In this document: in pieces, positions 1 to 64,000 of the stretch
Layout: each line of letters begins with the position of its first letter
Position numbering within the stretch: position 1 is the stretch's first letter
Origin: Tritonibacter scottomollicae
Lineage (GTDB): Bacteria > Pseudomonadota > Alphaproteobacteria > Rhodobacterales > Rhodobacteraceae
NCBI RefSeq assembly: GCF_003003215.1
Contig: NZ_PVUF01000019.1
Coordinates: forward strand, 1-64,000
DNA: 64,000 nt
Direction: 5' to 3'
The notes under the pieces: model-generated
What the model was told of the DNA's origin: nothing
The model's database searches: none
The model's input: the letters and a program-made list of their open reading frames with translations, nothing else
Position numbers and translations under genes: made by a program

Positions 1-105
1 CCAGTTTCTGGTCTTGTAGGTTGGGGGTGTCGGTCTGCTCATGCAGCCCAGCTACCACGCTGGATTCACGAGATGAATCCCTCAAAGGATTTGTGCAACA
101 GAGCC
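1..105. mobile_element. probable right end of an insertion sequence (partial)
   Basis: The segment ending at 105 reads, on the minus strand, GGCTCTGTTGCACAAATCC, which resembles terminal inverted repeats of IS5- or IS6-type elements. Just inside it is a perfect 7-bp inverted repeat, GGATTCA and TGAATCC, at 62-68 and 74-80. No transposase reading frame is recognisable in the bases available. The other end lies outside the window, so identity rests on the terminal sequence alone. Confidence 0.4.
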
Positions 106-140
106 GTCGCGTTCTAGAATACTGCCCAGCAACGCCCGTT

Positions 141-1031
141 TCAGGATAAGAATGCGGCGCCGGTACTGCGTTCAAGAAGGTCCTGGACCAGGGGGTTCGG
201 GAACCGGCGCCGAAGCGTGACGGCGAAAAAGGTTTCCTTGATCAACGGGTGCTCCTTGGCTTCTTTGAGGCGGCCGGAGCTCAGTTCATCTTTCACGACG
301 ATCGGCGCGACAAGCGCAAGCCCGACATCCTCTCGTACCATAAGGCGCATCATGGCCATGTCGTCTACTTCCGCGGCAATTTGCGGCCGCACTGACAAAC
401 GGCTCGCCATAGCGTCGAACGCGGTGCGCACGCTGCTGTCGGTCGTGGGCAGGATAAAGGGCTGGTCGAGGAGAAGCTCCCTGATCGGGCTATCGGGGTC
501 GATCCGGTCCGGGGTGCCGACGATACTGACGTCCTGCTGTCCAATCTGGTGTGTTTCATATGGGGTCAGGCTGTCGTCTGGTGGCGGGCGGTTCATCAAC
601 ACCATATCGAGATTGAGTGAGCCCAGTCCTTCCAGCAATTCTGTGGGACTGCCAGAGCGCAGAATGACTTCCACATCCAGGCGTGACAAAATCGGCCTTA
701 GAAAACCGATCTGAAAGTTGCGCGACAAGGTTGCCAGCGCGCCGACGCGCAACGCCTTGCGGTTCTGTACCGGCCCCGTGAGCGTGGCGACCAGTTCTTG
801 CCCCGTTGAGAAAATGGCGTCCGCATGGTCCAGCGCGATCCGCCCGGCTTCGGTCAGATGCAGTTGTCGCCCCCGTCGTTCGAACAGTGCGTGGCCCAGA
901 CGGTCTTCCAGTTGCTTGATCTGAACCGACAGGGCGGACTGAGACAGGTTCAAACGCTGTGCCGTGCGCGTCAGGTTCCCCTCATGCGCAACGGCCCAGA
1001 AATATCGCAGGTGATGATAGTTCAACGGCAT
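141..1031 (-). CDS. LysR-family transcriptional regulator of the dab operon
   Basis: A 296-residue LysR regulator. Residues 3-62 form the winged helix-turn-helix (HLRYFWAVAHEGNLTRTAQRL, then SQSALSVQIKQLEDRLG). The rest is the usual two-lobed inducer-binding domain. It is divergent from dabB with only 112 bp between the starts, and that gap holds a perfect LysR-type inverted repeat at 1035-1051, immediately upstream of its own ATG. Position and operator suggest it autoregulates and controls dabBA, possibly in response to inorganic carbon status. The N-terminal motif is NhaR/CbbR-like, but the effector cannot be read from sequence. Family is certain; the target is inferred from layout. Confidence 0.88.
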   Translation of the reverse strand: MPLNYHHLRYFWAVAHEGNLTRTAQRLNLSQSALSVQIKQLEDRLGHALFERRGRQLHLTEAGRIALDHADAIFSTGQELVATLTGPVQNRKALRVGALATLSRNFQIGFLRPILSRLDVEVILRSGSPTELLEGLGSLNLDMVLMNRPPPDDSLTPYETHQIGQQDVSIVGTPDRIDPDSPIRELLLDQPFILPTTDSSVRTAFDAMASRLSVRPQIAAEVDDMAMMRLMVREDVGLALVAPIVVKDELSSGRLKEAKEHPLIKETFFAVTLRRRFPNPLVQDLLERSTGAAFLS

Positions 1032-1034
1032 ATA

Positions 1035-1051
1035 GTTCTATTTATTAGAAC
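1035..1051. promoter_or_regulatory. LysR-type operator between the LysR gene and dabB
   Basis: A perfect inverted repeat, GTTCTA, 5-bp spacer, TAGAAC, fits the T-N11-A pattern of LysR boxes. It begins 4 bp upstream of the divergent LysR start codon, so binding would also cover that gene's translation or transcription start region. Confidence 0.6.
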
Positions 1052-1143
1052 GATTTATGAAGGACAATGAATTTTTCTTGCCAACCCTTCTCGCCTAGGC
1101 AGGGGCAAAGGTCTTTGACCACGAAAATCAATGGATCCCGATC

Positions 1144-2694
1144 ATGCTCTATCTCTTCGTGCCTCTCTTCAGTCCGCTCCTGCTTCTTCTGGCTGCGCTT
1201 CATGCCGCGCGACATCCCGGTAAACGCCCGGGGCGGGTGGCGCAGTTGGCAGAGATGGCGGCGTTCGGTGCCTTTTTGATCGCGGTGCTCGCCGCGACGC
1301 TCCTCGTGATGAAAGGCGCGGGCACCTCGGCGCTGATCGGACTTGCTGGCGTTGGCCTGTCCGTACGGCTCGATGTGGTGAGTACGGTGATGTTGGTGCT
1401 GGTCAGCTTCATCGGCTGGGTCGTGATGCGGTATTCCAGGACCTACATGGATGGCGAGGCCCGCCAAGGGGCATTCACCGCTTGGATGTCGGTGACACTG
1501 GCGGCGGTGCTGCTGCTGGTGATGGCGGGTAACCTCGTGCAACTCTTGGCCGCCTGGACACTGACCAGCCTGTCGCTGAATCGGCTGTTGTTGTTCTACC
1601 CAGAGCGGGCAACAGCGCGGCGTGCCGCCCGCAAGAAAGCCCTTGTCGCACGGTTGAGCGAAGGCGCGCTGGCGGGGGCGATCCTTCTGCTGATTGCCGC
1701 AACAGGAACCACCGACATCCAGACCATTCTCGCGAACGCCCAGACCACCTGGCTGACCACGGGGGCGGCGCTTTTGATCGCTCTCTCGGCCGTTCTGGCA
1801 TCGGCGCAGTTTCCGATGCATGGCTGGCTGACCGAAGTGATGGAAGCCCCGACACCGGTATCCGCCCTGCTGCATGCGGGCGTGATCAATGCGGGCGGGT
1901 TCCTCTTGATCCGCTTTGCGGATGTGATGCTTCTGGCGCCGGGCGTCATGGCGCTGCTGGTCATGCTGGGCGGTTTTACGGCGTTGTTCGGTGGTCTGGT
2001 GATGCTCACACAGCCTGCGGTCAAGACGTCGCTGGCATGGTCTACCATCGCGCAAATGGCCTTTATGATCATGCAATGCGGACTGGCGCTGTTCCCACTG
2101 GCGTTGCTGCACATCGTGGCACACTCGCTCTACAAGGCCCATGCGTTTCTCAGCTCGGGCGAGGCGGTGCGCAATGTCGCCGCGATCAGCCGTCCCGGTC
2201 CGATCGCCGTGCCCAGTGCGCGCAACGTCCTGCAGTCCTTTGCGAGTGCCATCGTGATCTACGCTCTTGTCGGTGCCGTGCTCGGGTTTGACGAAAAGTC
2301 GGTTCAGGCCATCGCCCTGGGCGTGATCCTGATCTTCGGCGTCGCCTACCTTCTGGCGCAGGGCTTTGCCGATGCGGCGCCCCTCGCGTTGATGCGACGC
2401 ACCGTGATCTATGCGCTGGTCACATCGGTCAGCTATTTCGCGCTGCAGGTCGTCGCCCTGTATCTGACCGCAGGCAGCCTGCCCCCAACCCCTGAGCCGG
2501 GCCCGCTGGAATGGGCGTTGATCCTTCTGGCGCTTGGGAGCTTTGGCCTTGTCGCGGTGGCCCAGGCGACTTTCCCGCTGTGGGCTTCGCACCCCGCAGC
2601 AGCCGGATTGCGCGTTCATCTGACCAACGGTCTCTATGCGAATGCGATCTGCGACAAGCTCTTGGACGGTTGGTCCAAGCGGTCCGAAGCCTGA
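1144..2694 (+). CDS. dabB: DabB, proton-conducting membrane subunit of the DAB inorganic carbon transporter
   Basis: A 516-residue polytopic membrane protein of the NuoL/MrpA proton-conducting family. Core residues include the helix with MHGWLTEVMEAPTPVSALLHAG, the hallmark of NuoL/M/N-type antiporter subunits, and a conserved Lys in the TSLAW-type segment. It is not part of a nuo or mrp cluster; it is followed 15 bp later by dabA. In characterised DAB systems this subunit is thought to couple cation flow to CO2 hydration by DabA at the cytoplasmic face, trapping bicarbonate. The ATG at 1144 starts directly with a hydrophobic helix. Confidence comes mainly from the pairing with DabA. Confidence 0.9.
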   Translation: MLYLFVPLFSPLLLLLAALHAARHPGKRPGRVAQLAEMAAFGAFLIAVLAATLLVMKGAGTSALIGLAGVGLSVRLDVVSTVMLVLVSFIGWVVMRYSRTYMDGEARQGAFTAWMSVTLAAVLLLVMAGNLVQLLAAWTLTSLSLNRLLLFYPERATARRAARKKALVARLSEGALAGAILLLIAATGTTDIQTILANAQTTWLTTGAALLIALSAVLASAQFPMHGWLTEVMEAPTPVSALLHAGVINAGGFLLIRFADVMLLAPGVMALLVMLGGFTALFGGLVMLTQPAVKTSLAWSTIAQMAFMIMQCGLALFPLALLHIVAHSLYKAHAFLSSGEAVRNVAAISRPGPIAVPSARNVLQSFASAIVIYALVGAVLGFDEKSVQAIALGVILIFGVAYLLAQGFADAAPLALMRRTVIYALVTSVSYFALQVVALYLTAGSLPPTPEPGPLEWALILLALGSFGLVAVAQATFPLWASHPAAAGLRVHLTNGLYANAICDKLLDGWSKRSEA

Positions 2695-2709
2695 AAAGGA
2701 ACACTCCTG

Positions 2710-5118
2710 ATGCATACAAAACTCGAGTCCTATCCCGCCGCCCTGCTTGAGCTTGTCTTCGAGGCCAACACAGCCGCCAAGGCGATTCCACCGCTGTTCC
2801 CGCTGTCCTCAAACGTTGCGGTGAACCCGTTCCTTGGTCAGACAGGCGAGACGCTGGCCGCCACCGCTGCGCGTTTGGCGCGGGTGGGCGGCGCCCGGAT
2901 TACACCGTCACGCGCCCATTGGGCCGACAAGCTGCGGGCAGGTGAAATCACCGATACGGATCTGCTGGACGCAGTGTCTGCGGTCAAAGGGGATGGCGAT
3001 ACGCTGAGCCTGCAAGACGTGAAGACTGCCCTGGAGAATGATACAGCCGACCCCAAGGCCCTGCCCACCGTGGCCGAATTGGCGGCGGATGTTTCGGGCG
3101 TAGACTGGCCGGGGCTGATCGAAGATCGCATTGGCGTATGGGCCGCCAGCCATTTTGATCAGGGGCAAGCTCTTTGGCAGCAGTCCAGTACCGGCGGGCC
3201 CTTCAGCGCCTGGCGCGAATTTGCTTCGCGCGATCTGACCCCCGAGATCCAGGGGCTGACAGGGTTTTGTGCCTTTGTCGCTGGAACGAACCGCTCGCAT
3301 TGGCGCGCCATAGGCCGCGCTTCGGATCAGCTTGGCGTGACCACCGATGCCGCGACGACCGCCTTCCATCGCTGGCTGATGACGCTGGGCGGATGGGCGC
3401 AATATGGCCGCTACCTGCTGTGGCAGGCAGAGCTGGAGGGGGCTCAGGAAAGCACCGTCACGGAGCTTCTGGCGATCCGTATGGTGTTCGACGAAGCATT
3501 GTTTCACCTCTACGAAGACCAGATCGCAGCGCGTTGGGCGGAGGTTGTCGCCGCCCATCAGACCCCTGTCAGCCCGTCGCGGGATCTTGTTATCGACGCG
3601 GTACTTCAGGAAGCGGCGGAACGGGCACAGCAGCGTATCCTGTCCGACAGGCTGCTGCCGGGGAAACCACACAGGGCCGAAGGGCGCCCGGATGTGCAAG
3701 CGGCCTTCTGTATCGACGTCCGGTCCGAAGTCTTCCGTCGCGCGCTGGAAGCGCAGGACAAGAACATCGAGACCATCGGCTTTGCCGGGTTCTTCGGGCT
3801 GGCCAGCGCGCACAAGATTGCCGGCTCGGATGTGACCGAACGGCGCGGCCCGGTGCTGTTGCAACCTGGCGTGACATCACGGGCGGCGGAACCCACGCAG
3901 GCCGATCTTGATCGGCGCTACACCGCACGGGCCAAGCGGGCCTGGGGCCGGTTCAAGCTGGCCGCTGTGTCGTCTTTCGCCTTTGTGGAGGCGACGGGGC
4001 CGCTTTATGCCGGGAAGCTGGTTCGGGATGCGCTGGGCCTTGGCGGCCAGGCCACGGTCGAACCTGCACCCGAGTTGGATCCGGCCATCAGCCTGGACGC
4101 CCGTATCGGGATTGCGAAGTCAGTGCTGAGGGCCATGTCGCTGACCGATAATTTTGCGCGGATTGTCTTGCTTGCCGGTCACGGCGCCGATGTAACCAAC
4201 AATCCGCATGAAAGCGCATTGCACTGTGGCGCCTGTGGTGGACACGCGGGGGATGTGAATGCCCGGCTTCTGGCACGGCTGTTGAATGATCACGACGTAA
4301 AGCTTGGATTGCGGGACGCTGGGATCGAGATCCCTGTCGATACGGTGTTCCTGCCCGCCATGCACCACACAACGACCGACGAGGTCACCCTCTATGAGGG
4401 GGATGTGCCGCAGGGTGTCGCGACCGGCGGGTTCAGACAGCTGAAGGAATGGTTGGCCGCCGCCGGGAGCCTCGCCCGTGCAGAGCGAGGGCAACGTCTG
4501 CCACGCGCAACTGGAGCCGCGAGCGTCCCACAGCGGGCGCGGGACTGGGCCGAAACACGCCCCGAATGGGGGCTGGCTGGATGCCGGGCCTTCATCGCAG
4601 CGCCGCGCCATCGCACCGACGGGGCGGATCTGGCAGGGCAGGCCTTCCTGCATAACTACGACTGGCGGCGCGATGACGGGTTCGGCGTGCTTGAACTGAT
4701 TATGACTGCCCCTGTGGTTGTCGCCAGCTGGATCAGCCTGCAGTATTACGGCTCAACCGTGGCGCCGTCCCTGTTTGGTGGTGGCAACAAGCTGCTGCAT
4801 AATGTGGTGGGCGGTATCGGCGTTCTGGAAGGCAACAATGGTGCCCCGCGCCCGGGTTTGCCATGGCAATCCGTTCACGATGGGAACAGCTTCCAGCACG
4901 ACCCGCTGCGCTTGTCGGTGATCATCGAGGCGCCGCGCGAGGCGATGACCGATGTTCTCGCGCGTCATCCCGGCGTGTGCGAGCTGTTCGACAACGGTTG
5001 GCTGCATTTGATCGCCATGGATGACGAAGGCAAACTGGCCTGGCGCTACTGCGGGGACTTGAAATGGACGCCCTTCAGCGCTCCATCTGATGCCGAGCGC
5101 GCAATAGCCGCGGAATAG
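2710..5118 (+). CDS. dabA: DabA (DUF2309), carbonic-anhydrase-like subunit of the DAB inorganic carbon transporter
   Basis: An 802-residue DUF2309/UPF0753 protein. The beta-carbonic-anhydrase-like zinc site is visible: Cys334 and Asp336 in FCIDVRSE, His491 in LAGHGAD and Cys506 in LHCGACGG. The His-to-Cys spacing of 15 matches that reported for the Halothiobacillus enzyme. Arg338 in the same motif is the usual partner of the Asp. The protein is cytoplasmic and associates with DabB. Together they act as a vectorial CO2 hydratase supplying bicarbonate. The window shows no RuBisCO or carboxysome genes, so in this organism the role may be supplying bicarbonate to anaplerotic or biosynthetic carboxylases. 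A Shine-Dalgarno AAGGA precedes the ATG, and a terminator follows at 5171. Confidence 0.93.
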   Translation: MHTKLESYPAALLELVFEANTAAKAIPPLFPLSSNVAVNPFLGQTGETLAATAARLARVGGARITPSRAHWADKLRAGEITDTDLLDAVSAVKGDGDTLSLQDVKTALENDTADPKALPTVAELAADVSGVDWPGLIEDRIGVWAASHFDQGQALWQQSSTGGPFSAWREFASRDLTPEIQGLTGFCAFVAGTNRSHWRAIGRASDQLGVTTDAATTAFHRWLMTLGGWAQYGRYLLWQAELEGAQESTVTELLAIRMVFDEALFHLYEDQIAARWAEVVAAHQTPVSPSRDLVIDAVLQEAAERAQQRILSDRLLPGKPHRAEGRPDVQAAFCIDVRSEVFRRALEAQDKNIETIGFAGFFGLASAHKIAGSDVTERRGPVLLQPGVTSRAAEPTQADLDRRYTARAKRAWGRFKLAAVSSFAFVEATGPLYAGKLVRDALGLGGQATVEPAPELDPAISLDARIGIAKSVLRAMSLTDNFARIVLLAGHGADVTNNPHESALHCGACGGHAGDVNARLLARLLNDHDVKLGLRDAGIEIPVDTVFLPAMHHTTTDEVTLYEGDVPQGVATGGFRQLKEWLAAAGSLARAERGQRLPRATGAASVPQRARDWAETRPEWGLAGCRAFIAAPRHRTDGADLAGQAFLHNYDWRRDDGFGVLELIMTAPVVVASWISLQYYGSTVAPSLFGGGNKLLHNVVGGIGVLEGNNGAPRPGLPWQSVHDGNSFQHDPLRLSVIIEAPREAMTDVLARHPGVCELFDNGWLHLIAMDDEGKLAWRYCGDLKWTPFSAPSDAERAIAAE

Positions 5119-5170
5119 GTCGCCTTTCGCGGCAGTGCGGATCGTCTGGCGCCCGTCCGCGGCTACAACA

Positions 5171-5210
5171 CGCGGCCTCCGTTGGGAAACGGGGGCCGCG
5201 GTCTTGTTTG
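5171..5210 (+). terminator. intrinsic terminator of dabBA
   Basis: A long GC-rich hairpin at 5171-5200 (arms CGCGGCC-CCGTT and AACGG-GGCCGCG) is followed by a T-rich tail, GTCTTGTTTG. It lies 53 bp after the dabA stop and ends the operon before the convergent envelope operon. Confidence 0.75.
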
Positions 5211-5311
5211 TGCGGTCAGGTCTGCACTGCGATAACGGTGGCGGCAGGTGTCTTTGTCAGCCCGCCGCCCATCGCCGCGCTGCGCTGATCAGAGACTAGC
5301 ACCAGACACGC

Positions 5312-6181
5312 TCAGCGTTGCCAGTCTGCGACCTTGGCCGTGTTGGCTTCGATCCACGACTGGACCGCCTTGTCGATCCCTTGCTCTCGTGCGTTGACCA
5401 TTATCTCTTCGATATCGGTGATTTCTAGTGCGATCCTGCCGATCATGTCCGCGATATCAGGGGCGCGCTCGGGGAACCCGGTGTTTGCGCGTGCGTGAAT
5501 CGTCGAGGCCCCGGAGTAGAGCCCTTTGGGGTCGTCAAGATAGCGCATTCCATAGAGCGCGAACTTCATATGTGGACGCCAGGCGGTGACAACGACGGGC
5601 GCGTCGCGCCGCTGCGCCAGCGCGATTTCGCGGACCATCTTCGGCCCTGTGCCTTCTTCAAGCGTGTAGTTCGTCAGCCCGTATTGCTGGATCGCGTCAC
5701 GCGTGGTGGCCATCAACCCGGCGCCGGGATCAATGCCCACGATGCGCCCGCCAAGAGCCTCCTGCACCTCGGGGCGGCGCAGATCCTCGATCGAGGAGAT
5801 CAGGTCGGCGGGTACCCATTCGGGCACCGCAAGACCGATGGTGCCCTCGTAAAGCGGGCCGAGGTCCACGAGCGTGTCGCCGTAGCGGCGCAAATAGGCG
5901 GCGTGCAATCCGGGTTCCCAAGACATCAGCATGACGTCAATCTCGCCGCGCGAGAGGGTGCGGAACTGGGCCTCGATGTCGGCCAGGGTCAGCTCGACAT
6001 CACGGTCCATCATGTCGTGCAGCACGCGGGCAACAAGCTTGGTCACCACTTCGGCGTCAGACCAGGGCGTCCACCCGATCACGACATCCGGGCGGCCCAG
6101 CGATTGCGCCGCGAGAGGTGTTGCGGAGAGGCTGGCAAGGGCAGCCAGCATGCTCCGGCGCGAGAGGGATGTGCGGATCAT
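5312..6181 (-). CDS. OpuAC-type glycine betaine/choline-like periplasmic binding protein, orphan
   Basis: A 289-residue secreted binding protein of the OpuAC family. An N-terminal signal with SRRSMLAALA resembles a Tat leader and ends near AAQ-S. The mature part has the family landmarks VIGWTPWSDAEV near residue 35, the MLMSWEPGLHAAYL segment and the PVVVTAWRPHMKFALY motif, whose aromatic residues normally bind a quaternary amine. The start overlaps the VWA gene upstream by ATGA, so it is the last gene of a five-gene envelope operon. No permease or ATPase gene accompanies it, so it is either a receptor or feeds a transporter encoded elsewhere. The ligand is inferred from the family only. Confidence 0.82.
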   Translation of the reverse strand: MIRTSLSRRSMLAALASLSATPLAAQSLGRPDVVIGWTPWSDAEVVTKLVARVLHDMMDRDVELTLADIEAQFRTLSRGEIDVMLMSWEPGLHAAYLRRYGDTLVDLGPLYEGTIGLAVPEWVPADLISSIEDLRRPEVQEALGGRIVGIDPGAGLMATTRDAIQQYGLTNYTLEEGTGPKMVREIALAQRRDAPVVVTAWRPHMKFALYGMRYLDDPKGLYSGASTIHARANTGFPERAPDIADMIGRIALEITDIEEIMVNAREQGIDKAVQSWIEANTAKVADWQR

Positions 6182-6978
6182 GGTTCCAGTTCCTCGAAAT
6201 TGATGTCCGCCGGATCGAAATCGCTGGCCTCGCCACTGGTCGCGTCAAGTCCAGCGCGCAGGTCGTCCGGGGAATTTGCGTCGGTATAAAAGACGCGGGT
6301 GGGATCTTTCAGGCTATGTCCGCCCTCGATGCAAAAGCCGATGGTGTGAATCTCGATCATGTTGGCGGGATTATCGAACACGGCACCGACAACCGGGGCA
6401 GGGCTTTCGCCGCTGGAAGCCTGCCCGTCGGTGATGACGATCAGGCGGTAGGCGCCGGTTCCACCTTGTCGAACGGCCTGGTTCTCCAGCTCCTGGCGGG
6501 CGATCTGCATCGCGCTGAGCAGCGGCGTGCCGCCGTCGGCGCCCAGGGCTTTGATCCGGTCAACAACCTGGCGGGCGTGTTCATCCCCGCGCCCGAGCGA
6601 AAAGTCGAGCCGGGTGCCTTCGGCGCTGAAACTCACCAAGCCGACGTTGTCGCCGGGATTGGCGGCGATCCAGCTCAGCAATGCCGCCTTGGCGGCGTCG
6701 GCGCGGCTGAAGTAATCTCCGGCGCAGTCCTTGCTTGCCATCGAGCCGGACATGTCCAGCACAATCATATTGTTCTGCGCAAAGGGATCGGTGGCCGTGC
6801 CGGGCGTGATGTCGCCGTCACGCGTTCCGTTCGCTGGCCAGACGGCGTTGCCGAGCGCGGCAACTGAAATGGGCGCCACATCTGCGGGTGTCTCTTCCTC
6901 TTCGAAACAGGCAGACAGGACAAGACAGGCGGCAAGGCTGATCGATATGCGGATCAGGTTTTTGGAGTGCAAGGTCAT
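6178..6978 (-). CDS. VWA-domain lipoprotein
   Basis: A 266-residue protein with a lipoprotein signal peptide (lipobox LSAC, lipidated Cys24) and a von Willebrand factor A domain from about residue 68. The MIDAS metal site is intact: DMSGS at residues 75-79, a Thr in GGTPLLSA, and Asp in VITDGQASSG. It would sit in the periplasm anchored to a membrane and bind a partner through a divalent metal. It is 7 bp downstream of the SBP-OmpA fusion gene and overlaps the OpuAC gene by 4 bp, so its partners are probably the other envelope proteins of this operon. Function is unknown. Confidence 0.82.
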   Translation of the reverse strand: MTLHSKNLIRISISLAACLVLSACFEEEETPADVAPISVAALGNAVWPANGTRDGDITPGTATDPFAQNNMIVLDMSGSMASKDCAGDYFSRADAAKAALLSWIAANPGDNVGLVSFSAEGTRLDFSLGRGDEHARQVVDRIKALGADGGTPLLSAMQIARQELENQAVRQGGTGAYRLIVITDGQASSGESPAPVVGAVFDNPANMIEIHTIGFCIEGGHSLKDPTRVFYTDANSPDDLRAGLDATSGEASDFDPADINFEELEP

Positions 6979-6985
6979 GGCTGCC

Positions 6986-8620
6986 TCACCACTCGTTCAG
7001 CGGGGTAAAGACCTCCGCCTCGGATTCCATGCCAATCACCCGGAACACGACCCGGCGAGAGTTCTGCCATTCTTCCTCGGTCTTGGGCGGACAGGGCAGA
7101 TCGTTGCAGAACCCGCCGAGCGGATCCTCGATGCCGCGGCCATTGATTGTGATCTGGCTGTTGTCAATGTCATAGCCCAGCGTCGCGGCGGTCTCGACCA
7201 GCGCATCGCGCACTGCGAGCGCGCGCGCTGTGGACGTATTGCGCAACGAGGCCAGCTCGCGCTTTTGCCGGGTCGGCGGCCAGTCCTGTTTCAGCACCCC
7301 CTTGAGGTAGCCAAGGTAGGAGGAATGCGCTTCGATGCTCAGAATGGCACCGGCGTAGATCTGCGATTTATCGAGGGCTTCCTCGAAAGCGGTGCGATAG
7401 TCCTCGATGGGGAATTGAGCCTGGTTGGGCTCGAACAGGATCGTGACGGCAGCGATGGTGGATTCCGCGATGTCATCGTTGCTCATGGCCTTGATCGCGG
7501 CGGTGGCGGCATCCTGGTCGAAACCAGAGGCTTTGACGCGGCGCTTGTCCCAGATGTTATCGCCGAGGGTCGCGTAATCCAGCGGCGGATCAGTCAACGC
7601 GACCGCGCTGGGAATGAGGCCGGCCTTGACCATGGCGGTCTGGCCGGAGTTGACCACCGACCGGAACGAACGCGGCGCAGAGGCTGTGGACCAGTCGACC
7701 TGACCGTTCAGGCCGACGGTTTCAACACCGCGCCAAAGGGTCTGCATCTCGTCCTCAAGGGCGGCGTCGCCCAGCACCATTTCCGCGGCGCGTTGAAAGT
7801 CGACCACTTGTTTCTTTGCGTCCTCGCGGAACAGTTCTTCGGCCTTCAGAAGGGCCCGAACGGTGGCCCGGACCTTGTCACTGTTCTGTTCAAGATAATC
7901 GGCGCGTACGACCAGCAAATCGCCGATCACCCGGTTGGCCGAGGTGGTTGTGACCAATTGTTGTGCCCCGGCGACAGAGCCTTCGGCCCCGGTGCCGACG
8001 CCGCCTGCGGTCAGTACTTCGGCGCGCGGCGTTGACATGATGGCAAAGGGCAACCCTGCGTCCTGCGCAAAGCTCTCGGCGGGGGTATCGACCAGCCGGA
8101 TGTCGGGCATGGTCTCCGCGTCCAGTGCCAGTTGCAGCGCAAAATCCAGACGGGCGGGCGTCGTCGCCACGGCGCGTCCGGACAGGTCGCTCAGCGCATC
8201 AAAATCGCGCGCGACCAGCGCGTCGGCGCCGTTCGACCAGCCGTAGAAGAAGACCGGCACCATGCGCGTCTTGTCCTGCGCCTCGGTTTGTTCGGCCAGA
8301 AGCGTCATCTGCGCATGGGTGACACGCATATACGGCGTCTCGCAGCCGAGGTAGGCGGGCAGCTGCGCGTCATAATCATCGAAGCGGCGGGTCTCGATCG
8401 TGAAGTCGACGCCATCGCGGGTGGTGGAGTGACGTTGAAAAATGCTGGGCCCAAGCAGATCGTCCGTGGCATGTGCGGTGATCGCGTCATGCCCGGCCGG
8501 AACCATGGGCAGGATGCTGGCACTGTCTGCGCGGCAATCGCGCACCGCCAGATCCTGTGCAACCGCTCCTGTCGCCAGAAGCGACGCCAAGGCCGGAACA
8601 ATGAATAAAATAGGTCTCAT
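6986..8620 (-). CDS. periplasmic binding-protein domain fused to a C-terminal OmpA domain
   Basis: A 544-residue secreted protein (signal peptide ending near AVAQ-D). Residues about 25-360 look like a type 2 periplasmic binding protein of the SsuA/TauA or phosphate-binding kind. Residues about 380-535 form an OmpA-like peptidoglycan-binding domain with ILFEPNQAQFP at its start and the RNTSTARALAVRDAL and NSRRVVFRV segments at its end. The fusion would tether a solute sensor to the cell wall. It has no transporter nearby. From memory, similar fusions occur near TelA/XpaC/VWA genes in other proteobacteria; that association is an inference to test. Confidence 0.75.
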   Translation of the reverse strand: MRPILFIVPALASLLATGAVAQDLAVRDCRADSASILPMVPAGHDAITAHATDDLLGPSIFQRHSTTRDGVDFTIETRRFDDYDAQLPAYLGCETPYMRVTHAQMTLLAEQTEAQDKTRMVPVFFYGWSNGADALVARDFDALSDLSGRAVATTPARLDFALQLALDAETMPDIRLVDTPAESFAQDAGLPFAIMSTPRAEVLTAGGVGTGAEGSVAGAQQLVTTTSANRVIGDLLVVRADYLEQNSDKVRATVRALLKAEELFREDAKKQVVDFQRAAEMVLGDAALEDEMQTLWRGVETVGLNGQVDWSTASAPRSFRSVVNSGQTAMVKAGLIPSAVALTDPPLDYATLGDNIWDKRRVKASGFDQDAATAAIKAMSNDDIAESTIAAVTILFEPNQAQFPIEDYRTAFEEALDKSQIYAGAILSIEAHSSYLGYLKGVLKQDWPPTRQKRELASLRNTSTARALAVRDALVETAATLGYDIDNSQITINGRGIEDPLGGFCNDLPCPPKTEEEWQNSRRVVFRVIGMESEAEVFTPLNEW

Positions 8621-8641
8621 AAAAGCGTCCTTTAAGTCGCG

Positions 8642-9286
8642 TCAGCGTGAATGTGTCAGTGTGCTTTCCAGCACCTGTAGGGAGACTTCCGCCTCCTCTG
8701 CCGAGGTCTGGATAATGGACTTCTGTGCGCGCAGAGCTGCGTCCGATGCATCCTGCAGGGCGGCAATCAGGCGCGCGCGGGTATCAGCGGAGTCCACCAG
8801 CCCATCCCCTCTGTCTGCGAAGGCACAATAGTCGATGAAGGCAGATTCGACACGGGGCAGGGTGCGACGCAGCAGGGTATCGGCGCGGCGGGCGGTTTCC
8901 ACCGAGGAAAGCATATCGGCAAAAAGCGCCTCGAACCGCGCTTCGCAGTCGCTCAAAGCGGTCTTCAGGGCTTCGCGGCGTCGGGCCCCTGCCACCTGCA
9001 TGCGTGCGAACCGTGCCTGTGCCTCCTGCACGGACTGCGCGGCGCGCAGTGCGCTGTAGTCATTGTCCACACCGGCGTCCGCCAACATGTTCTCGGCCTG
9101 CGATTCTGGGCGCAGGATCTGCTCTACGGCCCAGTTCACCACGGCGAAGGTCAGCCAGCCCGCCGCGATTGCGCAGGCGGCTTCGGCCTCTCGTGGCCAG
9201 CTGGCGAGGTTAAACTGCAGATAGATGGAGAGGGCCGTCAGTGCGCCCAAGATGCCCGGAATGATATGGAGTGCCGCCGCGATCAT
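8642..9286 (-). CDS. inner-membrane protein with cytoplasmic helical domain, possibly XpaC-like
   Basis: A 214-residue protein with two N-terminal membrane helices at about residues 4-24 and 36-56, followed by a mostly helical soluble region of about 150 residues rich in Ala, Arg and Glu. The segment with LLRRTLPRVESAFIDYCAF is reminiscent of the XpaC (5-bromo-4-chloroindolyl phosphate hydrolysis) family, but I cannot confirm this. It overlaps the preceding OmpA-like gene by ATGA and lies 21 bp before the SBP-OmpA fusion, so it belongs to the envelope operon. It may link that complex to the cytoplasm. The function is not recognised. Confidence 0.65.
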   Translation of the reverse strand: MIAAALHIIPGILGALTALSIYLQFNLASWPREAEAACAIAAGWLTFAVVNWAVEQILRPESQAENMLADAGVDNDYSALRAAQSVQEAQARFARMQVAGARRREALKTALSDCEARFEALFADMLSSVETARRADTLLRRTLPRVESAFIDYCAFADRGDGLVDSADTRARLIAALQDASDAALRAQKSIIQTSAEEAEVSLQVLESTLTHSR

Positions 9287-9771
9287 CCGTCACCCAGTGC
9301 CCCAAGGAGGCGCCGCTCTACAATGCGCACTTCGGCCCGGCGTGTCCGCTTGGACAGTGAGGCCGCGCTCTCGCCTGCGTGCGGATCGGGAGGGGCAGCG
9401 CCGCCCGCGCCCCGGCTGATGATCCGGTCTGCCGGCACCCCGGCATCGGCGAGGGCCGTGGCGACCACATCAGCTCGGCTACGTGACAGGGCAAGGTTGG
9501 CCTGTGCATCGCCGTCCGCGCCAGTGTGACCGGTGATCAAGGCAATTGTGGTCGGGTGATCCAGAAGCGAATTGAGAGCGACCGCGATCATGGCGTCAGA
9601 TCCAGCGGCCGGCCGCGCGCCTACGTCGAAATCGACGACAACAACCTCTGGTCCATCTGCGCGGGGCCAGACAAGCCCGGCAGCGCTGAGTGCAATAAAC
9701 ACTGTGACGAGCATAAGCAGACCCAATCCGACCCCCTTCCGTCGTCGGATTGATCGGTTGTCGAGGCGCAT
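9283..9771 (-). CDS. membrane-anchored OmpA/MotB-domain protein
   Basis: A 162-residue protein with a short basic cytoplasmic N-terminus (NRSIRRRKG), one membrane helix at about residues 15-35 and a periplasmic OmpA-like domain (LITGHTGADGDAQANLALSRSRADVV, then ISRGAGGAAPPDPH) that should bind peptidoglycan. I chose the ATG at 9771 over an upstream one at 9846 because AGGAG lies 10 nt before it and the upstream extension has no transmembrane logic. It is the first gene of the five-gene envelope operon and would act as an inner-membrane-to-wall anchor. Confidence 0.78.
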   Translation of the reverse strand: MRLDNRSIRRRKGVGLGLLMLVTVFIALSAAGLVWPRADGPEVVVVDFDVGARPAAGSDAMIAVALNSLLDHPTTIALITGHTGADGDAQANLALSRSRADVVATALADAGVPADRIISRGAGGAAPPDPHAGESAASLSKRTRRAEVRIVERRLLGALGDG

Positions 9772-9891
9772 AACTTGGTTTCTCCTGCAATCAATATGCA
9801 ACTTCTCCGCGACCGAAGAAGGCATGTTTCGCAAAGGCTCTGTCAACCGTCAAAGTCTCTCGCGTCCAATAACGCAGCGCGGGCGCGGCTG

Positions 9892-9987
9892 ATCGGCCTG
9901 TCGAATCTCGACTGGCTACATGGAGGCCGAGGTTATGAGGCTGATTGGTTCACAGAGACGTTCAACCACAAAGGGATAAGCCTGAGC
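9892..9987 (+). pseudogene. possible decayed IS5-type transposase fragment
   Basis: A short open stretch encodes GGRGYEADWFTETFNHKGI, which resembles the G-D-x-GYDADWFR-AL-x-x-KGI motif of IS5-family transposases. The flanking codons do not continue the family sequence. No inverted repeats were found. Otherwise the interval 9772-10087, between the envelope operon promoter and the peptide transporter operon end, contains no convincing gene. Confidence 0.35.
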
Positions 9988-10087
9988 AAGAGTGCGCAGA
10001 TCATTCGCGTCTGGACGGATGGAATTGGGTGGGGAGGTGTCTGCTCTTCGGTAGAGCGCGTTCCGGGGAACAATTCCGCCGAAAGGA

Positions 10088-10116
10088 GAGGTGGCGCGTG
10101 AAAATCGCGCCACCTC
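10088..10116 (-). terminator. hairpin after the GAF gene
   Basis: A perfect 11-bp stem (GAGGTGGCGCG / CGCGCCACCTC) with a 7-nt loop begins 15 bp past the stop of the GAF-domain gene. No strong T tract follows on the minus strand, so it is a weak or Rho-assisted terminator, or an mRNA 3' stabiliser. Confidence 0.5.
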
Positions 10117-10130
10117 ATCCGTTCAAGGGA

Positions 10131-10619
10131 TCACTTTGTGATCGACAGGGCCGCCATGGACGGCAGTGTCAGGACGTCATGCGCCTGTGCGACGCGCTCG
10201 GGTGTGTAGTAGCCTTCTTCGTGCAGGAAATTGACCGTGGCGACCATCTTGCCCCCAAGGATCACCGGCAAGTTGATGACGGACCCACAGCCGAGTTTGC
10301 CGATCAGCTCCGCGTCGGGGAATACCGTGTCGATATCGGCCAGCGTGTTGGAGACAAAGGTCTCGTGACGACCATGAACCTGCTCGAACCAGCGGTTCAT
10401 CTCGATTTCCTTGGTGCCCGTTGTGGGGTAGTTTTCCGCATCATCCGTGTAGACGCGACGGGCGAGCATGGCGTCCATGTCCGCGGTCATCACAGTGAAC
10501 AGCTTTGCGCCCACTGTGGCCTTGGTCAGCGCGCAAAGCGCATCATAGGCCTGTTCTTCTGTGGTGGCCTCTGACAGCGCTTTTTCAAAATCCTGGCGCG
10601 CCGTGTTTGTATCCGTCAT
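10131..10619 (-). CDS. single GAF-domain protein
   Basis: A 162-residue cytoplasmic protein consisting of one GAF-like domain. Recognisable parts are GCGSVINLPVILGGKMVATVNFLHEEG, a typical GAF core strand pair, and the closing helix with AQAHDVLTLPSMAAL. It has no output domain. It lies 3 bp after dppF and is co-transcribed with the transporter, which is unusual for a Dpp/Opp operon. It may sense an intermediate or redox state related to the substrate, or be an fRMsr-like enzyme; the latter is not favoured because the paired catalytic cysteines are not obvious. Function unknown. Confidence 0.7.
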   Translation of the reverse strand: MTDTNTARQDFEKALSEATTEEQAYDALCALTKATVGAKLFTVMTADMDAMLARRVYTDDAENYPTTGTKEIEMNRWFEQVHGRHETFVSNTLADIDTVFPDAELIGKLGCGSVINLPVILGGKMVATVNFLHEEGYYTPERVAQAHDVLTLPSMAALSITK

Positions 10620-10622
10620 GTC

Positions 10623-11372
10623 TTAGTCCTTGCGGTCTGGATTGCCGCCCGATGCGGCGTAAAGGGATTGGGTGTAAGGGTCGGTGAAGCTGCCATCGTG
10701 CAGCGCTGTTGCGGGCGCAATCTCGACGATGCGGCCCTTGTTCATCACGGCCATGCGGTCGCACATGAAGCTGACGACAGGCAGGTTGTGGGTCACCATC
10801 AGATAGGTCAGCCCCTGCTCGCGGCGCAGCTTCTTCAGTAGGTTGAGGATCTCCGCCTGTACTGAGACATCCAGCGCCGATGTGGGTTCGTCCAACAGCA
10901 TCACCTTGGGCTCCAACATCAGGGCGCGCGCAATGGCGACCCGCTGGCGCTGCCCGCCCGAAAGCTGGTGTGGGTAGCGAAACCGAAACCGCTGATCGAG
11001 GCCCACGGCTGCGAGCATCTCGATCACACGGGCATCGCGATTGCCAAGCCCGTGGATCTTGAGCGGCTCGCTCAGCACCGTGTCCACGGATTTGCGCGGA
11101 TGCAGCGATCCATAAGGGTCTTGAAACACCATCTGGCAACGGGTGGCAAAGCCCTGATCGACACTCCGCCCGCGGGGCTGTCCCAGTACCGAGATTTCGC
11201 CGCTCCAATCGGGGGCGAGGCCTGCGATGGCCTTCAGAATCGTGGATTTGCCAGAGCCGCTTTCGCCGACCAGAGCAAAGCTCTCGCCTTCGGCGACCTC
11301 AATGTTCACGCCCTCAACCACCTTTGTGTGGCCATAGGAAATGTCGAGATCTTTCAAAATGATCGCGCTCAT
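10623..11372 (-). CDS. peptide ABC transporter ATP-binding protein (DppF/OppF type)
   Basis: A 249-residue ABC ATPase. Walker A is GESGSGKST, the signature is LSGGQRQRVAIARAL, Walker B is VMLLDEPTSALD, and the H-loop is in MVTHNLPVV. The start at 11372 is chosen because its ATG overlaps the stop of the preceding ATPase gene as ATGA and GGAG lies 6 nt upstream; an alternative ATG lies at 11384. It pairs with the other ATPase and with the two permeases to energise uptake of a peptide or peptide-like compound. It is somewhat shorter than classic OppF because the C-terminal extension is abbreviated. Confidence 0.9.
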   Translation of the reverse strand: MSAIILKDLDISYGHTKVVEGVNIEVAEGESFALVGESGSGKSTILKAIAGLAPDWSGEISVLGQPRGRSVDQGFATRCQMVFQDPYGSLHPRKSVDTVLSEPLKIHGLGNRDARVIEMLAAVGLDQRFRFRYPHQLSGGQRQRVAIARALMLEPKVMLLDEPTSALDVSVQAEILNLLKKLRREQGLTYLMVTHNLPVVSFMCDRMAVMNKGRIVEIAPATALHDGSFTDPYTQSLYAASGGNPDRKD

Positions 11373-12226
11373 GTGCCGCTCCATGCGCTGCGGTCGAGGA
11401 CGGGGAGTTCCTCGCGCGTTTCTTCCATCCGTGGCACCGCCGCCAGCAGGCCTTGGGTATAGGGGTGCGTCGCTTTGTGCAGGTCCTCTGCCGCGCAGCT
11501 TTCGACCACTTCGCCTGCATGCATCACGAGGATGCGGTCGCAGTAGCGCGCCACAAGATTGAGGTCGTGCGAGATCAGGATCAGTCCCATGCCCTTGTCG
11601 CGCACCAGCTCGTCGATGAGGTCCAGAACCTGCGCCTGCACCGAGACATCCAGCGCTGAGGTCGGTTCATCCGCGATCAGCAGATCCGGGCGCGGGATCA
11701 GCATCATGGCGATCATGATGCGCTGGCCCATACCGCCCGAAACCTCATGCGGGTAAAGGTTCACCACCCGTTCGGGATCGTTGATGCGCACGGAATGCAG
11801 CATCTCCAGCACGCGGGATTTGATCTCGCGGCGGGCAAGGGTCTCGTGGGTCTTGAGCGCCTCGGCGATCTGCGCGCCGATGGTCATCACCGGATTGAGC
11901 GAGAACTTCGGGTCTTGCATGATCATCGAGATCCGCGCGCCGCGCAGGTCGCGCATCTTGCGTTCCGACAGCCCTGCCAGGTCGATCCCGTCAAACACCA
12001 TCCTGTCGGCCTGCTGACGGCCCGGGCTGCGCACCAGTCGCAGGATCGCGCGGCCGGTCATCGATTTGCCCGACCCGCTTTCGCCGACGATGCCGAGCCG
12101 TTCACGGCCCAGGGTGAAGGAAAGGCCCTTGACCACCTCGACGCGCCCTTGTGGCGTGGGAAAGCTGACGCGCAGGTTTTCCAGTTCCAAGAGAGGAGCC
12201 TGTTCTGATTGGTGAGAATGGCTCAT
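11369..12226 (-). CDS. peptide ABC transporter ATP-binding protein (DppD/OppD type)
   Basis: A 285-residue ABC ATPase with Walker A GESGSGKSMTGRA, signature VSGGMGQRIMIAMML (a common variant), Walker B LLIADEPTSALD and H-loop ISHDLNLVARY. The C-terminal tail carries the oligopeptide-type segment (HPYTQGLLAAVPRM). The ATG at 12226 is chosen because it overlaps the permease stop as ATGA; the frame stays open upstream but that part is out of phase with the family. It is translationally coupled to the genes on both sides. Confidence 0.9.
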   Translation of the reverse strand: MSHSHQSEQAPLLELENLRVSFPTPQGRVEVVKGLSFTLGRERLGIVGESGSGKSMTGRAILRLVRSPGRQQADRMVFDGIDLAGLSERKMRDLRGARISMIMQDPKFSLNPVMTIGAQIAEALKTHETLARREIKSRVLEMLHSVRINDPERVVNLYPHEVSGGMGQRIMIAMMLIPRPDLLIADEPTSALDVSVQAQVLDLIDELVRDKGMGLILISHDLNLVARYCDRILVMHAGEVVESCAAEDLHKATHPYTQGLLAAVPRMEETREELPVLDRSAWSGT

Positions 12227-13128
12227 GATTTGCCTCCCTGTTTGGGGTCCAGCACATCGCGCAGACCGTCGCCCAGGAAACAGAAGCCAAGCGAGACGAT
12301 GATGATGGCAAAGCCGGGCATGGTGGCGACCCACCACTGATCGAGGATAAAGGCCCGCCCGCGCGAGATCATCGCGCCCCATTCCGGCAGCGGCGGCTGT
12401 GCGCCAAGGCCAAGAAAGCCCAGACCGGCGGCGGTCAGGATGATACCCGCCATGTCTAGCGTGACCCGCACGATCATCGACGAGGTACACAGTGGCAGAA
12501 CATGGCCGGTGATGATCCGTGTATGCGAGGCGCCAAGCAGGCGCATGGCCGAGATGAATTCCGAGTTGCGGAAGGTCAGCGTCTCGGCGCGTGCGATCCG
12601 CGCGTAGGCTGGCCAGGAGGTGATGGCGATGGCGATGATTGCGTTTTCGATCCCCGGTCCAAGCGCGGCGACAAAAGCCAGCGCGAGGATCAGCTTTGGC
12701 ATCGACAGGAACACATCCGTCACGCCCATCATCGCCTTGTCCACCCAACCGCCAAAGTACCCGGAAATGGCGCCGATCAACAGGCCAAGTGGGGCGGAGA
12801 TCACCGCCACCATTGCAACGATCAGCAAGGTAATGCGCGCGCCGTAGATCACCCGGCTGAAAATATCACGACCCAGTTCATCGGTGCCCATCCAGTGCGC
12901 AGCGGAAGGCGGCAGCAGGCGTTGACCGAGGTTTTGTCCCAGCGGACTATGCGGCGCGATCCACGGCGCAAAGATGGCCGCAAGGATCAGGACCAAGAGG
13001 ATCAGTGCGCCCACAACGGCCAGCGGATTGCGCATCAGCATCCGTGTAACACGGTAGCTGTGACCCAAGGAGGCCTGCAGGCGGGAGCTGGGGGAGTCGT
13101 CGAGCAGCCAGTTTGTCATCGTTGTCAT
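12223..13128 (-). CDS. peptide ABC transporter permease (DppC/OppC type)
   Basis: A 301-residue inner-membrane permease with an N-terminal cytoplasmic tail, a first helix near residues 36-57, and a BPD_transp_1 core. The DppC hallmarks are HWMGTDELGRDIFSRVIYGAR and the EAA loop (ARAETLTFRNSEFISAMRLLG). AGGAGG precedes the ATG at 13128. The stop overlaps the following ATPase start. It forms the translocation pore with the adjacent DppB-like protein. Confidence 0.9.
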   Translation of the reverse strand: MTTMTNWLLDDSPSSRLQASLGHSYRVTRMLMRNPLAVVGALILLVLILAAIFAPWIAPHSPLGQNLGQRLLPPSAAHWMGTDELGRDIFSRVIYGARITLLIVAMVAVISAPLGLLIGAISGYFGGWVDKAMMGVTDVFLSMPKLILALAFVAALGPGIENAIIAIAITSWPAYARIARAETLTFRNSEFISAMRLLGASHTRIITGHVLPLCTSSMIVRVTLDMAGIILTAAGLGFLGLGAQPPLPEWGAMISRGRAFILDQWWVATMPGFAIIIVSLGFCFLGDGLRDVLDPKQGGKS

Positions 13129-13137
13129 GGCACCCTC

Positions 13138-14196
13138 CTATCGGCTGCGCGGGTCGAGAATGCGGTACAGCACATCCGACAGCTTGTTGATGAGAATGAA
13201 GACCGACCCGATCACCAATGTGGCGCCAAGGACGGCGTTCATGTCGGCATTGAGCAGCGCCACAGTCAGATAGTTGCCGATGCCCGGCCAGCTAAAGACC
13301 GTCTCGATCATCACCGAGCCTTCCAGCAAGGCGGCATAGGAGAGGCCGATCACGGTGATCAGAGGCACTCGGATCGGGCGGAAGCCGTGGGTCCAGATCA
13401 CCCGCCATTCCGCAACCCCTTTGACACGGGCGGTGGTGATATATTCTTGGCCAAGCTGATCCAGCATGAAGCTGCGCGTCATCCGCGCGATATAGGCCAG
13501 CGAGAAGAAGCCAAGGATGGTGGCAGGCAGGATCAGGTGATCCAGCGCGCTCCAGAACACGTCGAAGTCGCGGGCGATCAGGGAATCGACCAGCAGCAGG
13601 CCAGTGCGTGGCTCTACCAAACCTTCATAGAAGATATCGACACGCCCGGGACCGCCGACCCAGCCAAGGCCTGCGTAGAACACGACCAGACCCACAAGAC
13701 CGAGCCAGAAGGCGGGAACCGAATAGCCAAGCAGCGCAAAGACGCGGATCAGCTGATCCACCCATGTGCCCTGCCTTGCTGCGGCCCAGACACCCAGTGG
13801 AACCCCCATTCCGACGCCGATGATAATGCCAAGCGTCGCCATCTCCAGCGTGGCCGGGAAGACGCGTGCCAAGTCTTCGGCGACGGGGCGGTTGGTGGAC
13901 ACCGAATGGCCCAGATCACCCTGAAAGACATCGCCGACGTAGGTGATGAACTGTGCGATCAGCGGTCGGTCGAGGCCCATGGCAATGCGGACCGCATCAT
14001 ATTGTTCCTGAGTGGCACGGTCGCCGACCACGGACAGAACCGGGTCGATCGGAATCACGCGGCCGATGAAGAAGGTGATCGCCATCAACCCGACAAAGGT
14101 CAGGAGCGTGACGATGATAAACCCACCGATTGCCCCGGCGGTTTTCCTCAGCGCAGCGTTCGAAGGCGCGGCTGTATTCAAGGGTCTGGTCCCCAT
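13138..14196 (-). CDS. peptide ABC transporter permease (DppB/OppB type)
   Basis: A 352-residue permease and the first gene of the leftward transporter operon. It has the N-terminal helix, the FIGRVIPIDP segment typical of the family, a BPD_transp_1 domain, and an EAA-loop (EYITTARVKGV). The start is taken at 14196: an ATG at 14208 is in frame, but its first codons (ATGGGAGGAG) are themselves the Shine-Dalgarno for the second ATG. It is divergent from the XRE-cupin regulator across 232 bp that contain A/T-tract palindromes. Confidence 0.88.
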   Translation of the reverse strand: MGTRPLNTAAPSNAALRKTAGAIGGFIIVTLLTFVGLMAITFFIGRVIPIDPVLSVVGDRATQEQYDAVRIAMGLDRPLIAQFITYVGDVFQGDLGHSVSTNRPVAEDLARVFPATLEMATLGIIIGVGMGVPLGVWAAARQGTWVDQLIRVFALLGYSVPAFWLGLVGLVVFYAGLGWVGGPGRVDIFYEGLVEPRTGLLLVDSLIARDFDVFWSALDHLILPATILGFFSLAYIARMTRSFMLDQLGQEYITTARVKGVAEWRVIWTHGFRPIRVPLITVIGLSYAALLEGSVMIETVFSWPGIGNYLTVALLNADMNAVLGATLVIGSVFILINKLSDVLYRILDPRSR

Positions 14197-14310
14197 TTCT
14201 CCTCCCAAAACCCCCGGCGTGCGGGAGATCTGGCATCGTGAAAACTCTGCGTCGGGGAGGTCCCGGACGCGGTGGTTGGTGCATCAGGCATAAAACAATT
14301 TTCGAAATGT

Positions 14311-14345
14311 GCAAAAATTTTTTTGCCTGACAAAAATTTTTTTTG
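14311..14345. promoter_or_regulatory. paired A/T-tract near-palindromes, candidate XRE-cupin operators
   Basis: GCAAAAATTTTTTTGC (14311-14326) and CAAAAATTTTTTTTG (14331-14345) are two near-palindromic A/T tracts 20 bp apart, in the divergent promoter of the transporter operon and the XRE-cupin gene. A third AT-rich partial palindrome lies just to the left around 14295-14306. Two-helical-turn spacing suits cooperative binding of a dimeric regulator. Confidence 0.5.
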
Positions 14346-14428
14346 TAACCTGATGGAGAGAACATCCAGGAATGTGACCCGGTCTGGTGCTTCAGGCGCA
14401 GGTCCACCCCAAAGTGTGAAGAGCAAAA

Positions 14429-15043
14429 ATGCCGCGTGAAAAAACACTACAAGAGCCCAGTGTCGGCCCAGCGATCCGCAAACGCCGCAAGCAACTAAAG
14501 CTGACCTTGCAGGCGCTGTGTGACAAATCCGGCGTCTCGGTCGGATATCTCAGTCAGGTGGAACGCGACAATGCAACGCCGTCGCTCGGCACGCTGGCGC
14601 AGATCTCAGCGGCGCTTAACGTGGGGCTGGACTATTTCATTTCGGCGTCCAAGCCCTCTGACGGCCTGACCCGCGCCGGCACCCGCCCGCTCTTTGCGCT
14701 GGATGATTCCTCGCTGCGCTACGAGGCGCTGGGCGCGGATTTTCCCGGCTCTGAGATGTCGTCCTATATCCTGCATATACCGCCCGCCTATGTCTCGGAA
14801 ACCGTGAGCCATGAGGGTGAAGAGATCATCTTTGTCCTTGAGGGCGAGATCCAGCAGACATTGGACGGCCAGACCTTTGCCATGACCTCGGGCGACAGCC
14901 TGCACTACAGCGGCAACACCCCGCACGCATGGACCAACCCGACCGACCGCATTGCCCGCATCCTCTGGACCGGGACGCTGACAGTTCTCAATCGCAAAGG
15001 CGCCATCGAGCTACCGGAACTGTCCCACAAGCAGAACGCGTAA
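14429..15043 (+). CDS. XRE-family regulator with C-terminal cupin domain
   Basis: A 204-residue regulator. Residues about 13-70 are a Cro/CI helix-turn-helix (RRKQLKLTLQALCDKSGVSVG, YLSQVERDNATPSLGTLAQI) and residues 105-185 a cupin (VSHEGEEIIFVLEGEI, GDSLHYSGNTPHAWTNP). This PuuR/SutR-like layout usually binds a small amine or amino-acid ligand in the cupin barrel. The gene is followed 46 bp later by the transporter's binding protein and then an M24 peptidase, and is divergent from the permease genes, so it very likely controls both arms through the A/T palindromes upstream. Confidence 0.87.
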   Translation: MPREKTLQEPSVGPAIRKRRKQLKLTLQALCDKSGVSVGYLSQVERDNATPSLGTLAQISAALNVGLDYFISASKPSDGLTRAGTRPLFALDDSSLRYEALGADFPGSEMSSYILHIPPAYVSETVSHEGEEIIFVLEGEIQQTLDGQTFAMTSGDSLHYSGNTPHAWTNPTDRIARILWTGTLTVLNRKGAIELPELSHKQNA

Positions 15044-15089
15044 ACCGCGACAGACAGATTAGAAGTTCAATCCAACAAGGAGACCTCCC

Positions 15090-16679
15090 GTGAAACACCT
15101 GAAGACAACACTGCTGGCCAGCGCGCTGCTTTTGCCGCTTGCAGCGCCGGCTGTGCTGGCCGAGACGCCCGAGGGCGTGCTGGTCGTGGCACAAAACATC
15201 GACGATATCGTCGCCATCGATCCGGCACAGGCCTATGAGTTCACCTCTGGCGAGCTGGTCACCAACCTCTATGACCGGCTGGTTCAATACGATGCCGAAG
15301 ACACCACCGTTCTGGCGGCAGGTCTGGCCTCGGAGTGGGTCACCGACCCTGACGCAAAGACCATCACCTTCACCCTGCGGGATGGTGCGAGTTTTGCCTC
15401 TGGCAACCCCGTGACCGCAGAGGATGTGGTCTATTCCTTCTCCCGCGTCATCAAGCTGAACCTGACGCCTGCGTTCATCCTGACCCAGCTGGGGTGGAAC
15501 GCGGACAACATCGGTGAGATGGTCACTGGTGACGGCAACACGGTGACCGTGAAATACGCGGGCGACTTCTCCCCGGCGTTTGTGTTGAACGTCTTGGCTG
15601 CACGTCCCGCATCCATCGTTGACAGCAAGCTGGTGCAGGAGAACGAAGTTGACGGCGACATGGGCAATGCGTGGCTCAACGCCAATGCTGCGGGTTCCGG
15701 TCCCTTCACGCTGCAGCGCTATGCGGCCGGTCAGATGGTGCGCATGCAGGCGAACCCGACCTATTTCAACGGCGCGCCCAAGATCGACAGCGTGATCATC
15801 CGCCATGTGGCCGAAAGCGCCACTCAGCAGCTGCTGCTGGAGCAAGGCGACGTAGATCTGGCCCGCAACATGACACCGGATCAGGTGGCCTCGCTCGACA
15901 GTGGCGAGATCAAGGTCGACACCTTCCCGCAGGCGGCTGTCCACTTCCTGTCGTTCAACCAGAAAACCGAGAGCCTGACGCCCCCCGCTGTTTGGGAAGC
16001 GGCACGTTATCTGGTCGACTACAAAGGTATGACCGATACGATCATCAAAGGTCAGATGGACGTGCATCAGGCGTTTTGGCCAAAAGGCTTCCCCGGTTCG
16101 TATGATGAGACCCCGTTCTCATATGACCCGGAAAAGGCCAAGAGCATCCTGTCCGAGGCCGGTATCGAGACTCCGATCACCGTGTCGCTGGATGTGATCA
16201 ACGCGGCGCCCTTCACCGATATGGCGCAGTCGCTGCAAGCGAGCTTTGCCGATGCGGGCATCAACTTTGAGATCCTGCCCGGCACCGGCAGCCAGGTGAT
16301 CACCAAATACCGTGAGCGCAGCCATGAGGCGATGCTGCTGTATTGGGGCCCGGACTTCATGGATCCGCATTCCAACGCCAAGGCCTTCGCCTATAACTCC
16401 GACAACTCTGACGACAATTATGCAGCGACCACCACATGGCGCAATGCATGGGCCGTGCCGGAAGAGATGAACAAGCGGACCATGGCAGCGCTGTCGGAAA
16501 GCGACGCGGATGCCCGTCTCGACATGTACCGCGAGCTGCAAAAAGACGTGCAGGCAGAGTCCCCCATCGTGATCATGTTCCAGGCGGCCTATCAGGTTGC
16601 CATGAACGAAGGGGTGTCCGGCTACGTGAACGGCGCAACCTCTGACTTCGTGTTCTACCGTCTGGTGGAAAAAGAATAA
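15090..16679 (+). CDS. family 5 extracellular solute-binding protein of the peptide ABC transporter
   Basis: A 529-residue periplasmic protein with signal peptide ending at VLA-ETP. It has the SBP_bac_5 fold landmarks: AQAYEFTSGELVTNLYDRLV near the mature N-terminus, TFTLRDGASFASGNPVTAEDVVYSFSR, and the late NIxA-like INAAPFTDMAQSLQASF stretch. The start is GTG at 15090, preceded by AAGGAG at the right distance. It is split from its permeases by the divergent promoter but is the only binding protein for them here. It should deliver a short peptide or amino-acid conjugate, judged from the following peptidase. Confidence 0.9.
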   Translation: MKHLKTTLLASALLLPLAAPAVLAETPEGVLVVAQNIDDIVAIDPAQAYEFTSGELVTNLYDRLVQYDAEDTTVLAAGLASEWVTDPDAKTITFTLRDGASFASGNPVTAEDVVYSFSRVIKLNLTPAFILTQLGWNADNIGEMVTGDGNTVTVKYAGDFSPAFVLNVLAARPASIVDSKLVQENEVDGDMGNAWLNANAAGSGPFTLQRYAAGQMVRMQANPTYFNGAPKIDSVIIRHVAESATQQLLLEQGDVDLARNMTPDQVASLDSGEIKVDTFPQAAVHFLSFNQKTESLTPPAVWEAARYLVDYKGMTDTIIKGQMDVHQAFWPKGFPGSYDETPFSYDPEKAKSILSEAGIETPITVSLDVINAAPFTDMAQSLQASFADAGINFEILPGTGSQVITKYRERSHEAMLLYWGPDFMDPHSNAKAFAYNSDNSDDNYAATTTWRNAWAVPEEMNKRTMAALSESDADARLDMYRELQKDVQAESPIVIMFQAAYQVAMNEGVSGYVNGATSDFVFYRLVEKE

Positions 16680-16753
16680 TCTGAACCTTTTCGGGCTGCC
16701 GTGTCACCGGCGGCCCGAATTCCATATCTCCCCCTCATTCCCCGGAGCCCTTG

Positions 16754-17857
16754 ATGACCGAATTCCCGCTGACCGCCGCCCGCCTCGCTGCTCTGCGTGC
16801 CCGTATGGAGCTGACAGGCACCGATCTTGTTGCCCTTGGTCCGTCCAGCCATATGGCGTGGCTGTCTGGTGTGCATCCTCATGGCGATGAACGCCCGGTG
16901 ATGCTCTTGGTGAGCCAGTCTTATGCGGGCTTTTTGATGCCGGCGCTGAATGCCGCCGCCGCGCGCAAGGACACGGACCTGCCGTTCCATCCATGGCGCG
17001 ATGACGATGGCCCGGACGCCGCCCTGGCCGAGCTGCTCGAGGCTTGCGCTGCCACCCGCCCGAATCTGTCGGTGGTCTTGGATGAGACCATGCGCACCGA
17101 TTTCTCTCTGCGCCTGTTGGACGCACTGGACAACCCGCGTCGTCGTTTTGCCGATGACACCGTGAGCCTGTTGCGGGCCTCCAAGGACGACAGCGAATAC
17201 CACGCGATCAAAGCTGCTCATTTGACCAACGACAAGGCGGTCAAGGCTGCCTTTGCGGCGCTGCGTGAAGGTGTGACCGAGCGTGAAATCGTCGAGCTGA
17301 TCAAATCCGAGTACGCCGCTGCCGGTGCAACATTGGAGTTCTGTTCGATCTGTTTCGGCGCATCCGGTGCTTTCCCGCACCACACACCCGGTGACACCCC
17401 GCTGACCCGCAATTCCGCCGTGCTGATTGATACCGGCTGCCGTCTGGATGGCTACCCGTCCGACATGACCCGCTGCGGCTACTTTGGTACGCCTGAAGAG
17501 GGATACGAGGAGGTTTTTGCTGTTGTCGAGAAGGCCGTTCAGGCCGCACTCGCGGTGGCCAAGCCCGGTGTTGTGGCAAGCGATATCGACAAGGCCGCCC
17601 GCGATGTGATCACGGCTGCGGGCTATGGAGATCGTTTCCTGCATCGCACCGGCCATGGTCTCGGTATCGACATTCACGAACCGCCCTATATCGCCGCCAA
17701 TTCCGAGGTTGTGCTGGCCGAGGGCAATGTGTTCTCGATCGAGCCGGGCATCTACCTTGAGGGTAAGTTCGGCATCCGTCTGGAGGAGATCGTCATCCTG
17801 CGCGAAGACGGCGCGGAGATCTTTTCCGAAATGCCGCGAGATATGGTGCGTGTCTAA
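16754..17857 (+). CDS. M24-family metallopeptidase (Xaa-Pro dipeptidase/aminopeptidase type)
   Basis: A 367-residue cytoplasmic enzyme with a creatinase-like N-terminal domain (to about 125) and a pita-bread catalytic domain. All five dimetal ligands are visible: two Asp in VLIDTGCRLDGYPSDMTR, His in HRTGHGLGIDIHE, Glu in FSIEPGIY and Glu in GIRLEEIVIL. ATG at 16754 is preferred over the TTG immediately before it. It follows the solute-binding protein in one operon and presumably cleaves the imported peptide or amide. Family is firm; whether it is a true prolidase is not. Confidence 0.85.
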   Translation: MTEFPLTAARLAALRARMELTGTDLVALGPSSHMAWLSGVHPHGDERPVMLLVSQSYAGFLMPALNAAAARKDTDLPFHPWRDDDGPDAALAELLEACAATRPNLSVVLDETMRTDFSLRLLDALDNPRRRFADDTVSLLRASKDDSEYHAIKAAHLTNDKAVKAAFAALREGVTEREIVELIKSEYAAAGATLEFCSICFGASGAFPHHTPGDTPLTRNSAVLIDTGCRLDGYPSDMTRCGYFGTPEEGYEEVFAVVEKAVQAALAVAKPGVVASDIDKAARDVITAAGYGDRFLHRTGHGLGIDIHEPPYIAANSEVVLAEGNVFSIEPGIYLEGKFGIRLEEIVILREDGAEIFSEMPRDMVRV

Positions 17858-17900
17858 GGGCTAAATACCTTCTCGTCCGGTGGAGAGTGCGAATGAACGG

Positions 17901-17931
17901 GCGGCGCAGCTTAATGTTGCGCCGCTTTTTT
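17901..17931 (+). terminator. intrinsic terminator of the XRE-SBP-M24 operon
   Basis: Stem GCGGCGCA / TGCGCCGC with a 9-nt loop, followed by six T. It overlaps the last codons of the convergent racemase-family gene, whose C-terminus KKAAQH is encoded by the opposite strand of the hairpin. Confidence 0.8.
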
Positions 17932-18666
17932 GCCCAGAACGCCCGGCACAGCCAGATCCGCCACCGCAAGGCCCGCGAGGCCTGCCATATGCCAGCCGAG
18001 GACTTGATTGGAACTCAGCACCGGCAGGCCCAACTGTTCTTCGAGTGTTGGGATCACCTCAAGCGTTCGCAAATTGGTGCAGGAGAGGAAAACTGCATCC
18101 AGCGGAGCCTGTGACGCAAGCGCGGTGGCGGCTGCGCAGACCGATGCGGGCGCGATGCGGGCCACACGTGCCTCGATCTCCTCGCCAAATCCGATCATGT
18201 CCGGCACCGCGATCCCCGCAGTCTCGAAGGCCGCGCGGATTGGGGCGGCGACCGACGGGATATAGGGCGATACGATCCCGACGCGCGACAGGCCAAGCGC
18301 GCGGATGGCGGTCAACGCGGCGGTCAGCGGGTTGGTGACCGCCTCTGTGGTGACGCTGGCGGCGACCAGTGCTTGCACCCGAGCCGCGCCGATCAGCGTG
18401 GTGCCGGAGGTGCAGCCATAGGCAACCACGGAGAACCGCGCGGCGGGTGGCAGCAGCGCCGCGGCCTGCGGCAGGTCATCCGCCATTGCGGCGATCGTGT
18501 CCGGCGTCAGTTCGGCGCCTGAGGGCACGCGGGTCACATGCAGCCGTGCCTTATCGTGCGGGAACATGCGACGAAAATCCTCTTCGATGGTCTCATCCAC
18601 CTGCAGAGTGATCAGTCCGAGGCGGGGGCGGGTGTCTTCCGCGATCTCATATGGGAACTGTACCAT
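17911..18666 (-). CDS. Asp/Glu racemase superfamily enzyme (maleate isomerase/arylmalonate decarboxylase-like)
   Basis: A 251-residue enzyme with the two-cysteine active site of the superfamily: Cys in VVAYGCTSGTT near residue 83 and Cys in FLSCTNLRTLE near residue 197. Early residues DETIEEDFRRMFP match the arylmalonate decarboxylase/maleate isomerase/EutA branch. It is the last of three tightly coupled genes, starting on the stop of the M24 gene (TGATG). In ectoine-degradation loci a related protein, EutA, accompanies an M24-like hydrolase and a PLP dehydratase, which is similar to the arrangement here. The substrate is unknown; racemisation or isomerisation of an amino acid product is inferred. 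Confidence 0.8.
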   Translation of the reverse strand: MVQFPYEIAEDTRPRLGLITLQVDETIEEDFRRMFPHDKARLHVTRVPSGAELTPDTIAAMADDLPQAAALLPPAARFSVVAYGCTSGTTLIGAARVQALVAASVTTEAVTNPLTAALTAIRALGLSRVGIVSPYIPSVAAPIRAAFETAGIAVPDMIGFGEEIEARVARIAPASVCAAATALASQAPLDAVFLSCTNLRTLEVIPTLEEQLGLPVLSSNQVLGWHMAGLAGLAVADLAVPGVLGKKAAQH

Positions 18667-19829
18667 CAGGTGATCTCCGGCAGCTCGGCAGGGGCGCGGG
18701 GCGACAGCAGTTCGGCGCCACTCTCGCGCAGGACGATGTTTTCCTCATGCACCATGATGCAGCCCGGACGCAGGATCGCTCCGGGTTCCAGCGTCAGCAC
18801 CATGCCCGCGCGCAGCGGCGTGTTGTCCTTCGGGGTGAAGGAGGGCCATTCGGTCAGCGTCAGCCCCAACCCATGGCCCAACCGACCGCCACCGGGCGTG
18901 GCGCCGTGGCGCACAAGGGCCTCAGTCAGGATATGATGTGCGTCCCGCGCCAACATGCCGGGGCGCAACGCCCGCAGGCAATCCTCGGTGGCGGACCAGA
19001 GCGCGGCATGGGTGCGACGCGCCAGATCCGAGGCCGGTCCGATAGCATAGTTGCGGTCGAAATCGCAGAAATACCCCTCGCGCACTGCGCCGGTGTCGAG
19101 CATCAGCACATCGCCCTGAGTGAGGGCGCGGGCAGGCGCGGGCGAGATGACATCGCCATAGCCCTCGGGACCGGCGCCGCCTGCCAGATAGCTGACCCAA
19201 TCGGCCCCTTCGCTCAGTAATAGAGCCTGAAAATCGCGAAACACGGCGTCGAGTGGACGGCCAGCCCCCGCGATCTCCGGCACCCGGTCAAAGGCGCGCA
19301 CGGCGATGGCACAGGTGCTGCGGATCTTGTCGACCTCGGCCTCCGACTTGATCTCTCGGACCCGCTGCACGACCTCGGTGGCATCGGCAAACCGGCGGGG
19401 CGCAAGGCCATCGTGCAGGCGCTCATAGTCAGCCAGCGGCATCCTCAGGTGTGTCTCCAGCCCCATCGGCAGGCCGACGGAGCCGTGTTCGGGCACCAGT
19501 GTGGCCAGCGTGTCCCGCAGCAGGCCGACACCGTCATCCACAGGGTCAGGCGCGTCCCAGGTGCGGATCTGCGTAACCCATGTGCGTTGCATCAGCTCGG
19601 CGCCGATGGCGGGGATGACCGCAACCGGGACACCCGTCGCGGGCACCACGATGAACCACGGGCGGGCCGGGCTTTCCCAGAACCGGGTCAGGAAGCCGGT
19701 GACATAGAACACATCCGCAGGGCTGGTCAGCAGCAGCGCATCGTGACCTGCATGCCCCATGGCATCCTGCAGCGCCCGCACCCGCGCCTGATATTCGGAC
19801 GCGGGAAAGATCAGCGAGGTGTCAGGCAT
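18666..19829 (-). CDS. M24-family metallopeptidase, second copy
   Basis: A 387-residue creatinase/prolidase-fold enzyme. The metal ligands are all present: Asp in LMLDTGAV and Asp in YFCDFDRNY, His in GHGLGLTLTEWPS, Glu in TLEPGAI and Glu in VHEENIVL. The start is the ATG at 19829, which overlaps the upstream PLP gene by 8 bp (ATGCCTGA). Its length and N-terminus (FPASEYQARV) resemble DoeA/EutD ectoine hydrolase, but those proteins are thought to have lost the canonical metal site, so a metallopeptidase role fits better. It probably hydrolyses the same class of imported substrate as the M24 enzyme at 16754. Confidence 0.82.
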   Translation of the reverse strand: MPDTSLIFPASEYQARVRALQDAMGHAGHDALLLTSPADVFYVTGFLTRFWESPARPWFIVVPATGVPVAVIPAIGAELMQRTWVTQIRTWDAPDPVDDGVGLLRDTLATLVPEHGSVGLPMGLETHLRMPLADYERLHDGLAPRRFADATEVVQRVREIKSEAEVDKIRSTCAIAVRAFDRVPEIAGAGRPLDAVFRDFQALLLSEGADWVSYLAGGAGPEGYGDVISPAPARALTQGDVLMLDTGAVREGYFCDFDRNYAIGPASDLARRTHAALWSATEDCLRALRPGMLARDAHHILTEALVRHGATPGGGRLGHGLGLTLTEWPSFTPKDNTPLRAGMVLTLEPGAILRPGCIMVHEENIVLRESGAELLSPRAPAELPEIT

Positions 19830-20868
19830 CTTCCGGCCCTTCGCTGAGGATGGCAAGCACCCGGGCCTCAGGGGGCAGGTCCAAGCCCGCCAGCAAGGCG
19901 GCGATCCCGGCCGCGCCGGAGGGGGTGGTCGCCAGCCCATGGTCCGCAAGCGTGGTGACGGCGGTTGCTGCCTCCACTTCTGTGAGGGTGACAAACAGAT
20001 CCGCGTCGCGGGCGAGGCCTTGCAGCGCGATCATCGAGGGTGTCTTGCAATCCAACCGCCCCATGGCAGAGACGGGGCCAGCTGTGTCGACCACCGCACC
20101 GGCTCGGATGCTCTCCACCAGGGCTGGGGCGGCTTCGGGCTCCACCACGATGATCTGCGGTGCATCGCCCCAGGTCCGGCGGGCATGGGCGGCCACGGCG
20201 GCGGCCAGCCCCCCGACACCGGCTTGCAGCAGGATATGGGTCGGCGGCTGCGGGATTTGGGTCGCGGTCTCCTGCGCCAGTTGTAGGTACCCCTCCATCA
20301 CCAGATAGGGCAGGTCGACATAGCCGGGCCAGGAGCTGTCGGACAGCAGCGTCCAGCCGTTGACATCTGCCGCGATCTCCGCGCCAGCCATGCTGGCCTC
20401 GTAGTCGTGGCCCACGCGCACCACCTCGGCGCCTTTGGTCCGCAGTCGGGCGGCAAAGCTCTCGGGCACGGTTTCGGCCAGGTAGACCACCGCCCGCGCG
20501 CCGAACAGCGCCGCCCCGGCTGCCACCGACAGGCCATGGTTTCCGGCGCTGGCGGTGACGTAGGTCTGGCCGACAAGCGCTTGCTGCCAGGCGCTGTCCA
20601 CCACACGATCCGCCGCTGCCCTTGCAATGGCATGAGCCGCGCCGAGCGCCTTGAAGCTGCCCAGTCCCATGCGGTTGCGTTCATCCTTGAGGTAGACCTG
20701 CGCCACGCCACAACGGGCGGCCAGTTCCGGAAGATCCAGCAGCGCGGTCTCGGCATGCGCTGGGCACTGCCCCAGCAACTGCATCACCCCGGAGGCATCG
20801 CTGCAGGGAAATGGCGCGTCCAGATCGAGGCCCCGACCGCGGTGCGGATTGGCAAAGGTGACGGGCAT
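19822..20868 (-). CDS. PLP-dependent diaminopropionate ammonia-lyase-like enzyme
   Basis: A 348-residue fold-type II PLP enzyme. The Schiff-base lysine is Lys73 in GLGSFKALGAAHA; the motif order KDERNRMGLGSFKALG is typical of diaminopropionate ammonia-lyases rather than threonine dehydratases. Other landmarks are SAGNHGLSVA, the glycine-rich phosphate loop LLQAGVGGLAAAV and the C-terminal LSEGPEDA. It would eliminate ammonia from 2,3-diaminopropionate or a similar amino acid to give pyruvate. AGGAG lies 8 nt before the ATG. It begins a three-gene operon with an M24 peptidase and a racemase-family enzyme, and is divergent from an Lrp-type regulator. Confidence 0.78.
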   Translation of the reverse strand: MPVTFANPHRGRGLDLDAPFPCSDASGVMQLLGQCPAHAETALLDLPELAARCGVAQVYLKDERNRMGLGSFKALGAAHAIARAAADRVVDSAWQQALVGQTYVTASAGNHGLSVAAGAALFGARAVVYLAETVPESFAARLRTKGAEVVRVGHDYEASMAGAEIAADVNGWTLLSDSSWPGYVDLPYLVMEGYLQLAQETATQIPQPPTHILLQAGVGGLAAAVAAHARRTWGDAPQIIVVEPEAAPALVESIRAGAVVDTAGPVSAMGRLDCKTPSMIALQGLARDADLFVTLTEVEAATAVTTLADHGLATTPSGAAGIAALLAGLDLPPEARVLAILSEGPEDA

Positions 20869-21047
20869 GATGCGGGCTCCTGTCTTGATGATATTTGCCA
20901 GTCTATCGCGCCCGTGGTGGCGTATCCCGGAATTCTCGGCCTCCGTGGGGCCGATATTCGGCAAAAGTAGCAAGCTCTTGTCCGAAATTGGGCTTTGAGT
21001 GGCTCTCTGTCTTACGCAAGAGCCGAAATTCCGACATATCTTTTGAC

Positions 21048-21515
21048 ATGGACAGATTCGATGCGCTCATACTGGAAGCGATCCAGACCGATGCCCGGCT
21101 GACGGCGGAGGCGTTGTCACAGCGGGTGGGGTTGTCGCCCGATGCCTGCCGCAAGCGGCTGGCGCGGCTGCGAGCCTCCGATGTGGTGGAAACCGAAATC
21201 ACTGTGCTTGCGCCCGATAAGGTAGGGCGCGGGTTGCTGCTGATCGTCGAGGTGACGCTTCAGAACGAACGGATGGAGGATCTGGACCGGTTCAAGGCCC
21301 AGATGCGGGCCGCGCCGGAGGTCATGCAGTGCTACTACGTGACCGGCAACGCGGATTTTGTCCTGATAATCTCGGCCCGCGACATGGCGAATTACGATGA
21401 CTTCACCCGCCGTCAGTTCTTTGCAGAGGAGAACGTGCTGCGCTTTCGCACCAGCGCGGTGATGGACCGGGTGAAGACCGGGTTCTCAATGCCGGTGGTG
21501 CTTGACACGGGCTGA
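21048..21515 (+). CDS. Lrp/AsnC-family transcriptional regulator
   Basis: A 155-residue regulator with an AsnC-type helix-turn-helix (residues 4-60: ALILEAIQTDARLTAEALSQ, GLSPDACRKRLARL) and a RAM ligand-binding domain (VMQCYYVTGNADFVLIISARDM). The start is ATG 21048, at the canonical MDRFD-type N-terminus. It is divergent from the diaminopropionate-lyase operon with 179 bp between them, so it probably regulates that operon in response to the amino acid it degrades. Confidence 0.88.
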   Translation: MDRFDALILEAIQTDARLTAEALSQRVGLSPDACRKRLARLRASDVVETEITVLAPDKVGRGLLLIVEVTLQNERMEDLDRFKAQMRAAPEVMQCYYVTGNADFVLIISARDMANYDDFTRRQFFAEENVLRFRTSAVMDRVKTGFSMPVVLDTG

Positions 21516-21561
21516 TCGCGGTCGGAGAGATCATCTGACGCATCAGGATCTGATATGAAAA

Positions 21562-21589
21562 CGGGCCACATCCCGAAGGATATGGCCCG
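21562..21589. terminator. bidirectional hairpin between Lrp and the purine permease
   Basis: CGGGCCA-ATCC paired with GGAT-TGGCCCG around a CGAA tetraloop, between two convergent genes. The flank is A-rich on the left, giving a short T tract for leftward transcripts. Confidence 0.6.
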
Positions 21590-21621
21590 ACCCTTCACTA
21601 GGGTATGACGAACGGCTTTGA

Positions 21622-23205
21622 CTATTCGGCAGCCTGAGGGGACACCTCGTCGACCACGGCGTTGTTGTTCACCAGATCATCGTCCTTGTGGAACAGAGGG
21701 TAGATGAACAGGAACGCAGCTGCGATCAAATAGCCGCCGGAAACACCGCCGAGTTCGGGCCAGTGAAGGCTTGCGCCATGGATCACCCCGATCGACGCCA
21801 TAGCCGCCGCCGCCAGGGCAAAGCCGCCCGCGTTGCGGAAGTTGCCGTCGATGACGCTGGCGACGATCGCGCCCCAGATCAGGCCAGTCAGGATTGCTCC
21901 CTGTGACAGCGACAGATGACCGCTGAAATGCGCACCCTGTTGCAGCAGCGCGGCTGTCAGCGCGTCATCGCCCAGCTGCGGCACACCCGCGACACCAACC
22001 GCGCCGAGCGCACCGATGAGCGAGCCCCATTTCACCATCAGGAAGGCAGAGACATGCGGCATCATCGCGATGGTGACAGCCGCCATATGCTCGGTCTTGA
22101 CCGAATGGGCGGTATTGGTGATCAGGCTCAGCGCCACGAAGACCAGCACGGGTGCGGCAGCAGCCACCGGGATCAGGTTGTTGAGGAAGGCCAGCAGGCC
22201 GAATATCGCCGCCAGCGGGATCACCGTGCCAACCCCGATGATGTAACCCGCATGCGCGCCCATGCGCTTGTAGGCCGGATGGCCGATATAGGCGGTGGTC
22301 GGGAAGGGCGAACCGAAGACCGCACCGATCATGGTGCCCACCCCGTCAGTGATCTGGCAGGTGGCCACTGGGTAATGGTCGCCCGCACTTTCAGCGCTCT
22401 CGACGTTGTTCATGGTCTCGATAAAATTATAGATCTGCACCGGGACCAGCACCAGGAACAGCTCCGGGTTCACAAACAGATACTGGATGCCCGCGATCAG
22501 ATCCCCGAAGTAAGGGAGCGGCGGGTAGAACCCGATGCCCTCGACGCTGATGGTGGAGGTGCCAAGCGCCAGCGCCACTAGGGTGCCGACGATCAGCGCC
22601 AGCAGACCTGCAGGGATATTGTAGGGCAGGCGGAAGCGTCCCACGAGCCCCCAGAGGATAATGATCATCGAGGCAAAGCCGACGTAGGGGTTCTCGAACA
22701 CGGTGGCCAGCGGGACGGTGCCGATGAACACCAGCGCAATACCACACAGCGTGCCGAGCATGCCGGCGCGCGGTGTTACGCGTTTCAGCCAGGGGCCGAT
22801 GAGGGCGCCGAGGGCTGCGACGATGCCGCCCATGAAACCAGCCCCGATGCCCACCTGCCAGGCGATTAACGGATCATTGGTCGCCCAGTAGATCGGTCCG
22901 ATCACGCCAAACAGATAGACAAACATCACCGGCGTCGAAATGCCGTAGGGCAGGGCGGTCACGTCGCGCCCGTGCTGCGCCGCCGCGCGTTTCGCCAGCG
23001 CCACATAGACAATGATGCCGGCCAGGATCGCGACGCCTGCCCCGGGAACGATGCGCCCGTATACGATCTCGGCGGGCATCTGAAAGACGAACTGACAGAC
23101 GCCTGCCAGCACCATCAGGTTGACGAGATTGTCGGTGAACAGCGCCCAGAACGCGCTGAAATCGCTGCGATGAAACAGCGAGTAATTATAACTCCCATCC
23201 CTCAT
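21622..23205 (-). CDS. purine/xanthine-type permease (NCS2/AzgA-like family)
   Basis: A 527-residue membrane protein with about 12 to 14 hydrophobic segments. The N-terminal part (FTDNLVNLMVLAGVCQFVFQMP, TALPYGISTPVMF) and the central VGTMIGAVFGSPFPTTAYIGHPAYKRMGA segment match the nucleobase permease superfamily. It lies 67 bp downstream of xdhC in the same orientation, so purine (xanthine or hypoxanthine) uptake is the natural reading. The extended C-terminus after the last helix is acidic. The exact substrate is inferred from the neighbours. Confidence 0.8.
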   Translation of the reverse strand: MRDGSYNYSLFHRSDFSAFWALFTDNLVNLMVLAGVCQFVFQMPAEIVYGRIVPGAGVAILAGIIVYVALAKRAAAQHGRDVTALPYGISTPVMFVYLFGVIGPIYWATNDPLIAWQVGIGAGFMGGIVAALGALIGPWLKRVTPRAGMLGTLCGIALVFIGTVPLATVFENPYVGFASMIIILWGLVGRFRLPYNIPAGLLALIVGTLVALALGTSTISVEGIGFYPPLPYFGDLIAGIQYLFVNPELFLVLVPVQIYNFIETMNNVESAESAGDHYPVATCQITDGVGTMIGAVFGSPFPTTAYIGHPAYKRMGAHAGYIIGVGTVIPLAAIFGLLAFLNNLIPVAAAAPVLVFVALSLITNTAHSVKTEHMAAVTIAMMPHVSAFLMVKWGSLIGALGAVGVAGVPQLGDDALTAALLQQGAHFSGHLSLSQGAILTGLIWGAIVASVIDGNFRNAGGFALAAAAMASIGVIHGASLHWPELGGVSGGYLIAAAFLFIYPLFHKDDDLVNNNAVVDEVSPQAAE

Positions 23206-23272
23206 GGGGACCTCCCTTTTACAACCGGATGCACGGGCGGTACTCCTCCCTCCACGCGCATCCGGTGATGTG

Positions 23273-24127
23273 TCACTGCGCCGCGAGATGCGAGACAGCG
23301 TCCCCGAAGTCGGGGTGAAATGCGGCAGTTTCAGAGGTCAGCGCGGTGATCACTTCGGCCGCCACAAGGGCGGCGATCACAGCAGGCCGCTTGTCGCGGC
23401 TGCCGCCTGCCCCGATGGGGCAGATCAGGTCTGCAACAGAAAGCCCGTCGCAGTGTTCTTGTGTCCAGCTGGCGAATTTCGCCCGCTTGGTGGCAGAGCC
23501 GATCATCCCCACATAAGCCGCGTCGCCGCGTTGCAGCGCCGCCGAGGTCAGCAGGAAATCAAGCCCGTGGTCATGGGTCAGCACAATGAAGGCGCTGCCG
23601 GGGGCGGCGTTCATCACCTCGATCTCGGGGATCGCGCTGAGGCGACGCTCGACCAAAGCTTCGGATTGGTCCAGCTCGTCCTGTCGCTGGTCGATCAGCA
23701 CTGTGCGCAGCGGCAGATGCTGGAACAGATCCGCAAGCGCGCGGCCCACGTGGCCCGCGCCAAGGATATGGACCGCCGGACGCGCGGCGTCTTCGACCTG
23801 CGCGGCCTCGACTGCGGCGGATTTGTCAGAGGCGCTCATGCGGGTGATGGCAATCTCCACCCGCCCGCCGCAGCACTGGCCGATCTCCGGCCCCAAGGGT
23901 ACATCCATATGGTGCGACAGGTTGCCAGCGGCCAGCAACTCCCGCGCCGCCTCGATTGCGATATGTTCCAGCTGGCCGCCACCGATGGTGCCGAACAGGG
24001 CCTCGGCGCGCACGAACATCTCGGTGCCGGTGGCGCGGGGGGACGACCCCCGCACCCGCGTGAGCCGCAGGCTTGCCACCGGACCGGGGGCGTCGAGATA
24101 CTGTTTGAGTTTCTCTGCCTGCATCAT
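23273..24127 (-). CDS. xdhC: XdhC, molybdenum cofactor maturation factor for xanthine dehydrogenase
   Basis: A 284-residue XdhC/CoxI protein. It has the N-terminal XdhC domain (GSSPRATGTEMFV, IGGGQLEHIAIEAARELL) and a Rossmann-like C-terminal domain (VHILGAGHVGRALADLFQHLP, YVGMIGSATKRAKF). It binds and delivers sulfurated molybdenum cofactor to XdhB. It is 4 bp after xdhB in a single operon xdhA-xdhB-xdhC, followed by the permease. Confidence 0.94.
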   Translation of the reverse strand: MMQAEKLKQYLDAPGPVASLRLTRVRGSSPRATGTEMFVRAEALFGTIGGGQLEHIAIEAARELLAAGNLSHHMDVPLGPEIGQCCGGRVEIAITRMSASDKSAAVEAAQVEDAARPAVHILGAGHVGRALADLFQHLPLRTVLIDQRQDELDQSEALVERRLSAIPEIEVMNAAPGSAFIVLTHDHGLDFLLTSAALQRGDAAYVGMIGSATKRAKFASWTQEHCDGLSVADLICPIGAGGSRDKRPAVIAALVAAEVITALTSETAAFHPDFGDAVSHLAAQ

Positions 24128-24131
24128 GGGC

Positions 24132-26465
24132 TTACACTCCGGCCTTCAGCCGTTCGACTGCCATCAGCACGCGTTCGGGCGTGGCTGGCGTCTCCAGACG
24201 CGGGCATTCGCGATAGTCGGCCACCGAAGCCACCGCCATCGACAGCGCCTCCAGCACCGAGATCCCCAGCATGAAGGGCGGCTCGCCCACGGCCTTGGAG
24301 CGTTTGATGGTCATCTCGCGGTTTTCCGACCAGTCAGCGAGCTTCACGTTGAAACTGCGCGGCCGGTCCGAGGCCAGCGGGATCTTGTAGGTCGAGGGCG
24401 CATGGGTGCGCAGGCGCCCTGCATCATCCCACCACAGCTCCTCTGTAGTGAGCCAGCCCATGCCCTGAATAAACGCGCCTTCAACCTGCCCCTTGTCGAG
24501 GATCGGATTGAGGGACCGGCCCACGTCATGCAGGATGTCAGTGCGCTCCACCCGGTACTCGCCGGTGAGCGTGTCGATGGCGACTTCGGAACAGGACGCG
24601 CCATAAGCGTAATAGTAGAACGGCCGTCCCTTGCCCGCCGCGCGGTCCCAGTGGATCTTGGGCGTCTTGTAGAACCCTGCCGCCGACAGATGCACCCGCG
24701 CCATATAGGCCTCGCGGATGAAGGTCGCGAACTCCACCACCTCCTCGCCGATGCGAATGTGGTTGGGGCCAAAGCTGACCGCGCTTTCGGCCACGCCCCG
24801 GCTCTCGGCGGCGAATTTGACCAGCCGCGCCTTGATCTGTTCGCAGGCGTCCAGCGCCGCCATACCGTTGAGGTCGGACCCGGAAGAGGCCGCCGTGGCA
24901 GAGGTGTTCGGGACTTTTTCGGTGGTGGTCTTGGTGATCTTGATGCGGTCGAAATCGACCTGGAACGCCTCGGCCACCACCTGTGCGACCTTGGTGTTGA
25001 GGCCCTGACCCATCTCGGTGCCCCCGTGGTTCAGATGGATCGAACCGTCGTTGTAGATGTGGATCAGCGCTCCGGCCTGATTGTACCACGTGGCGGTGAA
25101 GGAGATACCGAATTTGACCGGGGTCAGCGCGATGCCACGACGGATGATGCCGCCCTTGGCATTGTCGGCAATGATTTCTGCACGGCGGGCCTGGTAGTCG
25201 CTGCTTTCCTCCAGCTCCTCGACAATGCGACCAATCACATTGTCCTCGACGTCCTGATGATAGGGGGTGAGGGTGCGTCCATCGCCGATCTCGCCGTAGA
25301 AATTGGCCTTGCGCACCTCCAGCGGGTCCTTGCCGAGCGCATAGGCAATTTCCTCGATCATCCGCTCTGCGGCGACCACGCCCTGGGGGCCGCCGAAGCC
25401 GCGAAACGCCGTGTTAGAGACTGTATTTGTCTTCTGTGGGCAGGATGTCAGTCGCACATGCGGGTAGAAATAGGCATTGTCCGCGTGGAACAGGGCCCGG
25501 TCGGTGACGGGGCCGGACAGATCAGAGGAATAGCCGCAGCGCGCCGCAAACTGGCTGTCCACCGCAGCGATGCGCCCTTCGGCGTCAAAACCGAGATCAT
25601 AGTCGATCACAAAGTCATGCCGCTTGCCGGTGGCTGTCATGTCCTGATCGCGGTCGGGGCGGATCTTGACGGGGCGGTTCAGTTTCTTGGCGCCAAGGGC
25701 TGCGACAGCGCAGAACAGGTTCATCTGGCTTTCCTTGCCGCCAAACCCGCCGCCCATGCGGCGCACGTTCACCACCACCGCATTCGACGGCACGCCCAGC
25801 ACATGAGACACCATATGCTGCGCCTCACTCGGGTGCTGGGTGGAGCAATGCACGATCACATCGTCATCCTCGCCCGGCAGGGCAAAGGCGATATGGCCCT
25901 CGAGATACATGTGATCCTGCCCGCCGACGGTGACGCGGCCCTGCAGCCGGTGCGGTGCTTCGGCCAGACCAGCCTCCACATCGCCGCGCTCCAGCTTCAG
26001 CGGGTCGGTGACCATCGGCATGCCAGCGTCGCGGGCCGAAATCGCATCCAGCGCGTGCGGCAGCACCTCATAGTCGACATCGGCCAGCTCCGCCGCCCGC
26101 CGTGCCGCATCGCGGCTCTCGGCGATCACCGCAAACAGCGGCTGGCCGTGGAATTCCACCTTTTCGGTCGGAAACACCGGCTCGTCATGTTTGCCGGTGG
26201 GGCTGACGTCATTGACGCCGGGGATGTCGTCTGCGGTCAGCACGGTCACCACGCCCGGCGCAGAGCGCACCCGGGTCAGATCCATGCCGCGGATGTTGGC
26301 ATGTGCCACGGTGGACACACCAAGATAGGCGTGCAGAGTGCCCACCGGTTCGGCGATGTCATCGGTGTAGTCGGCCCGGCCCTGCACCTGCTTGATGGCG
26401 CTGTCGTGCTTGAGGTCCTGATGGGCGGCGCCCTTGATCTCGGCGGTGGTGTTCAGATCTTTCAT
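24132..26465 (-). CDS. xdhB: XdhB, xanthine dehydrogenase molybdopterin-binding subunit
   Basis: A 777-residue large subunit with the usual aldehyde-oxidase/xanthine-dehydrogenase N-terminal domain and two molybdopterin-binding domains. Motifs seen are RRMGGGFGGKESQ, AFRGFGGPQGV, GGTEMGQGLNTK and the active-site Glu near the C-terminus in KAVGEPPFMLG. It oxidises hypoxanthine to xanthine and urate with electrons passing to XdhA. The ATG at 26465 is favoured over a GTG at 26483, because GGGAGGA lies just before it. Confidence 0.95.
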   Translation of the reverse strand: MKDLNTTAEIKGAAHQDLKHDSAIKQVQGRADYTDDIAEPVGTLHAYLGVSTVAHANIRGMDLTRVRSAPGVVTVLTADDIPGVNDVSPTGKHDEPVFPTEKVEFHGQPLFAVIAESRDAARRAAELADVDYEVLPHALDAISARDAGMPMVTDPLKLERGDVEAGLAEAPHRLQGRVTVGGQDHMYLEGHIAFALPGEDDDVIVHCSTQHPSEAQHMVSHVLGVPSNAVVVNVRRMGGGFGGKESQMNLFCAVAALGAKKLNRPVKIRPDRDQDMTATGKRHDFVIDYDLGFDAEGRIAAVDSQFAARCGYSSDLSGPVTDRALFHADNAYFYPHVRLTSCPQKTNTVSNTAFRGFGGPQGVVAAERMIEEIAYALGKDPLEVRKANFYGEIGDGRTLTPYHQDVEDNVIGRIVEELEESSDYQARRAEIIADNAKGGIIRRGIALTPVKFGISFTATWYNQAGALIHIYNDGSIHLNHGGTEMGQGLNTKVAQVVAEAFQVDFDRIKITKTTTEKVPNTSATAASSGSDLNGMAALDACEQIKARLVKFAAESRGVAESAVSFGPNHIRIGEEVVEFATFIREAYMARVHLSAAGFYKTPKIHWDRAAGKGRPFYYYAYGASCSEVAIDTLTGEYRVERTDILHDVGRSLNPILDKGQVEGAFIQGMGWLTTEELWWDDAGRLRTHAPSTYKIPLASDRPRSFNVKLADWSENREMTIKRSKAVGEPPFMLGISVLEALSMAVASVADYRECPRLETPATPERVLMAVERLKAGV

Positions 26466-26479
26466 GGTCCTGTCCTCCC

Positions 26480-27943
26480 TCACGCGATGGCCAGACGCAC
26501 CGGCGCGTCCTGATTGATGTCATGTTCCAGCTGAAACCGGCGCAGCAGGTTGGCCGCGACCGTAGTCCGGTAGTCCGCGCTGGCCCGCCAATCGCTGAGC
26601 GGGGTGAAATCTTGGGTCAGCGCCTTTGCTGCCGCATCGAAGGTTGCCGCTGTGAAGGGCTGTCCGATCAGCGCGGCTTCGGCCTGCGCGGCCCGTTTGG
26701 GCGTTGCAGCCATGCCACCAAACGCCAGACGGGCGGCGGTGATGATACCATCACTGACGGTGACGCTGATCCCGGCGGCGACTGAGGAGATATCCTCGTC
26801 CCGGCGTTTGGAGATCTTGTAGGCGGCGTCGATCTGGCCCGGTTGGCTGCGCGGAATGCGGATGGCGGCGACAAAATCGCCTGCCTCGCGGTCCTGTTTG
26901 CCATAGTCGATGAAGAAATCCTCGAGCGGCAAGATGCGGGTGCCGCGTGTACTTTGCAGCATGACCTCCGCACCAAGCGAGATCAGCACCGGCGGCGTAT
27001 CCCCGATCGGCGAGCCATTGGCGATATTGCCACCGATGGTGCCCATGTTGCGCACCTGCCAGCCGGCGATGCGGTCCCAGTATTCGCCGAGATGCGGGAA
27101 GGCCTCGCGGATCGCGGCCTCGCTCTCGGAGTAGGTGACGCCGGCGCCGATGGTCAGGGCCTCATCGGTCAGGTCGATGGACTTCAGCCCCTCAAGATGG
27201 GTGATGAAGACCACCGGAGAGATCGGACGCATGAATTTGGTCACCCACAGCCCCACATCGGTTGAGCCTGCTACGATGGTGGCCTTGGGGTTTTCGTCCA
27301 GCACCTTTGCCAGATCCGCCACATCCAGCGGCAGAATGGCGCGGTCGTCCTCGGGGCCGGTCTCGATACGCGATTTTGGCTGCAGCGCCATCAGGCGGGC
27401 GGTCACATCGTTGCGCTCGCGGGTCAGATGGTCATGGGCGGGAGAGCCGTATTGGGTCACCGCCATCGCCGCCTTCACGATCGGCTCATAGCCGGTGCAG
27501 CGGCAGAGGTTGCCTTGGATGGCGGTCTCGACCTCCTGTACCGAAGGCTCAGGGTTGCCCATCCACAATGCATAGAGCGACATCACAAAGCCCGGCGTGC
27601 AAAAGCCGCACTGGCTGCCGTGATAGTCGACCATGGCCTGCTGGACGGGGTGCAGGCGGCCCATGGGGCCGGAAAGATGCTCGACAGTGACAATGTGGCA
27701 GCCGTTGAGCGAGGCCAGAAAACGAATGCAGGCATTCACCGTCTCGTAGCGCAATTGGCCTTGATGCAGACGTCCAACCAGAACTGTGCAGGCGCCGCAG
27801 TCACCCTCGGCGCAGCCTTCCTTGGTGCCGGTCAGCCGCTGTTCCAGACGCAGATAATCCAGAAGCGTGAGCGTTGCCTTCACCTCGGTGACGGTCTTCT
27901 CCTCCCCGTTCAGAAGGAAGCGGATATCGTTCTGCTGAGCCAT
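26480..27943 (-). CDS. xdhA: XdhA, xanthine dehydrogenase FeS/FAD subunit
   Basis: A 487-residue small subunit. The plant-type [2Fe-2S] cluster cysteines are Cys44, Cys49 and Cys52 in EGCAEGDCGACTV plus a later Cys in VNACIRF. The second cluster is in CGFCTPGFVMS and GNLCRCTGY. The FAD domain begins near residue 190 (ATIVAGSTDVGLWVTK) and includes NMGTIGGNIANGSPIGD. ATG 27943 is chosen because GGGAGGG precedes it. It is the first gene of the operon and is divergent from a LysR gene. Confidence 0.95.
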   Translation of the reverse strand: MAQQNDIRFLLNGEEKTVTEVKATLTLLDYLRLEQRLTGTKEGCAEGDCGACTVLVGRLHQGQLRYETVNACIRFLASLNGCHIVTVEHLSGPMGRLHPVQQAMVDYHGSQCGFCTPGFVMSLYALWMGNPEPSVQEVETAIQGNLCRCTGYEPIVKAAMAVTQYGSPAHDHLTRERNDVTARLMALQPKSRIETGPEDDRAILPLDVADLAKVLDENPKATIVAGSTDVGLWVTKFMRPISPVVFITHLEGLKSIDLTDEALTIGAGVTYSESEAAIREAFPHLGEYWDRIAGWQVRNMGTIGGNIANGSPIGDTPPVLISLGAEVMLQSTRGTRILPLEDFFIDYGKQDREAGDFVAAIRIPRSQPGQIDAAYKISKRRDEDISSVAAGISVTVSDGIITAARLAFGGMAATPKRAAQAEAALIGQPFTAATFDAAAKALTQDFTPLSDWRASADYRTTVAANLLRRFQLEHDINQDAPVRLAIA

Positions 27944-28120
27944 TTGCCCTCCCAATTCCATCTCCTGCCTGGCAGGAGTGTCGGGACTTTACTGTTTATG
28001 ACTGCCTCTAAATATGGTGGGCTTTGCGAAATACTTTCAACAGATCGTTGAAAGAAGCGCGCCGAACGTGCGTGTATACTGGGCGTGCGCACAAGTGTTG
28101 AGGATTTTGAATGGCTTATA

Positions 28121-29050
28121 ATGGCGTATCTTGAGAGCCTGCGGGTGTTCTGCCGGGTGGTGGAACTGGGCAGCATCACCTCGGGCGGGCGCGACCTGCG
28201 TCTGACCCCGGCAGTGGCGAGCAAACGAATCAAGGAACTGGAGCAGCACCTGGGCGTGCGGTTGTTCAATCGCACCACCCGATCGCTGACCCCGACCGAG
28301 GTGGGCAGCGAGTTCTACAAGGAAGCGCTGCGCATCCTGAGTGCCGTGGACGAGGCCGAAACCGTGGTGGCGCAATTCTCCGGGGCGCCGCGCGGCACGC
28401 TGCGGGTGACCGCGCCACTCGCCGCCGGGCGGCGGATCATCGCCCCCTTGGTGCCGGATTTTGTCGAGGCCCATCCCGACATCGAGGTGCGGATGCGGAT
28501 GTCCGACCGCAAGGTAGATATCCTTGTCGATGGCATCGATGTGGCGTTCTTCGTGGGCAACCCGCATGATTCCAGCCTGAAGATGCGCAAGATCGCCACC
28601 TGCGACCGGGTACTCTGCGCCGCGCCCACTTATCTGGAGCGGTTCGGCACACCAGACGCGCCCGAAGAGCTGATGAAGGGTCACAATTGCCTGCTGCTGC
28701 GCTACCCGCGGTCGCCGGAATATTACTGGACCCTGAACACCAGGTCCGGCTTTCGCAAGTTCGAGGTGAAGGGCAAATATGACGCCGATGACAGCGATGT
28801 GCTGCTGAACTGGGCGCTTGATGGCCGCGGCATCATCAACAAGCCGAGGTTTGAGGTGGCGCAGGCACTGCGAAGCGGCGCGCTGGTGGAAATCCTGCCT
28901 GAGGCGCATCCGATCCCGGCGACCTTCGGCTGTCTTTACCCGCACAAGAAATTTCAGGATCCCAAAGTCAGGCTGTTGGTGGATTTCATCACCAGCCGGG
29001 GGCAGGCCTACCTGCAGGGGCTTGAGGCACCGCGCGCTGATCTAGCCTGA
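28121..29050 (+). CDS. LysR-family regulator, probably of the xdh operon
   Basis: A 309-residue LysR protein of the CrgA-like branch: residues 1-60 carry the helix-turn-helix (YLESLRVFCRVVELGSITSGG, TPAVASKRIKELEQHLGVRLFN) and the remainder the effector domain. The ATG at 28121 matches the standard N-terminus; an in-frame GTG 36 bp upstream is less likely. It is divergent from xdhA with 177 bp between starts, so it is the obvious candidate regulator for xanthine catabolism. It converges on bhcD, which suggests no role in the bhc genes, for which a dedicated IclR regulator exists. Confidence 0.85.
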   Translation: MAYLESLRVFCRVVELGSITSGGRDLRLTPAVASKRIKELEQHLGVRLFNRTTRSLTPTEVGSEFYKEALRILSAVDEAETVVAQFSGAPRGTLRVTAPLAAGRRIIAPLVPDFVEAHPDIEVRMRMSDRKVDILVDGIDVAFFVGNPHDSSLKMRKIATCDRVLCAAPTYLERFGTPDAPEELMKGHNCLLLRYPRSPEYYWTLNTRSGFRKFEVKGKYDADDSDVLLNWALDGRGIINKPRFEVAQALRSGALVEILPEAHPIPATFGCLYPHKKFQDPKVRLLVDFITSRGQAYLQGLEAPRADLA

Positions 29051-29052
29051 TG

Positions 29053-29086
29053 CACACAAAAAACGCCCCGCAAATCTGCGGGGCGT
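29053..29086 (-). terminator. intrinsic terminator of the bhc operon
   Basis: A 10-bp perfect stem (ACGCCCCGCA / TGCGGGGCGT) with a 4-nt loop at 29063-29086, followed on the minus strand by seven T. It ends leftward transcription 34 bp past the bhcD stop. It may also stop the convergent LysR transcript, though without a T tract in that direction. Confidence 0.85.
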
Positions 29087-29119
29087 GCTCGTGAGTGGTG
29101 GTGTGACGCCGGGTCGAGA

Positions 29120-30085
29120 TCAGAAATCCACCTCGATGGCGATGCCCTGCTTTACCGCGAGTTCGACGACGGAGGAGGCCACCGCCAGATCCTGAAGACC
29201 AACGCCGGTGCCGTCAAAGAGGGTGATCTGCTCCGCCGAGGTCCGGCCCGGATGCGCGCCGTTGATGACCGCACCCAGCTGCGCCACGTCGGCCTCTGCA
29301 ATCAGCCCCTGTGCCACCGCGTGCTGCGCCTCGCCGATGGAGATGGATTGCGCCACCTCGTCGGTGAAAACATCGGCGCGCACCAACAGTTCGGGATCGA
29401 CCTCCTGCTTGCCTTTGGTGTCGGTGCCCATGCAGGCGATGTGAGTGCCGGGGCTGACCTGATCGGCCTTGAGGATGGCATCAAACGACGAGGTGATGGA
29501 AATAATCACATCCGCCTCTTTCAGCCCGTCCAGCTCCACCGCCTCAAACGGCAGGCCGGCCTCGGTGGCGACCTCTTCGAGGTTCGCCAGCATCTCGGGA
29601 TGCAGGTTCCAGCCGATCACCTTGTCAAACTCGCGTTGCTCCAGCGCGGCGCGCAGCTGGAACTTGGCCTGATGCCCGGCGCCGATCATGCCGATCACCT
29701 TGGCGTCCTCGCGCGCGAGATGCTTGATCGAGACCGAGGAGGCGGCAGCGGTGCGCAGAGCGGTCAAGAGATTGCCCCCCACCATGGCGCGCACCTTGCC
29801 GGTGTCGGGATCAAACAGAAAGACGGTGGACTGGTGGTTGATCAGCCCGCGCTTTTCCAGGTTGTTGGGCCAGTAGCCACCGGCCTTCAGCCCGAGTGTC
29901 AGGCCCGCGCGGTCAAAGCCGCCCTTGAAGCCGTAGAGCGCGTCTTCATGGCCGATGGCCTCGCGCACCACCGGAAAGTTGTAGGCATCACCGGCGGCCA
30001 TGGCGGCAAAGACCTGCTCAACGGCGTCAAAGGCGGCCTTGCGGGTCATCAGGTCGGCAATCGCCCGTTCGGGAACGATGTACAT
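29120..30085 (-). CDS. bhcD: BhcD, iminosuccinate reductase of the beta-hydroxyaspartate cycle
   Basis: A 321-residue ornithine cyclodeaminase/mu-crystallin-family protein. The dinucleotide-binding fold is visible in VIGMIGAGHQAKFQLRAAL and the substrate region in VRAMVGGNLLTALRTAAAS. In the beta-hydroxyaspartate cycle it reduces iminosuccinate to aspartate with NAD(P)H, regenerating the amino donor. Identity rests on the cluster with bhcA, bhcB, bhcC and bhcR in the known order; alone it would be called an ornithine cyclodeaminase homologue. GGAG lies 7 nt before the ATG at 30085. It is separated from bhcC by a 179-bp gap with a terminator-like hairpin. Confidence 0.9.
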   Translation of the reverse strand: MYIVPERAIADLMTRKAAFDAVEQVFAAMAAGDAYNFPVVREAIGHEDALYGFKGGFDRAGLTLGLKAGGYWPNNLEKRGLINHQSTVFLFDPDTGKVRAMVGGNLLTALRTAAASSVSIKHLAREDAKVIGMIGAGHQAKFQLRAALEQREFDKVIGWNLHPEMLANLEEVATEAGLPFEAVELDGLKEADVIISITSSFDAILKADQVSPGTHIACMGTDTKGKQEVDPELLVRADVFTDEVAQSISIGEAQHAVAQGLIAEADVAQLGAVINGAHPGRTSAEQITLFDGTGVGLQDLAVASSVVELAVKQGIAIEVDF

Positions 30086-30142
30086 GAGGTGTCTCCATTC
30101 GTCTGGCGCGGGCTGACAGCCCGGACCGCGCCCGTCCCTCCC

Positions 30143-30178
30143 CCCGAGAGTGCGCTGACGCACCCATCGAGGCTCGGG
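30143..30178. other. nested inverted repeat in the bhcC-bhcD gap
   Basis: An outer arm pair CCCGAG (30143-30148) and CTCGGG (30173-30178) encloses an inner hairpin GTGCG-CTGA-CGCAC (30150-30163). It lies in the bhcD leader, between the terminator-like hairpin and the bhcD start, and may affect processing or stability of the bhcD mRNA. Confidence 0.4.
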
Positions 30179-30206
30179 CGCGACCCGCTTGTCGAGGCCG
30201 CGAGGC

Positions 30207-30248
30207 AAAATAAAAAGTCGGCGGAGGGCGGCGATGCGCACCTCCGCC
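30207..30248 (-). terminator. terminator-like hairpin between bhcC and bhcD
   Basis: On the minus strand, stem GGCGGAGG / CCTCCGCC (30220-30248) is followed by GACTTTTTATTTTG. It starts 16 bp past the bhcC stop and has all the marks of an intrinsic terminator inside the bhc cluster. Confidence 0.7.
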
Positions 30249-30264
30249 AGTTCGGGGTCAACTT

Positions 30265-31428
30265 TCAGTAGGCCTTGCCGCGCGCCGACACCGGCCACAG
30301 GGTTTCGACCCTGCCGCCGCGCACGCCGACGTACCAGTCGTGCACATTGGCGGTGGGGTCGCAGTGGCCCGGCACCAGCTTCAGCTTTTCGCCGACCTTG
30401 AGCACGCCGTCGGGGTCGGCAACCACGCCATGCTCGTCGGAGCATTTGACGTATTCCACATCCGTACGGCCAAAGATGAACGGCAACCCGCTGTCCACCG
30501 ATTGTGCCTTGAGGCCAGCGTCAACAATCGCCTTGTCGGATTTTGCGTGGCTCATCACCTGGGTGAGGATGAAGAACGCGTTCTCCCATTCCCCCTGGTC
30601 GATGCGATTGCCGTCCTTGTCGAGGATGCGGCCATAATCCGCGTCCATGAAGGCGTAGGAGCCGCACTGCAACTCGTTGAAAACACCGGAGTTCGACTCA
30701 AAGTAGTAAGAGCCGGTGCCACCGCCGGAGACCAGCTCTGGCTCCAGACCGGCGGCTTTCAGCGCCTCGACGGCCTCGGTCACCTGCGCGATGGCGATGT
30801 CGAGTTTCTCCTTGCGGCCTTCATAGCTGTCAATGTGCTGCATGGCGCCCTGATAGGCCTGGATGCCGGTGAACTTCAGACCTTCGGCGGCGTCGATGGC
30901 CTGCGCGATTTTTACAACCGCCTCGGATGTGGTGACACCGCAGCGCCCGGCGCCGCAGTCGATCTCGACAAAGCACTCGATCTGGGTGCCGTGCTTGGTC
31001 GCGCCGGCGGAAAGATCGGCGACATTGGCGATGTCATCGACACAGACGATGGTGCGCGCGCCCAGTTTCGGCAGCCGGGCGAGGCGGTCGATCTTGGCCG
31101 CGTCCCGCACCTGGTTGGAGACCAGCACGTCCTTGATGCCGCCGCGGGCAAAGACTTCGGCTTCGGACACCTTCTGACAGCAGACACCGACCGCGCCGCC
31201 CAGAGATTCCTGCAGCTTTGCCACATCCACCGATTTGTGCATCTTGCCGTGCACGCGGTGACGCATGCCATGCGCCTTGGCATAGTCGCCCATCTTCTTG
31301 ATGTTGCGCTCCAGCGCGTCCAGATCCAGCACCAAGCATGGGGTCTGGATATCGGCTTCGTCCATGCCGGGCAGGGCAGGGACGTCATAGCCAACTTCGA
31401 GATTGTCGAAATTCACGGGTGCATTCAT
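30265..31428 (-). CDS. bhcC: BhcC, beta-hydroxyaspartate aldolase
   Basis: A 387-residue fold-type III PLP enzyme of the D-threonine aldolase/DSD1 family. The N-terminal barrel has RVHGKMHKS (PLP lysine most likely Lys62) and the phosphate-binding VSGGGTGSYYFE. A metal-binding C-terminal domain ends with LVPGHCDPTANVHDWYVGVRG, containing the His and Cys ligands. It condenses glycine and glyoxylate to erythro-beta-hydroxyaspartate. GGGAG precedes ATG 31428, and bhcB lies 23 bp upstream. Assignment to the cycle is from synteny with bhcA, bhcB and bhcR. Confidence 0.93.
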   Translation of the reverse strand: MNAPVNFDNLEVGYDVPALPGMDEADIQTPCLVLDLDALERNIKKMGDYAKAHGMRHRVHGKMHKSVDVAKLQESLGGAVGVCCQKVSEAEVFARGGIKDVLVSNQVRDAAKIDRLARLPKLGARTIVCVDDIANVADLSAGATKHGTQIECFVEIDCGAGRCGVTTSEAVVKIAQAIDAAEGLKFTGIQAYQGAMQHIDSYEGRKEKLDIAIAQVTEAVEALKAAGLEPELVSGGGTGSYYFESNSGVFNELQCGSYAFMDADYGRILDKDGNRIDQGEWENAFFILTQVMSHAKSDKAIVDAGLKAQSVDSGLPFIFGRTDVEYVKCSDEHGVVADPDGVLKVGEKLKLVPGHCDPTANVHDWYVGVRGGRVETLWPVSARGKAY

Positions 31429-31451
31429 TTTGGTCACTCCCTTACTGGGTC

Positions 31452-32417
31452 TCACAGGGTCCAGGGCAGTTTGTCGAGGTCGACATTGCCGCCGGTGATG
31501 ATGATGCCGACGCGCTTGCCTTTGAACGCATCGGGGTTTTTCAGGATGGTGGCGAGGGGCACAGCCGATGAGGGCTCCATCACCACGCGCAGGTGCTTCC
31601 AGATCAGCTTCATCGCGTCGATGATCTCGGGATCGGAGGCGGTGAAGATGTCGGACACGTGGCTCGACACAAAATGCCAGGTGAGATCCTTCAGCGGCAC
31701 CAGCAGCCCGTCGGCAATGGTCTTGGGCGCGTCATCGGCGATGATGTGGCCCGCCTTGAAGCTGCGGTAGGCGTCATCGGCCTGCTCGGGCTCCGCCGCG
31801 ATGATCTTGGTCTCGGGCGCCAGCGTCGCAAGCGTCAGGCAGGTGCCGGAGATCATGCCGCCGCCGCCGATCGGGGCCACCACAAGGTCAAGACCGTCGG
31901 TCTGTTCCACGAATTCCTTGGCGCAGGTGCCCTGGCCCGCGATCACACGCGGGTCATTGTAGGGATGCACAAAATCACCGCCGGTCTCGGCCTGCACGCG
32001 GGCAAAGGTCTCCTCGCGCGACGAGGTGGACGGCTCGCATTCGGTGATCTTGCCACCATAGCGGCGCACAGTGTCCTTCTTGGCTTGCGGCGCGGTGCGC
32101 GGCATCACCACGTTGCAGGGAATGCCGCGCAACATCGCCGCATAGGACAGGCAGGAGGCATGGTTGCCGCTGGAATGCGTCGCCACGCCCTTGACCGCCT
32201 GCGCTTCGTCCAGGCCGAAGACCGCGTTGCTGGCACCGCGCACCTTGAAGGCGCCCGGCTCCTGAAAGTTCTCGCATTTGAAGAACAGCTCCGCGCCGGT
32301 CAGCTCGTTCAGATAGGCCGAGGTGCGGATCGGCGTGCGGCGAATGTGCGGCGCAATCCGCTCATGCGCCGCCAGCATGTCCTCATAGGTGGGGATATAC
32401 ATCGCGCTGTCCTTCAT
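31452..32417 (-). CDS. bhcB: BhcB, beta-hydroxyaspartate dehydratase
   Basis: A 321-residue serine/threonine dehydratase-family PLP enzyme. Schiff-base Lys58 lies in FQEPGAFKVRGA; SSGNHASCLSYAA and APIGGGGMISG bind cofactor and phosphate. It dehydrates erythro-beta-hydroxyaspartate to iminosuccinate, which BhcD reduces to aspartate. The ATG at 32417 overlaps the bhcA stop in TGATG. Read alone it could be called a threonine or hydroxyaspartate dehydratase; the cluster decides. Confidence 0.93.
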   Translation of the reverse strand: MKDSAMYIPTYEDMLAAHERIAPHIRRTPIRTSAYLNELTGAELFFKCENFQEPGAFKVRGASNAVFGLDEAQAVKGVATHSSGNHASCLSYAAMLRGIPCNVVMPRTAPQAKKDTVRRYGGKITECEPSTSSREETFARVQAETGGDFVHPYNDPRVIAGQGTCAKEFVEQTDGLDLVVAPIGGGGMISGTCLTLATLAPETKIIAAEPEQADDAYRSFKAGHIIADDAPKTIADGLLVPLKDLTWHFVSSHVSDIFTASDPEIIDAMKLIWKHLRVVMEPSSAVPLATILKNPDAFKGKRVGIIITGGNVDLDKLPWTL

Positions 32418-33607
32418 CACGCGGCGTCCTGCTGCGCTGAGGCCGCATTGCCGCGATAATAATCTTGCGCTGCTGCAACACCGGAGCCAAGTTGGATATC
32501 AAGGCCGAGGTCGACCATGCACATCTCGGCGGTGGCAATGCCGGAGAGCGCCATCACATCGGTCAGGCTGCCGAGGTGGCCGATGCGGAACACCTTGCCC
32601 GCGACCTCGCCCAGACCCACACCAAAGGCGACGCCGTATTTGTCGGCGGCATGGGTCACGATATCGGTGGCGTTGAACCCTTCGGGCGTGCGGATGGCGC
32701 TGACGGTGTCGGAATAGACCTCCGGCGACGCGGCACAGAGCTCCAGCCCCCAAGCGCCCACGGCGGCACGCACCCCTTCGGCGATGCGGTGGTGGCGGGC
32801 AAAGACGTTCTCCAGTCCCTCAGTCAGCAGCATCTTGCAGGATTCATTGAGACCGTTCATCAGACCCACGGCAGGCGTGTAGGGGTAGGCGTTGTTGGCA
32901 TAGCCCTTGGCCATGTCATGCACGTCAAAGAAGGTGCGCGGCAGTTGTGCGGTCTTGGTGGCTTCCATCGCCTTGGGGCTGAAGCCGACGATGGCGAGGC
33001 CTGCGCTCAGCATGAAGCCCTTTTGCGAACCGGTGACGGCCACGTCAACGCCCCACTCGTCCATGCGGAAATCCATTGATGCAATGGAGCTGACGCCATC
33101 AACAAACAGCAGCGCCGGGTGGCCAGCGGCATCCAACGCGCGGCGCACCGCGGCAATGTCGGATTTCACGCCCGTGGCAGTCTCATTGTGGGTGGCCAGA
33201 ACCGCCTTGATCTTGTGGCCTTTGTCGGCGCTCAGGATCTCTTCATAGCGGTCGGCGGGTAGACCCTCGCCCCAGGGGGTCTCGACGATCTGCACGTCAA
33301 GCCCGTGGCGCTGGCACATGTCGATCCAGCGGTGGCTGAACATGCCGTTGCGCGCCGCAAGCACGGTATCGCCCGCCGAGAGCGTGTTGCTCAGCGCGGT
33401 TTCCCAGCCGCCGGTGCCGGAGGAGGGGAAGATGAAAACTTCGGCGGAGGTGCTTTTCAGAACCTTGCGCACACCTTCGCGGGCCGGATGCAGGATCTGC
33501 CCGAACAGCGGCGAGCGGTGATCGATCGTCGGCATGTCGCAGGCCTTGCGCAGGCTCTCGGGGATGTTGGTCGGACCCGGGATGAATACGGGGTTTTGAA
33601 AGCTCAT
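32417..33607 (-). CDS. bhcA: BhcA, aspartate-glyoxylate aminotransferase
   Basis: A 396-residue class V aminotransferase of the serine-glyoxylate type. The PLP lysine is Lys196 in VTGSQKGFM; the entrance motif PGPTNIPESLRKA and FVDGVSSIASMDFRMDEWGVD are typical. It transfers the amino group of aspartate to glyoxylate, producing glycine and oxaloacetate, the first step of the cycle and of glycolate assimilation. It is the first gene of the bhcABC(D) operon and is divergent from bhcR across 168 bp that contain two TTCGAA-centred palindromes. Confidence 0.94.
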   Translation of the reverse strand: MSFQNPVFIPGPTNIPESLRKACDMPTIDHRSPLFGQILHPAREGVRKVLKSTSAEVFIFPSSGTGGWETALSNTLSAGDTVLAARNGMFSHRWIDMCQRHGLDVQIVETPWGEGLPADRYEEILSADKGHKIKAVLATHNETATGVKSDIAAVRRALDAAGHPALLFVDGVSSIASMDFRMDEWGVDVAVTGSQKGFMLSAGLAIVGFSPKAMEATKTAQLPRTFFDVHDMAKGYANNAYPYTPAVGLMNGLNESCKMLLTEGLENVFARHHRIAEGVRAAVGAWGLELCAASPEVYSDTVSAIRTPEGFNATDIVTHAADKYGVAFGVGLGEVAGKVFRIGHLGSLTDVMALSGIATAEMCMVDLGLDIQLGSGVAAAQDYYRGNAASAQQDAA

Positions 33608-33677
33608 GGAATGTCTCCTTCCGTCTGAAATTCAGCATAGGCAGGGGAGGCACCGAGCGAAATTTTTTTGAAATCGT

Positions 33678-33752
33678 TTTTCGAAAATGGAAGTGACCAG
33701 AAATATCGTTCCTTGTCAGGTGCTTGAGTTTTTCATATCGTGAATTCGAATT
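33678..33752. promoter_or_regulatory. two 10-bp palindromes, candidate BhcR operators
   Basis: TTTTCGAAAA (33678-33687) and AATTCGAATT (33743-33752) are perfect palindromes with the same TTCGAA core, 65 bp centre to centre, in the divergent bhcA-bhcR promoter. The right one lies 23 bp before the bhcR ATG. Paired sites fit a tetrameric IclR regulator. Confidence 0.5.
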
Positions 33753-33775
33753 TCGCGTAAAACCGGAGGGATCTG

Positions 33776-34636
33776 ATGGATTCGCAAGAAACTGGCCCCA
33801 AGACCACCCGACGGGCCCGGGGGCGGCCCCGGGACTGGCACGACAAGACGGCGCAGAACACCATCAAATCACTCGACCGGGCGATGGAGGTCTTTGAGTT
33901 CCTGAGCGAGGCGCAGGGCAAGCCCCTGACGTCGATCGCCGAGGACATGGGCCAGTCGCCCGCCACCGTCTATCGCATCCTGGTGACGCTGGAGGGGCGC
34001 GGGCTGGTGGAGTTCGACACCGAGGAACAGCTCTGGCACATCGGCGCGCAGGCCTTCGTGATCGGCGCGCGGTTTCTGCGCCGCACCAGCCTGGTGGACC
34101 GGGCCCGTCCGATCCTGCGCAGGCTGATGGAGGTGACCGGCGAGACTGCCAACCTCGGCATCGAGAAAGAGGGCCATGTGCTGTTTGTCAGCCAGGTGGA
34201 AACCCACGCCAGCATCCGCGCCTTCTTCCCGCCCGGCAGCCTGTCGCAAATGCATGCCTCCGGTATCGGCAAGGCCCTGCTGGCGCAGATGGAGGCAAGC
34301 CGGTTGGATCGCTTGCTGGCGGCGACCCGGCTGGAGGTCTTTACCGACCACACCATCACCGACGGCGATGCGCTGAAACAGGATCTGGCAGCGATCCGCA
34401 CGCAGGGCTTTGCGGTCGACAACGAGGAAAAGAACGCCGGCATGCGCTGTATCGCGGCGCCGGTGTTCGACATGAACCGCGAGGCGGTTGCCGGGATTTC
34501 GGTCTCCGGCCCCACCAGCCGCATCAGCGAGCAGGAGATTGCAGAGCTGAGCCGCCCGGTGATCGAGGCCGCTGAACAGTTGACGCAGGCTATCGGCGGG
34601 GTCGCGCCTGTCGCACACAAAGGCGGTGACCCCTAG
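33776..34636 (+). CDS. bhcR: BhcR, IclR-family regulator of the beta-hydroxyaspartate cycle
   Basis: A 286-residue IclR regulator: an N-terminal basic leader (TTRRARGRPRDWHDK), a winged helix at about residues 28-85 (LDRAMEVFEFLSEAQGKPL, GQSPATVYRILVTLEGRGL) and an IclR effector domain from about 95. It is divergent from bhcA. In Paracoccus, BhcR is known to sense glyoxylate and control the operon. It should bind the TTCGAA palindromes upstream and also autoregulate. GGAGG precedes the ATG. Confidence 0.92.
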   Translation: MDSQETGPKTTRRARGRPRDWHDKTAQNTIKSLDRAMEVFEFLSEAQGKPLTSIAEDMGQSPATVYRILVTLEGRGLVEFDTEEQLWHIGAQAFVIGARFLRRTSLVDRARPILRRLMEVTGETANLGIEKEGHVLFVSQVETHASIRAFFPPGSLSQMHASGIGKALLAQMEASRLDRLLAATRLEVFTDHTITDGDALKQDLAAIRTQGFAVDNEEKNAGMRCIAAPVFDMNREAVAGISVSGPTSRISEQEIAELSRPVIEAAEQLTQAIGGVAPVAHKGGDP

Positions 34637-34758
34637 GAAAAGAGCAGGTCAGCATCACACCTTGAGCAGTGATGGACCAAGACCGGAGCGCGATGGCACT
34701 GGACTCTTGGGCGTTCGATACAAATAGTTAAGAGCGTTAACCTAGTTTCGGAGATTGT

Positions 34759-36069
34759 ATGGCCCGTTCTGACCCTCATCTGACTGCTGCAGAAACAAAG
34801 GGGCTCCGTGCTGCGCGGGAGCTTGAGGGCCATGTGAAGTGGTTGGAGTCCTTCACGCCCGCGGCGCTGGGTGTGCTCGCGGTGGCGTCCGGCATCTATA
34901 CCTATCTTGGTGTAAGCTCTCTGCTGGAGGACACCGGCGCCATGAGCTTTTTTGCGGCGGTAGCCTATTCGGTCGCGGTGTCTGTCGGGATCTTTGTGTT
35001 CTGGAGCTACATGATGCGGTTGCTGCCCGCGATGCGGACAGCGTCCGGGCTGGTTGGTTTGGTCCTGTCCACGATCATCGGATCGTTCGCGATCATTGCC
35101 ATGTCGAGCTGGTTGAACGCGGCGGCGCTGGCCGGGTCGGCTGCAGTGGAACAGCATCTGGAAAACACCGTGCGTGACTATCAGGGCGGATTGGAACGCG
35201 CCCATGAAATCGCACTGTCGGGGCAGGCGCTGGGCCGCGAGGTTGAGCGCGCCCGGCAAACGTTTGAGGCGCTGGCGGATCAGGAACGTTCGGGTGATCT
35301 ATCCGGTGCGGCGGGCGAGGGTGCGGTGTTTCGTGTCCTCACCCAGAAGACAGAGGAACTGTCGAACCTCGAACAGCAAATTGCCGCGCAGTCCCCTCTG
35401 ATCACGGCGGCGTTCGAGGAAGGAAACCGGATTCTTGGGCGGATGCGCGAATTGACCGTGGCGTCCGGGCCGGTTGATCAGCGTTCGGTCCTGTTTGCTG
35501 AGGAAAGCGTGCGGCTTGCCGGGGTGATCGCGAGCTTGAACCAGTATTCGGTGGCCACGCTCGTGACACGGGCGGCACAGGATCTGCCTGCCTCCGTGGT
35601 CCTGCCGGAACTGGATGGGCGAAATTCCGACGTGCGCGCGGCTCAGTCGTCTACGATTGCGTCGGTGTTGAGTGCTCTGGATCAGCGCAGTCAGACCCTG
35701 AAGCGGGCGGCGGATGAGGTGCTGGCGCTCGAACCACCCGCCGAGACGGTTTATAACCCGATCTCCAGCGCCGATGCGGTGATCCGGTATGCGGGTAATT
35801 TCGTCCCCTCATGGGCCGGGGCGATCGCCATTGATCTGTTGCCAGCCATTCTTGTCTTTGTATTGGCGATCACGCAGGCGGCAATTCGCAGTGGGCGTGA
35901 TGGGATCAGTGTCGAGGAGACGCTCACACTGTCGGACCTGAAGGCAGCCCTCAATGCGATGCGCGACGTGGAGACCACGATGGCAGCTGCAGACGCCGAT
36001 CTCGACCGCCGATCAGATCCGGGGCGATCAGCGCCGCTGGCGCCCAGCTCTGACAAGGCCGCGGAGTAG
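34759..36069 (+). CDS. membrane protein with large coiled-coil domain, unknown function
   Basis: A 436-residue protein I do not recognise. Hydrophobic helices lie at about residues 33-53, 58-82 and 95-115; a long helical, Glu/Arg/Gln-rich segment follows (about 120-320) with coiled-coil character (LVTRAAQDLP, SSTIASVLSALDQRSQTLKRAADE); a fourth helix at about 350-375 returns it to the cytoplasm, ending in a charged tail. The central segment would therefore be periplasmic. It is 3 bp before a ClpP-fold gene, so the two are probably functionally linked, possibly as scaffold and enzyme. Confidence 0.65.
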   Translation: MARSDPHLTAAETKGLRAARELEGHVKWLESFTPAALGVLAVASGIYTYLGVSSLLEDTGAMSFFAAVAYSVAVSVGIFVFWSYMMRLLPAMRTASGLVGLVLSTIIGSFAIIAMSSWLNAAALAGSAAVEQHLENTVRDYQGGLERAHEIALSGQALGREVERARQTFEALADQERSGDLSGAAGEGAVFRVLTQKTEELSNLEQQIAAQSPLITAAFEEGNRILGRMRELTVASGPVDQRSVLFAEESVRLAGVIASLNQYSVATLVTRAAQDLPASVVLPELDGRNSDVRAAQSSTIASVLSALDQRSQTLKRAADEVLALEPPAETVYNPISSADAVIRYAGNFVPSWAGAIAIDLLPAILVFVLAITQAAIRSGRDGISVEETLTLSDLKAALNAMRDVETTMAAADADLDRRSDPGRSAPLAPSSDKAAE

Positions 36070-36072
36070 CGC

Positions 36073-36864
36073 ATGTCTTCACGCGGTCAGTGGTTCGCCG
36101 ATATCACGCTTGCGCGCAGTCTGCGATATGCGCTGTTGGGGCAATGCGTTATTGCCGCGGCGGTCCTGGCCACCGATTTGCTGGGGCAGTGGCCAACGGG
36201 CGGGGCAAGCCGCCGGGATCTGCCGCAGGGGCCGGTTTCGCCCGGGGACCAGTGGCGGGAGTATGATCCGGCCACCGTGTCGCCAAGCTATGTGCGGCGC
36301 GACCCTGCGCCAGGTGTGGAGACGCCGGCAAACATGCCCTCGCGGTTGAACTTCAGTGTGATGGAGACGGAGGATCTGGGGTCTTTGCTTCTTGTGACCG
36401 GTCAAATTTCCGAAGGGGATGCAGAGCAGTTTCAAACCTATCTCGACAGTATGGACGAGGTTCCGGCGGGCGTCGCCCTGAACAGTCCCGGCGGCGTGGT
36501 GCAAGAGGCATTGGCGCTGGGCCGCGCCATACGGCGAATGGAGATGGAAACAGCAGTTCTGCCGGGTACGATATGCCTGTCGAGCTGCCCTTATCTGCTG
36601 GCGGGCGGCATCGCGCGCCGCGTGTCGAGTGCCGCCTCAGTCGGGATGCATCAGCATTATTATAATACTCCCGGCTATCTGCCTGCGTTTCTCGCTGTAG
36701 AGGAAATCCAGCATGGTCAGGGCCGCACCATGGAGTATCTGATCGAGATGGGAGTGGACCCCGGCGTGATGGTGCATTCCCTGAATACCCCACCCGAGGA
36801 AATCTACGTGCTGCTCGATCAGGAATTGAGCGACACGAGACTGGCGACCGAGATCCTTGATTAA
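36073..36864 (+). CDS. membrane-anchored ClpP/crotonase-fold protein (COG3904-like)
   Basis: A 263-residue protein with one N-terminal membrane helix at about residues 15-38 and a periplasmic domain of the ClpP/SppA fold. NSPGGVVQEALALGRAIRRM is the oxyanion-loop helix, CLSSCPYLLAGG holds the presumed nucleophile Ser, and VGMHQHYY a His that could be the base. It is likely a periplasmic serine protease or a catalytically altered relative. It is co-transcribed with the membrane coiled-coil protein upstream, with 3 bp between them. Substrate unknown. Confidence 0.7.
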   Translation: MSSRGQWFADITLARSLRYALLGQCVIAAAVLATDLLGQWPTGGASRRDLPQGPVSPGDQWREYDPATVSPSYVRRDPAPGVETPANMPSRLNFSVMETEDLGSLLLVTGQISEGDAEQFQTYLDSMDEVPAGVALNSPGGVVQEALALGRAIRRMEMETAVLPGTICLSSCPYLLAGGIARRVSSAASVGMHQHYYNTPGYLPAFLAVEEIQHGQGRTMEYLIEMGVDPGVMVHSLNTPPEEIYVLLDQELSDTRLATEILD

Positions 36865-36873
36865 GGGGCGGGG

Positions 36874-38076
36874 TCACTCCGGGTGATCGCTGCGGTTCAG
36901 CTCTTCTTGGAGTGGCACGTGCGAGTTCAAGAAATTCCCCACCACGGACAGCGCCGGAATGTGGTCACACATCGATTTGAAGCAGACCAGCAGCGGCACC
37001 GCCATCAGCGCCCCGGCAATTCCCCACATCCAGGCCCAGAAGACCACAGCAGAAAACACCGCGACGGCATTCAGGTTCAGCCGTCGTCCGAGAAAGACGG
37101 GTGTTACGAACTGTCCCTCGATCATGTTGGCCAACAGATAGGCCAGCGGTGGCAGCAGCGCGTAGGGCAGCGAGGAGAAGGTGACCAGCGCCATGGCGGC
37201 GCAGAGCGCGATGCCGGTCAGCGCACCGATATAGGGCAGGAAGTTGAACAGGAAGGCGATCGCACCCCATAGCGCAGGTTGCGGCATGCCCAAGGCCCAC
37301 ATGCTGAGGCCAACCGTAGCACCCAGCCCGGCATTGATGAGAGTGATCGACAGCAAGTAGCGCGAGATCCGTTGCTCGATGCTGTAGACGATCCGCAGGG
37401 CACGGGTCTTTTCCGTGAGATTGGGAAAGCTCTCGACGATTTTCACGTAGAAAATGTCGTTGGAGGCCAGAAGGAACAGCGCCAGGACCAGCGCGACCAG
37501 GGCGGTGGTGGCAAGCGTCACCATGTCGAGCGCGGTCGACGTGACGATACCGGGCTGATCGATCGCCACTTTCAGAACGTCATTATCCTTGGCGGCCTCT
37601 GCGATGTCCTCAACCCGCTCAGAGGCTTCACGTACCGTTTCCAATGAGGCTGAGATGTCCCGAAGCCGGTTCTCGAGCTCCAGCCGTACCTGTGGGGCCT
37701 GATCAATCCATTCAGAGACCGGGCCGCTCAGCAGGTAGAGACCTCCGGCTGTTGTCAGCGCCACCGCCAGGATCAGGCAGACGGCGGAGACAATTGGCGG
37801 CACTCCGTATCGGGCCACACCCCGTGTCAGCGGGCTGAGCGTAAGGGCGATCAGCATGCCCAAGGCAAATGGCAGAACCACATCCTTCGCAAAGAACAGA
37901 AGCGCTGCCGCCACGATTGCCACTATCACGCCGAGGAAGTTCCGGATGACAACGACATTTTGCCGGATCGTCCTGCGGTCCCGACCGGGCGAGCCCTGAT
38001 CTGACGTTGCCGCAGTGCCGGGTGTATCAATTACACGATCTGAGGTCACGTCCTGCGACGCCGGGGAAACGGTCAT
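36874..38076 (-). CDS. AI-2E family transporter (PerM/TqsA-like)
   Basis: A 400-residue membrane protein with a charged N-terminal tail and about eight membrane segments. The typical PerM features are FALGMLIALTLSPLTR near residue 70, a helical extracytoplasmic loop, and the late conserved region LFNFLPYIGALTG then LANMIEGQFVTPVFLGRRLNLN. Members export or flux small molecules, and some act as Na+/H+ antiporters, so the substrate cannot be assigned. ATG 38076 is the probable start; its ribosome site is weak. It is convergent with the ClpP-fold gene, with 9 bp between stops. Confidence 0.85.
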   Translation of the reverse strand: MTVSPASQDVTSDRVIDTPGTAATSDQGSPGRDRRTIRQNVVVIRNFLGVIVAIVAAALLFFAKDVVLPFALGMLIALTLSPLTRGVARYGVPPIVSAVCLILAVALTTAGGLYLLSGPVSEWIDQAPQVRLELENRLRDISASLETVREASERVEDIAEAAKDNDVLKVAIDQPGIVTSTALDMVTLATTALVALVLALFLLASNDIFYVKIVESFPNLTEKTRALRIVYSIEQRISRYLLSITLINAGLGATVGLSMWALGMPQPALWGAIAFLFNFLPYIGALTGIALCAAMALVTFSSLPYALLPPLAYLLANMIEGQFVTPVFLGRRLNLNAVAVFSAVVFWAWMWGIAGALMAVPLLVCFKSMCDHIPALSVVGNFLNSHVPLQEELNRSDHPE

Positions 38077-38394
38077 ATGGGTCTGCCTTTTTGCTGATAC
38101 ATGTACAACGCCCGGCTTTGAATGTGGTTCCCAATAAAGCTGACGCAGGGGCACGGGTCTTGCCTGGCCAACCCGTCCTCAAGACGCTCTTCGATAGAGA
38201 ATTTCCGGGGATGGAAACACACCCTCTTCCGCCAAAATTCCGTCGTGCATTAAAAGGCTTGTGGTTGCGTGCAGCGGCGGGCAACCCTCGTGAAAATTCG
38301 CAAGGTTCGAAAAAATATAGGAACTTTTCCCCGGTGCATCCGTTGTTTGGCCGAGAGCGACGATACGAGCTTCAACTGAACAAGGATAGTACTG
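38077..38394. other. 318-bp divergent intergenic region
   Basis: Between the AI-2E transporter and the PRC-barrel gene. It holds the ECF-type promoter candidate at 38320 and AT-rich sequence (38290-38320). No gene is visible. Confidence 0.5.
38320..38344 (+). promoter_or_regulatory. candidate ECF sigma (EcfG-type) promoter for the PRC-barrel gene
   Basis: GGAAC (38320-38324), 16-bp spacer, CGTT (38341-38344) exactly fits the general-stress sigma EcfG consensus, 51 bp before the ATG. EcfG is not universal in Rhodobacterales, so another ECF sigma factor could read it. Confidence 0.5.
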
Positions 38395-39315
38395 ATGAAA
38401 AATCTTCTGATTTCTACCGCACTTCTTACCGCCACTTCCACCATGGCATTTGCCGATGAACAAAAGTTCATGACCGAAGCAGATCCGATGGCGATTCAAG
38501 CGTCCGACTTCATCGGGCAAAACATCTACAGCACTGAATCTGGTGTTGAGAACACCAGCTCGAATGGTGTTCAGGACGGCTGGGAAAACATCGGTGAGGT
38601 GCATGACATCGTGCTGACCCGCGATGGCAAGATCCAGTCGGTGCTGGTCGATATTGGTGGTTTCCTGGGTATCGGCGAGCGTCAAATCGCTGTCGACATG
38701 AACGCCCTGAAGCTGGTCTCCGACAGCGCCACCGAGCAAGATGACGCAGATTACTTCCTGGTGATGCAGGCGAATGTATCGGAGTTTGAGGATGCACCGG
38801 CCTATGAGCACACTGCTGCGAATGACCTGACCAACAGCGTTGAGCAGGCGGCGGAGAACACCGCAGCGGCGGCCAAGGATACGGCTGCTGACGTAAAGGC
38901 CTCTGCAGAGACGGCGGCTGCCGAACTTGGCGACGCGGCGGAGAATACGTCCGAGGACGTGCAGCAGATGGCTGATGAGGCCACCGACGGTGACATGGCA
39001 CGCGAACCGATGATGCGCGAAGGCTATGCCCAGCTGGACAGCAACGATCTGACGACAGAGATGCTGACTGGTGCGCGCACCTATGACACCAAGGATGAGT
39101 GGATCGGCGAAGTGTCTGAACTGGTTCTGAACGACAAGGGCGAGCTGACCCACGCAATCGTGGACGTTGGTGGTTTCCTTGGGATTGGTGAAAAGCCGGT
39201 GAAACTTGACCTGAACAAGCTTGATATCCTGCATGAAACCGACGGCAACGACGTTCGCGTTTACCTGCCGATGACCGAGGACAAGCTGAAGTCGATGGAA
39301 GCCTACGAGGGCTGA
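38395..39315 (+). CDS. secreted protein with two PRC-barrel domains
   Basis: A 306-residue exported protein with signal peptide ending at AFA-DEQ. It contains two PRC-barrel-like repeats, the first at about 30-120 with VLVDIGGFLGIGERQIAVDM and the second at about 215-300 with AIVDVGGFLGIGEKPVKLDL, separated by an Ala/Glu/Asp-rich helical linker (about 140-200). The repeats come from an internal duplication. PRC-barrel proteins of this kind are often stress-induced in alphaproteobacteria and bind envelope or RNA partners. The promoter upstream fits stress control. Exact function unknown. Confidence 0.82.
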   Translation: MKNLLISTALLTATSTMAFADEQKFMTEADPMAIQASDFIGQNIYSTESGVENTSSNGVQDGWENIGEVHDIVLTRDGKIQSVLVDIGGFLGIGERQIAVDMNALKLVSDSATEQDDADYFLVMQANVSEFEDAPAYEHTAANDLTNSVEQAAENTAAAAKDTAADVKASAETAAAELGDAAENTSEDVQQMADEATDGDMAREPMMREGYAQLDSNDLTTEMLTGARTYDTKDEWIGEVSELVLNDKGELTHAIVDVGGFLGIGEKPVKLDLNKLDILHETDGNDVRVYLPMTEDKLKSMEAYEG

Positions 39316-39366
39316 TGCGAGAGACGACTGTTAAAGAGTATTGATGTCAGTTCTGTCATCTGAAGT

Positions 39367-40305
39367 TTACCAAGGCCCGCCTGTCACAGGCGGGCCTTCT
39401 GTCGCGTGCGTGATCGGGGCCTGTGGACTGGCCGCGGCTTCTGCCAACAACCACAGGACCATCGTCTCGACCTCCGGTCGCCGGCTGTTGCGCGCCGAGG
39501 GCAGCACCAGGTAATGCCCCTGCCGGGCGGGCAGGGATAAATCCGTCGCACGCACCAGTTTTCCACTGTCCAGATAGGGTTGCGCGAGAGTTTCCGCGAC
39601 CAGAGCGGTCCCGTGTCGCCTGCTGGCCAGCTCCAGTGCGATCAGCGACTGATCCACCTTGAGCGATGGGGCTGTGATCGGAGTTGTCAACTCGTGTGAG
39701 GCGAAAAAATGCTGCCACGTATCGACCACTCCCGCCAACTCGATCAAGGGACCTTCCGCCAGCTCCTGCAAGGTGCCATCCGTCAGCCGTTCAGGGGCGC
39801 AAACCGCGATGATGGCATCATGCATGAGCGGCAGGACCTCGCCGTCCGCCCAGGTGCCGTCCCCAAATCGTATGTCGATATCAATTTCCTCACCTGCGGC
39901 CATTTCGGACCAGGACGCTGAAAGAACGCGCAACCGGCTGTCCGGATGGCGACGTCGATAGACGTCGAGACGGGGCACCAGCCACAACAGGTTGAGCGAA
40001 CTCAGACAGCGCAGACACACCTCGTCTCCGGCGGTTTTACCGAACAGGTTGGAGGTGGTGGCATCCAGATCTGCAAAGGCTCTGGTGATGATCGGCAAAT
40101 AGGCTTGGCCAAGCCGGGTGAGGGTCAGCACACGGTGCTCACGGTGAAACAGTTGATGGCCAAGTTGCGCCTCCAGCCCCCGCACCTGATAGCTGACGGC
40201 TGAGGGCGTCAGTCCAAGCTCTTTGGCAGCGAGTGTGAAATTTCCGAGCCGAGCACTCGCATCAAACGCGCGCAGCCAGGGAAGGGGAGGCAGATCGTTA
40301 TACAT
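39367..40305 (-). CDS. LysR-family regulator (GcvA-like)
   Basis: A 312-residue LysR regulator of the GcvA branch: PPLPWLRAFDASARLGNFTLAA, then TPSAVSYQVRGLEAQLGHQLFHR form the DNA-binding domain, and residues 90-300 the effector domain. It is divergent from the GMC oxidoreductase/enolase genes with 109 bp between, so it is the likely regulator of that pair. Its last codons run through the hairpin at 39372-39398, so the C-terminal tail (TGGPW) is probably a non-conserved extension. Confidence 0.85.
   Translation of the reverse strand: MYNDLPPLPWLRAFDASARLGNFTLAAKELGLTPSAVSYQVRGLEAQLGHQLFHREHRVLTLTRLGQAYLPIITRAFADLDATTSNLFGKTAGDEVCLRCLSSLNLLWLVPRLDVYRRRHPDSRLRVLSASWSEMAAGEEIDIDIRFGDGTWADGEVLPLMHDAIIAVCAPERLTDGTLQELAEGPLIELAGVVDTWQHFFASHELTTPITAPSLKVDQSLIALELASRRHGTALVAETLAQPYLDSGKLVRATDLSLPARQGHYLVLPSARNSRRPEVETMVLWLLAEAAASPQAPITHATEGPPVTGGPW
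39372..39398 (+). terminator. hairpin after the PRC-barrel gene
   Basis: A perfect 12-bp stem (AAGGCCCGCCTG / CAGGCGGGCCTT) with a 3-nt loop and CTT-rich end, 57 bp beyond the PRC-barrel stop. It overlaps the 3' coding end of the convergent LysR gene. Confidence 0.65.
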
Positions 40306-40414
40306 GCGCGGATCATAGATATGCTGCGAAAATTTTTAAGGGTGTGGCGAATTATTTTTTGTTTTGGATTTGCATGTCTGCTTTGTAACGACTTTGCGAC
40401 AGAGCAGTGAACGG

Positions 40415-42037
40415 GTGGCTCGAACGTTGGCGACATTTGACTACATCATCATCGGCGCGGGATCGGCAGGCTGCGTGCTGGCGGAGCGATTAAGCGCATC
40501 GGGACGGCACAAGATACTGATACTCGAAGCTGGTGGGCGCGGGCGCTCGCCCTGGATTGCGCTGCCGTTGGGCTATGGCAAGACGTTTTTTGATCCGTCG
40601 GTGAACTGGAAATACGAGAGCGAGTCCGAAGCTGCGCTTGGCGGGCGCAAAAGCTACTGGCCACGCGGCAAGGGCGTCGGCGGCTCCGGCGCGATCAACG
40701 CCTTGGTCTACGCCCGTGGATTGCCGCGCGACTTTGATGATTGGGAGGCTGCGGGCGCCACAGGCTGGAACTGGAACACCGTCCGTGAAACCTATGATCA
40801 GATGGAAACCCGCATCGGCCCATCCGGCGCCCGAACCGGGGATGGGCCGATGACCGTGCAGGATGTGTCCGACCAAATTCACCCGGCCACCCGTCATTTC
40901 TTTGACGCGGCTCAGGAGCTAGGGCTGCCGCGCAGTTCCGATATCAATGGCGAGGCATGTGAGGGGGCCGCAGCCTACCACATCAACACCAGCGGTGGCC
41001 GCAGAATGCATTCTGCCCGTGCCTATCTCGCGCCAGCATTGAAACGACCAAATGTGACGCTCATGACCGGGGCCTTGGTCAAGCGGATCGAGTTTGATGA
41101 CAAGCGGGCTGTATCGGTGCAGCTGCAGCACAGGGGGCGAAACCTCAGCCTGCGCGCCGGGCGGGAAATCATTCTTGCAGCCGGTGCAGTCAGTTCGCCT
41201 TGCGTGTTGCAGCGCTCCGGGGTGGGGCCTGCGCAGGACCTGCAGGCGCATGGCATCACACCGCTGCTGGATGCGCCCCATGTCGGTGGCAATCTCCAGG
41301 ACCACCTGGGCATCAACTACTACTTTCGTGCGACCGAGCCGACGTTGAACACTCTGTTGCGTCCATTGCATGGCAAGCTACGTGCGGCACTGCAATATGT
41401 GCTGACCCGGCGCGGCCCGCTGTCGCTATCTGTGAACCAGTGCGGCGGCTATTTCCGATCCTCACCCAATATGAGCGCACCGGATCAGCAACTCTATTTC
41501 AACCCCGTCACCTATACCACGACGCCAAACGGCAAGCGCACGGTGGTGCAACCGGATCCCTTTCCGGGGTTCATCCTCGGCTTTCAGCCGGCGCGTCCCA
41601 CCAGCCGCGGGCGTATCGACATTAGCGCCGCTGATCCGTCCGCGCCGCCGCGTATCTGTCCGAACTCTCTGGCGACCGAGCAGGACCAGGCGCAGGTCAT
41701 TGCAGGGGGGCTGCTGTGTCAGCGACTGGCGCAGACCTCTGCCCTGACGCGCCTGATAGAGGGGCCGATGGCGCCTGATCTGCGGTGTTTGACGCCGGAA
41801 CAGATCCTGGCCGATTTTCGCGAGCGGTGCGGAACCGTCTTTCATCCGACCGGCACCTGTCGAATGGGACCGGACGCGAGACACTCCGTTGTTTCGCCAC
41901 GCCTGAAGGTGCATGGACTGGCGGGGCTGCGGGTGGTCGATGCCTCGGTGTTTCCGAACCTGACATCGGGCAATACCAATGCCCCCACCATGATGCTGGC
42001 CCATCGCGCCGCTGATCTGATTCTGGAGGACGCATGA
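40415..42037 (+). CDS. GMC-family FAD oxidoreductase (choline/alcohol dehydrogenase-like)
   Basis: A protein of about 540 residues. The FAD-binding motif is YIIIGAGSAGCVLAERLS near the N-terminus; the GMC signatures GKGVGGSGAINALVYARG and GAVSSPCVLQRSGVG follow; the active-site His is in FHPTGTCRMG and a conserved Asn in SGNTNAPTMM. It oxidises an alcohol, passing electrons to a quinone or the respiratory chain. The start is uncertain: GTG at 40415 is the best of several weak choices. The stop overlaps the enolase-superfamily gene as ATGA. The pair probably oxidises and then dehydrates a polyol or sugar acid. Confidence 0.85.
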   Translation: MARTLATFDYIIIGAGSAGCVLAERLSASGRHKILILEAGGRGRSPWIALPLGYGKTFFDPSVNWKYESESEAALGGRKSYWPRGKGVGGSGAINALVYARGLPRDFDDWEAAGATGWNWNTVRETYDQMETRIGPSGARTGDGPMTVQDVSDQIHPATRHFFDAAQELGLPRSSDINGEACEGAAAYHINTSGGRRMHSARAYLAPALKRPNVTLMTGALVKRIEFDDKRAVSVQLQHRGRNLSLRAGREIILAAGAVSSPCVLQRSGVGPAQDLQAHGITPLLDAPHVGGNLQDHLGINYYFRATEPTLNTLLRPLHGKLRAALQYVLTRRGPLSLSVNQCGGYFRSSPNMSAPDQQLYFNPVTYTTTPNGKRTVVQPDPFPGFILGFQPARPTSRGRIDISAADPSAPPRICPNSLATEQDQAQVIAGGLLCQRLAQTSALTRLIEGPMAPDLRCLTPEQILADFRERCGTVFHPTGTCRMGPDARHSVVSPRLKVHGLAGLRVVDASVFPNLTSGNTNAPTMMLAHRAADLILEDA

Positions 42038-43212
42038 GTACGCCATATTCCACATCCGGTGCTGTACCGGTTACAACTGCGCGTGGCAGACATGACACCG
42101 GCCCTCGCATCGCCAAGGTGGAAACATTCTGCACCCCGTTGATCGGTTTTGTCCGGGTGACGGCAGAGGATGGAACGACGGGCTGGGGGCAGGTCTCCAC
42201 CTACAACAGTGACCTGACCTGCGAGATTCTGCACCGTCAGGTGGCCCCTTGGGCGCTGGGGCGCGGCATGGAAGCACTGGAAGAGGTCATCGCCGAGATC
42301 CCGATGCGCGAGCACAAGTTCCCCGGCACCTATCTACGCCGTGCCATGGCGGGGCTGGATACAGCAGTCTGGGATTGGCGCGGCAAAGTGGCGGGCAAGC
42401 CTGTGGCGGAATTGCTCGGCGGCTCTGCCGGTCCGGTGCGCGCCTATGCCTCGTCGATGCGACGCGACATCACGCCCGAAGACGAGGCGGACCGGATGCA
42501 ACGGCTGCGGGACCAGCACGGGTTCGATGCTTTCAAAGTGCGCGTCGGTGCCGAATGTGGCCAGGATCGCGATGAATGGGAGGGACGGACCGAGGCCATC
42601 ATTCCGGCCCTCCGAAAGGCCATGGGGCCGGATGCCGCGCTGTTGGTGGATGGAAACTCCGGCTTCAGCCCCTCCCGAGCGATTGAGGTGGGCCGGATGT
42701 TGGAGGCCAGCGGCTATGAACATTTTGAGGAACCCTGTCCCTATTGGGAGCAGGAACAGACCGCCGAGGTTACCCGCACGCTAAAGATCGACGTCGCGGG
42801 CGGCGAGCAGGACTGCGACATGCAGCACTGGAAACGGATGATCGAAAATCGGGTGGTCGATATCATCCAACCAGACATTCTGTATCTGGGCGGCATGGTG
42901 CGCAGTATGGATGTGGCGCGTATGGGGCACGCGGCAGGGCTGCCCTGCACGCCCCATGCGGCGAATCTGTCTCTGGTGACGCTGTTCACCATGCATCTGA
43001 TGCGGGCTGTGCCGAACCCTGGGCGCTACCTCGAATTTTCGATCGAAGGCGACGATTACTACCCGTGGCAGCGCGGCCTGTTTCGCAACGACCCCTTCAC
43101 GATTTCCGAGGGTCAGGCCCGTGTCAGCGACTTGCCGGGCTGGGGTGTCGAGATCTGTCCCGAATGGTTGGCCAAATCCGCCTACAAATGTAGCGAGACA
43201 GACCAACTGTGA
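42034..43212 (+). CDS. enolase-superfamily sugar-acid dehydratase or racemase (mandelate racemase-like)
   Basis: A 392-residue member of the mandelate racemase/muconate lactonising group. The catalytic set is visible: Lys168-x-Arg170 in FKVRVGAE, metal ligands Asp206 in VDGNSGF, Glu232/233 in HFEEPCP and Glu258 in AGGEQD, and His308 in CTPHAANLS. A KxR motif plus a His on the opposite side is typical of acid-sugar dehydratases. It is translationally coupled to the GMC dehydrogenase. The substrate is not known. Confidence 0.83.
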   Translation: MSTPYSTSGAVPVTTARGRHDTGPRIAKVETFCTPLIGFVRVTAEDGTTGWGQVSTYNSDLTCEILHRQVAPWALGRGMEALEEVIAEIPMREHKFPGTYLRRAMAGLDTAVWDWRGKVAGKPVAELLGGSAGPVRAYASSMRRDITPEDEADRMQRLRDQHGFDAFKVRVGAECGQDRDEWEGRTEAIIPALRKAMGPDAALLVDGNSGFSPSRAIEVGRMLEASGYEHFEEPCPYWEQEQTAEVTRTLKIDVAGGEQDCDMQHWKRMIENRVVDIIQPDILYLGGMVRSMDVARMGHAAGLPCTPHAANLSLVTLFTMHLMRAVPNPGRYLEFSIEGDDYYPWQRGLFRNDPFTISEGQARVSDLPGWGVEICPEWLAKSAYKCSETDQL

Positions 43213-43229
43213 GAGCCACAACGAAGCAG

Positions 43230-43257
43230 CGAGAGGCCATCAGAGATGGCCTGCGCT
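43230..43257 (+). terminator. hairpin after the enolase-superfamily gene
   Basis: Stem AGGCCATC / GATGGCCT with a 3-nt loop, extended by outer AGCG/CGCT, 15 bp beyond the stop. No T tract, so it is weak as an intrinsic terminator. Confidence 0.45.
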
Positions 43258-43281
43258 CTAACGGGTCGCGCTCGTGCCCGC

Positions 43282-43845
43282 TCAGGTGGTTGGCTGCGGG
43301 CGGATGAACCCATTGATCGGGTAGACGCTGCCATAGGCGCCGGGATTGCTTTCTAGGCGGACGCGGGACCAGTCATTGTTCTTCGAGACGTCGATCACTG
43401 TCATCCCGAGCGAGACTTTGTTGCGGCGCCAATTGGCGTGATCCACGCGCAACATGCGATCATCCACAAGCTCTGAAACCACGGCCACATGGCCCAACGG
43501 CATGGACGGCGTGGCACTGAACGCCATGACCGCGCCGATGGTCGGGGTATTACCGACCTCAAACTCACCCTGGGCCTGACGCCACCATGTCCGGGCATTG
43601 CCGCGAATTTCGACGCCGGAGAGGTTGCGCGCAAACGGTACGCACCACACGCGCGCGCCACGGGATTGCAGGCTCTCAGCCTCCCGCATGGCAAAGGCAA
43701 GGCGGTTCGGATCAATTGCGCCTTCATCACGTCCAGGAGCCTCGCCGCAGGCCGTTAGGCCCAGCGTTGCAATGAGAAGAAGTCCACTGACAAGCGGGTT
43801 CGGGCGGAAGATACGGATGAGGTTCTGCACGGTACTCTCTGGCAT
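43282..43845 (-). CDS. CHAP-domain lipoprotein (probable peptidoglycan amidase)
   Basis: A 187-residue protein with a lipobox LTAC (lipidated Cys33) and a CHAP cysteine peptidase domain. The catalytic Cys68 is in VWCVPFAR, His119 in PLGHVAVVSE, and an acidic/amide residue follows in RVDHANWRR (Asp135, Asn138). It should cleave peptidoglycan or glutathionylspermidine-type amides at the cell surface. It stands alone, leftward, between the enolase gene and the stressosome cluster. Confidence 0.83.
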   Translation of the reverse strand: MPESTVQNLIRIFRPNPLVSGLLLIATLGLTACGEAPGRDEGAIDPNRLAFAMREAESLQSRGARVWCVPFARNLSGVEIRGNARTWWRQAQGEFEVGNTPTIGAVMAFSATPSMPLGHVAVVSELVDDRMLRVDHANWRRNKVSLGMTVIDVSKNNDWSRVRLESNPGAYGSVYPINGFIRPQPTT

Positions 43846-44051
43846 TTTTTTATGGTCGTGAGGCGCCGTAACATTCTGTCAAAAAGCCGTGTGTGCCAAG
43901 ACGCCCAATACTCACAAGCGAGAATCTGCCGATATCTCCGAGGTCATGGAACATTTTTCGATGTTGCGAAACGCGAGCGCGGTCACGTTCTGCCAAGCAA
44001 TAAATGCGAGCAGTGATCAAAACGGCGATCAAGAACGAGATATAAGACAGC

Positions 44052-44435
44052 CTATTGTTGAGCAACCAGCCTGTCGATTACGGAAATATCGTCTGTCGTC
44101 AGAGGTTTGCTGAAATAGCCGCGCACCGGGGCAAAGGTCTCGGCACGACTGCGGTCTTGCGGATCCATAGAGGTGGTCACCATGATCACGATCTGGTTCT
44201 CGAGCTCCGTTTTCGCCGCCTCCAGAAACTCAAATCCATCCATTCGCGGCATGTTGATGTCGAGTAGAATTACATCCACCGGCCGTCGCGTCGGGGATTT
44301 CAGGTATTCCAGCGCCTCGGTTGCGTACTGAAACGGCAATAGATCGATTTTGGCGTTGGTTTTTTTCAATATCCGTCGATACGCCAGTTGATCAAAGCGG
44401 TCGTCATCAACCGTCATCACCCGATTGAGTGTCAT
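44052..44435 (-). CDS. single-domain response regulator of the stressosome operon
   Basis: A 127-residue receiver domain with no output domain. The acidic pocket is Asp10-Asp12, the phosphoacceptor Asp59 in VILLDINMPRMDG, the switch Thr in IVMVTTSMD and Lys in GYFSKPLT. The ATG at 44435 has AAAGGGAG upstream and lies inside the 3' end of the histidine kinase gene (29-bp overlap). It should receive phosphate from that kinase and pass the signal by protein contact. It is the last gene of the six-gene leftward stressosome operon. Confidence 0.87.
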   Translation of the reverse strand: MTLNRVMTVDDDRFDQLAYRRILKKTNAKIDLLPFQYATEALEYLKSPTRRPVDVILLDINMPRMDGFEFLEAAKTELENQIVIMVTTSMDPQDRSRAETFAPVRGYFSKPLTTDDISVIDRLVAQQ

Positions 44436-45612
44436 TGTCGCGCTCCCTTTCATTTATCCATAGTCTCACGATAAAGGAGCTTCCTCCCTGTTCGTTCGAG
44501 ACAACTTGAATATCTCCGGCGTGGTATCCGGCGATGCGTTGGCAAAGCGTTAGTCCAATTCCGGAGCCAGAGTATTCGTCGTAGGTGTGTAGCCGTTGAA
44601 ACAGCGAGAAGATCCTTGTCCGATAGGCTTCGGGTATGCCGATTCCGGTGTCGCTGACTGTAATCTCAGCCGCGCAATTCCGAGGCTTCGGCGCCGCGGA
44701 GACGGCGATGCGGCAGGGGCGTCCCGGGTCGCGGAACTTTATCGCGTTGGAGAGTAGATTCTGGAGCAGGCTGCGCAGTTGTGACGGCATGCCCCGCACA
44801 TCCGGAAGCGGGGAGATGTCGATTTCCGCTTTTCCATCCGTGATTTCCTGGCGCAAGTCGTCGCGAACGTCGCGGCACAGCTTGTCGAGCGACACAGTCT
44901 CGAATTCCGCCTCCTGACCCACGAGCCTGGCATATTGCAAGATGCCAGTGATCATCCGGGACATGCGCGAAGCGGTCGCCTGGGCGGCATCAATGAGTTC
45001 GAGGCATTCGGAATCCAGGTGCTCCTGGTGATCAACTGAAATGATGTCCAGTAACATCGCGATGGTATTGATCGGAGATTTCAGATCGTGGGAGATGGCG
45101 TAGGTGAACTGCGCCTGTTCCTGATTGGCTTGCTGCAATTGGCTGTTGAGGCGCTCTGACCTCTCCAATCCCGCTTGGAGTTCGCGGGTACGTGCCTTTA
45201 CCTTCTGATCCAAACTGTCGCGCTGCCGAGCCAGTTCATAGGTCACATCGCGCAGCTCCTGTTCCGCGCGCTTGCGTTCCAGTACCTCTGCTGTCAGTTG
45301 GGCGACGCTTTCGCCATAGCCACGCAGCGCCATGTCGTAGACCGAAATAGCCTCGAGATAGAACTCCTCTGTCCGTTTGGTTTCAGGCGAGGGGGACGGC
45401 GAACCGCTGCACAGCATCTGCGCTGCTTGGAAATGGAGTTCGCCCAATTGTCCGATCGAAATCGAGCTCTGCAAAGCCTGTCGGGCGCAGTCATAGGCCC
45501 GCGACAGGTTCTCCTCATTCCCATCGCGTACATAAGTTGCGAGGGCTGTGGCATAGCTTTGAGCAAAGGACCGGGGCGCGTGGGCGCGGCTGTTGCTGTC
45601 GTGGTCAATCAT
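44407..45612 (-). CDS. histidine kinase with RsbU-like N-terminal domain, stressosome output
   Basis: A 401-residue soluble kinase with no transmembrane helix. Residues about 14-110 resemble the RsbT-binding N-terminal domain of the phosphatase RsbU: paired helices around YATALATYVRDGNEENLSRAY and a second helix with LEAISVYDMALRGYGESVAQL. A coiled coil (110-165) leads to a HisKA domain with phosphoacceptor His175 in AISHDLKSP and a HATPase domain (LQNLLSNAIKF, DTGIGIPE, GSGIGLTLCQ). The start overlaps the RsbX gene. In Bacillus the RsbT kinase released from the stressosome activates RsbU; here it may activate this kinase instead. The domain match is by eye. Confidence 0.8.
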   Translation of the reverse strand: MIDHDSNSRAHAPRSFAQSYATALATYVRDGNEENLSRAYDCARQALQSSISIGQLGELHFQAAQMLCSGSPSPSPETKRTEEFYLEAISVYDMALRGYGESVAQLTAEVLERKRAEQELRDVTYELARQRDSLDQKVKARTRELQAGLERSERLNSQLQQANQEQAQFTYAISHDLKSPINTIAMLLDIISVDHQEHLDSECLELIDAAQATASRMSRMITGILQYARLVGQEAEFETVSLDKLCRDVRDDLRQEITDGKAEIDISPLPDVRGMPSQLRSLLQNLLSNAIKFRDPGRPCRIAVSAAPKPRNCAAEITVSDTGIGIPEAYRTRIFSLFQRLHTYDEYSGSGIGLTLCQRIAGYHAGDIQVVSNEQGGSSFIVRLWINERERDNDTQSGDDG

Positions 45613-46226
45613 GGCGCGGCCACCACCCTGAGGCCAAGAACCAGCCTGTCATCAGTGGGGCGCCCGTGATGCCTGAGGATGCCCGAGGTGATATCAGAGA
45701 TTGGATGGGTGGCGTCGAGATCAGAGCGGTAGTTGCGACTGATGCCATCTGTGGTCAGGATGATCACATCATCGACCCGCAGTGGAGCGCTGGTCAGGCG
45801 AATGCCATCGTAGATAAGTCCGAGCGTTCCGCTTTTCTGAATCAAGCTTCCGGAAATCCTGCCGTTGCGGACGAGGACGCCATCGATGTCTCCGACTGCG
45901 CTCCAGCTCAACATCATCTGTTCGAGATCTATTTGGGCAGCGGCCAGCGCCACGCCCCGGATACCACGCAGGGCTGCATGCACCTGATCGAACGCGACCT
46001 CCATATCATATCCACCCGCCTCCCGAAGATGCGCCAATGTCGTGTCGGCAGCAGCATTGGCTTCGGCTCCGCTGCCCATTCCATCGACGACGTAAATCCG
46101 AATATGCGCCCCGTCACGCAACAGCATGTAGCCATCTCCGCTGCTGTCAGCGAACTTGGAGCTCTCTGACATGCTCCATGACAGTGCGTGGCGCGCGCTA
46201 GGTGGGGCAATGAGGTGTTGGGTCAT
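45609..46226 (-). CDS. rsbX: RsbX-like PP2C serine/threonine phosphatase
   Basis: A 205-residue PP2C/SpoIIE-type phosphatase. The metal-binding Asp residues are Asp31 in SSGDGY, Asp48 in VVDGMGSG and Asp160 in LTTDGIS. It is small and has no sensor domain, like RsbX, which dephosphorylates RsbR and RsbS to reset the stressosome. ATG 46226 overlaps the RsbT stop as ATGA; an ATG at 46238 is possible. It sits fourth in the order rsbR-rsbS-rsbT-rsbX. Confidence 0.84.
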   Translation of the reverse strand: MTQHLIAPPSARHALSWSMSESSKFADSSGDGYMLLRDGAHIRIYVVDGMGSGAEANAAADTTLAHLREAGGYDMEVAFDQVHAALRGIRGVALAAAQIDLEQMMLSWSAVGDIDGVLVRNGRISGSLIQKSGTLGLIYDGIRLTSAPLRVDDVIILTTDGISRNYRSDLDATHPISDITSGILRHHGRPTDDRLVLGLRVVAAP

Positions 46227-46642
46227 CGCAGCTGCCATTTCACGGCGATGATCGTAACCCCTTCGCCGGGGGGGGAGCGAATGTCGAACTCGTCCATAAT
46301 TCTGCGAGTGCCGGGTAGGCCCAGACCAAGGCTGTTGCCGGTGGAAAACCCGTCACACAGCGCGCGCTCCAGATCTGCGATTCCCGGGCCATGGTCGCGG
46401 GCGATGATACGGATCCCCTGCCTGTCTCCCTGCTGCAGGGTGGTCAGTTCAATTTCGCCATGATCGGCGTAAACGACGATGTTGCGTGCCAGTTCTGAAA
46501 TCGCGGTTGCGACAAGCGCCTGATCCGGGCGGCTGAACCCGAGGTCTTCGGCCAATGCGCGCCCCATCTGGCGGGCGGAGATGACGTCGGCATCGCGCCG
46601 AATGGCCTGAACCATGGCATCGAGCGGGGCCGGAACCTGCAT
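46223..46642 (-). CDS. rsbT: RsbT-like serine/threonine switch kinase
   Basis: A 139-residue GHKL-fold kinase. The N box is ELARNIVVYAD (Asn54), the G1 box DHGPGIAD (Asp83), and the G2 region GLGLPGTRRIMDEF. It should phosphorylate RsbS and RsbR in the stressosome and, once released, bind the downstream effector. It follows rsbS by 1 bp and overlaps rsbX. Length and motifs match RsbT rather than the anti-sigma kinase RsbW. Confidence 0.88.
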   Translation of the reverse strand: MQVPAPLDAMVQAIRRDADVISARQMGRALAEDLGFSRPDQALVATAISELARNIVVYADHGEIELTTLQQGDRQGIRIIARDHGPGIADLERALCDGFSTGNSLGLGLPGTRRIMDEFDIRSPPGEGVTIIAVKWQLR

Positions 46643-46643
46643 G

Positions 46644-46997
46644 TCAGGTTTCCCCGATCAGAGCGAGGCCATGGTCGAGATCAAGCGCAGTCGGGATGTC
46701 CTTGAGTGTGAGGCCAAGCAATACCATGGATATTGCCACGTCCGGCTGAATGCCGACGATAATCATTTTGGCGCCGCGCAGCTTTACCGAGTGGGCGATT
46801 TCGATCAGGGTCTTGGTGCCAAAGCTGTCGAGAATGCCGATGGCGCTGACGTCGACGATCACCGCATTGGCGCGGTAGCGGATCACATCCTCGAGTATGC
46901 GGCTCTGCAGGTTCAGAATATCGCTGTCGCAGAGGTCTTCCTGGATCGAGGCAATCAGCGCAGAGCCTTGCCTCAGGATCGGAACCGTCACAGTCAT
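46644..46997 (-). CDS. rsbS: RsbS-like STAS-domain stressosome scaffold
   Basis: A 117-residue single STAS domain. The conserved phosphorylatable Ser58 lies in DVSAIGILDSFGTKTL, at the position of Ser59 of Bacillus RsbS. It would form the stressosome core with RsbR and hold RsbT until phosphorylated. It is 4 bp after rsbR and 1 bp before rsbT. Confidence 0.88.
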   Translation of the reverse strand: MTVTVPILRQGSALIASIQEDLCDSDILNLQSRILEDVIRYRANAVIVDVSAIGILDSFGTKTLIEIAHSVKLRGAKMIIVGIQPDVAISMVLLGLTLKDIPTALDLDHGLALIGET

Positions 46998-47001
46998 CGG
47001 T

Positions 47002-47919
47002 TCACTCCCCCAGCAGGTGTTCTGCCAGTTCTATGCCGCGTTGCAGGTCGCCGGCGGTGCTGAGGGCTTCTGCGGTGACTCCAACCTTGACCAGAGATTG
47101 TGCCACCTCTGCGGAGAGGCCGGTGAGAACGGGTTGCGCCCCCATCAAGCGCGCGGCGGCCATTGTCTGGATCAGATGGTTGGCGACGGCGCTGTCGACA
47201 GCTGCGACGCCGGTAATATCCAGCACCACGGCGCGTGCGCGATGCTCTTGGATGCCTTCCAGCAATTGTATCGTCAGAGCGCGGGCGCGATAGCTGTCCA
47301 ATGTGCCAACCACGGGGATGAGCAGCAATCCGGGGCGCAATTGCAGAACCGGGGTGGGCAGCTCGCTTAGCTCCCTTTCGCGTGCCTTGATGGCCTCTTC
47401 TCGTGTGTCGGCATAAGTTTCCAGCGCCAAAGCCATGTCGAAATGGGCAATCTTGAATAGCGACAGAACCATGCTGAACGCCTTGGCAGGATCATCCTCC
47501 ATGCGATCAAGGACGACATTCGCGAGCTTGTTCAGGTAGAACGCATAGGCGCCGATATAAAGGGTCGGTGTCACGCCGGTGCGTTCATGAATGCTCCCGA
47601 TCCGGCGGCGATCCGCGATATAGCTGCTGTCCAGGTCGGCGTTGATCAGCTCTCGAAAGTAGCGCATCTGGCCTTTCTTGACCTGAGCGATATGCGCATC
47701 GTCGCGGAAATGCCGTGAAGCCGTCTCATCCGCCAGCAAATGTGTATAGAACGCCTCGATGATGCGCTCTCCCACATCGTCTGCGATGTCGCCCAGTTCC
47801 GAGGTTAGGGCGCGATCATGATCCGACAGATCGAACCATCGCATCGCGTCCACAAGGTCCTGATCGAACTCTGGCTTGCCCTCGGAATCGGAGAGCGACG
47901 ATGAAATTACTTCACGCAC
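47002..47919 (-). CDS. rsbR: RsbR-like stressosome sensor with N-terminal globin-type domain
   Basis: A protein of about 305 residues. The N-terminal half is a sensor globin (AMRWFDLSDHDRALTSEL, then DRRRIGSIHERTGVTPTLYIGAYAFYL), with the probable haem-proximal His111 in RIGSIHERTGV, as in globin-coupled sensors and Vibrio RsbR. The C-terminal half (from about 190) is a STAS domain; the two phospho-sites of Bacillus RsbR, both Thr there, are Ser243 in VDSAVANH and Ser275 in EVAQSLV. It should sense oxygen or another gas. The start is uncertain: GTG 47919 has AAGG before it, and a GTG at 47964 is in frame. Confidence 0.87.
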   Translation of the reverse strand: MREVISSSLSDSEGKPEFDQDLVDAMRWFDLSDHDRALTSELGDIADDVGERIIEAFYTHLLADETASRHFRDDAHIAQVKKGQMRYFRELINADLDSSYIADRRRIGSIHERTGVTPTLYIGAYAFYLNKLANVVLDRMEDDPAKAFSMVLSLFKIAHFDMALALETYADTREEAIKARERELSELPTPVLQLRPGLLLIPVVGTLDSYRARALTIQLLEGIQEHRARAVVLDITGVAAVDSAVANHLIQTMAAARLMGAQPVLTGLSAEVAQSLVKVGVTAEALSTAGDLQRGIELAEHLLGE

Positions 47920-48310
47920 GCGGACACCCTTTGACCACACCCTGCAGCAAACGCGGGGCAACACTAACGCATCAAGCCTACTCAGGGTTGTTTAACAGGC
48001 TGTTAAGTGACCCATTCTGAGGAGCGGTGCGTTCGGGTCTGGAGGCGTATGTTTGGCGTCGCAGGACGACAGGAACAGGCTCGCCTCCCTGCTGTCTGCG
48101 CCATTGATGCGCACTTGGCATGGGAAATCAGGCATCGTGCAGTCCGGAAGTCGGCAGACAAATTCCGAAGCACGGTGGTTTCCGCATCACGGTCAGTAGC
48201 GAGGAGCGTCAGGACATGTTACGGGAACGTAAACGGTCCGATATGCGAGGCAGGTCAGGGACTGCTGCGCCGATATCTGGATTGACCGTCCCAAGACAAA
48301 GGAAAAAACA
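47920..48310. promoter_or_regulatory. 391-bp divergent region of stressosome and psd, with a 15-bp palindrome
   Basis: The most striking element is TTAACAG-G-CTGTTAA, a perfect 7-bp inverted repeat at 47992-48006, 73 bp upstream of the rsbR start and a candidate operator. The rest (48007-48310) carries no convincing reading frame; it must include the psd promoter and an AAAGGA ribosome site just before 48311. Confidence 0.5.
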
Positions 48311-49012
48311 ATGAACATGATCGGGACCTTCATCAAACCCATGCATCCGGAAGGGCGCAAGTTTGTCGCGATCTTCGCCGCTGTGACGGTAGGGTTGTTC
48401 CTGCTGACCCCCATCCTTGGATGGGTCGGTGTCGGCCTGACCGTCTGGTGCTACTACTTTTTCCGTGACCCGGAACGGGTGACGCCGCAGCGACCGGGGC
48501 TGGTCATCTCTCCGGCGGATGGCATCGTTTCGCTGATCGAGCCGGCTGTGCCTCCAGCCGAACTGGGGCTGCCGGATACGCCACTGACACGAGTCAGCGT
48601 ATTCATGAGCGTGTTCAACTGTCACATCAACCGTGCGCCGGTGGCTGGTGAGGTCACGGCAGTTGCATATCGGCCGGGTAAGTTTCTGAATGCATCTCTG
48701 GACAAAGCCAGTGTCGATAACGAGCGGAACGGACTTGCGATCCGTATGGCTGACGGTCGTGATCTTGCGGTGGTGCAGATCGCGGGGCTGGTCGCACGGC
48801 GGATTGTATGTTTCGTAAAACCCGGGGCTGTGCTTTCCGGGGGCGAGCGCTTTGGTCTGATCCGTTTCGGGTCACGTCTTGATGTCTACCTGCCCGAAGG
48901 AGTGTCGCCGCTCGTGGCGATTGGTCAGACCATGGTTGCCGGCGAAACGGTGTTGGCCGATTTGTCGGAAGTCCCGGATGTGGGCAATGCCCAGGCGATC
49001 AGTGATGCCTGA
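48311..49012 (+). CDS. psd: phosphatidylserine decarboxylase proenzyme
   Basis: A 233-residue short-form decarboxylase of the type found in many alphaproteobacteria. A hydrophobic N-terminus (about 15-45) anchors it to the inner membrane. The autocleavage site is Gly-Ser in [13 protein letters not shown] near the C-terminus; the Ser becomes the pyruvoyl group. [12 protein letters not shown] and [16 protein letters not shown] are family motifs. It converts phosphatidylserine to phosphatidylethanolamine. It overlaps pssA by 8 bp. Confidence 0.95.
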
Positions 49013-49769
49013 AGACACCGAGAATACATCTACACATCTGACCATCGTCCAGCTGATTCCCAACATGCTGACGATCGCGGCGATCTGTGCTGGCCTGTCA
49101 GCCATTCGCTTCGGCGTCGAAGGAAATTACGTACTGGCCGTACAGTTGATCCTCGCGGCCTGTGTGCTTGACGGTTTGGATGGGCGGTTGGCCCGCCTGC
49201 TGAACAGCGACAGCAAGATGGGCGCAGAGCTTGATTCCCTGGCGGATTTCCTGAACTTCGGGGTTGCCCCGGTACTGGTCATTTATTTCTGGGCGCTTCA
49301 GGATTTGCGTGGCGTGGCGTGGATCACCGTGTTGATCTTTGCGACCTGCTGCGTGGTCAGGCTTGCGCGCTTCAACGTAGCGGCCAAGGCTGACAGCGAA
49401 GAAGAGCGCGAAGCTGCAGGCGCCTACTTCTCCGGTATCCCGTCACCGGCGGGCGCCTTGCTGGCCATGCTGCCGATGTTTCTGTCGTTTGCCTTTGCGG
49501 ATGCCCGGTTGCTGCCGGATCTCGTCATCTGCCTGCATCTGATTTTGGTAGGCTGGGCGATGATCGCGCGCTTTCCGGTCTGGTCCTTCAAGACCGCACG
49601 CATTTCTCGCAACAACGTGAAGTTTTTCCTCGTGGGGTTTGCTGTACTTGGGTCGGCCGTGCTGATTTATGCTTGGATCACCCTTGTCGTTCTCTGCCTC
49701 GCTTACTTGATTGTAGTCATCTGGAGCGTTCTGTCCCACCGGATGGCTGAAGATAGAAAAGGACATTGA
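49005..49769 (+). CDS. pssA: CDP-diacylglycerol-serine O-phosphatidyltransferase
   Basis: A 254-residue membrane enzyme. The CDP-alcohol phosphotransferase motif is complete, [11 protein letters not shown] then [14 protein letters not shown], with the catalytic Asp residues. Several helices follow. It makes phosphatidylserine from CDP-diacylglycerol and serine. The start at 49005 (ATGCCTGA) overlaps the psd stop, giving translational coupling. Confidence 0.95.
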
Positions 49770-49770
49770 T

Positions 49771-50397
49771 TTGGAAATTAAAGCCGTCGAAACGTCATAT
49801 GCGCGCTGGGCACCGGTCTATGATCGGACTTTTGGTGCGCTCACTGATATTGGTCGTCGCAATGCTGTCGATTTCATCAACAAGCGCCAAGGCCATGTTC
49901 TGGAGGTGGGTGTTGGCACCGGTCTATCGCTGCCGCATTACGCGCCTGAGGTGCGGGTGACGGGCGTCGACTTCAGTGCCGAGATGCTGGCTAAGGCGCA
50001 GCAAAAGGTAAAGCGACTGAACCTTGAAAGCCGGATCAATCTGGAACGGATGGATGCGCGCGCGCTGACGTTCGCGGATGCGACGTTTGACACTGTGGCC
50101 GCCATGCATGTGCTGTCGGTGGTGCCCGAGCCGGAAAAGGTGATGTCCGAGATTGCTCGTGTTCTGAAACCCGGCGGCAAGGTCGTGATTACCAACCATT
50201 TTGCCCGCACCACCGGCGTTATGGCCGGGGTCGAGAAGGTTGCGGCGCCCTTGGCCAATCTGATCGGCTGGCATTCAGATTTTCGGATCGAGACGGTTTT
50301 GCAAGAGCCATCGCTGCACCCTGCCGATCAGCGCAAATTGCCGCCGCTTGGACTGATGACATTCCTTGTCTTGCAAAAGAATGCCGGCATGAGCTGA
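49771..50397 (+). CDS. pmtA: phosphatidylethanolamine N-methyltransferase
   Basis: A 208-residue SAM-dependent methyltransferase. Motif I is VLEVGVGTGLSLPHY, followed by VTGVDFSAEMLAKA and VLKPGGKVVITNHF. Its position directly after pssA identifies it as the Rhodobacter-type PmtA that methylates phosphatidylethanolamine three times to phosphatidylcholine. The start is TTG at 49771, with AAAGGA 8 nt upstream, 1 bp after the pssA stop. The soluble enzyme associates with the membrane surface. Confidence 0.92.
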   Translation: MEIKAVETSYARWAPVYDRTFGALTDIGRRNAVDFINKRQGHVLEVGVGTGLSLPHYAPEVRVTGVDFSAEMLAKAQQKVKRLNLESRINLERMDARALTFADATFDTVAAMHVLSVVPEPEKVMSEIARVLKPGGKVVITNHFARTTGVMAGVEKVAAPLANLIGWHSDFRIETVLQEPSLHPADQRKLPPLGLMTFLVLQKNAGMS

Positions 50398-50429
50398 AAA
50401 GCTGGTCGACCAGCTCTGGTAGGGAAGGT

Positions 50430-50462
50430 GGGGCGCAGAGGTTTCTCTGGCGCCCCTTTTTT
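50430..50462 (+). terminator. intrinsic terminator of psd-pssA-pmtA
   Basis: Stem GGGGCGC-AGAG / CTCT-GGCGCCCC with one bulged base, followed by six T. Immediately upstream is a perfect 14-bp palindrome GCTGGTCGACCAGC at 50401-50414. Confidence 0.82.
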
Positions 50463-50551
50463 AGCGAGACGGTCGAAAGGGGGTAGTGGATGCGGTCGTA
50501 GATGGGCAACCGCATGGGGCTGATCAACAGTGCGAGTCTGCTCGACGGCCC

Positions 50552-50767
50552 TTAGCCGTTCTCGGCGTCTTCGGTGGCTTTGGCAACGGGGCGGGCGCGG
50601 CCTGTATCTTTCAGGCGGGCCTTGCGCAGTTTTTCCGTTTTTTCGCGGCGCTCTTCGGCCTCGTCATCCATGATTTCACGGGCTGCGCGCGAGGTTTTTT
50701 CAAGCGCGGTTTCGCGCCGGGGTTGCTGGCCTGCCTTGTCGAGCTCTTCTTGGGTGATCTTGGTCAT
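50552..50767 (-). CDS. small acidic/basic hypothetical protein
   Basis: A 71-residue, highly charged protein (MTKITQEELDKAGQQPRRE at its start, then alternating Arg, Glu and Lys), predicted helical and soluble. It has no cysteine and no known motif. The ATG lies after a poor ribosome site (GCGTCCCG), but codon usage is coherent and the frame is conserved-looking. It stands alone between the phospholipid operon and the DUF982 gene. Function unknown. Confidence 0.65.
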   Translation of the reverse strand: MTKITQEELDKAGQQPRRETALEKTSRAAREIMDDEAEERREKTEKLRKARLKDTGRARPVAKATEDAENG

Positions 50768-50907
50768 CGGGACGCGCTCCTACTTTGCGGGCGCATCTTC
50801 CGATTCGAGAGATGCGCGGCGTGCGTAAATTGCGCTCGGATCGGCGCAGATTTTGCGCGCCACACCTCCAAGCCGGGTGAACCTCTCACCCAGCCGTCTA
50901 TTCAAGA

Positions 50908-51174
50908 TCAAAGCGACTGTACATCCCCGTCTTGCCGCGCCCGAAAGCCAGCGGCCCGTGCCGCGGACAGAAAGGCCGCGCGGGCGTCTCTCACGGACAC
51001 CATGCAGACCATCGCGGCCTCGACTTGCTCCAAGGCACTGTCGCGGGTCGTGTCGGACAGAGGCCATGCATGCTGAAGGCAATACTGGGCTTCTTCGATT
51101 GTGGTGACTTTGCGTTGGGTGCCTGCGGTGGATGACTCCAAGGTCATCGGGCTACCCCAATAAATTTCCATCAT
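50908..51174 (-). CDS. DUF982 domain-containing protein
   Basis: An 88-residue protein matching the DUF982 family: TIEEAQYCLQHAWPLSDT, then ALEQVEAAMVCMVSVRDARAAFLSAARAAGF. The family is small, common in alphaproteobacteria and of unknown function. Two adjacent ATG codons (51174, 51171) compete; the downstream ATG at 51147 is also possible. Confidence 0.78.
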   Translation of the reverse strand: MMEIYWGSPMTLESSTAGTQRKVTTIEEAQYCLQHAWPLSDTTRDSALEQVEAAMVCMVSVRDARAAFLSAARAAGFRARQDGDVQSL

Positions 51175-51229
51175 GTGGATTTTCCATTCTTTTTTATTAT
51201 AGTCTGTCGCCGCTGCTGGGCCGGCGTAC

Positions 51230-51258
51230 AAAAAAAGAGCACCCCCGAAAGGATGCTC
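51230..51258 (-). terminator. intrinsic terminator of the cold-shock gene
   Basis: On the minus strand, GAGCATCC pairs with GGGTGCTC (one G-T wobble) around TTTCGG, followed by seven T. It lies 28 bp after the csp stop. Confidence 0.85.
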
Positions 51259-51285
51259 TCGTTTTCTCGTGAAGCCGAAAGAGGC

Positions 51286-51492
51286 TCAGGCGAGTGCCAG
51301 GTTGCTGGCGGACTCGCGGCCATCACGGCCAGCTTCGATGTCGAAGGTCACGGCTTGACCGTCGTCAAGGTGATGAATGCCAGCGCGCTCCAGAGCGGAA
51401 ATGTGGACGAAGATGTCCTTGGATCCGGATTCCGGTGCGATGAAGCCAAAACCTTTTTGAGAATTGAACCATTTCACGGTGCCATTAGCCAT
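51286..51492 (-). CDS. CspA-family cold-shock protein
   Basis: A 68-residue cold-shock domain protein. RNP1 is KGFGFI and RNP2 is DIFVHIS; the N-terminus MANGTVKWFNSQ is canonical. It is an RNA chaperone. A 193-bp gap precedes it, enough for the long 5' leader usual for csp genes, though no structure was assigned. A terminator follows. Confidence 0.95.
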   Translation of the reverse strand: MANGTVKWFNSQKGFGFIAPESGSKDIFVHISALERAGIHHLDDGQAVTFDIEAGRDGRESASNLALA

Positions 51493-51685
51493 CGTGTTGT
51501 CTCCTATAGAAATACCATCCGCAACATGCGATGGCCTGGCCTAAGTGTCTCGTCTGAACAACTGGGCCGTAAGGAAACAGTAGATCGTAAGAAGCAGCTT
51601 TGCCCATCTTGAATGCGCTTCTTTCACTTGAATAGCAAGCGTTATATTTTTGAAATCGAGAATAACGCGAAAGACCGCTCGGCAG

Positions 51686-52348
51686 TTACCCCGCCAGCAA
51701 TCGCAACCCTTGGGTGACATCAGAGCGCAGGGCGAGGCGCAGGCCGGGCTCGTCACCAGCCTTGAGCGCCGCAATGATGAGCTTGTGGTTGTGGGGGGCT
51801 TCTGTGCGTCCGAGGCGACCATAGAGCGCCCGCATGGTGGGGCCGAGCTGCAGCCAGACGGTTTCCGCCATGGCCAGCATGGCGGGTGCTTGTGCGCGCA
51901 AATAGAGTGTCCGGTGGAATTCGAGATTGGTTCGAATGTAGCCCACCGCATCGCGTTTGGAGATGGTCTCAGCCACCGTGCCGTTGATGGTCTGCAGTCT
52001 GTCGATCAGCGCCATATGAGCGCGGGGCAGGGCGCGAGAGGCCAATTCGACTTCGATCAGCGCCCGCAGTGCCGCCAGTTCCTCGATTCGGTCATTTGAA
52101 AGCTCCGGAGTCGAAACCCGGCCCGAGGATGACAGAAACAATGCGCCTTCCGCAACGAGGCGACGCACAGCTTCGCGCGCGGGCGTCATCGAGACGCCGT
52201 ATTCCTTGCCGATGCCACGTAGTGTCAGGGCCGCGCCGGGTAAGATCGCCCCATGCATGATGCGGGTGCGGAGCGCCCGGTAGACGCGATCATGGGCCGA
52301 GCCCGTATTTTCGGCAGTGGGGCGGTTCCCCGTGAGCAGCTTGTCCAT
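51686..52348 (-). CDS. GntR-family (FadR/FCD) transcriptional regulator
   Basis: A 220-residue regulator: an N-terminal winged helix (HDRVYRALRTRIMHGAILPG, SMTPAREAVRRLVAEGAL) and an all-helical FCD domain from about 85 (LAALRALIEVELASRA) containing the His residues (NLEFHRTLYL, HNHKLIIAAL) that usually bind a metal and an organic acid. No neighbouring catabolic gene reveals the ligand. It is separated from the metallopeptidase-like gene by 32 bp, both leftward. Confidence 0.88.
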   Translation of the reverse strand: MDKLLTGNRPTAENTGSAHDRVYRALRTRIMHGAILPGAALTLRGIGKEYGVSMTPAREAVRRLVAEGALFLSSSGRVSTPELSNDRIEELAALRALIEVELASRALPRAHMALIDRLQTINGTVAETISKRDAVGYIRTNLEFHRTLYLRAQAPAMLAMAETVWLQLGPTMRALYGRLGRTEAPHNHKLIIAALKAGDEPGLRLALRSDVTQGLRLLAG

Positions 52349-52380
52349 GACGACTTATGTGATCACAAAGCGTCGGAAGA

Positions 52381-53082
52381 TCAATCGTTTTCGATTTGCC
52401 CGTCAAAACGATATCGATGCAGGGCGTTGCCCTCGGCCTGCAACCAGCGACGCGGGGCTGCGTAATCCCCATAGAGCCTCTCGACGACGTTCCAGAACGC
52501 GCGGGAGTGGTTCATTTCCTCCAAGTGCGCCACCTCATGCGCAGCAACGTAGTGAAGCACTTCGGTCGGCGCGAGGATCAGTCGCCAAGAGTACATCAAT
52601 CCACCAGCCGATGAACATGACCCCCAGCGTGACCGCGTGTCGCGCAGCGTAAGGCTCGTATATGTTTGCCCCAAACGGCCGGCATAGGCGTCCGATGCTG
52701 ACGCCAGCCTGTCCCGGGCCAGTTCCCGCAGGTAGCGTTCCAGGCGCCGCATTGGTGCCGGGCCGGGGACGCGCAATGCGCCCTCCTCGCGCAGAACCCT
52801 GCGACCGGTCCCCATGCGCACTTCCAGGATATCGCCGTCAACGGGGAGGCGGGTGCCGGGGGCGACAATGATCTGCTCTGGTTGCTTCGCGAGGTGGGTG
52901 CGAATCCAGTCTTCTTTCTCGAGCACGAAGGCGCGCCCTTCGCGTTCCGAGACCCGTTTCGGCAACGTCAGTGTCACCCGGCCATCCAGCGACGAGATCC
53001 TGAGCGACAATCGCCGCGCGCGCGCCGAGCGACGCAGTGTGACACGGACCTCCGGATCTCCGGGCAGGCTCAGTTCTGACAT
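52381..53082 (-). CDS. YgjP-like metal-dependent hydrolase (DUF45/SprT-like)
   Basis: A 233-residue protein. The zincin motif is His182-Glu183 to His186 in AAHEVAHLEEMNH, with a third His at 192, and the signature RSRWGSCSSAGGLMYSWRL precedes it. The N-terminal domain matches YgjP. It is probably a metallopeptidase of unknown substrate. ATG 53082 has GGGGAA before it; further upstream starts are unlikely. Family function is not established. Confidence 0.87.
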   Translation of the reverse strand: MSELSLPGDPEVRVTLRRSARARRLSLRISSLDGRVTLTLPKRVSEREGRAFVLEKEDWIRTHLAKQPEQIIVAPGTRLPVDGDILEVRMGTGRRVLREEGALRVPGPAPMRRLERYLRELARDRLASASDAYAGRLGQTYTSLTLRDTRSRWGSCSSAGGLMYSWRLILAPTEVLHYVAAHEVAHLEEMNHSRAFWNVVERLYGDYAAPRRWLQAEGNALHRYRFDGQIEND

Positions 53083-53193
53083 GGTTTCCCCACTTCGGAT
53101 GCAAGGCTGCAAAGGCTTTGACAGGGTCAGCCGCTTATGGCAAGGCACCTGAATCGTCTCACCGACTCACGCTATTTTTTGAAGGGGATCCAC

Positions 53194-53520
53194 ATGCCCA
53201 AGGAAGAATGGGGTACGAAACGCGTCTGCCCGACCACCGGCAAGCGCTTTTACGACCTGAACAAGAACCCGATCGTCAGCCCCTACACAGGCGATGTCGT
53301 CGCGGTTGACACCAGCAAAAGCCGCATGATCGAAGCTGATGCCGAGGACGCTGCAAGCGTAAAGGCGAAGCAAAAGACCGATGCTGACGGCGCGGTTCTG
53401 GAAGATGATGATGACGCCGTGGATATGGATCTCGGCGATGACGTTCTGGAAGATGACGAAGAGGATGATGTATCCCTCGACGAAATCGCAGACGTGGCGT
53501 CCGAGGATGACGACACCTGA
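53194..53520 (+). CDS. TIGR02300 family protein
   Basis: A 108-residue protein with a short conserved N-terminal domain (GTKRVCPTTGKRFYDLNKNP, then VSPYTGD) and a very acidic Asp/Glu-rich tail. This is the alphaproteobacterial TIGR02300 family, function unknown; the tail suggests an interaction with a basic partner. ATG 53194 is preceded by GAAGGGGA. A tRNA-Ala gene follows, as in many Rhodobacteraceae. Confidence 0.9.
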   Translation: MPKEEWGTKRVCPTTGKRFYDLNKNPIVSPYTGDVVAVDTSKSRMIEADAEDAASVKAKQKTDADGAVLEDDDDAVDMDLGDDVLEDDEEDDVSLDEIADVASEDDDT

Positions 53521-53711
53521 AAACGTCTGCAGCGTTTCCGTGTGCCCGATGGGGTGCACGGGCGCTGGTTTTCGGGTTGAGGGGCCACCGAGAGGCGCAA
53601 ATGGCGATGTCGAAAAAACTGATGTTTCTGCTTCATTTTCCACTTGCAGCCCGCCGCCGCCTCCCTTAAATCACCACACACCGAACGGAGCGTTGCTCAA
53701 GACGGTGGTAA

Positions 53712-53787
53712 GGGGCCTTAGCTCAGCTGGGAGAGCGCCTGCATGGCATGCAGGAGGTCAGCGGTTCGATCCCGCTAGGCTCCACCA
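53712..53787 (+). tRNA. tRNA-Ala (GGC anticodon)
   Basis: A 76-nt cloverleaf with encoded CCA. The acceptor stem GGGGCCT pairs with AGGCTCC. The anticodon arm CCTGC-ATGGCAT-GCAGG presents GGC, and the T arm GCGGTTCGATCCCGC is standard. Its 3' end marks the start of accessory DNA and is a typical integrase target. Confidence 0.95.
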
Positions 53788-54453
53788 TTTCTCATTGAAA
53801 AGCACTAGATAGCTCTGCCTTTATCGTCAGGGGATTTGCCTCTGCCGCGCAGGCAGGTGCTGTTTTCCCTGCGAAAATTCATGCTGCTTTGATCCGCGCA
53901 AATGGCGTGTTGATCGCCTCGCAGCCCTAACATGGCGTTGGTTATGAAAAGCACCGCATAGATCTTCCATTTACGACAATGGTTTTTCCATTTTGTTGAA
54001 GATTGGGCGTTATGAGCTAGAGAAAACCCAAACCCGATTGATCTGCCTGCCGACTGAGCTTGAAGAGCTTTATGGCCAGATTGCGCTTCCGCCTAAACCT
54101 TGTCCAAATACTCGATCGCATTTCGGACGCCGACTACGGAAGATTTCGTCGCGTAGGGCTTCTCGTCGAACACCTCCAGCTAATCCGACCAATTTGCGAA
54201 ACAGATGGTCTTCACTCCCAGAGGACATGAACCGCGTCCTCCTTGCCTCCTTGTCGGAGACAGTGACAGCACATATCTTAGGGGTACGGGCGGTGGCCTC
54301 ATGCCATCAACGATAAATGTCCCCGGGGATCCGTCCTCGGTAAGGAACCTGGATCTAACCCGGGCCTGCATTCTCGCTTTAGCGGGATGTTGGCTCATTC
54401 ACGAGATCTAGGGCCACGGATGCAGGTCCTCATATCAGAATGGAGACTGCATC
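53788..54453. other. 666-bp gene-poor region after tRNA-Ala
   Basis: No convincing gene. A 36-bp imperfect direct repeat (GAAAAGCAC core) occurs near 53794 and 53943. A 52-codon frame at 54072-54230 (begins MARLRFRLNLVQIL, LLVEHLQLIRPI) has coding character but no ribosome site; another frame upstream (53990-54115) suggests a decayed gene. No integrase was seen. Confidence 0.4.
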
Positions 54454-54822
54454 ATGTCGAACATCATCAACTTCCCCGCCATCCGCCGCCTTAAGCGCCT
54501 CAGCGGCGAGGTCTTCCAGATTGAAAAGCATCCGCTTCACGAGGTCAGGCTGCGGATCAACCTGCCTAAAAATGGTCGGCCTGAAGCCGAGGATCTGCTT
54601 TATGGCCATCTCTTCCGCCTTCTTCAAAAGCTGCATGGCTTCGATCAGACTAAGGGCTTCACTCTGGATGTCCTGCGTGGCGGCGAGTGGCACGAGCTGC
54701 CGCACTCGGTGCGTCCGAAGTTTCTCAAGAACTTCTTGATCAATGTTGACTACTATTGCGAGCGCGGTTGGCTCGAGGTCGAGGTTGACGAAGTTCTCTT
54801 CGTAAAGTCGAAGCAGGCGTGA
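54454..54822 (+). CDS. hypothetical protein, accessory region
   Basis: A 122-residue soluble protein I do not recognise. It starts MSNIINFPAIRRLKRLS and contains a helical middle (LLYGHLFRLLQKLHGFDQ) and the segment LRGGEWHELPHSVRPKFLKN. GGAG lies 8 nt before the ATG, and the reading frame is uninterrupted. It is the only intact protein gene between the tRNA and the IS3 element and may be cargo of a former mobile element. Confidence 0.6.
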   Translation: MSNIINFPAIRRLKRLSGEVFQIEKHPLHEVRLRINLPKNGRPEAEDLLYGHLFRLLQKLHGFDQTKGFTLDVLRGGEWHELPHSVRPKFLKNFLINVDYYCERGWLEVEVDEVLFVKSKQA

Positions 54823-54903
54823 CCACGAATGGGGCGCTGGAACCAACTCCGGGGCCTTCCTGTGCAGTCCCGGCATCGCACGTAGACTGATCCCACGGCC
54901 TAT

Positions 54904-54953
54904 GCCTGTGCGGTGCTGAAGTGTGACCTGCACGCCTACAGCACCGCACAGGC
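54904..54953. repeat. perfect 15-bp inverted repeat
   Basis: GCCTGTGCGGTGCTG (54904-54918) and its exact complement (54939-54953) flank a 20-nt loop. No T tract follows, so it is not a typical terminator. It lies about 80 bp after the hypothetical gene. It could be an extinct IS end or recombination site. Confidence 0.6.
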
Positions 54954-55184
54954 GCTCTCAGGGCCAGTAATCTAGACCGCGGCAATTTCTCCCGACATCA
55001 TTCGCTGAACATGCACTTGGGGCGACACTAGAGCCTGACAGGGCTACAATGGAGAATGAAGTCTTACACCGGTGGACCTATCGTTGACCGGTCTAATTCA
55101 ACTAATTGACGGCAACTCGTGACGTGCTCCCCTGAAATGTCCGCGTTTTGAAGTTAGCCTGTTCTCCAAACGAGGAGACAGACG

Positions 55185-55451
55185 ATGCGGAAAAGCCGTT
55201 TCAGCGAAGAGCAGATCATTGGCATTCTGAGGGAGCACCAAGCCGGCATGGGTGCCAAGGAGCTGTGCCGGAAGCATGGCATCAGCGATGGCACGTTCTA
55301 CAAGTGGCGCTCGAAGTATGTCGGCATGGAAGTGTCCGAGGCCAAACGGTTGAAGGCGCTCGAGGCCGAGAACGCAAAGCTGAAGAAGATGCTGGCTGAG
55401 CAGATGCTCGATGTCGCCACGCTGAAGGAGATGCTGGGAAAAAACTTCTGA
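55185..55451 (+). CDS. IS3-family OrfA transposase subunit
   Basis: An 88-residue helix-turn-helix protein: FSEEQIIGILREHQAGMGAK, then KHGISDGTFYKWRSKYVGM, and a leucine zipper-like helix (LKALEAENAKLKKMLAEQ). The frame is intact. Near its 3' end A-AAA-AAC at 55439-55445 is a classic -1 slippery heptamer for producing the OrfAB fusion. Confidence 0.93.
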   Translation: MRKSRFSEEQIIGILREHQAGMGAKELCRKHGISDGTFYKWRSKYVGMEVSEAKRLKALEAENAKLKKMLAEQMLDVATLKEMLGKNF

Positions 55452-56293
55452 AGCCCGGTGCAAGGCGGAAAGCCGTGGACTGGGCCATGACAGAGAAGAG
55501 CTACAACCAGCGGCGGGCCTGCGCCCTGGCCGGGATCGATCCGCGCGTCTATCGGCGCGGATCAACCAGACCTGCGGACACCCAGCTGCGAGAGAGGCTG
55601 AGGGAACTGTCGAGCGAACGGCGGCGCTTCGGCTATCGTCGACTGCACCTGCTTCTTGGCCGCGAGGGCTGGAAGGTGAACTGGAAGAAGCTTTACCGGA
55701 TCTATCGTGAAGAGGGGCTGACTGTGCGCAAGCGCGGTGGCCGTAAACGGGCGATTGGCACCCGTGCGCCGATGGCAATCCCGCAAGGCCCGAACCAAAG
55801 ATGGTCGCTGGACTTCGTCTCGGACAGCCTGTCGGATGGACGCCGGTTCCGTGTGCTTTGCGTAATCGATGACTTCAGCCGGGAGTGCCTGGCCTGCGTG
55901 GTCGACACGTCTCTTTCCGGGCAACGCGTGGCGCGTGAACTGGACAACATCGCCCGGCTGCGCGGCTAGCCCTGCATGGTGGTCAGCGACAACGGAACGG
56001 AACTGACGTCGAACGCCATCCTGCAATGGCAAGAGGGCCGCAAGGTCGAGTGGCGCTACATTGCACCTGGCAAGCCAATGCAAAACGGCTTCGTGGAAAG
56101 CTTCAATGGCCGACTACGTGACGAGTGCCTGAACGAGCACCTGTTTGCCAATTTGCGCCATGCCCGAGACCTGATCGCGGTTTGGCGAGAGGATTACAAT
56201 CACCACCGCCCGCATTCGAGCCCCGACGGGCTCACCCCGCGGGAGTATCATCAACGGTCAGTAGAGGACCAAACCCTGAACAGAGCGAACTAA
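55445..56293 (+). pseudogene. IS3-family OrfB transposase, interrupted by TAG
   Basis: The OrfB frame runs from the slippery site to 56293 with an in-frame TAG at 55967-55969 that replaces a sense codon just before [11 protein letters not shown]. The DDE residues are otherwise present: Asp in WSLDFVSD, Asp in VVSDNGTE and Glu in [13 protein letters not shown]. Frame and sequence are otherwise intact, so the mutation is recent. The enzyme should be inactive. Confidence 0.88.
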
Positions 56294-56322
56294 TATCCCC
56301 GGACTCTACGGGGAGCACGTCA

Positions 56323-56848
56323 GCTGCTACAGGACGCCGATCCCGCGGGAACCGAATGCGCGCCGCAACAAGCGCGCATGCTACTGCGCTACGCTGAGCC
56401 ACCCAGAGAGCACGAAAGCTGAGGAATCGTGCGAGGGCGGATCGAGCGGATTATGGTTTCGCCGGAGGCCGGAGACGGCAAGCTGCCTGTGCCGCGGGTT
56501 GAGCTTTATAGTTCCTTGGCGGGTATTCTGGCGCTGAGCCTTGGCAGTAGGAGCGGTTGGCAAAAGAAAAAAACCGCCTCAAATGAGACGGTTACGTAAT
56601 TTGAAAAATTCTGGTTGCGGGAGCAGGCAACCGCCGCAACCTACCAACCCTTTCTGCGGTCATTTGAGAGAAGAATGTAAGTTCTTCCGTCTCACAACGA
56701 CCAGTGCCACGTCAAAGCACTCTGCCACGGCGAATAGGCGCGCATGCATTGCGAATGATCCCATCACCAGAGCTAGGGAAGCAGCACGTTAACCTTTCTG
56801 AAGCCTGAGTTGTGTGTCTCGCTGGTCGTTGGCGCCTACCATCGGATG
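56323..56848. other. 526-bp region between the IS3 element and the AraC gene
   Basis: No gene is convincing. It contains the terminator at 56562-56593, which would end leftward transcripts from the AraC gene. The sequence around 56610-56640 is rich in short repeats (GGTTGCGGGAGCAGGCAACC is itself hairpin-like), and nothing else is recognised. Confidence 0.4.
56562..56593 (-). terminator. intrinsic terminator, leftward
   Basis: On the minus strand, AACCGTCTC pairs with GAGGCGGTT (one mismatch) around ATTT, followed by a T-rich tract. It lies 256 bp beyond the AraC stop. Confidence 0.7.
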
Positions 56849-57817
56849 CTAGAAATCTGACCTTATTCGGTTAACCCTACGAGCCTGCGCGTCGCGCCAT
56901 TTGCGCGGGGGCATGCCCATCTTCTTGCGAAATGCGTATGTGAAACTGCTCACACTTGCGTAGCCAAGTTGGCTCGCCACCAGTTTGATTGGGGCACCGC
57001 CAAGTATCGCGTCGCATGCGGCGTGCAGTCGGACTTGTTCGGTGCTCTGCACCAAGGTACAGCCGAATACTTCGCGGTAGGCCAACGCCAAGCGATTGGC
57101 TGCCAGACCCAGTCGCGACGCCAACTCGCCCAATCCGGGCGGTGCCATTGCCTCGGCCTCCAGCATTGCATGGGCTTCCCGTGCAGCCTGAACCTCATGC
57201 GTCGCAATTCCGGGAGAGCTGTCGGTGGATAGGGCCTCCAGCTGATAACAGAGGATTTGCAGGGCGGCGGCCTCGATCAACTGTGTCCGAAGTGGCAGAC
57301 GGCTGTGCAATGCCTGCTCGAGCGAAATTCTGAGGTAGCTGGGGAGCGGGGCCTGTGTGACAAGGGACGGTCCCCCCATCCCGTCCAAAATCCTCTGAAC
57401 TGCCTTGGGGACCTTGCCCGCAAACCATCGCTCGACCATTTCCAGTGGTGCATTTACCCCGAAGATGTCGGCCTCGCTCCGCTGCAATCGAAACAGCGCG
57501 CCGGAGTCGCGGGGACGGACCAGCCCCACTGTTTCGCTTTCGTAGTGCGTTCCGCAGGTCAACTCTGCGGCAAAGCTGCCTCCCAAAGGCACCTGCGTAA
57601 AAACAAAATCTGCAGGCCGGTTGCTGACGACTTCTACCGTGTCCGGGCCGTTGGAGCGAAACCGCGTCTTAGTCCAGGCTATGCCGGTATCCGGGGCGGC
57701 CTTTGCACGCTGGACCTCGATATCCACCGCTGCGGTCTTCAGCGCTACGGTCTCCACCCCCGACAAGCAAAGCTCAACCGGTTGAGAGGTGTCAGAAGCA
57801 GATGAATCAAGAGACAT
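56849..57817 (-). CDS. AraC-family transcriptional regulator
   Basis: A 322-residue regulator with an N-terminal sensory domain (about 20-200) and a C-terminal AraC helix-turn-helix pair (LGELASRLGLAANRLALAYREVFG, then LVASQLGYASVSSFTYAFRKKMGMPPRKW). It is divergent from the autotransporter gene, with about 300 bp between starts, and is the best candidate regulator for it. Confidence 0.85.
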   Translation of the reverse strand: MSLDSSASDTSQPVELCLSGVETVALKTAAVDIEVQRAKAAPDTGIAWTKTRFRSNGPDTVEVVSNRPADFVFTQVPLGGSFAAELTCGTHYESETVGLVRPRDSGALFRLQRSEADIFGVNAPLEMVERWFAGKVPKAVQRILDGMGGPSLVTQAPLPSYLRISLEQALHSRLPLRTQLIEAAALQILCYQLEALSTDSSPGIATHEVQAAREAHAMLEAEAMAPPGLGELASRLGLAANRLALAYREVFGCTLVQSTEQVRLHAACDAILGGAPIKLVASQLGYASVSSFTYAFRKKMGMPPRKWRDAQARRVNRIRSDF

Positions 57818-58134
57818 TCAGAGATAAAGGCTATTAGAAACAACAGGCAAGCATAGGCTAGGTGAACGACGCCTCCCGTGCAAGAGCCGAGGTACCTTTC
57901 ATAATTGCAGGCTGAGATTCGACAAAAAAAGCCGCTATCTCGACAAACACGCTCCCTACGCGACCCACCAGAACTGGATATGATTTGCCTAAGGCCGCGC
58001 ATGTCTAAGACGGGCGGCCCTTAAGACAGATAATAACCGGTTCTCTCCTGATCGCGCTCTCACCGGCAGCGGCATGTTTTGGCATGCTTGCGCAGCGGCG
58101 GCGCAGGGCAAAGTGGCCGGGCGGGAGGTTGGGA
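57818..58134. promoter_or_regulatory. 317-bp divergent promoter region of AraC and the autotransporter
   Basis: It contains A-rich tracts around 57923-57932 (ACAAAAAAAG) and no recognisable gene. An AraC-type direct repeat could not be assigned with confidence. GGGAGG at 58120-58125 is the ribosome site of the autotransporter. Confidence 0.4.
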
Positions 58135-61100
58135 ATGGCGACACTGATGACAATTGCAGCGGCGGTGTGGGGCAGGCTTGAGAGTCTCCCCTGCAGATCT
58201 GTGACCAAGGTTGCCGTTTGTAGCGCATTGGTCGTCGTCTCATTGTTTTGCGCCACTCAGCCAGCACAGGCGCTGGACGCCAGCGACGGGTCCCCGGCGG
58301 CCTTAATGCCGGGAGGACAGTGCCGGGCAAGGGTGCAGCAGTATGCCGGCGGTGCCAGCATCTTCTTCTTCCCCCCTGTTTCCGGTCTTAGGGCCGCCGG
58401 AGGGAGTTATTTTAACTACGCCGACGGCGCTTCTACGCCTCATTCGCCGATCACGGTCGCGTGGTTGGAGGCGAACTGCGGTTTCACGAATGTGACGGGG
58501 CTTGTCCAAGACGGCGCGGATGGCACAATCGCGTCTGATGATCAAATGTTCGTCCGGTTCACAGCAGATGTGCCTGGCATAGGTCGATATGATTTTGACT
58601 ACGGGCTGTACGGGGTGACCGGCACTGTGGTGAAGCGAGATGTCGTGCTCACTGATCCCGTCCCCACCGTCACCCTTTCGGGTCTGAGCGGCACTTTTAT
58701 CAATCCCCAGATCGTCACCGCAACCTTCAGCGAGACAGTCAGCGGTTTTGATGCATCGGACATCCAGATGACAAATGCCACCATTTCCAGCTTCGTCGGA
58801 TCGGGGGCCACCTATACGTTCAAAGTCACGCCCGATGCGCCGGGCGCGGTAACGGTCCTTGTACCTGCAGGCGTGGCGACCGACAGTGTATCGTTCCCAA
58901 ACCTTGCCTCAAATACACTGTCCGGCACGGCTGAAGGGATCAGCAGCATTACAGCGGATTTTAACGCAAACCCGGGATTCGGAGTTTCGGTGCCGCATAC
59001 GGTCTTCTTCACTGACCAATCCTCATCCACGCCACCTGCTTTGAAGACTTGGAACTGGGACTTTGGCGACGGAGGTACCAGCACGGCACAGAACCCGGTT
59101 CACACGTACACGAGCTTTGGCACCTATACCGCAACGCTGGAAACCTGCGTCTACACAACCTGCGACACCCAGAGCATGACCATCGAGGTGGTCGATATTC
59201 CCGCCACCATGACCCCTTCTCTGTCAGGATTTAGCGGCCATGTGGTAGGCGCGCAAACCGTGACAGTGGAATTCAATGCGGGCGTGGATACATCAGATGC
59301 GTTGCAATTGTCGGATTTTGACGCAACCAACCTGACGCTCTCAAACCTTTCGTCAGGGTCGCCGACGCCCGCATATGGCCAGACGCAGACCTACACTTTG
59401 ACCGCGACGCCGGATGGGGACGGGGCCATATCGCTGACCCTGCCAGCAAGTGTGGTGTCCAATTACCGCAGCGTAGCTAACACGGCCTCCAACACGCTAT
59501 CTGGCATTGTGGACACCACTGCGCCCACCATCACGCTGGTGGATGCGGGCGTCAGCACCGCCCCCTATGTCGGCTATAGTGCAGTCCTCGAATACTCACC
59601 CGGGACGATATTTGTGCTCGGATACTCGGCCACACTTCCGGGGACGGTCGCCCTTATGGGTAAAAGCATCCTTCCCGGCAACCAGATGCGATATACGATT
59701 GTCCCGCAACGTGATGGCCCGGTTTATGTGACCTTCCCCGCAGGGATGTTCCGGGACGTTGCCGGTAACTTCAGCGCCGAGACCCGGCTCGATTTGGGGT
59801 ATGCGGATGTGGATGAGCCGCGACCGGAGATCACCGGTGTGCCCGCATCGGTGGGTGGTGAGTTTGAGGCAACCATTACGTTTTCCAAAACCGTCGAAGG
59901 CTTCACCGGATCGGACATTCAGATCAGTGGCGGCACGCTCTCGTCCCTCTCGGGAAGCGGTGCGAATTATACCGCCCGGATCACACCGGACGGTAGTGCT
60001 TCAATCACGGTTTCCGTCCCGGCAGATGCGGCACAACATGTGGCGGCCGCAGGTGTGCCAGGTGTTTTCTCTGCCGCTGCGGCCCCGGTGAGCACGGTCT
60101 ATAACACTGCCCCGGTGGCCAATGCGGGGCCAGATCAGGTGGTGCAAAGCGGCACGCAAATCACGTTGGATGGCAGCGCCAGCTCCGACCCGAATGGAGA
60201 TACGCTCACCTATCAGTGGAGCGCCCCCACAGGCATCACTTTGAGTGATGCGACGGCAGTGCAGCCCAATTTTACCGCGCCTTCTCCCGCGCCAGGTGGT
60301 TCCGATCAGCTGCTGTCGTTTACGTTGACGGTTGATGATGGCACTGACACGCACCAGGACACCGTCGACGTCACGGTGATGGCTCAGGTTGCCGCCACGC
60401 TCGCGGGGTTGCCGTCCGATATCACCGGCCCCGAGACGATTACTGTCGACTTCAGCAGTGATGTCACCGGCTTTGATGAGACCGATCTGCAGCTGCAGAA
60501 CCTTTCGATCAGTAACTTTGCATCAACTTCGCCAAGCTCATATCAATTTGATGTCGCTCCGCTTGCGCGTGGGTCGGTCTCGATCACTCTCCCAGCCGGG
60601 GTCGCACAGGATAGCAGAGGCAACGCCAATGTGGCGGCCTCCCTCACCGCGACCGGCTTTACCAATACCGCGCCCTTGGCGGATGCCGGAGCGGATCAAG
60701 CGGTTGGTGGCGGTGTGCTCATCACTCTGGATGGGTCTGGTTCATCCGATGCAGATGGCGACAGCCTGACCTATCTCTGGACACCCCCTGCAGGCATCAC
60801 CCTGAGTGATGCGACGTCGGTAAAGCCCAGTTTTACGACACCCACTCCAGCGCCGGGTGACCCCGATCAGGTGCTATCGTTTACGTTGACGGTCGATGAT
60901 GGCACCGAGACACACCAAGACACCGTCGACGTCACGGTGATGGCTCAGGTTGCCGCCACGCTCGCGGGATTGCCGTCCAATATCACCGGCCCCGAGACGA
61001 TTACTGTGGACTTCAGCAGTGATGTTACGGGCTTTGATGAGACCGATCTACAGCTGCAGAACCTTTCGGTCAGTAACTTCGCATCAACTTCGCCAAGCTC

Positions 61101-62709
61101 ATATAAATTTGATGTCGCTCCGCTGGCACGCGGCTCGGTCTCGATCACTCTCCCAGCCGGGGTGGCACAGGACAGCAGAGGCAACGCCAATGTCGCAGCC
61201 TCCCTCACCGCGACCGGCTTTATCAATACCGCGCCCTTGGCAGATGCCGGATCGGATCAGGTGGCTGGTGGCGGTGTGCTCATCACTCTGGATGGATCTG
61301 GCTCATCGGACCCAGATGGCGACAGCCTGACCTATCTTTGGACAGCGCCCGCAGGCATTACCCTGAGTGATGCGACGTCGGTACAGCCCAGTTTTACGAC
61401 ACCCACTCTTTCTCTCGGTGACCCGGATCTGGTGCTGGATTTTACTCTCACCGTGGATGATGGCACCGAAACCCACAGCGATCAGATCAGGATCACCCTT
61501 CGCACTGATGTAAGCGTGACACTTGCCGGGCTAACGGATAGCTTTAGTGGTCCCGGTCAGCACCAGATCGATATTCAGTTTTCGCGGGTGGTAAGCGGTT
61601 TGACCGCGAGCGATCTGGTGATCTCCGGCGGCGAAGTTCAGTCGCTCAGCGGAAGCGGTGCCCGTTATCAGGCACTATTGCTGGCCAGCGGTCGGGGTGA
61701 TCTCGCGGTTTCTCTTCCTGCGGGCGTGACCCATGACAGCAATGGTATTCCCAATGCAGCGTCGAACCAGATGACTGCAGTGAACCGGATTATCGAACAG
61801 ACCAGTCAGTTGATTGCCGGCTTCATGCAGAGCCGTGCCAACAATCTGATCAGCAACCAGCCGCGCGTCGCAGATTTTCTGCTGGGGCGCAGCTCCGACA
61901 ACCAGTTGAACGCTTCTGTCACCCGGGGTCAGGTCAATATGGATATGGCGGTCTCCCCACGAGGCGGAGCATGGGCCAGTTTGCGCGCTGCCTTTAGTGA
62001 GAGCGACGGCCAAGACAACGGCTATGCGCTGGCAGCGGTCGGTCGACACATTGAAGTGCAGCCAAATTTGCTGTTGGGCGCAATGCTGCAAATGGACTAT
62101 GCCGAATCCACCGAAGGGCCTGCCGAGGTAGAGGGTTATGGCTGGCTGATCGGTCCTTATGCTGTTTATCGCCTGCCCGATCAGCCGGTGATATTCAGCG
62201 CGCAAATTCTCTATGGGCAATCGCAAAACGAAATCGCACCATTGGGAACCTATCGCGATCAGTTCAAAACCGAACGCTGGCTGGCGCAGCTCGGTGTCAC
62301 TGGAGAGGTCATCAGTGGCGATTGGACCGTATTTCCCTTCCTGACGGCCACTCATACTCGCGATGATCAGCGCGCTTATATTGACCACCTTGGCAACATG
62401 ATCCCGGTTCAAGGAATTCGGTTGACCAACGTGGAGTTAGGCGCAGATTTCGAACTGCAACTGACTCATCGGGCCGGTGAGCGAGTTCTGACGGGAGGGG
62501 TTTCGGGCATTTGGTCAGAAACCTCAGGCTCCGGTGCCGCCGCCCTGCGCGAACCCACCTATGAAGGTGGCCGAATGCGGCTGGAACTAGGCTACGGTGG
62601 GGTATTGACGAACGGTGGCCGGTTTCAATTCAGCGCATACGGCGACGGGTTCGGGGCGAACGATTACTCAAGCTACGGTGTCGAGGCGAGCTATTCTTTT
62701 GCATTCTGA
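58135..62709 (+). CDS. large autotransporter adhesin with Ig-like and PKD repeats
   Basis: About 1524 residues. An extended signal region ends near CATQPAQA-L. Ig-like domains (FINPQIVTATFSETVSGFDASDIQ and relatives) and a PKD domain (WNWDFGDGGTSTAQNPVHTY) come first. Then three PKD/Ig units of about 187 residues each begin with NTAPVANAGPDQ or a variant, the last two pairs nearly identical. The final 280 residues form an autotransporter beta-barrel (GGAWASLRAAFSESDGQD to the terminal YSFAF ending in Phe). It is a type V secreted surface protein, probably for adhesion or biofilm. ATG 58135 has GGGAGG before it; an ATG at 58084 is also in frame. Confidence 0.85.
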   Translation: MATLMTIAAAVWGRLESLPCRSVTKVAVCSALVVVSLFCATQPAQALDASDGSPAALMPGGQCRARVQQYAGGASIFFFPPVSGLRAAGGSYFNYADGASTPHSPITVAWLEANCGFTNVTGLVQDGADGTIASDDQMFVRFTADVPGIGRYDFDYGLYGVTGTVVKRDVVLTDPVPTVTLSGLSGTFINPQIVTATFSETVSGFDASDIQMTNATISSFVGSGATYTFKVTPDAPGAVTVLVPAGVATDSVSFPNLASNTLSGTAEGISSITADFNANPGFGVSVPHTVFFTDQSSSTPPALKTWNWDFGDGGTSTAQNPVHTYTSFGTYTATLETCVYTTCDTQSMTIEVVDIPATMTPSLSGFSGHVVGAQTVTVEFNAGVDTSDALQLSDFDATNLTLSNLSSGSPTPAYGQTQTYTLTATPDGDGAISLTLPASVVSNYRSVANTASNTLSGIVDTTAPTITLVDAGVSTAPYVGYSAVLEYSPGTIFVLGYSATLPGTVALMGKSILPGNQMRYTIVPQRDGPVYVTFPAGMFRDVAGNFSAETRLDLGYADVDEPRPEITGVPASVGGEFEATITFSKTVEGFTGSDIQISGGTLSSLSGSGANYTARITPDGSASITVSVPADAAQHVAAAGVPGVFSAAAAPVSTVYNTAPVANAGPDQVVQSGTQITLDGSASSDPNGDTLTYQWSAPTGITLSDATAVQPNFTAPSPAPGGSDQLLSFTLTVDDGTDTHQDTVDVTVMAQVAATLAGLPSDITGPETITVDFSSDVTGFDETDLQLQNLSISNFASTSPSSYQFDVAPLARGSVSITLPAGVAQDSRGNANVAASLTATGFTNTAPLADAGADQAVGGGVLITLDGSGSSDADGDSLTYLWTPPAGITLSDATSVKPSFTTPTPAPGDPDQVLSFTLTVDDGTETHQDTVDVTVMAQVAATLAGLPSNITGPETITVDFSSDVTGFDETDLQLQNLSVSNFASTSPSSYKFDVAPLARGSVSITLPAGVAQDSRGNANVAASLTATGFINTAPLADAGSDQVAGGGVLITLDGSGSSDPDGDSLTYLWTAPAGITLSDATSVQPSFTTPTLSLGDPDLVLDFTLTVDDGTETHSDQIRITLRTDVSVTLAGLTDSFSGPGQHQIDIQFSRVVSGLTASDLVISGGEVQSLSGSGARYQALLLASGRGDLAVSLPAGVTHDSNGIPNAASNQMTAVNRIIEQTSQLIAGFMQSRANNLISNQPRVADFLLGRSSDNQLNASVTRGQVNMDMAVSPRGGAWASLRAAFSESDGQDNGYALAAVGRHIEVQPNLLLGAMLQMDYAESTEGPAEVEGYGWLIGPYAVYRLPDQPVIFSAQILYGQSQNEIAPLGTYRDQFKTERWLAQLGVTGEVISGDWTVFPFLTATHTRDDQRAYIDHLGNMIPVQGIRLTNVELGADFELQLTHRAGERVLTGGVSGIWSETSGSGAAALREPTYEGGRMRLELGYGGVLTNGGRFQFSAYGDGFGANDYSSYGVEASYSFAF
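60103..61780 (+). repeat. tandem repeats of 558-561 bp in the autotransporter gene
   Basis: Three in-frame units begin at about 60103, 60661 and 61222. The Ig half of unit 1 (60385-60660) and unit 2 (60943-61221) are almost identical in DNA, which indicates recent duplication or gene conversion; unit 3 keeps only the PKD half and its Ig half has diverged. Confidence 0.85.
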
Positions 62710-63003
62710 TGAAGGCGCAGAGTGAATGCCGGACAATTGGGAGGGAACGTCGCCGAACATGCTTGTGTGGATGGCTCCCGCATAGCAAGTCGTAAATGAT
62801 CTCGTGTACCTTTTCAGAAGCGGTCTTGTGTCCGGCCTGTTTGCGCGGTTCACACCGCTGGCCCTGATGGGATCCGCAGATCAGGTTCCTATCTGCTTTG
62901 CGGGCAATTGCGCCCGGGTCATTCGGCGGAGAGTCCTGATCGTTGCGGCTGAAGTGTACACCATCACATCGTCGGTCTTGCTATCTCGCTGTTTCTGTAC
63001 GTC
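62710..63003. other. 294-bp region between the autotransporter and an IS110 remnant
   Basis: No gene or recognisable repeat. It presumably holds the autotransporter terminator and the left limit of the IS110 remnant, neither of which I could place. Confidence 0.35.
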
Positions 63004-63535
63004 TCAAGCTGTGTGCGGGCGGTAGGGTTCGTTCCTGGTCAGCACCGCCCACATGATCCGTGCCGTCTTGTTCGCCATGGCGACGGTCGCGAGCCGGGTC
63101 GGCTTTCTCTGCAACAGCTTCGTCAGCCAGGGATCTGCACGCTCGGGATGATTGGTGACCTGCCGCACACGCGATGTCATGCCGACGACGATAAGCTGGC
63201 GCAGGTACCGATCGCCCATCTTCGTGATCTTTCCCAGCCGCTCCTTGCCACCGCTGGAGTGGTTGCGGGGTGTCAGACCAAGCCACGCCGCAAATTCCCG
63301 CCCACTCTTGAACTGGTGACCCGACCCGATCGTAGCGGCGACGGCCGAGGCGGTCACCGGTCCGACGCCGGGAATGGTCTGCAGGAGTTGCGCCTGGCGG
63401 CTGAGACGAGCCTGGATGCGCATCGTGATCTCGTACCAACGAAGGCGGTTGTGCAGCTCGACCAGCTGACGGCTGAGAACTCGCAGAACGTCTTGGGCGA
63501 GCTCGGGTAGACGGACGCGAGCCGCCCGCTGAACG
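63004..63535 (-). pseudogene. IS110-family transposase, C-terminal remnant
   Basis: The minus strand encodes the C-terminal part of an IS110 transposase: RAARVRLPELAQDVLRVLSRQ, then LLQTIPGVGPVTASAVAATIG (the transposase_20 helix-hairpin-helix), SGREFAAWLGLTPRNHSSGGK and LGKITKMGDRYLRQLIVVGM. The N-terminal RuvC-like catalytic domain is missing, so the element is a dead fragment. An internal ATG exists at 63423, but the conserved frame extends to about 63535. Confidence 0.85.
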
Positions 63536-63536
63536 T

Positions 63537-63716
63537 GGGGACCCGCGTGAGGAGGAAATCCTGGAGATTGCCTTTGCCAGCGGCAGGCTGGCCCGCGTCA
63601 GCGCCCGGATGACCATGATGGGCCGCGACTTCCATGACTTCCTGACCCTGGTCCGCGACGGCGCAGAGTGGCGCATCGTTGCGAAAGTGTTTTCCTATGT
63701 TCCGCGAAAGGACTGA
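63537..63716 (+). pseudogene. C-terminal fragment of a lumazine-binding/NTF2-like protein
   Basis: A 60-codon frame with no start ends at 63716 and encodes EIAFASGRLARVSARMTMMG, then FHDFLTLVRDGAEWRIVAKVF, the C-terminal half of an NTF2/SnoaL (lumazine-binding-like) protein. The upstream half is replaced by the IS110 remnant, so the gene was cut by that element. It lies 3 bp before the tautomerase gene and was probably in an operon with it. Confidence 0.7.
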
Positions 63717-63719
63717 CCG

Positions 63720-63941
63720 ATGCCTTATGTGAATATCAAGGTGACCCGCGAAGGCGGCCCGGGCGGCACCGGCCCAAGCGCAGACCAGAAGGCGCAGCTG
63801 ATTACCGGGGTCACCGGTCTCCTGCAGGACATTCTGGGGAAGAACCCGGCAACGACCTTTGTCGTGATCGACGAGGTTGCGCTGGAGGATTGGGGTGTCG
63901 GCGGTCTACCGGTGCAGGAATACCGGAAGCAGGCAGAATGA
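63720..63941 (+). CDS. 4-oxalocrotonate tautomerase-family protein
   Basis: A 73-residue tautomerase. After Met removal Pro2 is the catalytic base (MPYVNIKVTREGG), and the conserved core is FVVIDEVALEDWGVGG. It lies 3 bp after the truncated NTF2-like gene, both rightward. The family catalyses keto-enol tautomerisation; the substrate is unknown, and it may have lost its pathway partner. The last 59 bases of the window hold nothing recognisable. Confidence 0.88.
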   Translation: MPYVNIKVTREGGPGGTGPSADQKAQLITGVTGLLQDILGKNPATTFVVIDEVALEDWGVGGLPVQEYRKQAE

Positions 63942-64000
63942 CGACTCGGCTGGACGCCCATGCATATTACACAATGCCATCGCAACCCGCTCTCTAGGGG

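Follow-up and report, generated by a model that had tools for sequence, protein, structure and literature searches.

The window analysed here, the whole stretch of 64,000 nucleotides of Tritonibacter scottomollicae DNA, represents contig C19 in a genome of 4.7 Mb. Between positions 9771 and 5312 its minus strand possesses an operon of five co-directional, complete open reading frames (g1 to g5), all of them intact and with coupled starts. These are transcribed in the order OmpA-domain anchor (g1), two-helix membrane protein (g2), fusion of a solute-binding protein (SBP) to OmpA (g3), VWA protein (g4), and OpuAC-type SBP (g5). The features of the locus are as follows.

9283..9771, minus strand: g1, inner-membrane-anchored OmpA-like protein with one N-terminal hydrophobic segment followed by the OmpA domain
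8642..9286, minus strand: g2, divergent XpaC (PF10112 superfamily) with hydrophobic helices at residues 2-26 and 32-58 followed by a long helical part
6986..8620, minus strand: g3, secreted protein with a TauA/NMT1/'urea'-type SBP domain (approximately residues 22-380) and a C-terminal OmpA-like domain (approximately residues 388-544)
7313..7333, minus strand: OmpA motif EAHSSYL of g3 (residues 430-436), with Ser434 at the Asp site
6178..6978, minus strand: g4, lipoprotein (lipobox LSAC) whose VWA domain has a complete MIDAS
5312..6181, minus strand: g5, OpuAC-type (betaine/choline family) SBP with a twin-arginine-like signal
5171..5200, strand unassigned: strong stem-loop (13 pairs, loop of 4) in the interval where dabA and g5 converge

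ATGA overlaps couple g1 to g2 and g4 to g5, and gaps of 21 bp and 7 bp separate g2 from g3 and g3 from g4, respectively. This bears out the five linked genes, joined by overlaps or short gaps, that had been described in a sequence-only reading of this DNA. L019 and L026, both closely related, show the identical five-gene order, and because it recurs there it is not due to chance. None of the five operon products is an ABC permease or ATPase, as that reading had also stated. For the three operons of the window type, the sequences upstream yielded no convincing alignment and no shared promoter motif. The stem-loop is followed by a T-rich tail on the plus side only. Genes dabA/dabB were not found beside the locus of any relative, and their adjacency here is judged incidental. 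Upstream of g1 are two ATPase genes (10623-12190) and permease-like genes, apparently, by their sequences, a dipeptide-type transporter; a GAF-domain gene and approximately 360 bp lie between g1 and these ATPase genes.

Taken alone, g3 remains below threshold in Pfam (NMT1 0.05, OmpA 0.15), whereas its relative in L006 matches NMT1 over the cut-off (6e-9) and OmpA near the cut-off (8e-5). The AF2 model of g3 (pLDDT 91.8, pTM 0.90), built from an alignment of 65 sequences with three rows left out, matches TauA and related SBPs in the PDB, the best match being TauA itself (6ssy, E 7e-10). Because the relative matches both families and the model resembles TauA-type SBPs, the fusion of SBP and OmpA domains is real. 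The N-terminal domain of g3 shares the fold of the TauA/SsuA and 'urea' (TIGR03427) SBPs, but g3 differs from these in its OmpA fusion and in scoring only 19.2 bits against TIGR03427, for which the cut-off is 333.9. The g4 product matches VWA_2 (8e-18) and has a complete MIDAS (DxSxS...T...D) made up of DMSGS (75-79), GGTPL (149-153), and TDG (183-185). The g5 product is well over the Pfam cut-off for OpuAC (PF04069; 3e-53, 181.6 bits versus 21.2). In the alignment its W40, W88, and the Trp within TAWRPH each fall opposite a Trp of OpuAC, and going by OpuAC structures we take these residues to be the aromatic ligand cage; their retention makes a quaternary-ammonium compound the probable ligand. 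By comparison with the glycine-betaine/choline SBPs OpuAC and ChoX, which it resembles in these respects, g5 is far under the cut-off of the choline model TIGR03414 (97.5 bits versus 379) and has VWA, OmpA, and XpaC proteins as its neighbors instead of an adjoining OpuA/ChoVW permease and ATPase.

Relatives of g3 were gathered without regard to the genes beside them, so that the gene counts given below are independent of neighbors. They are rare in Rhodobacteraceae (8/346 genomes) and in a sample of the phylum (2/299). A scan of approximately 85,000 species gave 157 matching stretches, the best of which provided 79 loci; together with loci on Vibrio plasmids, viral contigs, and a huge phage these made up about 90 neighborhoods, in which genes were called and labeled by profile. 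The dominant gene set, hereafter canonical, consists of SBP/OmpA-1 (the g3 type), VWA, SBP/OmpA-2, a two-helix protein, TelA, a urea-type SBP, a TauC-like permease, and a TauB-like ATPase. Among the 47 loci with enough flanking sequence, VWA was present in 47, SBP/OmpA-2 in 38, TelA in 33, the permease in 29, and the ATPase in 27; permease and ATPase occur together and on the same strand in 27 of the 38 well-flanked canonical loci. At L006 the members are borne out by Pfam and NCBIfam, which identify TelA (8e-61), a TIGR03427 SBP (440 bits), the permease, and the ATPase. The named loci span eleven phyla and the gene set itself about ten; it is also found, complete, on Vibrio plasmids and in huge phages. 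Two loci from metagenome-assembled genomes, L026 (Verrucomicrobia) and L030 (Anaerolineae), nest among proteobacterial sequences and may be binning errors. The searchable open-licence literature on TelA/XpaC with OmpA, VWA, SBPs, and huge phages revealed no prior description of either the operon or the canonical set. The latter is widespread and apparently undescribed, and there is a fair chance that this larger set is a system new to the literature. A link to guanidine, suggested by the name of the 'urea' SBP, is unsupported: no guanidine riboswitch was detected in seven canonical loci, where Rfam reported one tRNA only, or in the window.

Twenty loci, including the window, some near-duplicates and a few cut by contig ends, constitute a split subtype. 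All lack SBP/OmpA-2 and encode, in its stead, a free-standing OmpA anchor (g1) along with a g2-type protein, plus an OpuAC or a Coq4-like gene; no permease was found in any of the 20. The OpuAC variant comprises the window, L019/L027, L026, and L029-L032, and the Coq4-like variant encodes a 200-residue protein with an HDxxH motif, for which weak PF05019 matches were obtained in 2/13. Of these carriers, Pseudoponticoccus marisrubri (L027) and Saccharospirillum salsuginis (L029) can be cultivated. In the g3 tree, which was midpoint-rooted and leaves the direction of change unproven, all 17 split-type rows fall on one side of a branch with support of 100/99. Within it the window groups with L019 and L026 (100/100), then with L032 (100/98), and then with L028-L030 (100/99), and a long branch of 2.0 leads to the window trio. 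The gene order of L032, g3-g4-OpuAC-OmpA-XpaC-TelA, corresponds to the canonical g3-VWA-(SBP-OmpA)-2TM-TelA with the fusion opened into two neighboring genes; that of L029 is g1-g3-g4-OpuAC-XpaC-TelA. The family to which the window operon belongs has as its core SBP/OmpA, VWA, and an XpaC-type membrane protein (plus TelA); within it the operon is of the split kind and lacks TelA, and it represents a rare, rearranged version of a cell-envelope gene set that is itself widespread. We hold this anatomy and family relationship with high confidence.

The assignment of the membrane protein deserves comment. Against Pfam, the window g2 yields no significant family, PF10112 being absent even at E 0.1, and a Foldseek comparison of its model with the PDB gave no significant match. 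The AF2 model (pLDDT 87) conforms to the XpaC layout, with the two hydrophobic N-terminal helices listed above and a helical remainder. PF10112 is matched by 8 of the 18 members of the g2 family (best 4.4e-24), among them those of L029, L105, and L032, where the gene directly precedes TelA. Profile comparison of the aligned g2 family (A2) with housekeeping XpaC of Rhodobacterales (A4) gave 97.1% (E 5e-11), and over 198 columns that of the window g2 trio with the g2c group (L028-L032 and L105, several of them PF10112-positive) gave 97.2% (E 3e-11); reversed-sequence controls for the latter comparison stayed at E 0.05 or worse. The window trio alone shows a weak resemblance (37%) to Rhodobacterales XpaC and, because of this and of the failure of the window g2 in Pfam, membership runs through intermediates. 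On sequence comparison, then, g2 can be assigned as a divergent XpaC whose homology is established via intermediates, and what had earlier been remarked upon as a faint likeness to XpaC proves, from the profile comparison of its relatives, to be homology. The canonical two-helix protein (A3), which gave E 0.002 and 14% against XpaC, appears XpaC-like by position only and is not demonstrably XpaC.

TelA itself is retained in three split loci, L029 (Pfam 8e-95), L105 (1e-79), and L032, and so it belongs to the split subtype too. The inspection of neighborhoods for TelA/XpaC that had been suggested from the sequence thus locates TelA in these three and in the majority of canonical relatives, the window itself being without it. 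The window's own genome encodes an unlinked TelA (on C3, 159179-160159), beside which lie an XpaC gene of its own and a DUF2927 gene. An unlinked TelA is present in 8/8 operon-bearing Rhodobacteraceae versus 72/80 of the family and, because it is near-universal there, this co-occurrence is no evidence of partnership; the argument from it to TelA acting in trans was rejected as uninformative. TelA and XpaC are linked to tellurite, nisin, and envelope stress, and we know of no mechanism for either. The genes for both were raised in a study of CesSR in L. lactis (PMC3139573), and disruption of telA in Listeria leads to sensitivity to nisin and tellurite (PMC12791056, PMC11765107). The window operon resembles the XpaC-TelA pair (PF10112-PF05816; lmo1966-1967 in Listeria, llmg_1115-1116 in L. 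lactis) in that g2 falls in the XpaC superfamily and is TelA-adjacent in split relatives, but it is without telA and adds two SBPs, two OmpA domains, and a VWA lipoprotein.

One question to be answered is whether the operon is simply a structural tether, the OmpA domains of g1 and g3 binding peptidoglycan and so linking the inner membrane to the wall. In Acinetobacter baumannii OmpA, the contacts to diaminopimelate are made by Asp271 and Arg286 (PMC5974059, PMC12108004). A tether of this kind would call for what the operon has, a pair of OmpA-like domains of which one is anchored in the inner membrane, and both belong to the sequence family of the OmpA C-terminal, Pal, and MotB domains. The g1 protein (Pfam OmpA, 3e-11) displays the NxxLSxxRA pattern within its motif GHTG...NLALSRSRA and retains the equivalent of Arg286, which is also invariant in g3 proteins, where the equivalents were placed by alignment to 3td3. 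The Asp is another matter: it is Gly in g1, as in 16/16 g1-type proteins with a readable motif pattern, and at position 434 of the g3 alignment it is conserved in 67/70 sequences and replaced by Ser in exactly the window trio. Readable SBP/OmpA-2 proteins possess Gly, Ser, Ala, or single other residues at this site, never Asp. The peptidoglycan-binding pair is incomplete in both window proteins and, because the diaminopimelate-contacting Asp is absent from both, a simple tether is disfavored. Of the labels in the sequence-only reading, "wall-binding" is unsupported by the residues and "wall-tethered" is weakened; wall tethering by this operon is doubtful, and as an explanation of the whole we find it unlikely. 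Together with the missing TelA and the branch of 2.0, the Ser434 substitution might alternatively mark the decaying remnant of a canonical system whose function is fading. Since the five reading frames are intact with coupled starts, the MIDAS and the Trp residues are preserved, and L019 and L026 keep the same five genes at a g3 identity of 70-74%, we judge decay very improbable.

Transport is harder to dismiss. The sequence-only reading had set uptake aside, adding that permease and ATPase genes linked to these proteins would point to ordinary transport. Such genes are linked in the canonical sister subtype, in the 27 of 38 loci noted above, and no permease is linked in any locus of the split subtype; the dismissal stands for the latter and fails for the former. 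The window operon itself lacks the permease and ATPase which, with an SBP, define an OpuA/ChoXWV importer. It might nevertheless be an accessory set, g3 and g5 catching solutes for an ABC importer encoded elsewhere, whether TauBC-like or the genome's own choline/betaine transporter. This is consistent with the canonical linkage, with the dedicated urea-type SBP of L006, with the OpuAC Trp residues kept in g5, and with a complete, unlinked OpuAC-class ATPase-permease-SBP transporter elsewhere in the genome (G000:C2). However, that transporter is already served by its own SBP, which apart from g5 is the sole OpuAC-class gene of the genome; all 20 split loci do without a permease; and in the canonical loci the importer comes with a third SBP of its own, which makes the g3-type fusions extra there too. 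We know of no role for VWA, XpaC, or TelA proteins in ABC importers. We judge the accessory reading rather improbable. A mobile anti-phage or superinfection-exclusion system at the envelope would fit the patchy spread (8/346 family genomes), the copies on Vibrio plasmids and in huge phages, and weak ZorB/MotB matches. The g1 OmpA domain does bear a weak similarity to Zorya ZorB, a MotB-like protein with an OmpA domain, but PADLOC matched this ZorB domain only (E 2e-5 to 4e-3), with no ZorA and no other defense protein. The operon contains neither a ZorA/MotA-like channel nor any other Zorya protein, and so falls short of the ZorA and ZorB combination; the conserved set includes no nuclease or toxin, and its SBPs are unlike known defenses. 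A defense role is accordingly quite improbable.

The explanation we prefer, and to which we give about an even chance, is that of a split, TelA-less envelope system in which the g1 OmpA anchor and the g5 SBP stand in for the canonical fused SBP/OmpA-2. In the periplasm, g5 would bind a quaternary-ammonium-type solute and g3 a second small solute, and the g4 lipoprotein would couple the two SBPs via its MIDAS metal site. The inner-membrane pair g1-g2 would anchor the assembly and read its state, the XpaC-type g2 relaying this across the membrane. The cytoplasmic partner would be the co-encoded TelA in relatives and, in the window, the housekeeping TelA encoded elsewhere in the genome or else some other protein. 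Here we infer the ligands, the formation of a complex, the direction of signaling, and the use of TelA in trans. The expected output would be adaptation to envelope stress, not uptake; that the operon functions in sensing or stress we consider slightly less probable than its opposite. More tentatively, the canonical eight-gene set may be an undescribed trans-envelope solute-sensing machine, of which the window operon would be a transporter-free form with its sensor split and TelA either supplied in trans or dispensed with.

If this is true, it would provide the first mechanistic context for TelA and XpaC, placing them at the inner end of a periplasmic complex that is gated by ligand. The conserved neighborhood, in which SBPs and an ABC importer accompany a VWA lipoprotein with a metal site, indicates the probable partners of these two proteins. 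The split, transporter-free form would constitute a natural experiment in which sensing is parted from transport. That huge phages and Vibrio plasmids bear the set in full suggests that control of the host envelope through it is worth carrying.

The canonical gene set (SBP/OmpA-1, VWA, SBP/OmpA-2, two-helix protein, TelA, urea-type SBP, TauC-like permease and TauB-like ATPase) is present as a syntenic copy on the Vibrio plasmids pIFO15640, pAM7 and pSEA2 (loci L015, L016 and L017), RctB-type replicons of ~240-310 kb, where a PRTRC system gene is found near each copy. The set was also found on huge phages:

L106, UViG of 545 kb, 9974-20356: complete canonical set, TelA included
L107, LR756511, 595 kb, 14827-23356: both SBP/OmpA proteins, VWA, SBP, permease and ATPase
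L116, Prevotella phage Lak-B2, 7626-12466: one SBP/OmpA protein, permease and ATPase

An inserted HNH-endonuclease ORF separates the urea SBP and permease in L106, and L107 gave no TelA match. The operons of two MAG loci, labelled Verrucomicrobia (L026) and Anaerolineae (L030), are nested among proteobacterial operons; these contigs were probably mis-binned or recently transferred.

The dabB-dabA inorganic-carbon transporter genes (window 1144-5118) are convergent with the g1-g5 operon, an adjacency absent beside all of its relatives in the neighbourhoods checked. The same genome possesses an XpaC-TelA-DUF2927 housekeeping cluster (L007; contig C3, ~158-161.2 kb), which is unlinked to the window.

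In most Rhodobacterales split operons, OpuAC is replaced by a Coq4-like HDxxH protein, which also adjoins TelA at some canonical loci. Its genes include:

L020, 11249-11848: Coq4-like HDxxH protein
L022, 7396-8007: Coq4-like HDxxH protein
L101, 16022-16606: Coq4-like HDxxH protein
L105, 4842-5495: Coq4-like HDxxH protein

The SBP of the TelA-linked importer (L006, 3518-4582, and similar) corresponds to TIGR03427, the NCBI "putative urea ABC transporter substrate-binding protein." This "urea" label, derived from another context, may be misleading for annotation.

Follow-up and report, generated by a model that had tools for sequence, protein, structure and literature searches.

The window analysed here is the whole 64,000-nucleotide stretch of contig NZ_PVUF01000019.1 from Tritonibacter scottomollicae, and it contains six leftward ORFs on the minus strand (44052-47919) with the order rsbR-rsbS-rsbT-rsbX-histidine kinase (HK)-response regulator (RR), all with key residues intact (Table 1). 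A sequence-only reading had described these six genes as coupled by overlaps and gaps of 1-4 bp, and both statements held: rsbR/rsbS and rsbS/rsbT are separated by 4 and 1 bp, rsbT/rsbX and rsbX/HK overlap by 16 and 4 bp, and HK/RR overlap by 29 bp from the RR start that aligns with orthologues (44435) or by 47 bp from an upstream ATG (44453). The GTG start of rsbR agrees with orthologue starts, in an ORF that is open to 47964. GC content across the operon (0.55-0.61) fell inside the range of its surroundings, without an island signature. At the locus, a search for RNA elements returned zero Rfam matches, and we counted 0 sigma-70-type promoter matches (2.3 expected) and 2 terminator-like sites (3.5 expected).

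Table 1. Features of the stressosome operon and their coordinates in the window.
Feature	Position	Strand	Evidence
rsbR, protoglobin sensor + STAS, 305 aa from GTG 47919	47002..47919	-	Pfam, 7o0i match, orthologue alignment
rsbS, single STAS protein, 117 aa	46644..46997	-	Pfam, alignment
rsbT, GHKL serine kinase / switch protein, 139 aa	46223..46642	-	Pfam, alignment
rsbX, minimal PP2C feedback phosphatase, 209 aa	45609..46238	-	Pfam, alignment
RsbU_N-histidine kinase (HK), 401 aa	44407..45612	-	Pfam, profile searches, structure model
RsbU_N domain of HK, predicted RsbT docking site	45328..45561	-	genome profile search, RsbU structure match
Single-domain response regulator (RR), 127 aa from ATG 44435, ORF start 44453	44052..44435	-	Pfam, alignment

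Two neighbouring genes were considered and rejected as parts of the system. The first, a candidate operon member or target, is a CHAP lipoprotein gene (43282-43845) that half of the genus genomes possess (9 of 18). In three of them (this one, G774 and G776) the gene comes after the RR, in two (G189 and G775) it lies far from the stressosome operon, and four others have it with no RsbR match of at least 50% identity (G770, G772, G180 and G315). Likewise, psd (48311) was dismissed as a functionally linked neighbour, with psd and the operon on separate contigs in G776.

Pfam domains agree with the STAS proteins, RsbT-type kinase, PP2C phosphatase and globin RsbR named in the sequence-only reading. 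RsbR joins a protoglobin domain (E = 5.7e-36) to a STAS domain, and its best solved relative is 7o0i (E = 8.3e-41), which we take to be the Vibrio vulnificus stressosome. Its proximal heme His (H111) and distal Tyr (Y58) align with the His and Tyr of 7o0i and of relatives, pointing to a putative heme-binding globin-coupled sensor. Candidate phosphosites are S243, aligned with a Thr of the Listeria protein, and T189, aligned with an Ala and presumably the counterpart of Bacillus T171; the phosphosite names are likewise our assumption. The STAS protein RsbS has a candidate phosphoserine, S58, within a DSF motif and aligned with a Ser of the Listeria protein. RsbX is a SpoIIE-type PP2C in which D35, D52, D164 and D197, presumably the metal site, are kept in 10/10 aligned RsbX sequences. 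RsbT matches HATPase_c and HATPase_c_2 and keeps N54, D83, R24, R28 and D97; when aligned via Listeria RsbT, Arg, Arg and Asp occupy what we take to be positions R19, R23 and D92 of Bacillus RsbT, and Ala occupies that of the contact N24. R19, R23 and D92 are named as RsbU contacts in the accessible text of PMC12143880. The four proteins, in the order RsbR, RsbS, RsbT and RsbX, form a globin-type rsbRSTX module that is complete and coupled to a two-component system, as had been claimed.

The HK combines RsbU_N (aa 18-95), HisKA (aa 166-230, with H175) and HATPase_c (aa 276-385) domains, with a long helical linker at about aa 96-165; no further sensor domain exceeded the Pfam cut-offs and no stretch had the hydrophobicity of a membrane helix. 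In Bacillus, RsbU receives RsbT through RsbU_N. The HK match to this domain (E = 1.4e-8) scored 35.2 bits against a Pfam cut-off of 25.5, and a genome profile search of all 4.68 Mb placed the single RsbU_N match on this protein (E = 4.8e-9). At E<=10, a profile built from three N-termini matched only RsbU in the PDB, with four distinct sequences (best E = 0.0012). Five RsbU residues were compared as named RsbT contacts (E24, Y28, I74, I78 and R91): E24 is kept as Glu and I74 as Leu, the Y28 position is Ser in the HK and Ser, Leu, Thr, Ile, Val or Gly in relatives, the I78 position is Ser, and R91 lacks a clear counterpart. Fold comparisons with a model of the N-terminal domain (pLDDT 89) were not discriminating: RsbU was the top Foldseek match but at E = 0.31, and in VIA-align it scored below other helical chains (Z of 7.6-7.9 versus 9.0-9.3). 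In the full-length model, which has a mean pLDDT of 77.5 and a pTM of only 0.49, helix 4 of the RsbU_N bundle is continuous with the HisKA helix (H77-194). On these sequence comparisons, the docking half of RsbU appears to be kept in the HK and its phosphatase half replaced. The sequence-only reading overlooked this domain and called the output route unclear; because the HK carries a predicted RsbT-docking domain, the route is less unclear than was stated.

The RR gene adjoins and overlaps that of the HK and encodes a Response_reg domain without an output domain, with D10/D11, D59, T88 and K110 kept and the acceptor site complete. Profile matches of the RR included the phytochrome RRs RcpB, RcpA and Rcp1 and a bacteriophytochrome-RR chimera, the best being 3ilh, an unnamed RR. 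The HK core is closest to the kinase domain of the RpBphP2 bacteriophytochrome (8f71, 35% identity), a likeness limited to the kinase core, since the photosensory PAS-GAF-PHY core is absent from the Pfam matches of the HK. The pair resembles a bacteriophytochrome HK with an Rcp1-type single-domain RR, in which RsbU_N replaces the photosensory domain.

The coupling is conserved across genomes. An RsbU_N HK was present in 11/12 Rhodobacterales rsbRSTX loci examined, with the domain over the Pfam cut-off in 10 of these 11 (L028 fell below, at 18.2 bits), and the RR was kept in 10/12. Two loci are decayed, one without the HK (L023) and one with an HK that lacks HisKA and with the RR missing (L024). 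Outside the order, the protein encoded after rsbX was tested in 7 of 11 loci and carried RsbU_N in all 7 (6 over the cut-off), attached to HD, PP2C, HisKA_3 kinase or HisKA kinase effectors. Stressosome and HK stay linked even where the genomic location differs and across distant phyla. RsbU_N was found in only 3/390 sampled Rhodobacterales genomes. The patchy distribution and the differing locations suggest horizontal exchange. Of four further RsbU_N genes in Alphaproteobacteria, one (L054) lies in a 7.2-kb stretch where phmmer with the proteins of this locus found no stressosome gene.

Because RsbU_N lies in the HK and has no second copy in the genome, the likely route runs from RsbT to HK to RR, and we consider it probable that the operon encodes a stressosome-gated phosphorelay in which RsbT docks on the HK and the HK signals to its partner RR. 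By this model, a STAS core of RsbR, the heme-globin sensor, and RsbS would hold RsbT until, by analogy with Vibrio, the RsbR sensor changes state, possibly in response to oxygen; O2-dependent RsbT activity is described for a globin RsbR of this type (PMC4976288, accessible text). Freed RsbT would find its docking place in RsbU_N and may stiffen the helix that runs from there into the HisKA dimerisation helix, altering HK autophosphorylation at H175 upwards or downwards. Phosphate would then pass from H175 to D59 of the single-domain RR, which might act on a target by protein-protein contact, and RsbX would reset the system by removing phosphate from RsbR and RsbS. Three plasmid stressosomes (Phaeobacter, Sphingomonas and Paraburkholderia), a class reached through a plasmid search with RsbS, encode an HK with an N-terminal RsbT domain (122, 87 and 67 bits to the RsbT profile, versus 15.6 bits for Listeria RsbW as control); these fusions indicate independent wiring of the same RsbT/HK pair and were counted in favour of docking. 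Counted against it were the several named RsbU-RsbT contacts that are not conserved, the non-discriminating fold comparison, the pTM of the HK model, L054 and the two decayed loci.

RsbT might instead act on the HK by Ser/Thr phosphorylation, a mechanism proposed by Heinz et al. for those Vibrio proteins that have no RsbU_N (PMC9237108, accessible text) and for which V. brasiliensis RsbT, an active kinase (PMC4976288, accessible text), offers some encouragement. However, the HK here has RsbU_N, a domain that works by binding in Bacillus, and activation in the available text of PMC12143880 consists of binding and linker ordering, so that we regard phosphorylation as unlikely. A shared operon is no proof of a shared pathway either, and the HK-RR pair could be an independent two-component system that has only its transcript in common with the stressosome, the more so as its core is closest to a kind of kinase with its own sensor. 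Yet the N-terminus of this HK belongs to an RsbT-binding domain family and is accompanied by no other sensor domain over the Pfam cut-off, its linkage to the stressosome recurs across locations and phyla, and other stressosome operons fuse RsbT to the HK; full independence is very improbable.

A third route would have the HK or RR phosphorylate a receiver-PP2C protein that feeds an RbaY-RbaV-RbaW type partner switch and thereby a sigma factor. The sequence-only reading had listed RsbU, RsbV, RsbW and sigma-B as missing and proposed a genome search for them; their absence holds for the operon, whereas elsewhere the genome encodes a pair of 114-aa RsbV and 146-aa RsbW, as well as a receiver-PP2C protein of 425 aa. 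No RsbU phosphatase (RsbU_N + PP2C) was found genome-wide, since of the three SpoIIE matches one is RsbX, one the receiver-PP2C protein and one a PP2C that neighbours type VI-like genes, and none of four matches to the SigB-family model TIGR02980 exceeded its cut-off. In favour of this route, an HK-core profile that recovered all three HKs of two control loci detected none in 12 kb around either the RsbV-RsbW pair or the receiver-PP2C gene; in Rhodobacter capsulatus no kinase was known to act upstream of RbaY, and Bacillus cereus RsbK-RsbY provides a precedent (both PMC3999984, accessible text). On the other hand, the operon has its own RR, and this HK cannot be the usual Rba kinase, since RsbU_N was found in only 3/390 sampled genomes and other Rhodobacterales are described as having Rba homologues (same source). 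RsbT is not expected to drive the receiver-PP2C directly either, because that protein has a receiver domain in place of RsbU_N. We therefore hold this detour to be improbable and favour direct signalling from RsbT through the HK to its partner RR.

An alphaproteobacterial version of this system, which the sequence-only reading held worth detailed study, has a precedent: the arrangement is already in print, in Heinz et al. 2022 and eLife 2025. The accessible part of Heinz et al. (PMC9237108) names Ruegeria with HisKA/REC downstream modules and reports that N-termini resembling RsbU_N occur in the alpha, beta and gamma groups. By its text and legend, the Ruegeria-type module shows the same gene order, a globin RsbR, RsbX right after RsbT, and a downstream HK and receiver, with no essential difference from ours, although the text leaves RsbU_N of the Ruegeria HK unstated. 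The likeness to Vibrio holds in part, as V. vulnificus and V. brasiliensis share the heme-globin RsbR, the rsbR-S-T core and downstream signalling proteins (PMC9237108, PMC4976288, accessible text). The comparison is nevertheless looser than had been implied because the downstream proteins of V. vulnificus are reported in the available text without detected RsbU_N and with a c-di-GMP link, in contrast to an HK with RsbU_N and an RR without output domain here, and no positive RsbT-kinase interaction was obtained there (PMC9237108). With the RsbRST-RsbU-RsbV-RsbW-SigB system of Bacillus subtilis, the operon has RsbR, RsbS and RsbT homologues and an RsbU_N downstream protein in common, but its RsbU_N effector is a histidine kinase instead of a PP2C phosphatase, RsbX lies inside the module and no SigB-family match exceeds the cut-off. 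The genome adds a well-preserved example of a stressosome-HK design already sketched in the literature, and a compact, fully linked marine Rhodobacterales case for studying the path from a stressosome to a two-component system; its docking domain yields the direct prediction that RsbT, by way of RsbU_N, alters HK autophosphorylation.

Variants of the system appear to be new. One clade of Rhodobacterales RsbR has lost the heme ligand, heme and heme-less RsbR both occur inside one genus, and one genome carries an orphan heme-type RsbR. G189 and Leisingera aquaemixtae have an Asn-type RsbR. Heme-less Rhodobacterales RsbR and RsbT-HK fusions go without mention in the accessible running text of PMC9237108, PMC12143880, PMC4976288, PMC10014275 and PMC3999984. 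Tentatively, RsbT may be a general-purpose diffusible activator that reaches HKs interchangeably by docking (RsbU_N-HK) or fusion (RsbT-HK), with some Rhodobacterales stressosomes having given up the heme ligand, so that oxygen sensing and kinase wiring would evolve independently of the conserved core; we hold this to be possible, at somewhat less than even odds. A plasmid search with the HK itself returned 133 records, none covering 80% of the query, and among the 30 of 133 matches listed the kinase part alone matched (from residue 75 on). The heme and heme-less RsbR of one genus, and the docking and fused kinases, are natural variants that provide ready-made controls.

All six genes that the sequence-only reading had placed at 44052–47919 were borne out among the ORFs of the window. 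In the order rsbR to response regulator (RR), the junctions between them measure +4, +1, −16, −4 and −29 bp. Residues to which we assign functional roles from general knowledge of these families were present throughout: Y58/H111, S243 and T189 in RsbR, S58 in RsbS, N54 and D83 in RsbT, D35, D52, D164 and D197 in RsbX, H175 in the histidine kinase (HK), and D10, D11, D59, T88 and K110 in the RR. A downstream CHAP-domain lipoprotein gene was rejected as an operon partner: 9 of the 18 genomes of the genus have it, whether or not they carry the operon.

Coordinates of the operon genes and of related features (L, fetched loci)
Location	Feature	Coordinates	Strand	Content
Window	rsbR	47002–47919	minus	Pfam Protoglobin, STAS
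Window	rsbS	46644–46997	minus	Pfam STAS
Window	rsbT	46223–46642	minus	Pfam HATPase_c/HATPase_c_2
Window	rsbX	45609–46238	minus	Pfam SpoIIE-type PP2C
Window	HK	44407–45612	minus	Pfam RsbU_N, HisKA, HATPase_c
Window	RR	44052–44435 (ORF open to 44453)	minus	Pfam Response_reg
Window	Lipoprotein gene	43282–43845	minus	CHAP domain
L040, Phaeobacter porticola plasmid	Fusion HK	7743–8894		N-terminal RsbT domain
L041, Sphingomonas aliaeris plasmid	Fusion HK	7791–9662		N-terminal RsbT domain
L042, Paraburkholderia sp. D15 plasmid	Fusion HK	7761–9431		N-terminal RsbT domain
L018	RsbR globin	11683–12579		Asn type
L027	RsbR globin	944–1840		Asn type
L028	RsbR globin	7094–7987		Asn type
L075, genome G189	Orphan RsbR	4666–5592 (C3:1030665–1031591)		Heme type
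L021, contig C11 of own genome	Third SpoIIE match and its neighbours	2904–8952		PP2C, Ser/Thr kinase, large genes
L024, Poseidonocella sp. HB161398	Decaying version	9402–10520		HK without HisKA
L023, Mangrovicoccus ximenensis	Decaying version	8761 onward		Truncated RsbX
L022, Mangrovicoccus sp. HB161399	Extra gene directly after RR	10958–11704		HK-type HATPase domain

The fifth gene had been correctly called a histidine kinase, but its N-terminal RsbU_N domain had been overlooked: Pfam placed one at residues 18–95 (35.2 bits against a cut-off of 25.5, E = 1.4e-8), and a six-frame search of the 4.68-Mb genome found no second copy. The four distinct PDB sequences that a profile built from three orthologous HK N termini matched at E ≤ 10 were without exception RsbU, the strongest at 0.0012. 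In Bacillus, RsbU dimerizes and receives RsbT through this domain (PMC12143880). The kinase core was most similar to that of the bacteriophytochrome RpBphP2 (8f71), and an RR profile had as its top match an unnamed response regulator (3ilh), with RcpB, RcpA, Rcp1 and a bacteriophytochrome–RR chimera also matched. Because of this combination of RsbU_N N terminus, RpBphP2-like core and phytochrome RR matches, the HK resembles a phytochrome-type kinase with a predicted RsbT docking domain as its input. Hydrophobicity was too low for a membrane helix throughout the HK (0.85 for the highest 19-residue mean). In a full-length model (nine sequences; pLDDT 77.5; pTM 0.49, which is low, so that domain placement is not fixed), the last RsbU_N helix, the linker and the HisKA helix form one uninterrupted helix (residues 77–194), which fits linker-mediated control.

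This arrangement is already known, because Heinz et al. 2022 (PMC9237108) describe for Ruegeria globin-type RSTX modules followed by HisKA/REC proteins, and RsbU_N-like N termini in some alpha-, beta- and gammaproteobacteria, while PMC12143880 cites that work and models an RsbU_N-HK. Across 12 Rhodobacterales rsbRSTX loci (the window; G774, G775, G776 and G189, genomes of its genus; genome G021, with L027/L017; L022–L026; and L028), an HK with RsbU_N occurred in 11, ten over the Pfam cut-off and L028 below it at 18.2 bits. HisKA was present in ten of these 11 and missing in L024. The RR was found in ten of the 12 loci, not in L024 or in L023, which is also without an HK; the L023 locus contains 14 N, making an assembly error possible. 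All ten aligned as a receiver without any C-terminal addition, some RR ORFs (for example, L028 and L074) being longer upstream through start choice. In the class sample, L053 and L055 carry rsbRSTX and then an RsbU_N-HK; in L052, rsbT adjoins an RsbU_N-HK with no RsbR or RsbS match in the 12 kb fetched; and in L054 the RsbU_N protein runs off the contig, and the 7.2 kb fetched showed no stressosome gene. RsbU_N occurred in 3 of 390 sampled genomes of the order (a sample outside which G774–G776 lie) and 5 of 385 of the class, the window's genome included in each. Within the genus, 5 of 18 genomes had an RsbR match of at least 50% identity.

A scan of genome contigs that started from Rhodobacterales RsbS, and so does not give an unbiased sample, yielded 11 further loci outside the order. 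The post-rsbX protein carried RsbU_N in all seven loci checked (L029, L030, L032, L035, L037, L038 and L039, leaving out L031, L033, L034 and L036), six over the cut-off and L038 at 24.7 bits. Its partners were GAF-HD, HisKA_3 kinases (three, one with PAS), HisKA kinases (two) and GAF-PP2C. Heinz et al. report no RsbU_N detected in most of their downstream proteins (PMC9237108). This spread over effectors agrees with the exchangeable-toolkit idea put forward in PMC12143880.

RsbV, RsbW and sigma-B genes had not been seen in the sequence; an RsbV–RsbW pair does exist elsewhere in the genome, on contig C2 (L020). None of four SigB-family matches in the genome passed the cut-off. Together with a receiver-PP2C protein at L019, the pair is, by domain alone, the counterpart of RbaV, RbaW and RbaY described in R. 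capsulatus (PMC3999984). An HK-core profile, which listed three HKs in two control loci, found no kinase in the 12 kb fetched around the pair or around the receiver-PP2C gene (28 and 33 ORFs). Because Pfam found no RsbU_N in the receiver-PP2C protein, RsbT is not expected to drive it. The third SpoIIE match, a PP2C, lies beside a Ser/Thr kinase and large genes similar to type VI secretion parts, which together look like a post-translational control set for such a system.

Three plasmid loci, the only ones in which the fusion was examined, are wired differently, in the order rsbR-rsbS-rsbT, an RsbT fused to an RsbX-like PP2C (the PP2C assigned by Pfam in L040 and taken from the record annotation in L041 and L042) and the fusion HK. 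An RsbT profile scored the fused HK domains at 122 (L041), 87 (L042) and 67 bits (L040); Listeria RsbW, as a control, reached 15.6 bits, and the profile did not list the window HK, the RbaW-like protein of the same genome or a further HK. Because these HKs score as RsbT and none was listed by an RsbU_N-domain profile, docking and fusion look like alternative RsbT–HK wirings, and the fusions lend independent support to the view that RsbT and an HK can share one pathway. Our literature search found no published account of such fusions. RsbS matches occurred in 58 Phaeobacter plasmid records.

Several observations count against the proposed mechanism. RsbU–RsbT contacts named in PMC12143880 include RsbU E24, Y28, I78 and R91 and RsbT R19, N24, R23 and D92. 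E24 is conserved in the HK, but the Y28 position is Ser (Ser, Leu, Thr, Ile, Val or Gly in relatives), the I78 position is Ser and R91 is without clear counterpart. On RsbT, R19, R23 and D92 are conserved, but the N24 position is Ala. In addition, the Asn-type RsbRs of G189 and G021 have Val where the window RsbR has T189, and structure comparison of the RsbU_N domain does not discriminate.

In the best reading, which is the likely one, departure of O2 from the RsbR heme would lead RsbT to phosphorylate the stressosome core and be freed; RsbT would then bind RsbU_N and alter HK autophosphorylation, the phosphate would pass to the partner RR, and RsbX would reset the system. The O2 step is proposed by analogy with V. 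brasiliensis, in which Fe(II) RsbR without a ligand gives active RsbT, whereas the Fe(II)-O2 form gives basal activity (PMC4976288).

Alignment to 7o0i placed both the proximal His and distal Tyr in the window RsbR. Of the 12 operon RsbRs from Rhodobacterales, nine have the His and three have Asn in its place (G189, G021 and Leisingera aquaemixtae L028). On a tree of RsbR, RsbS and RsbT from nine of the 12 loci plus three outgroup rows, His to Asn is one change and the Asn clade has 100/100 support. Jia et al. describe these heme residues as kept in all RsbR of their V. brasiliensis clade (PMC4976288), whereas the heme His is absent in the Asn clade. Each of two genera, that of the window (window, G189) and Leisingera (L025, L028), has both the His and the Asn type. 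A second RsbR was found neither in G021 nor in the genome of L028. The literature search returned no published account of a heme-less RsbR clade with an orphan heme RsbR. Genome G189, with an operon RsbR without the heme His, carries such an orphan, which had no RsbS or RsbT match in the 12 kb fetched and follows a hybrid histidine kinase at a distance of ~320 bp.
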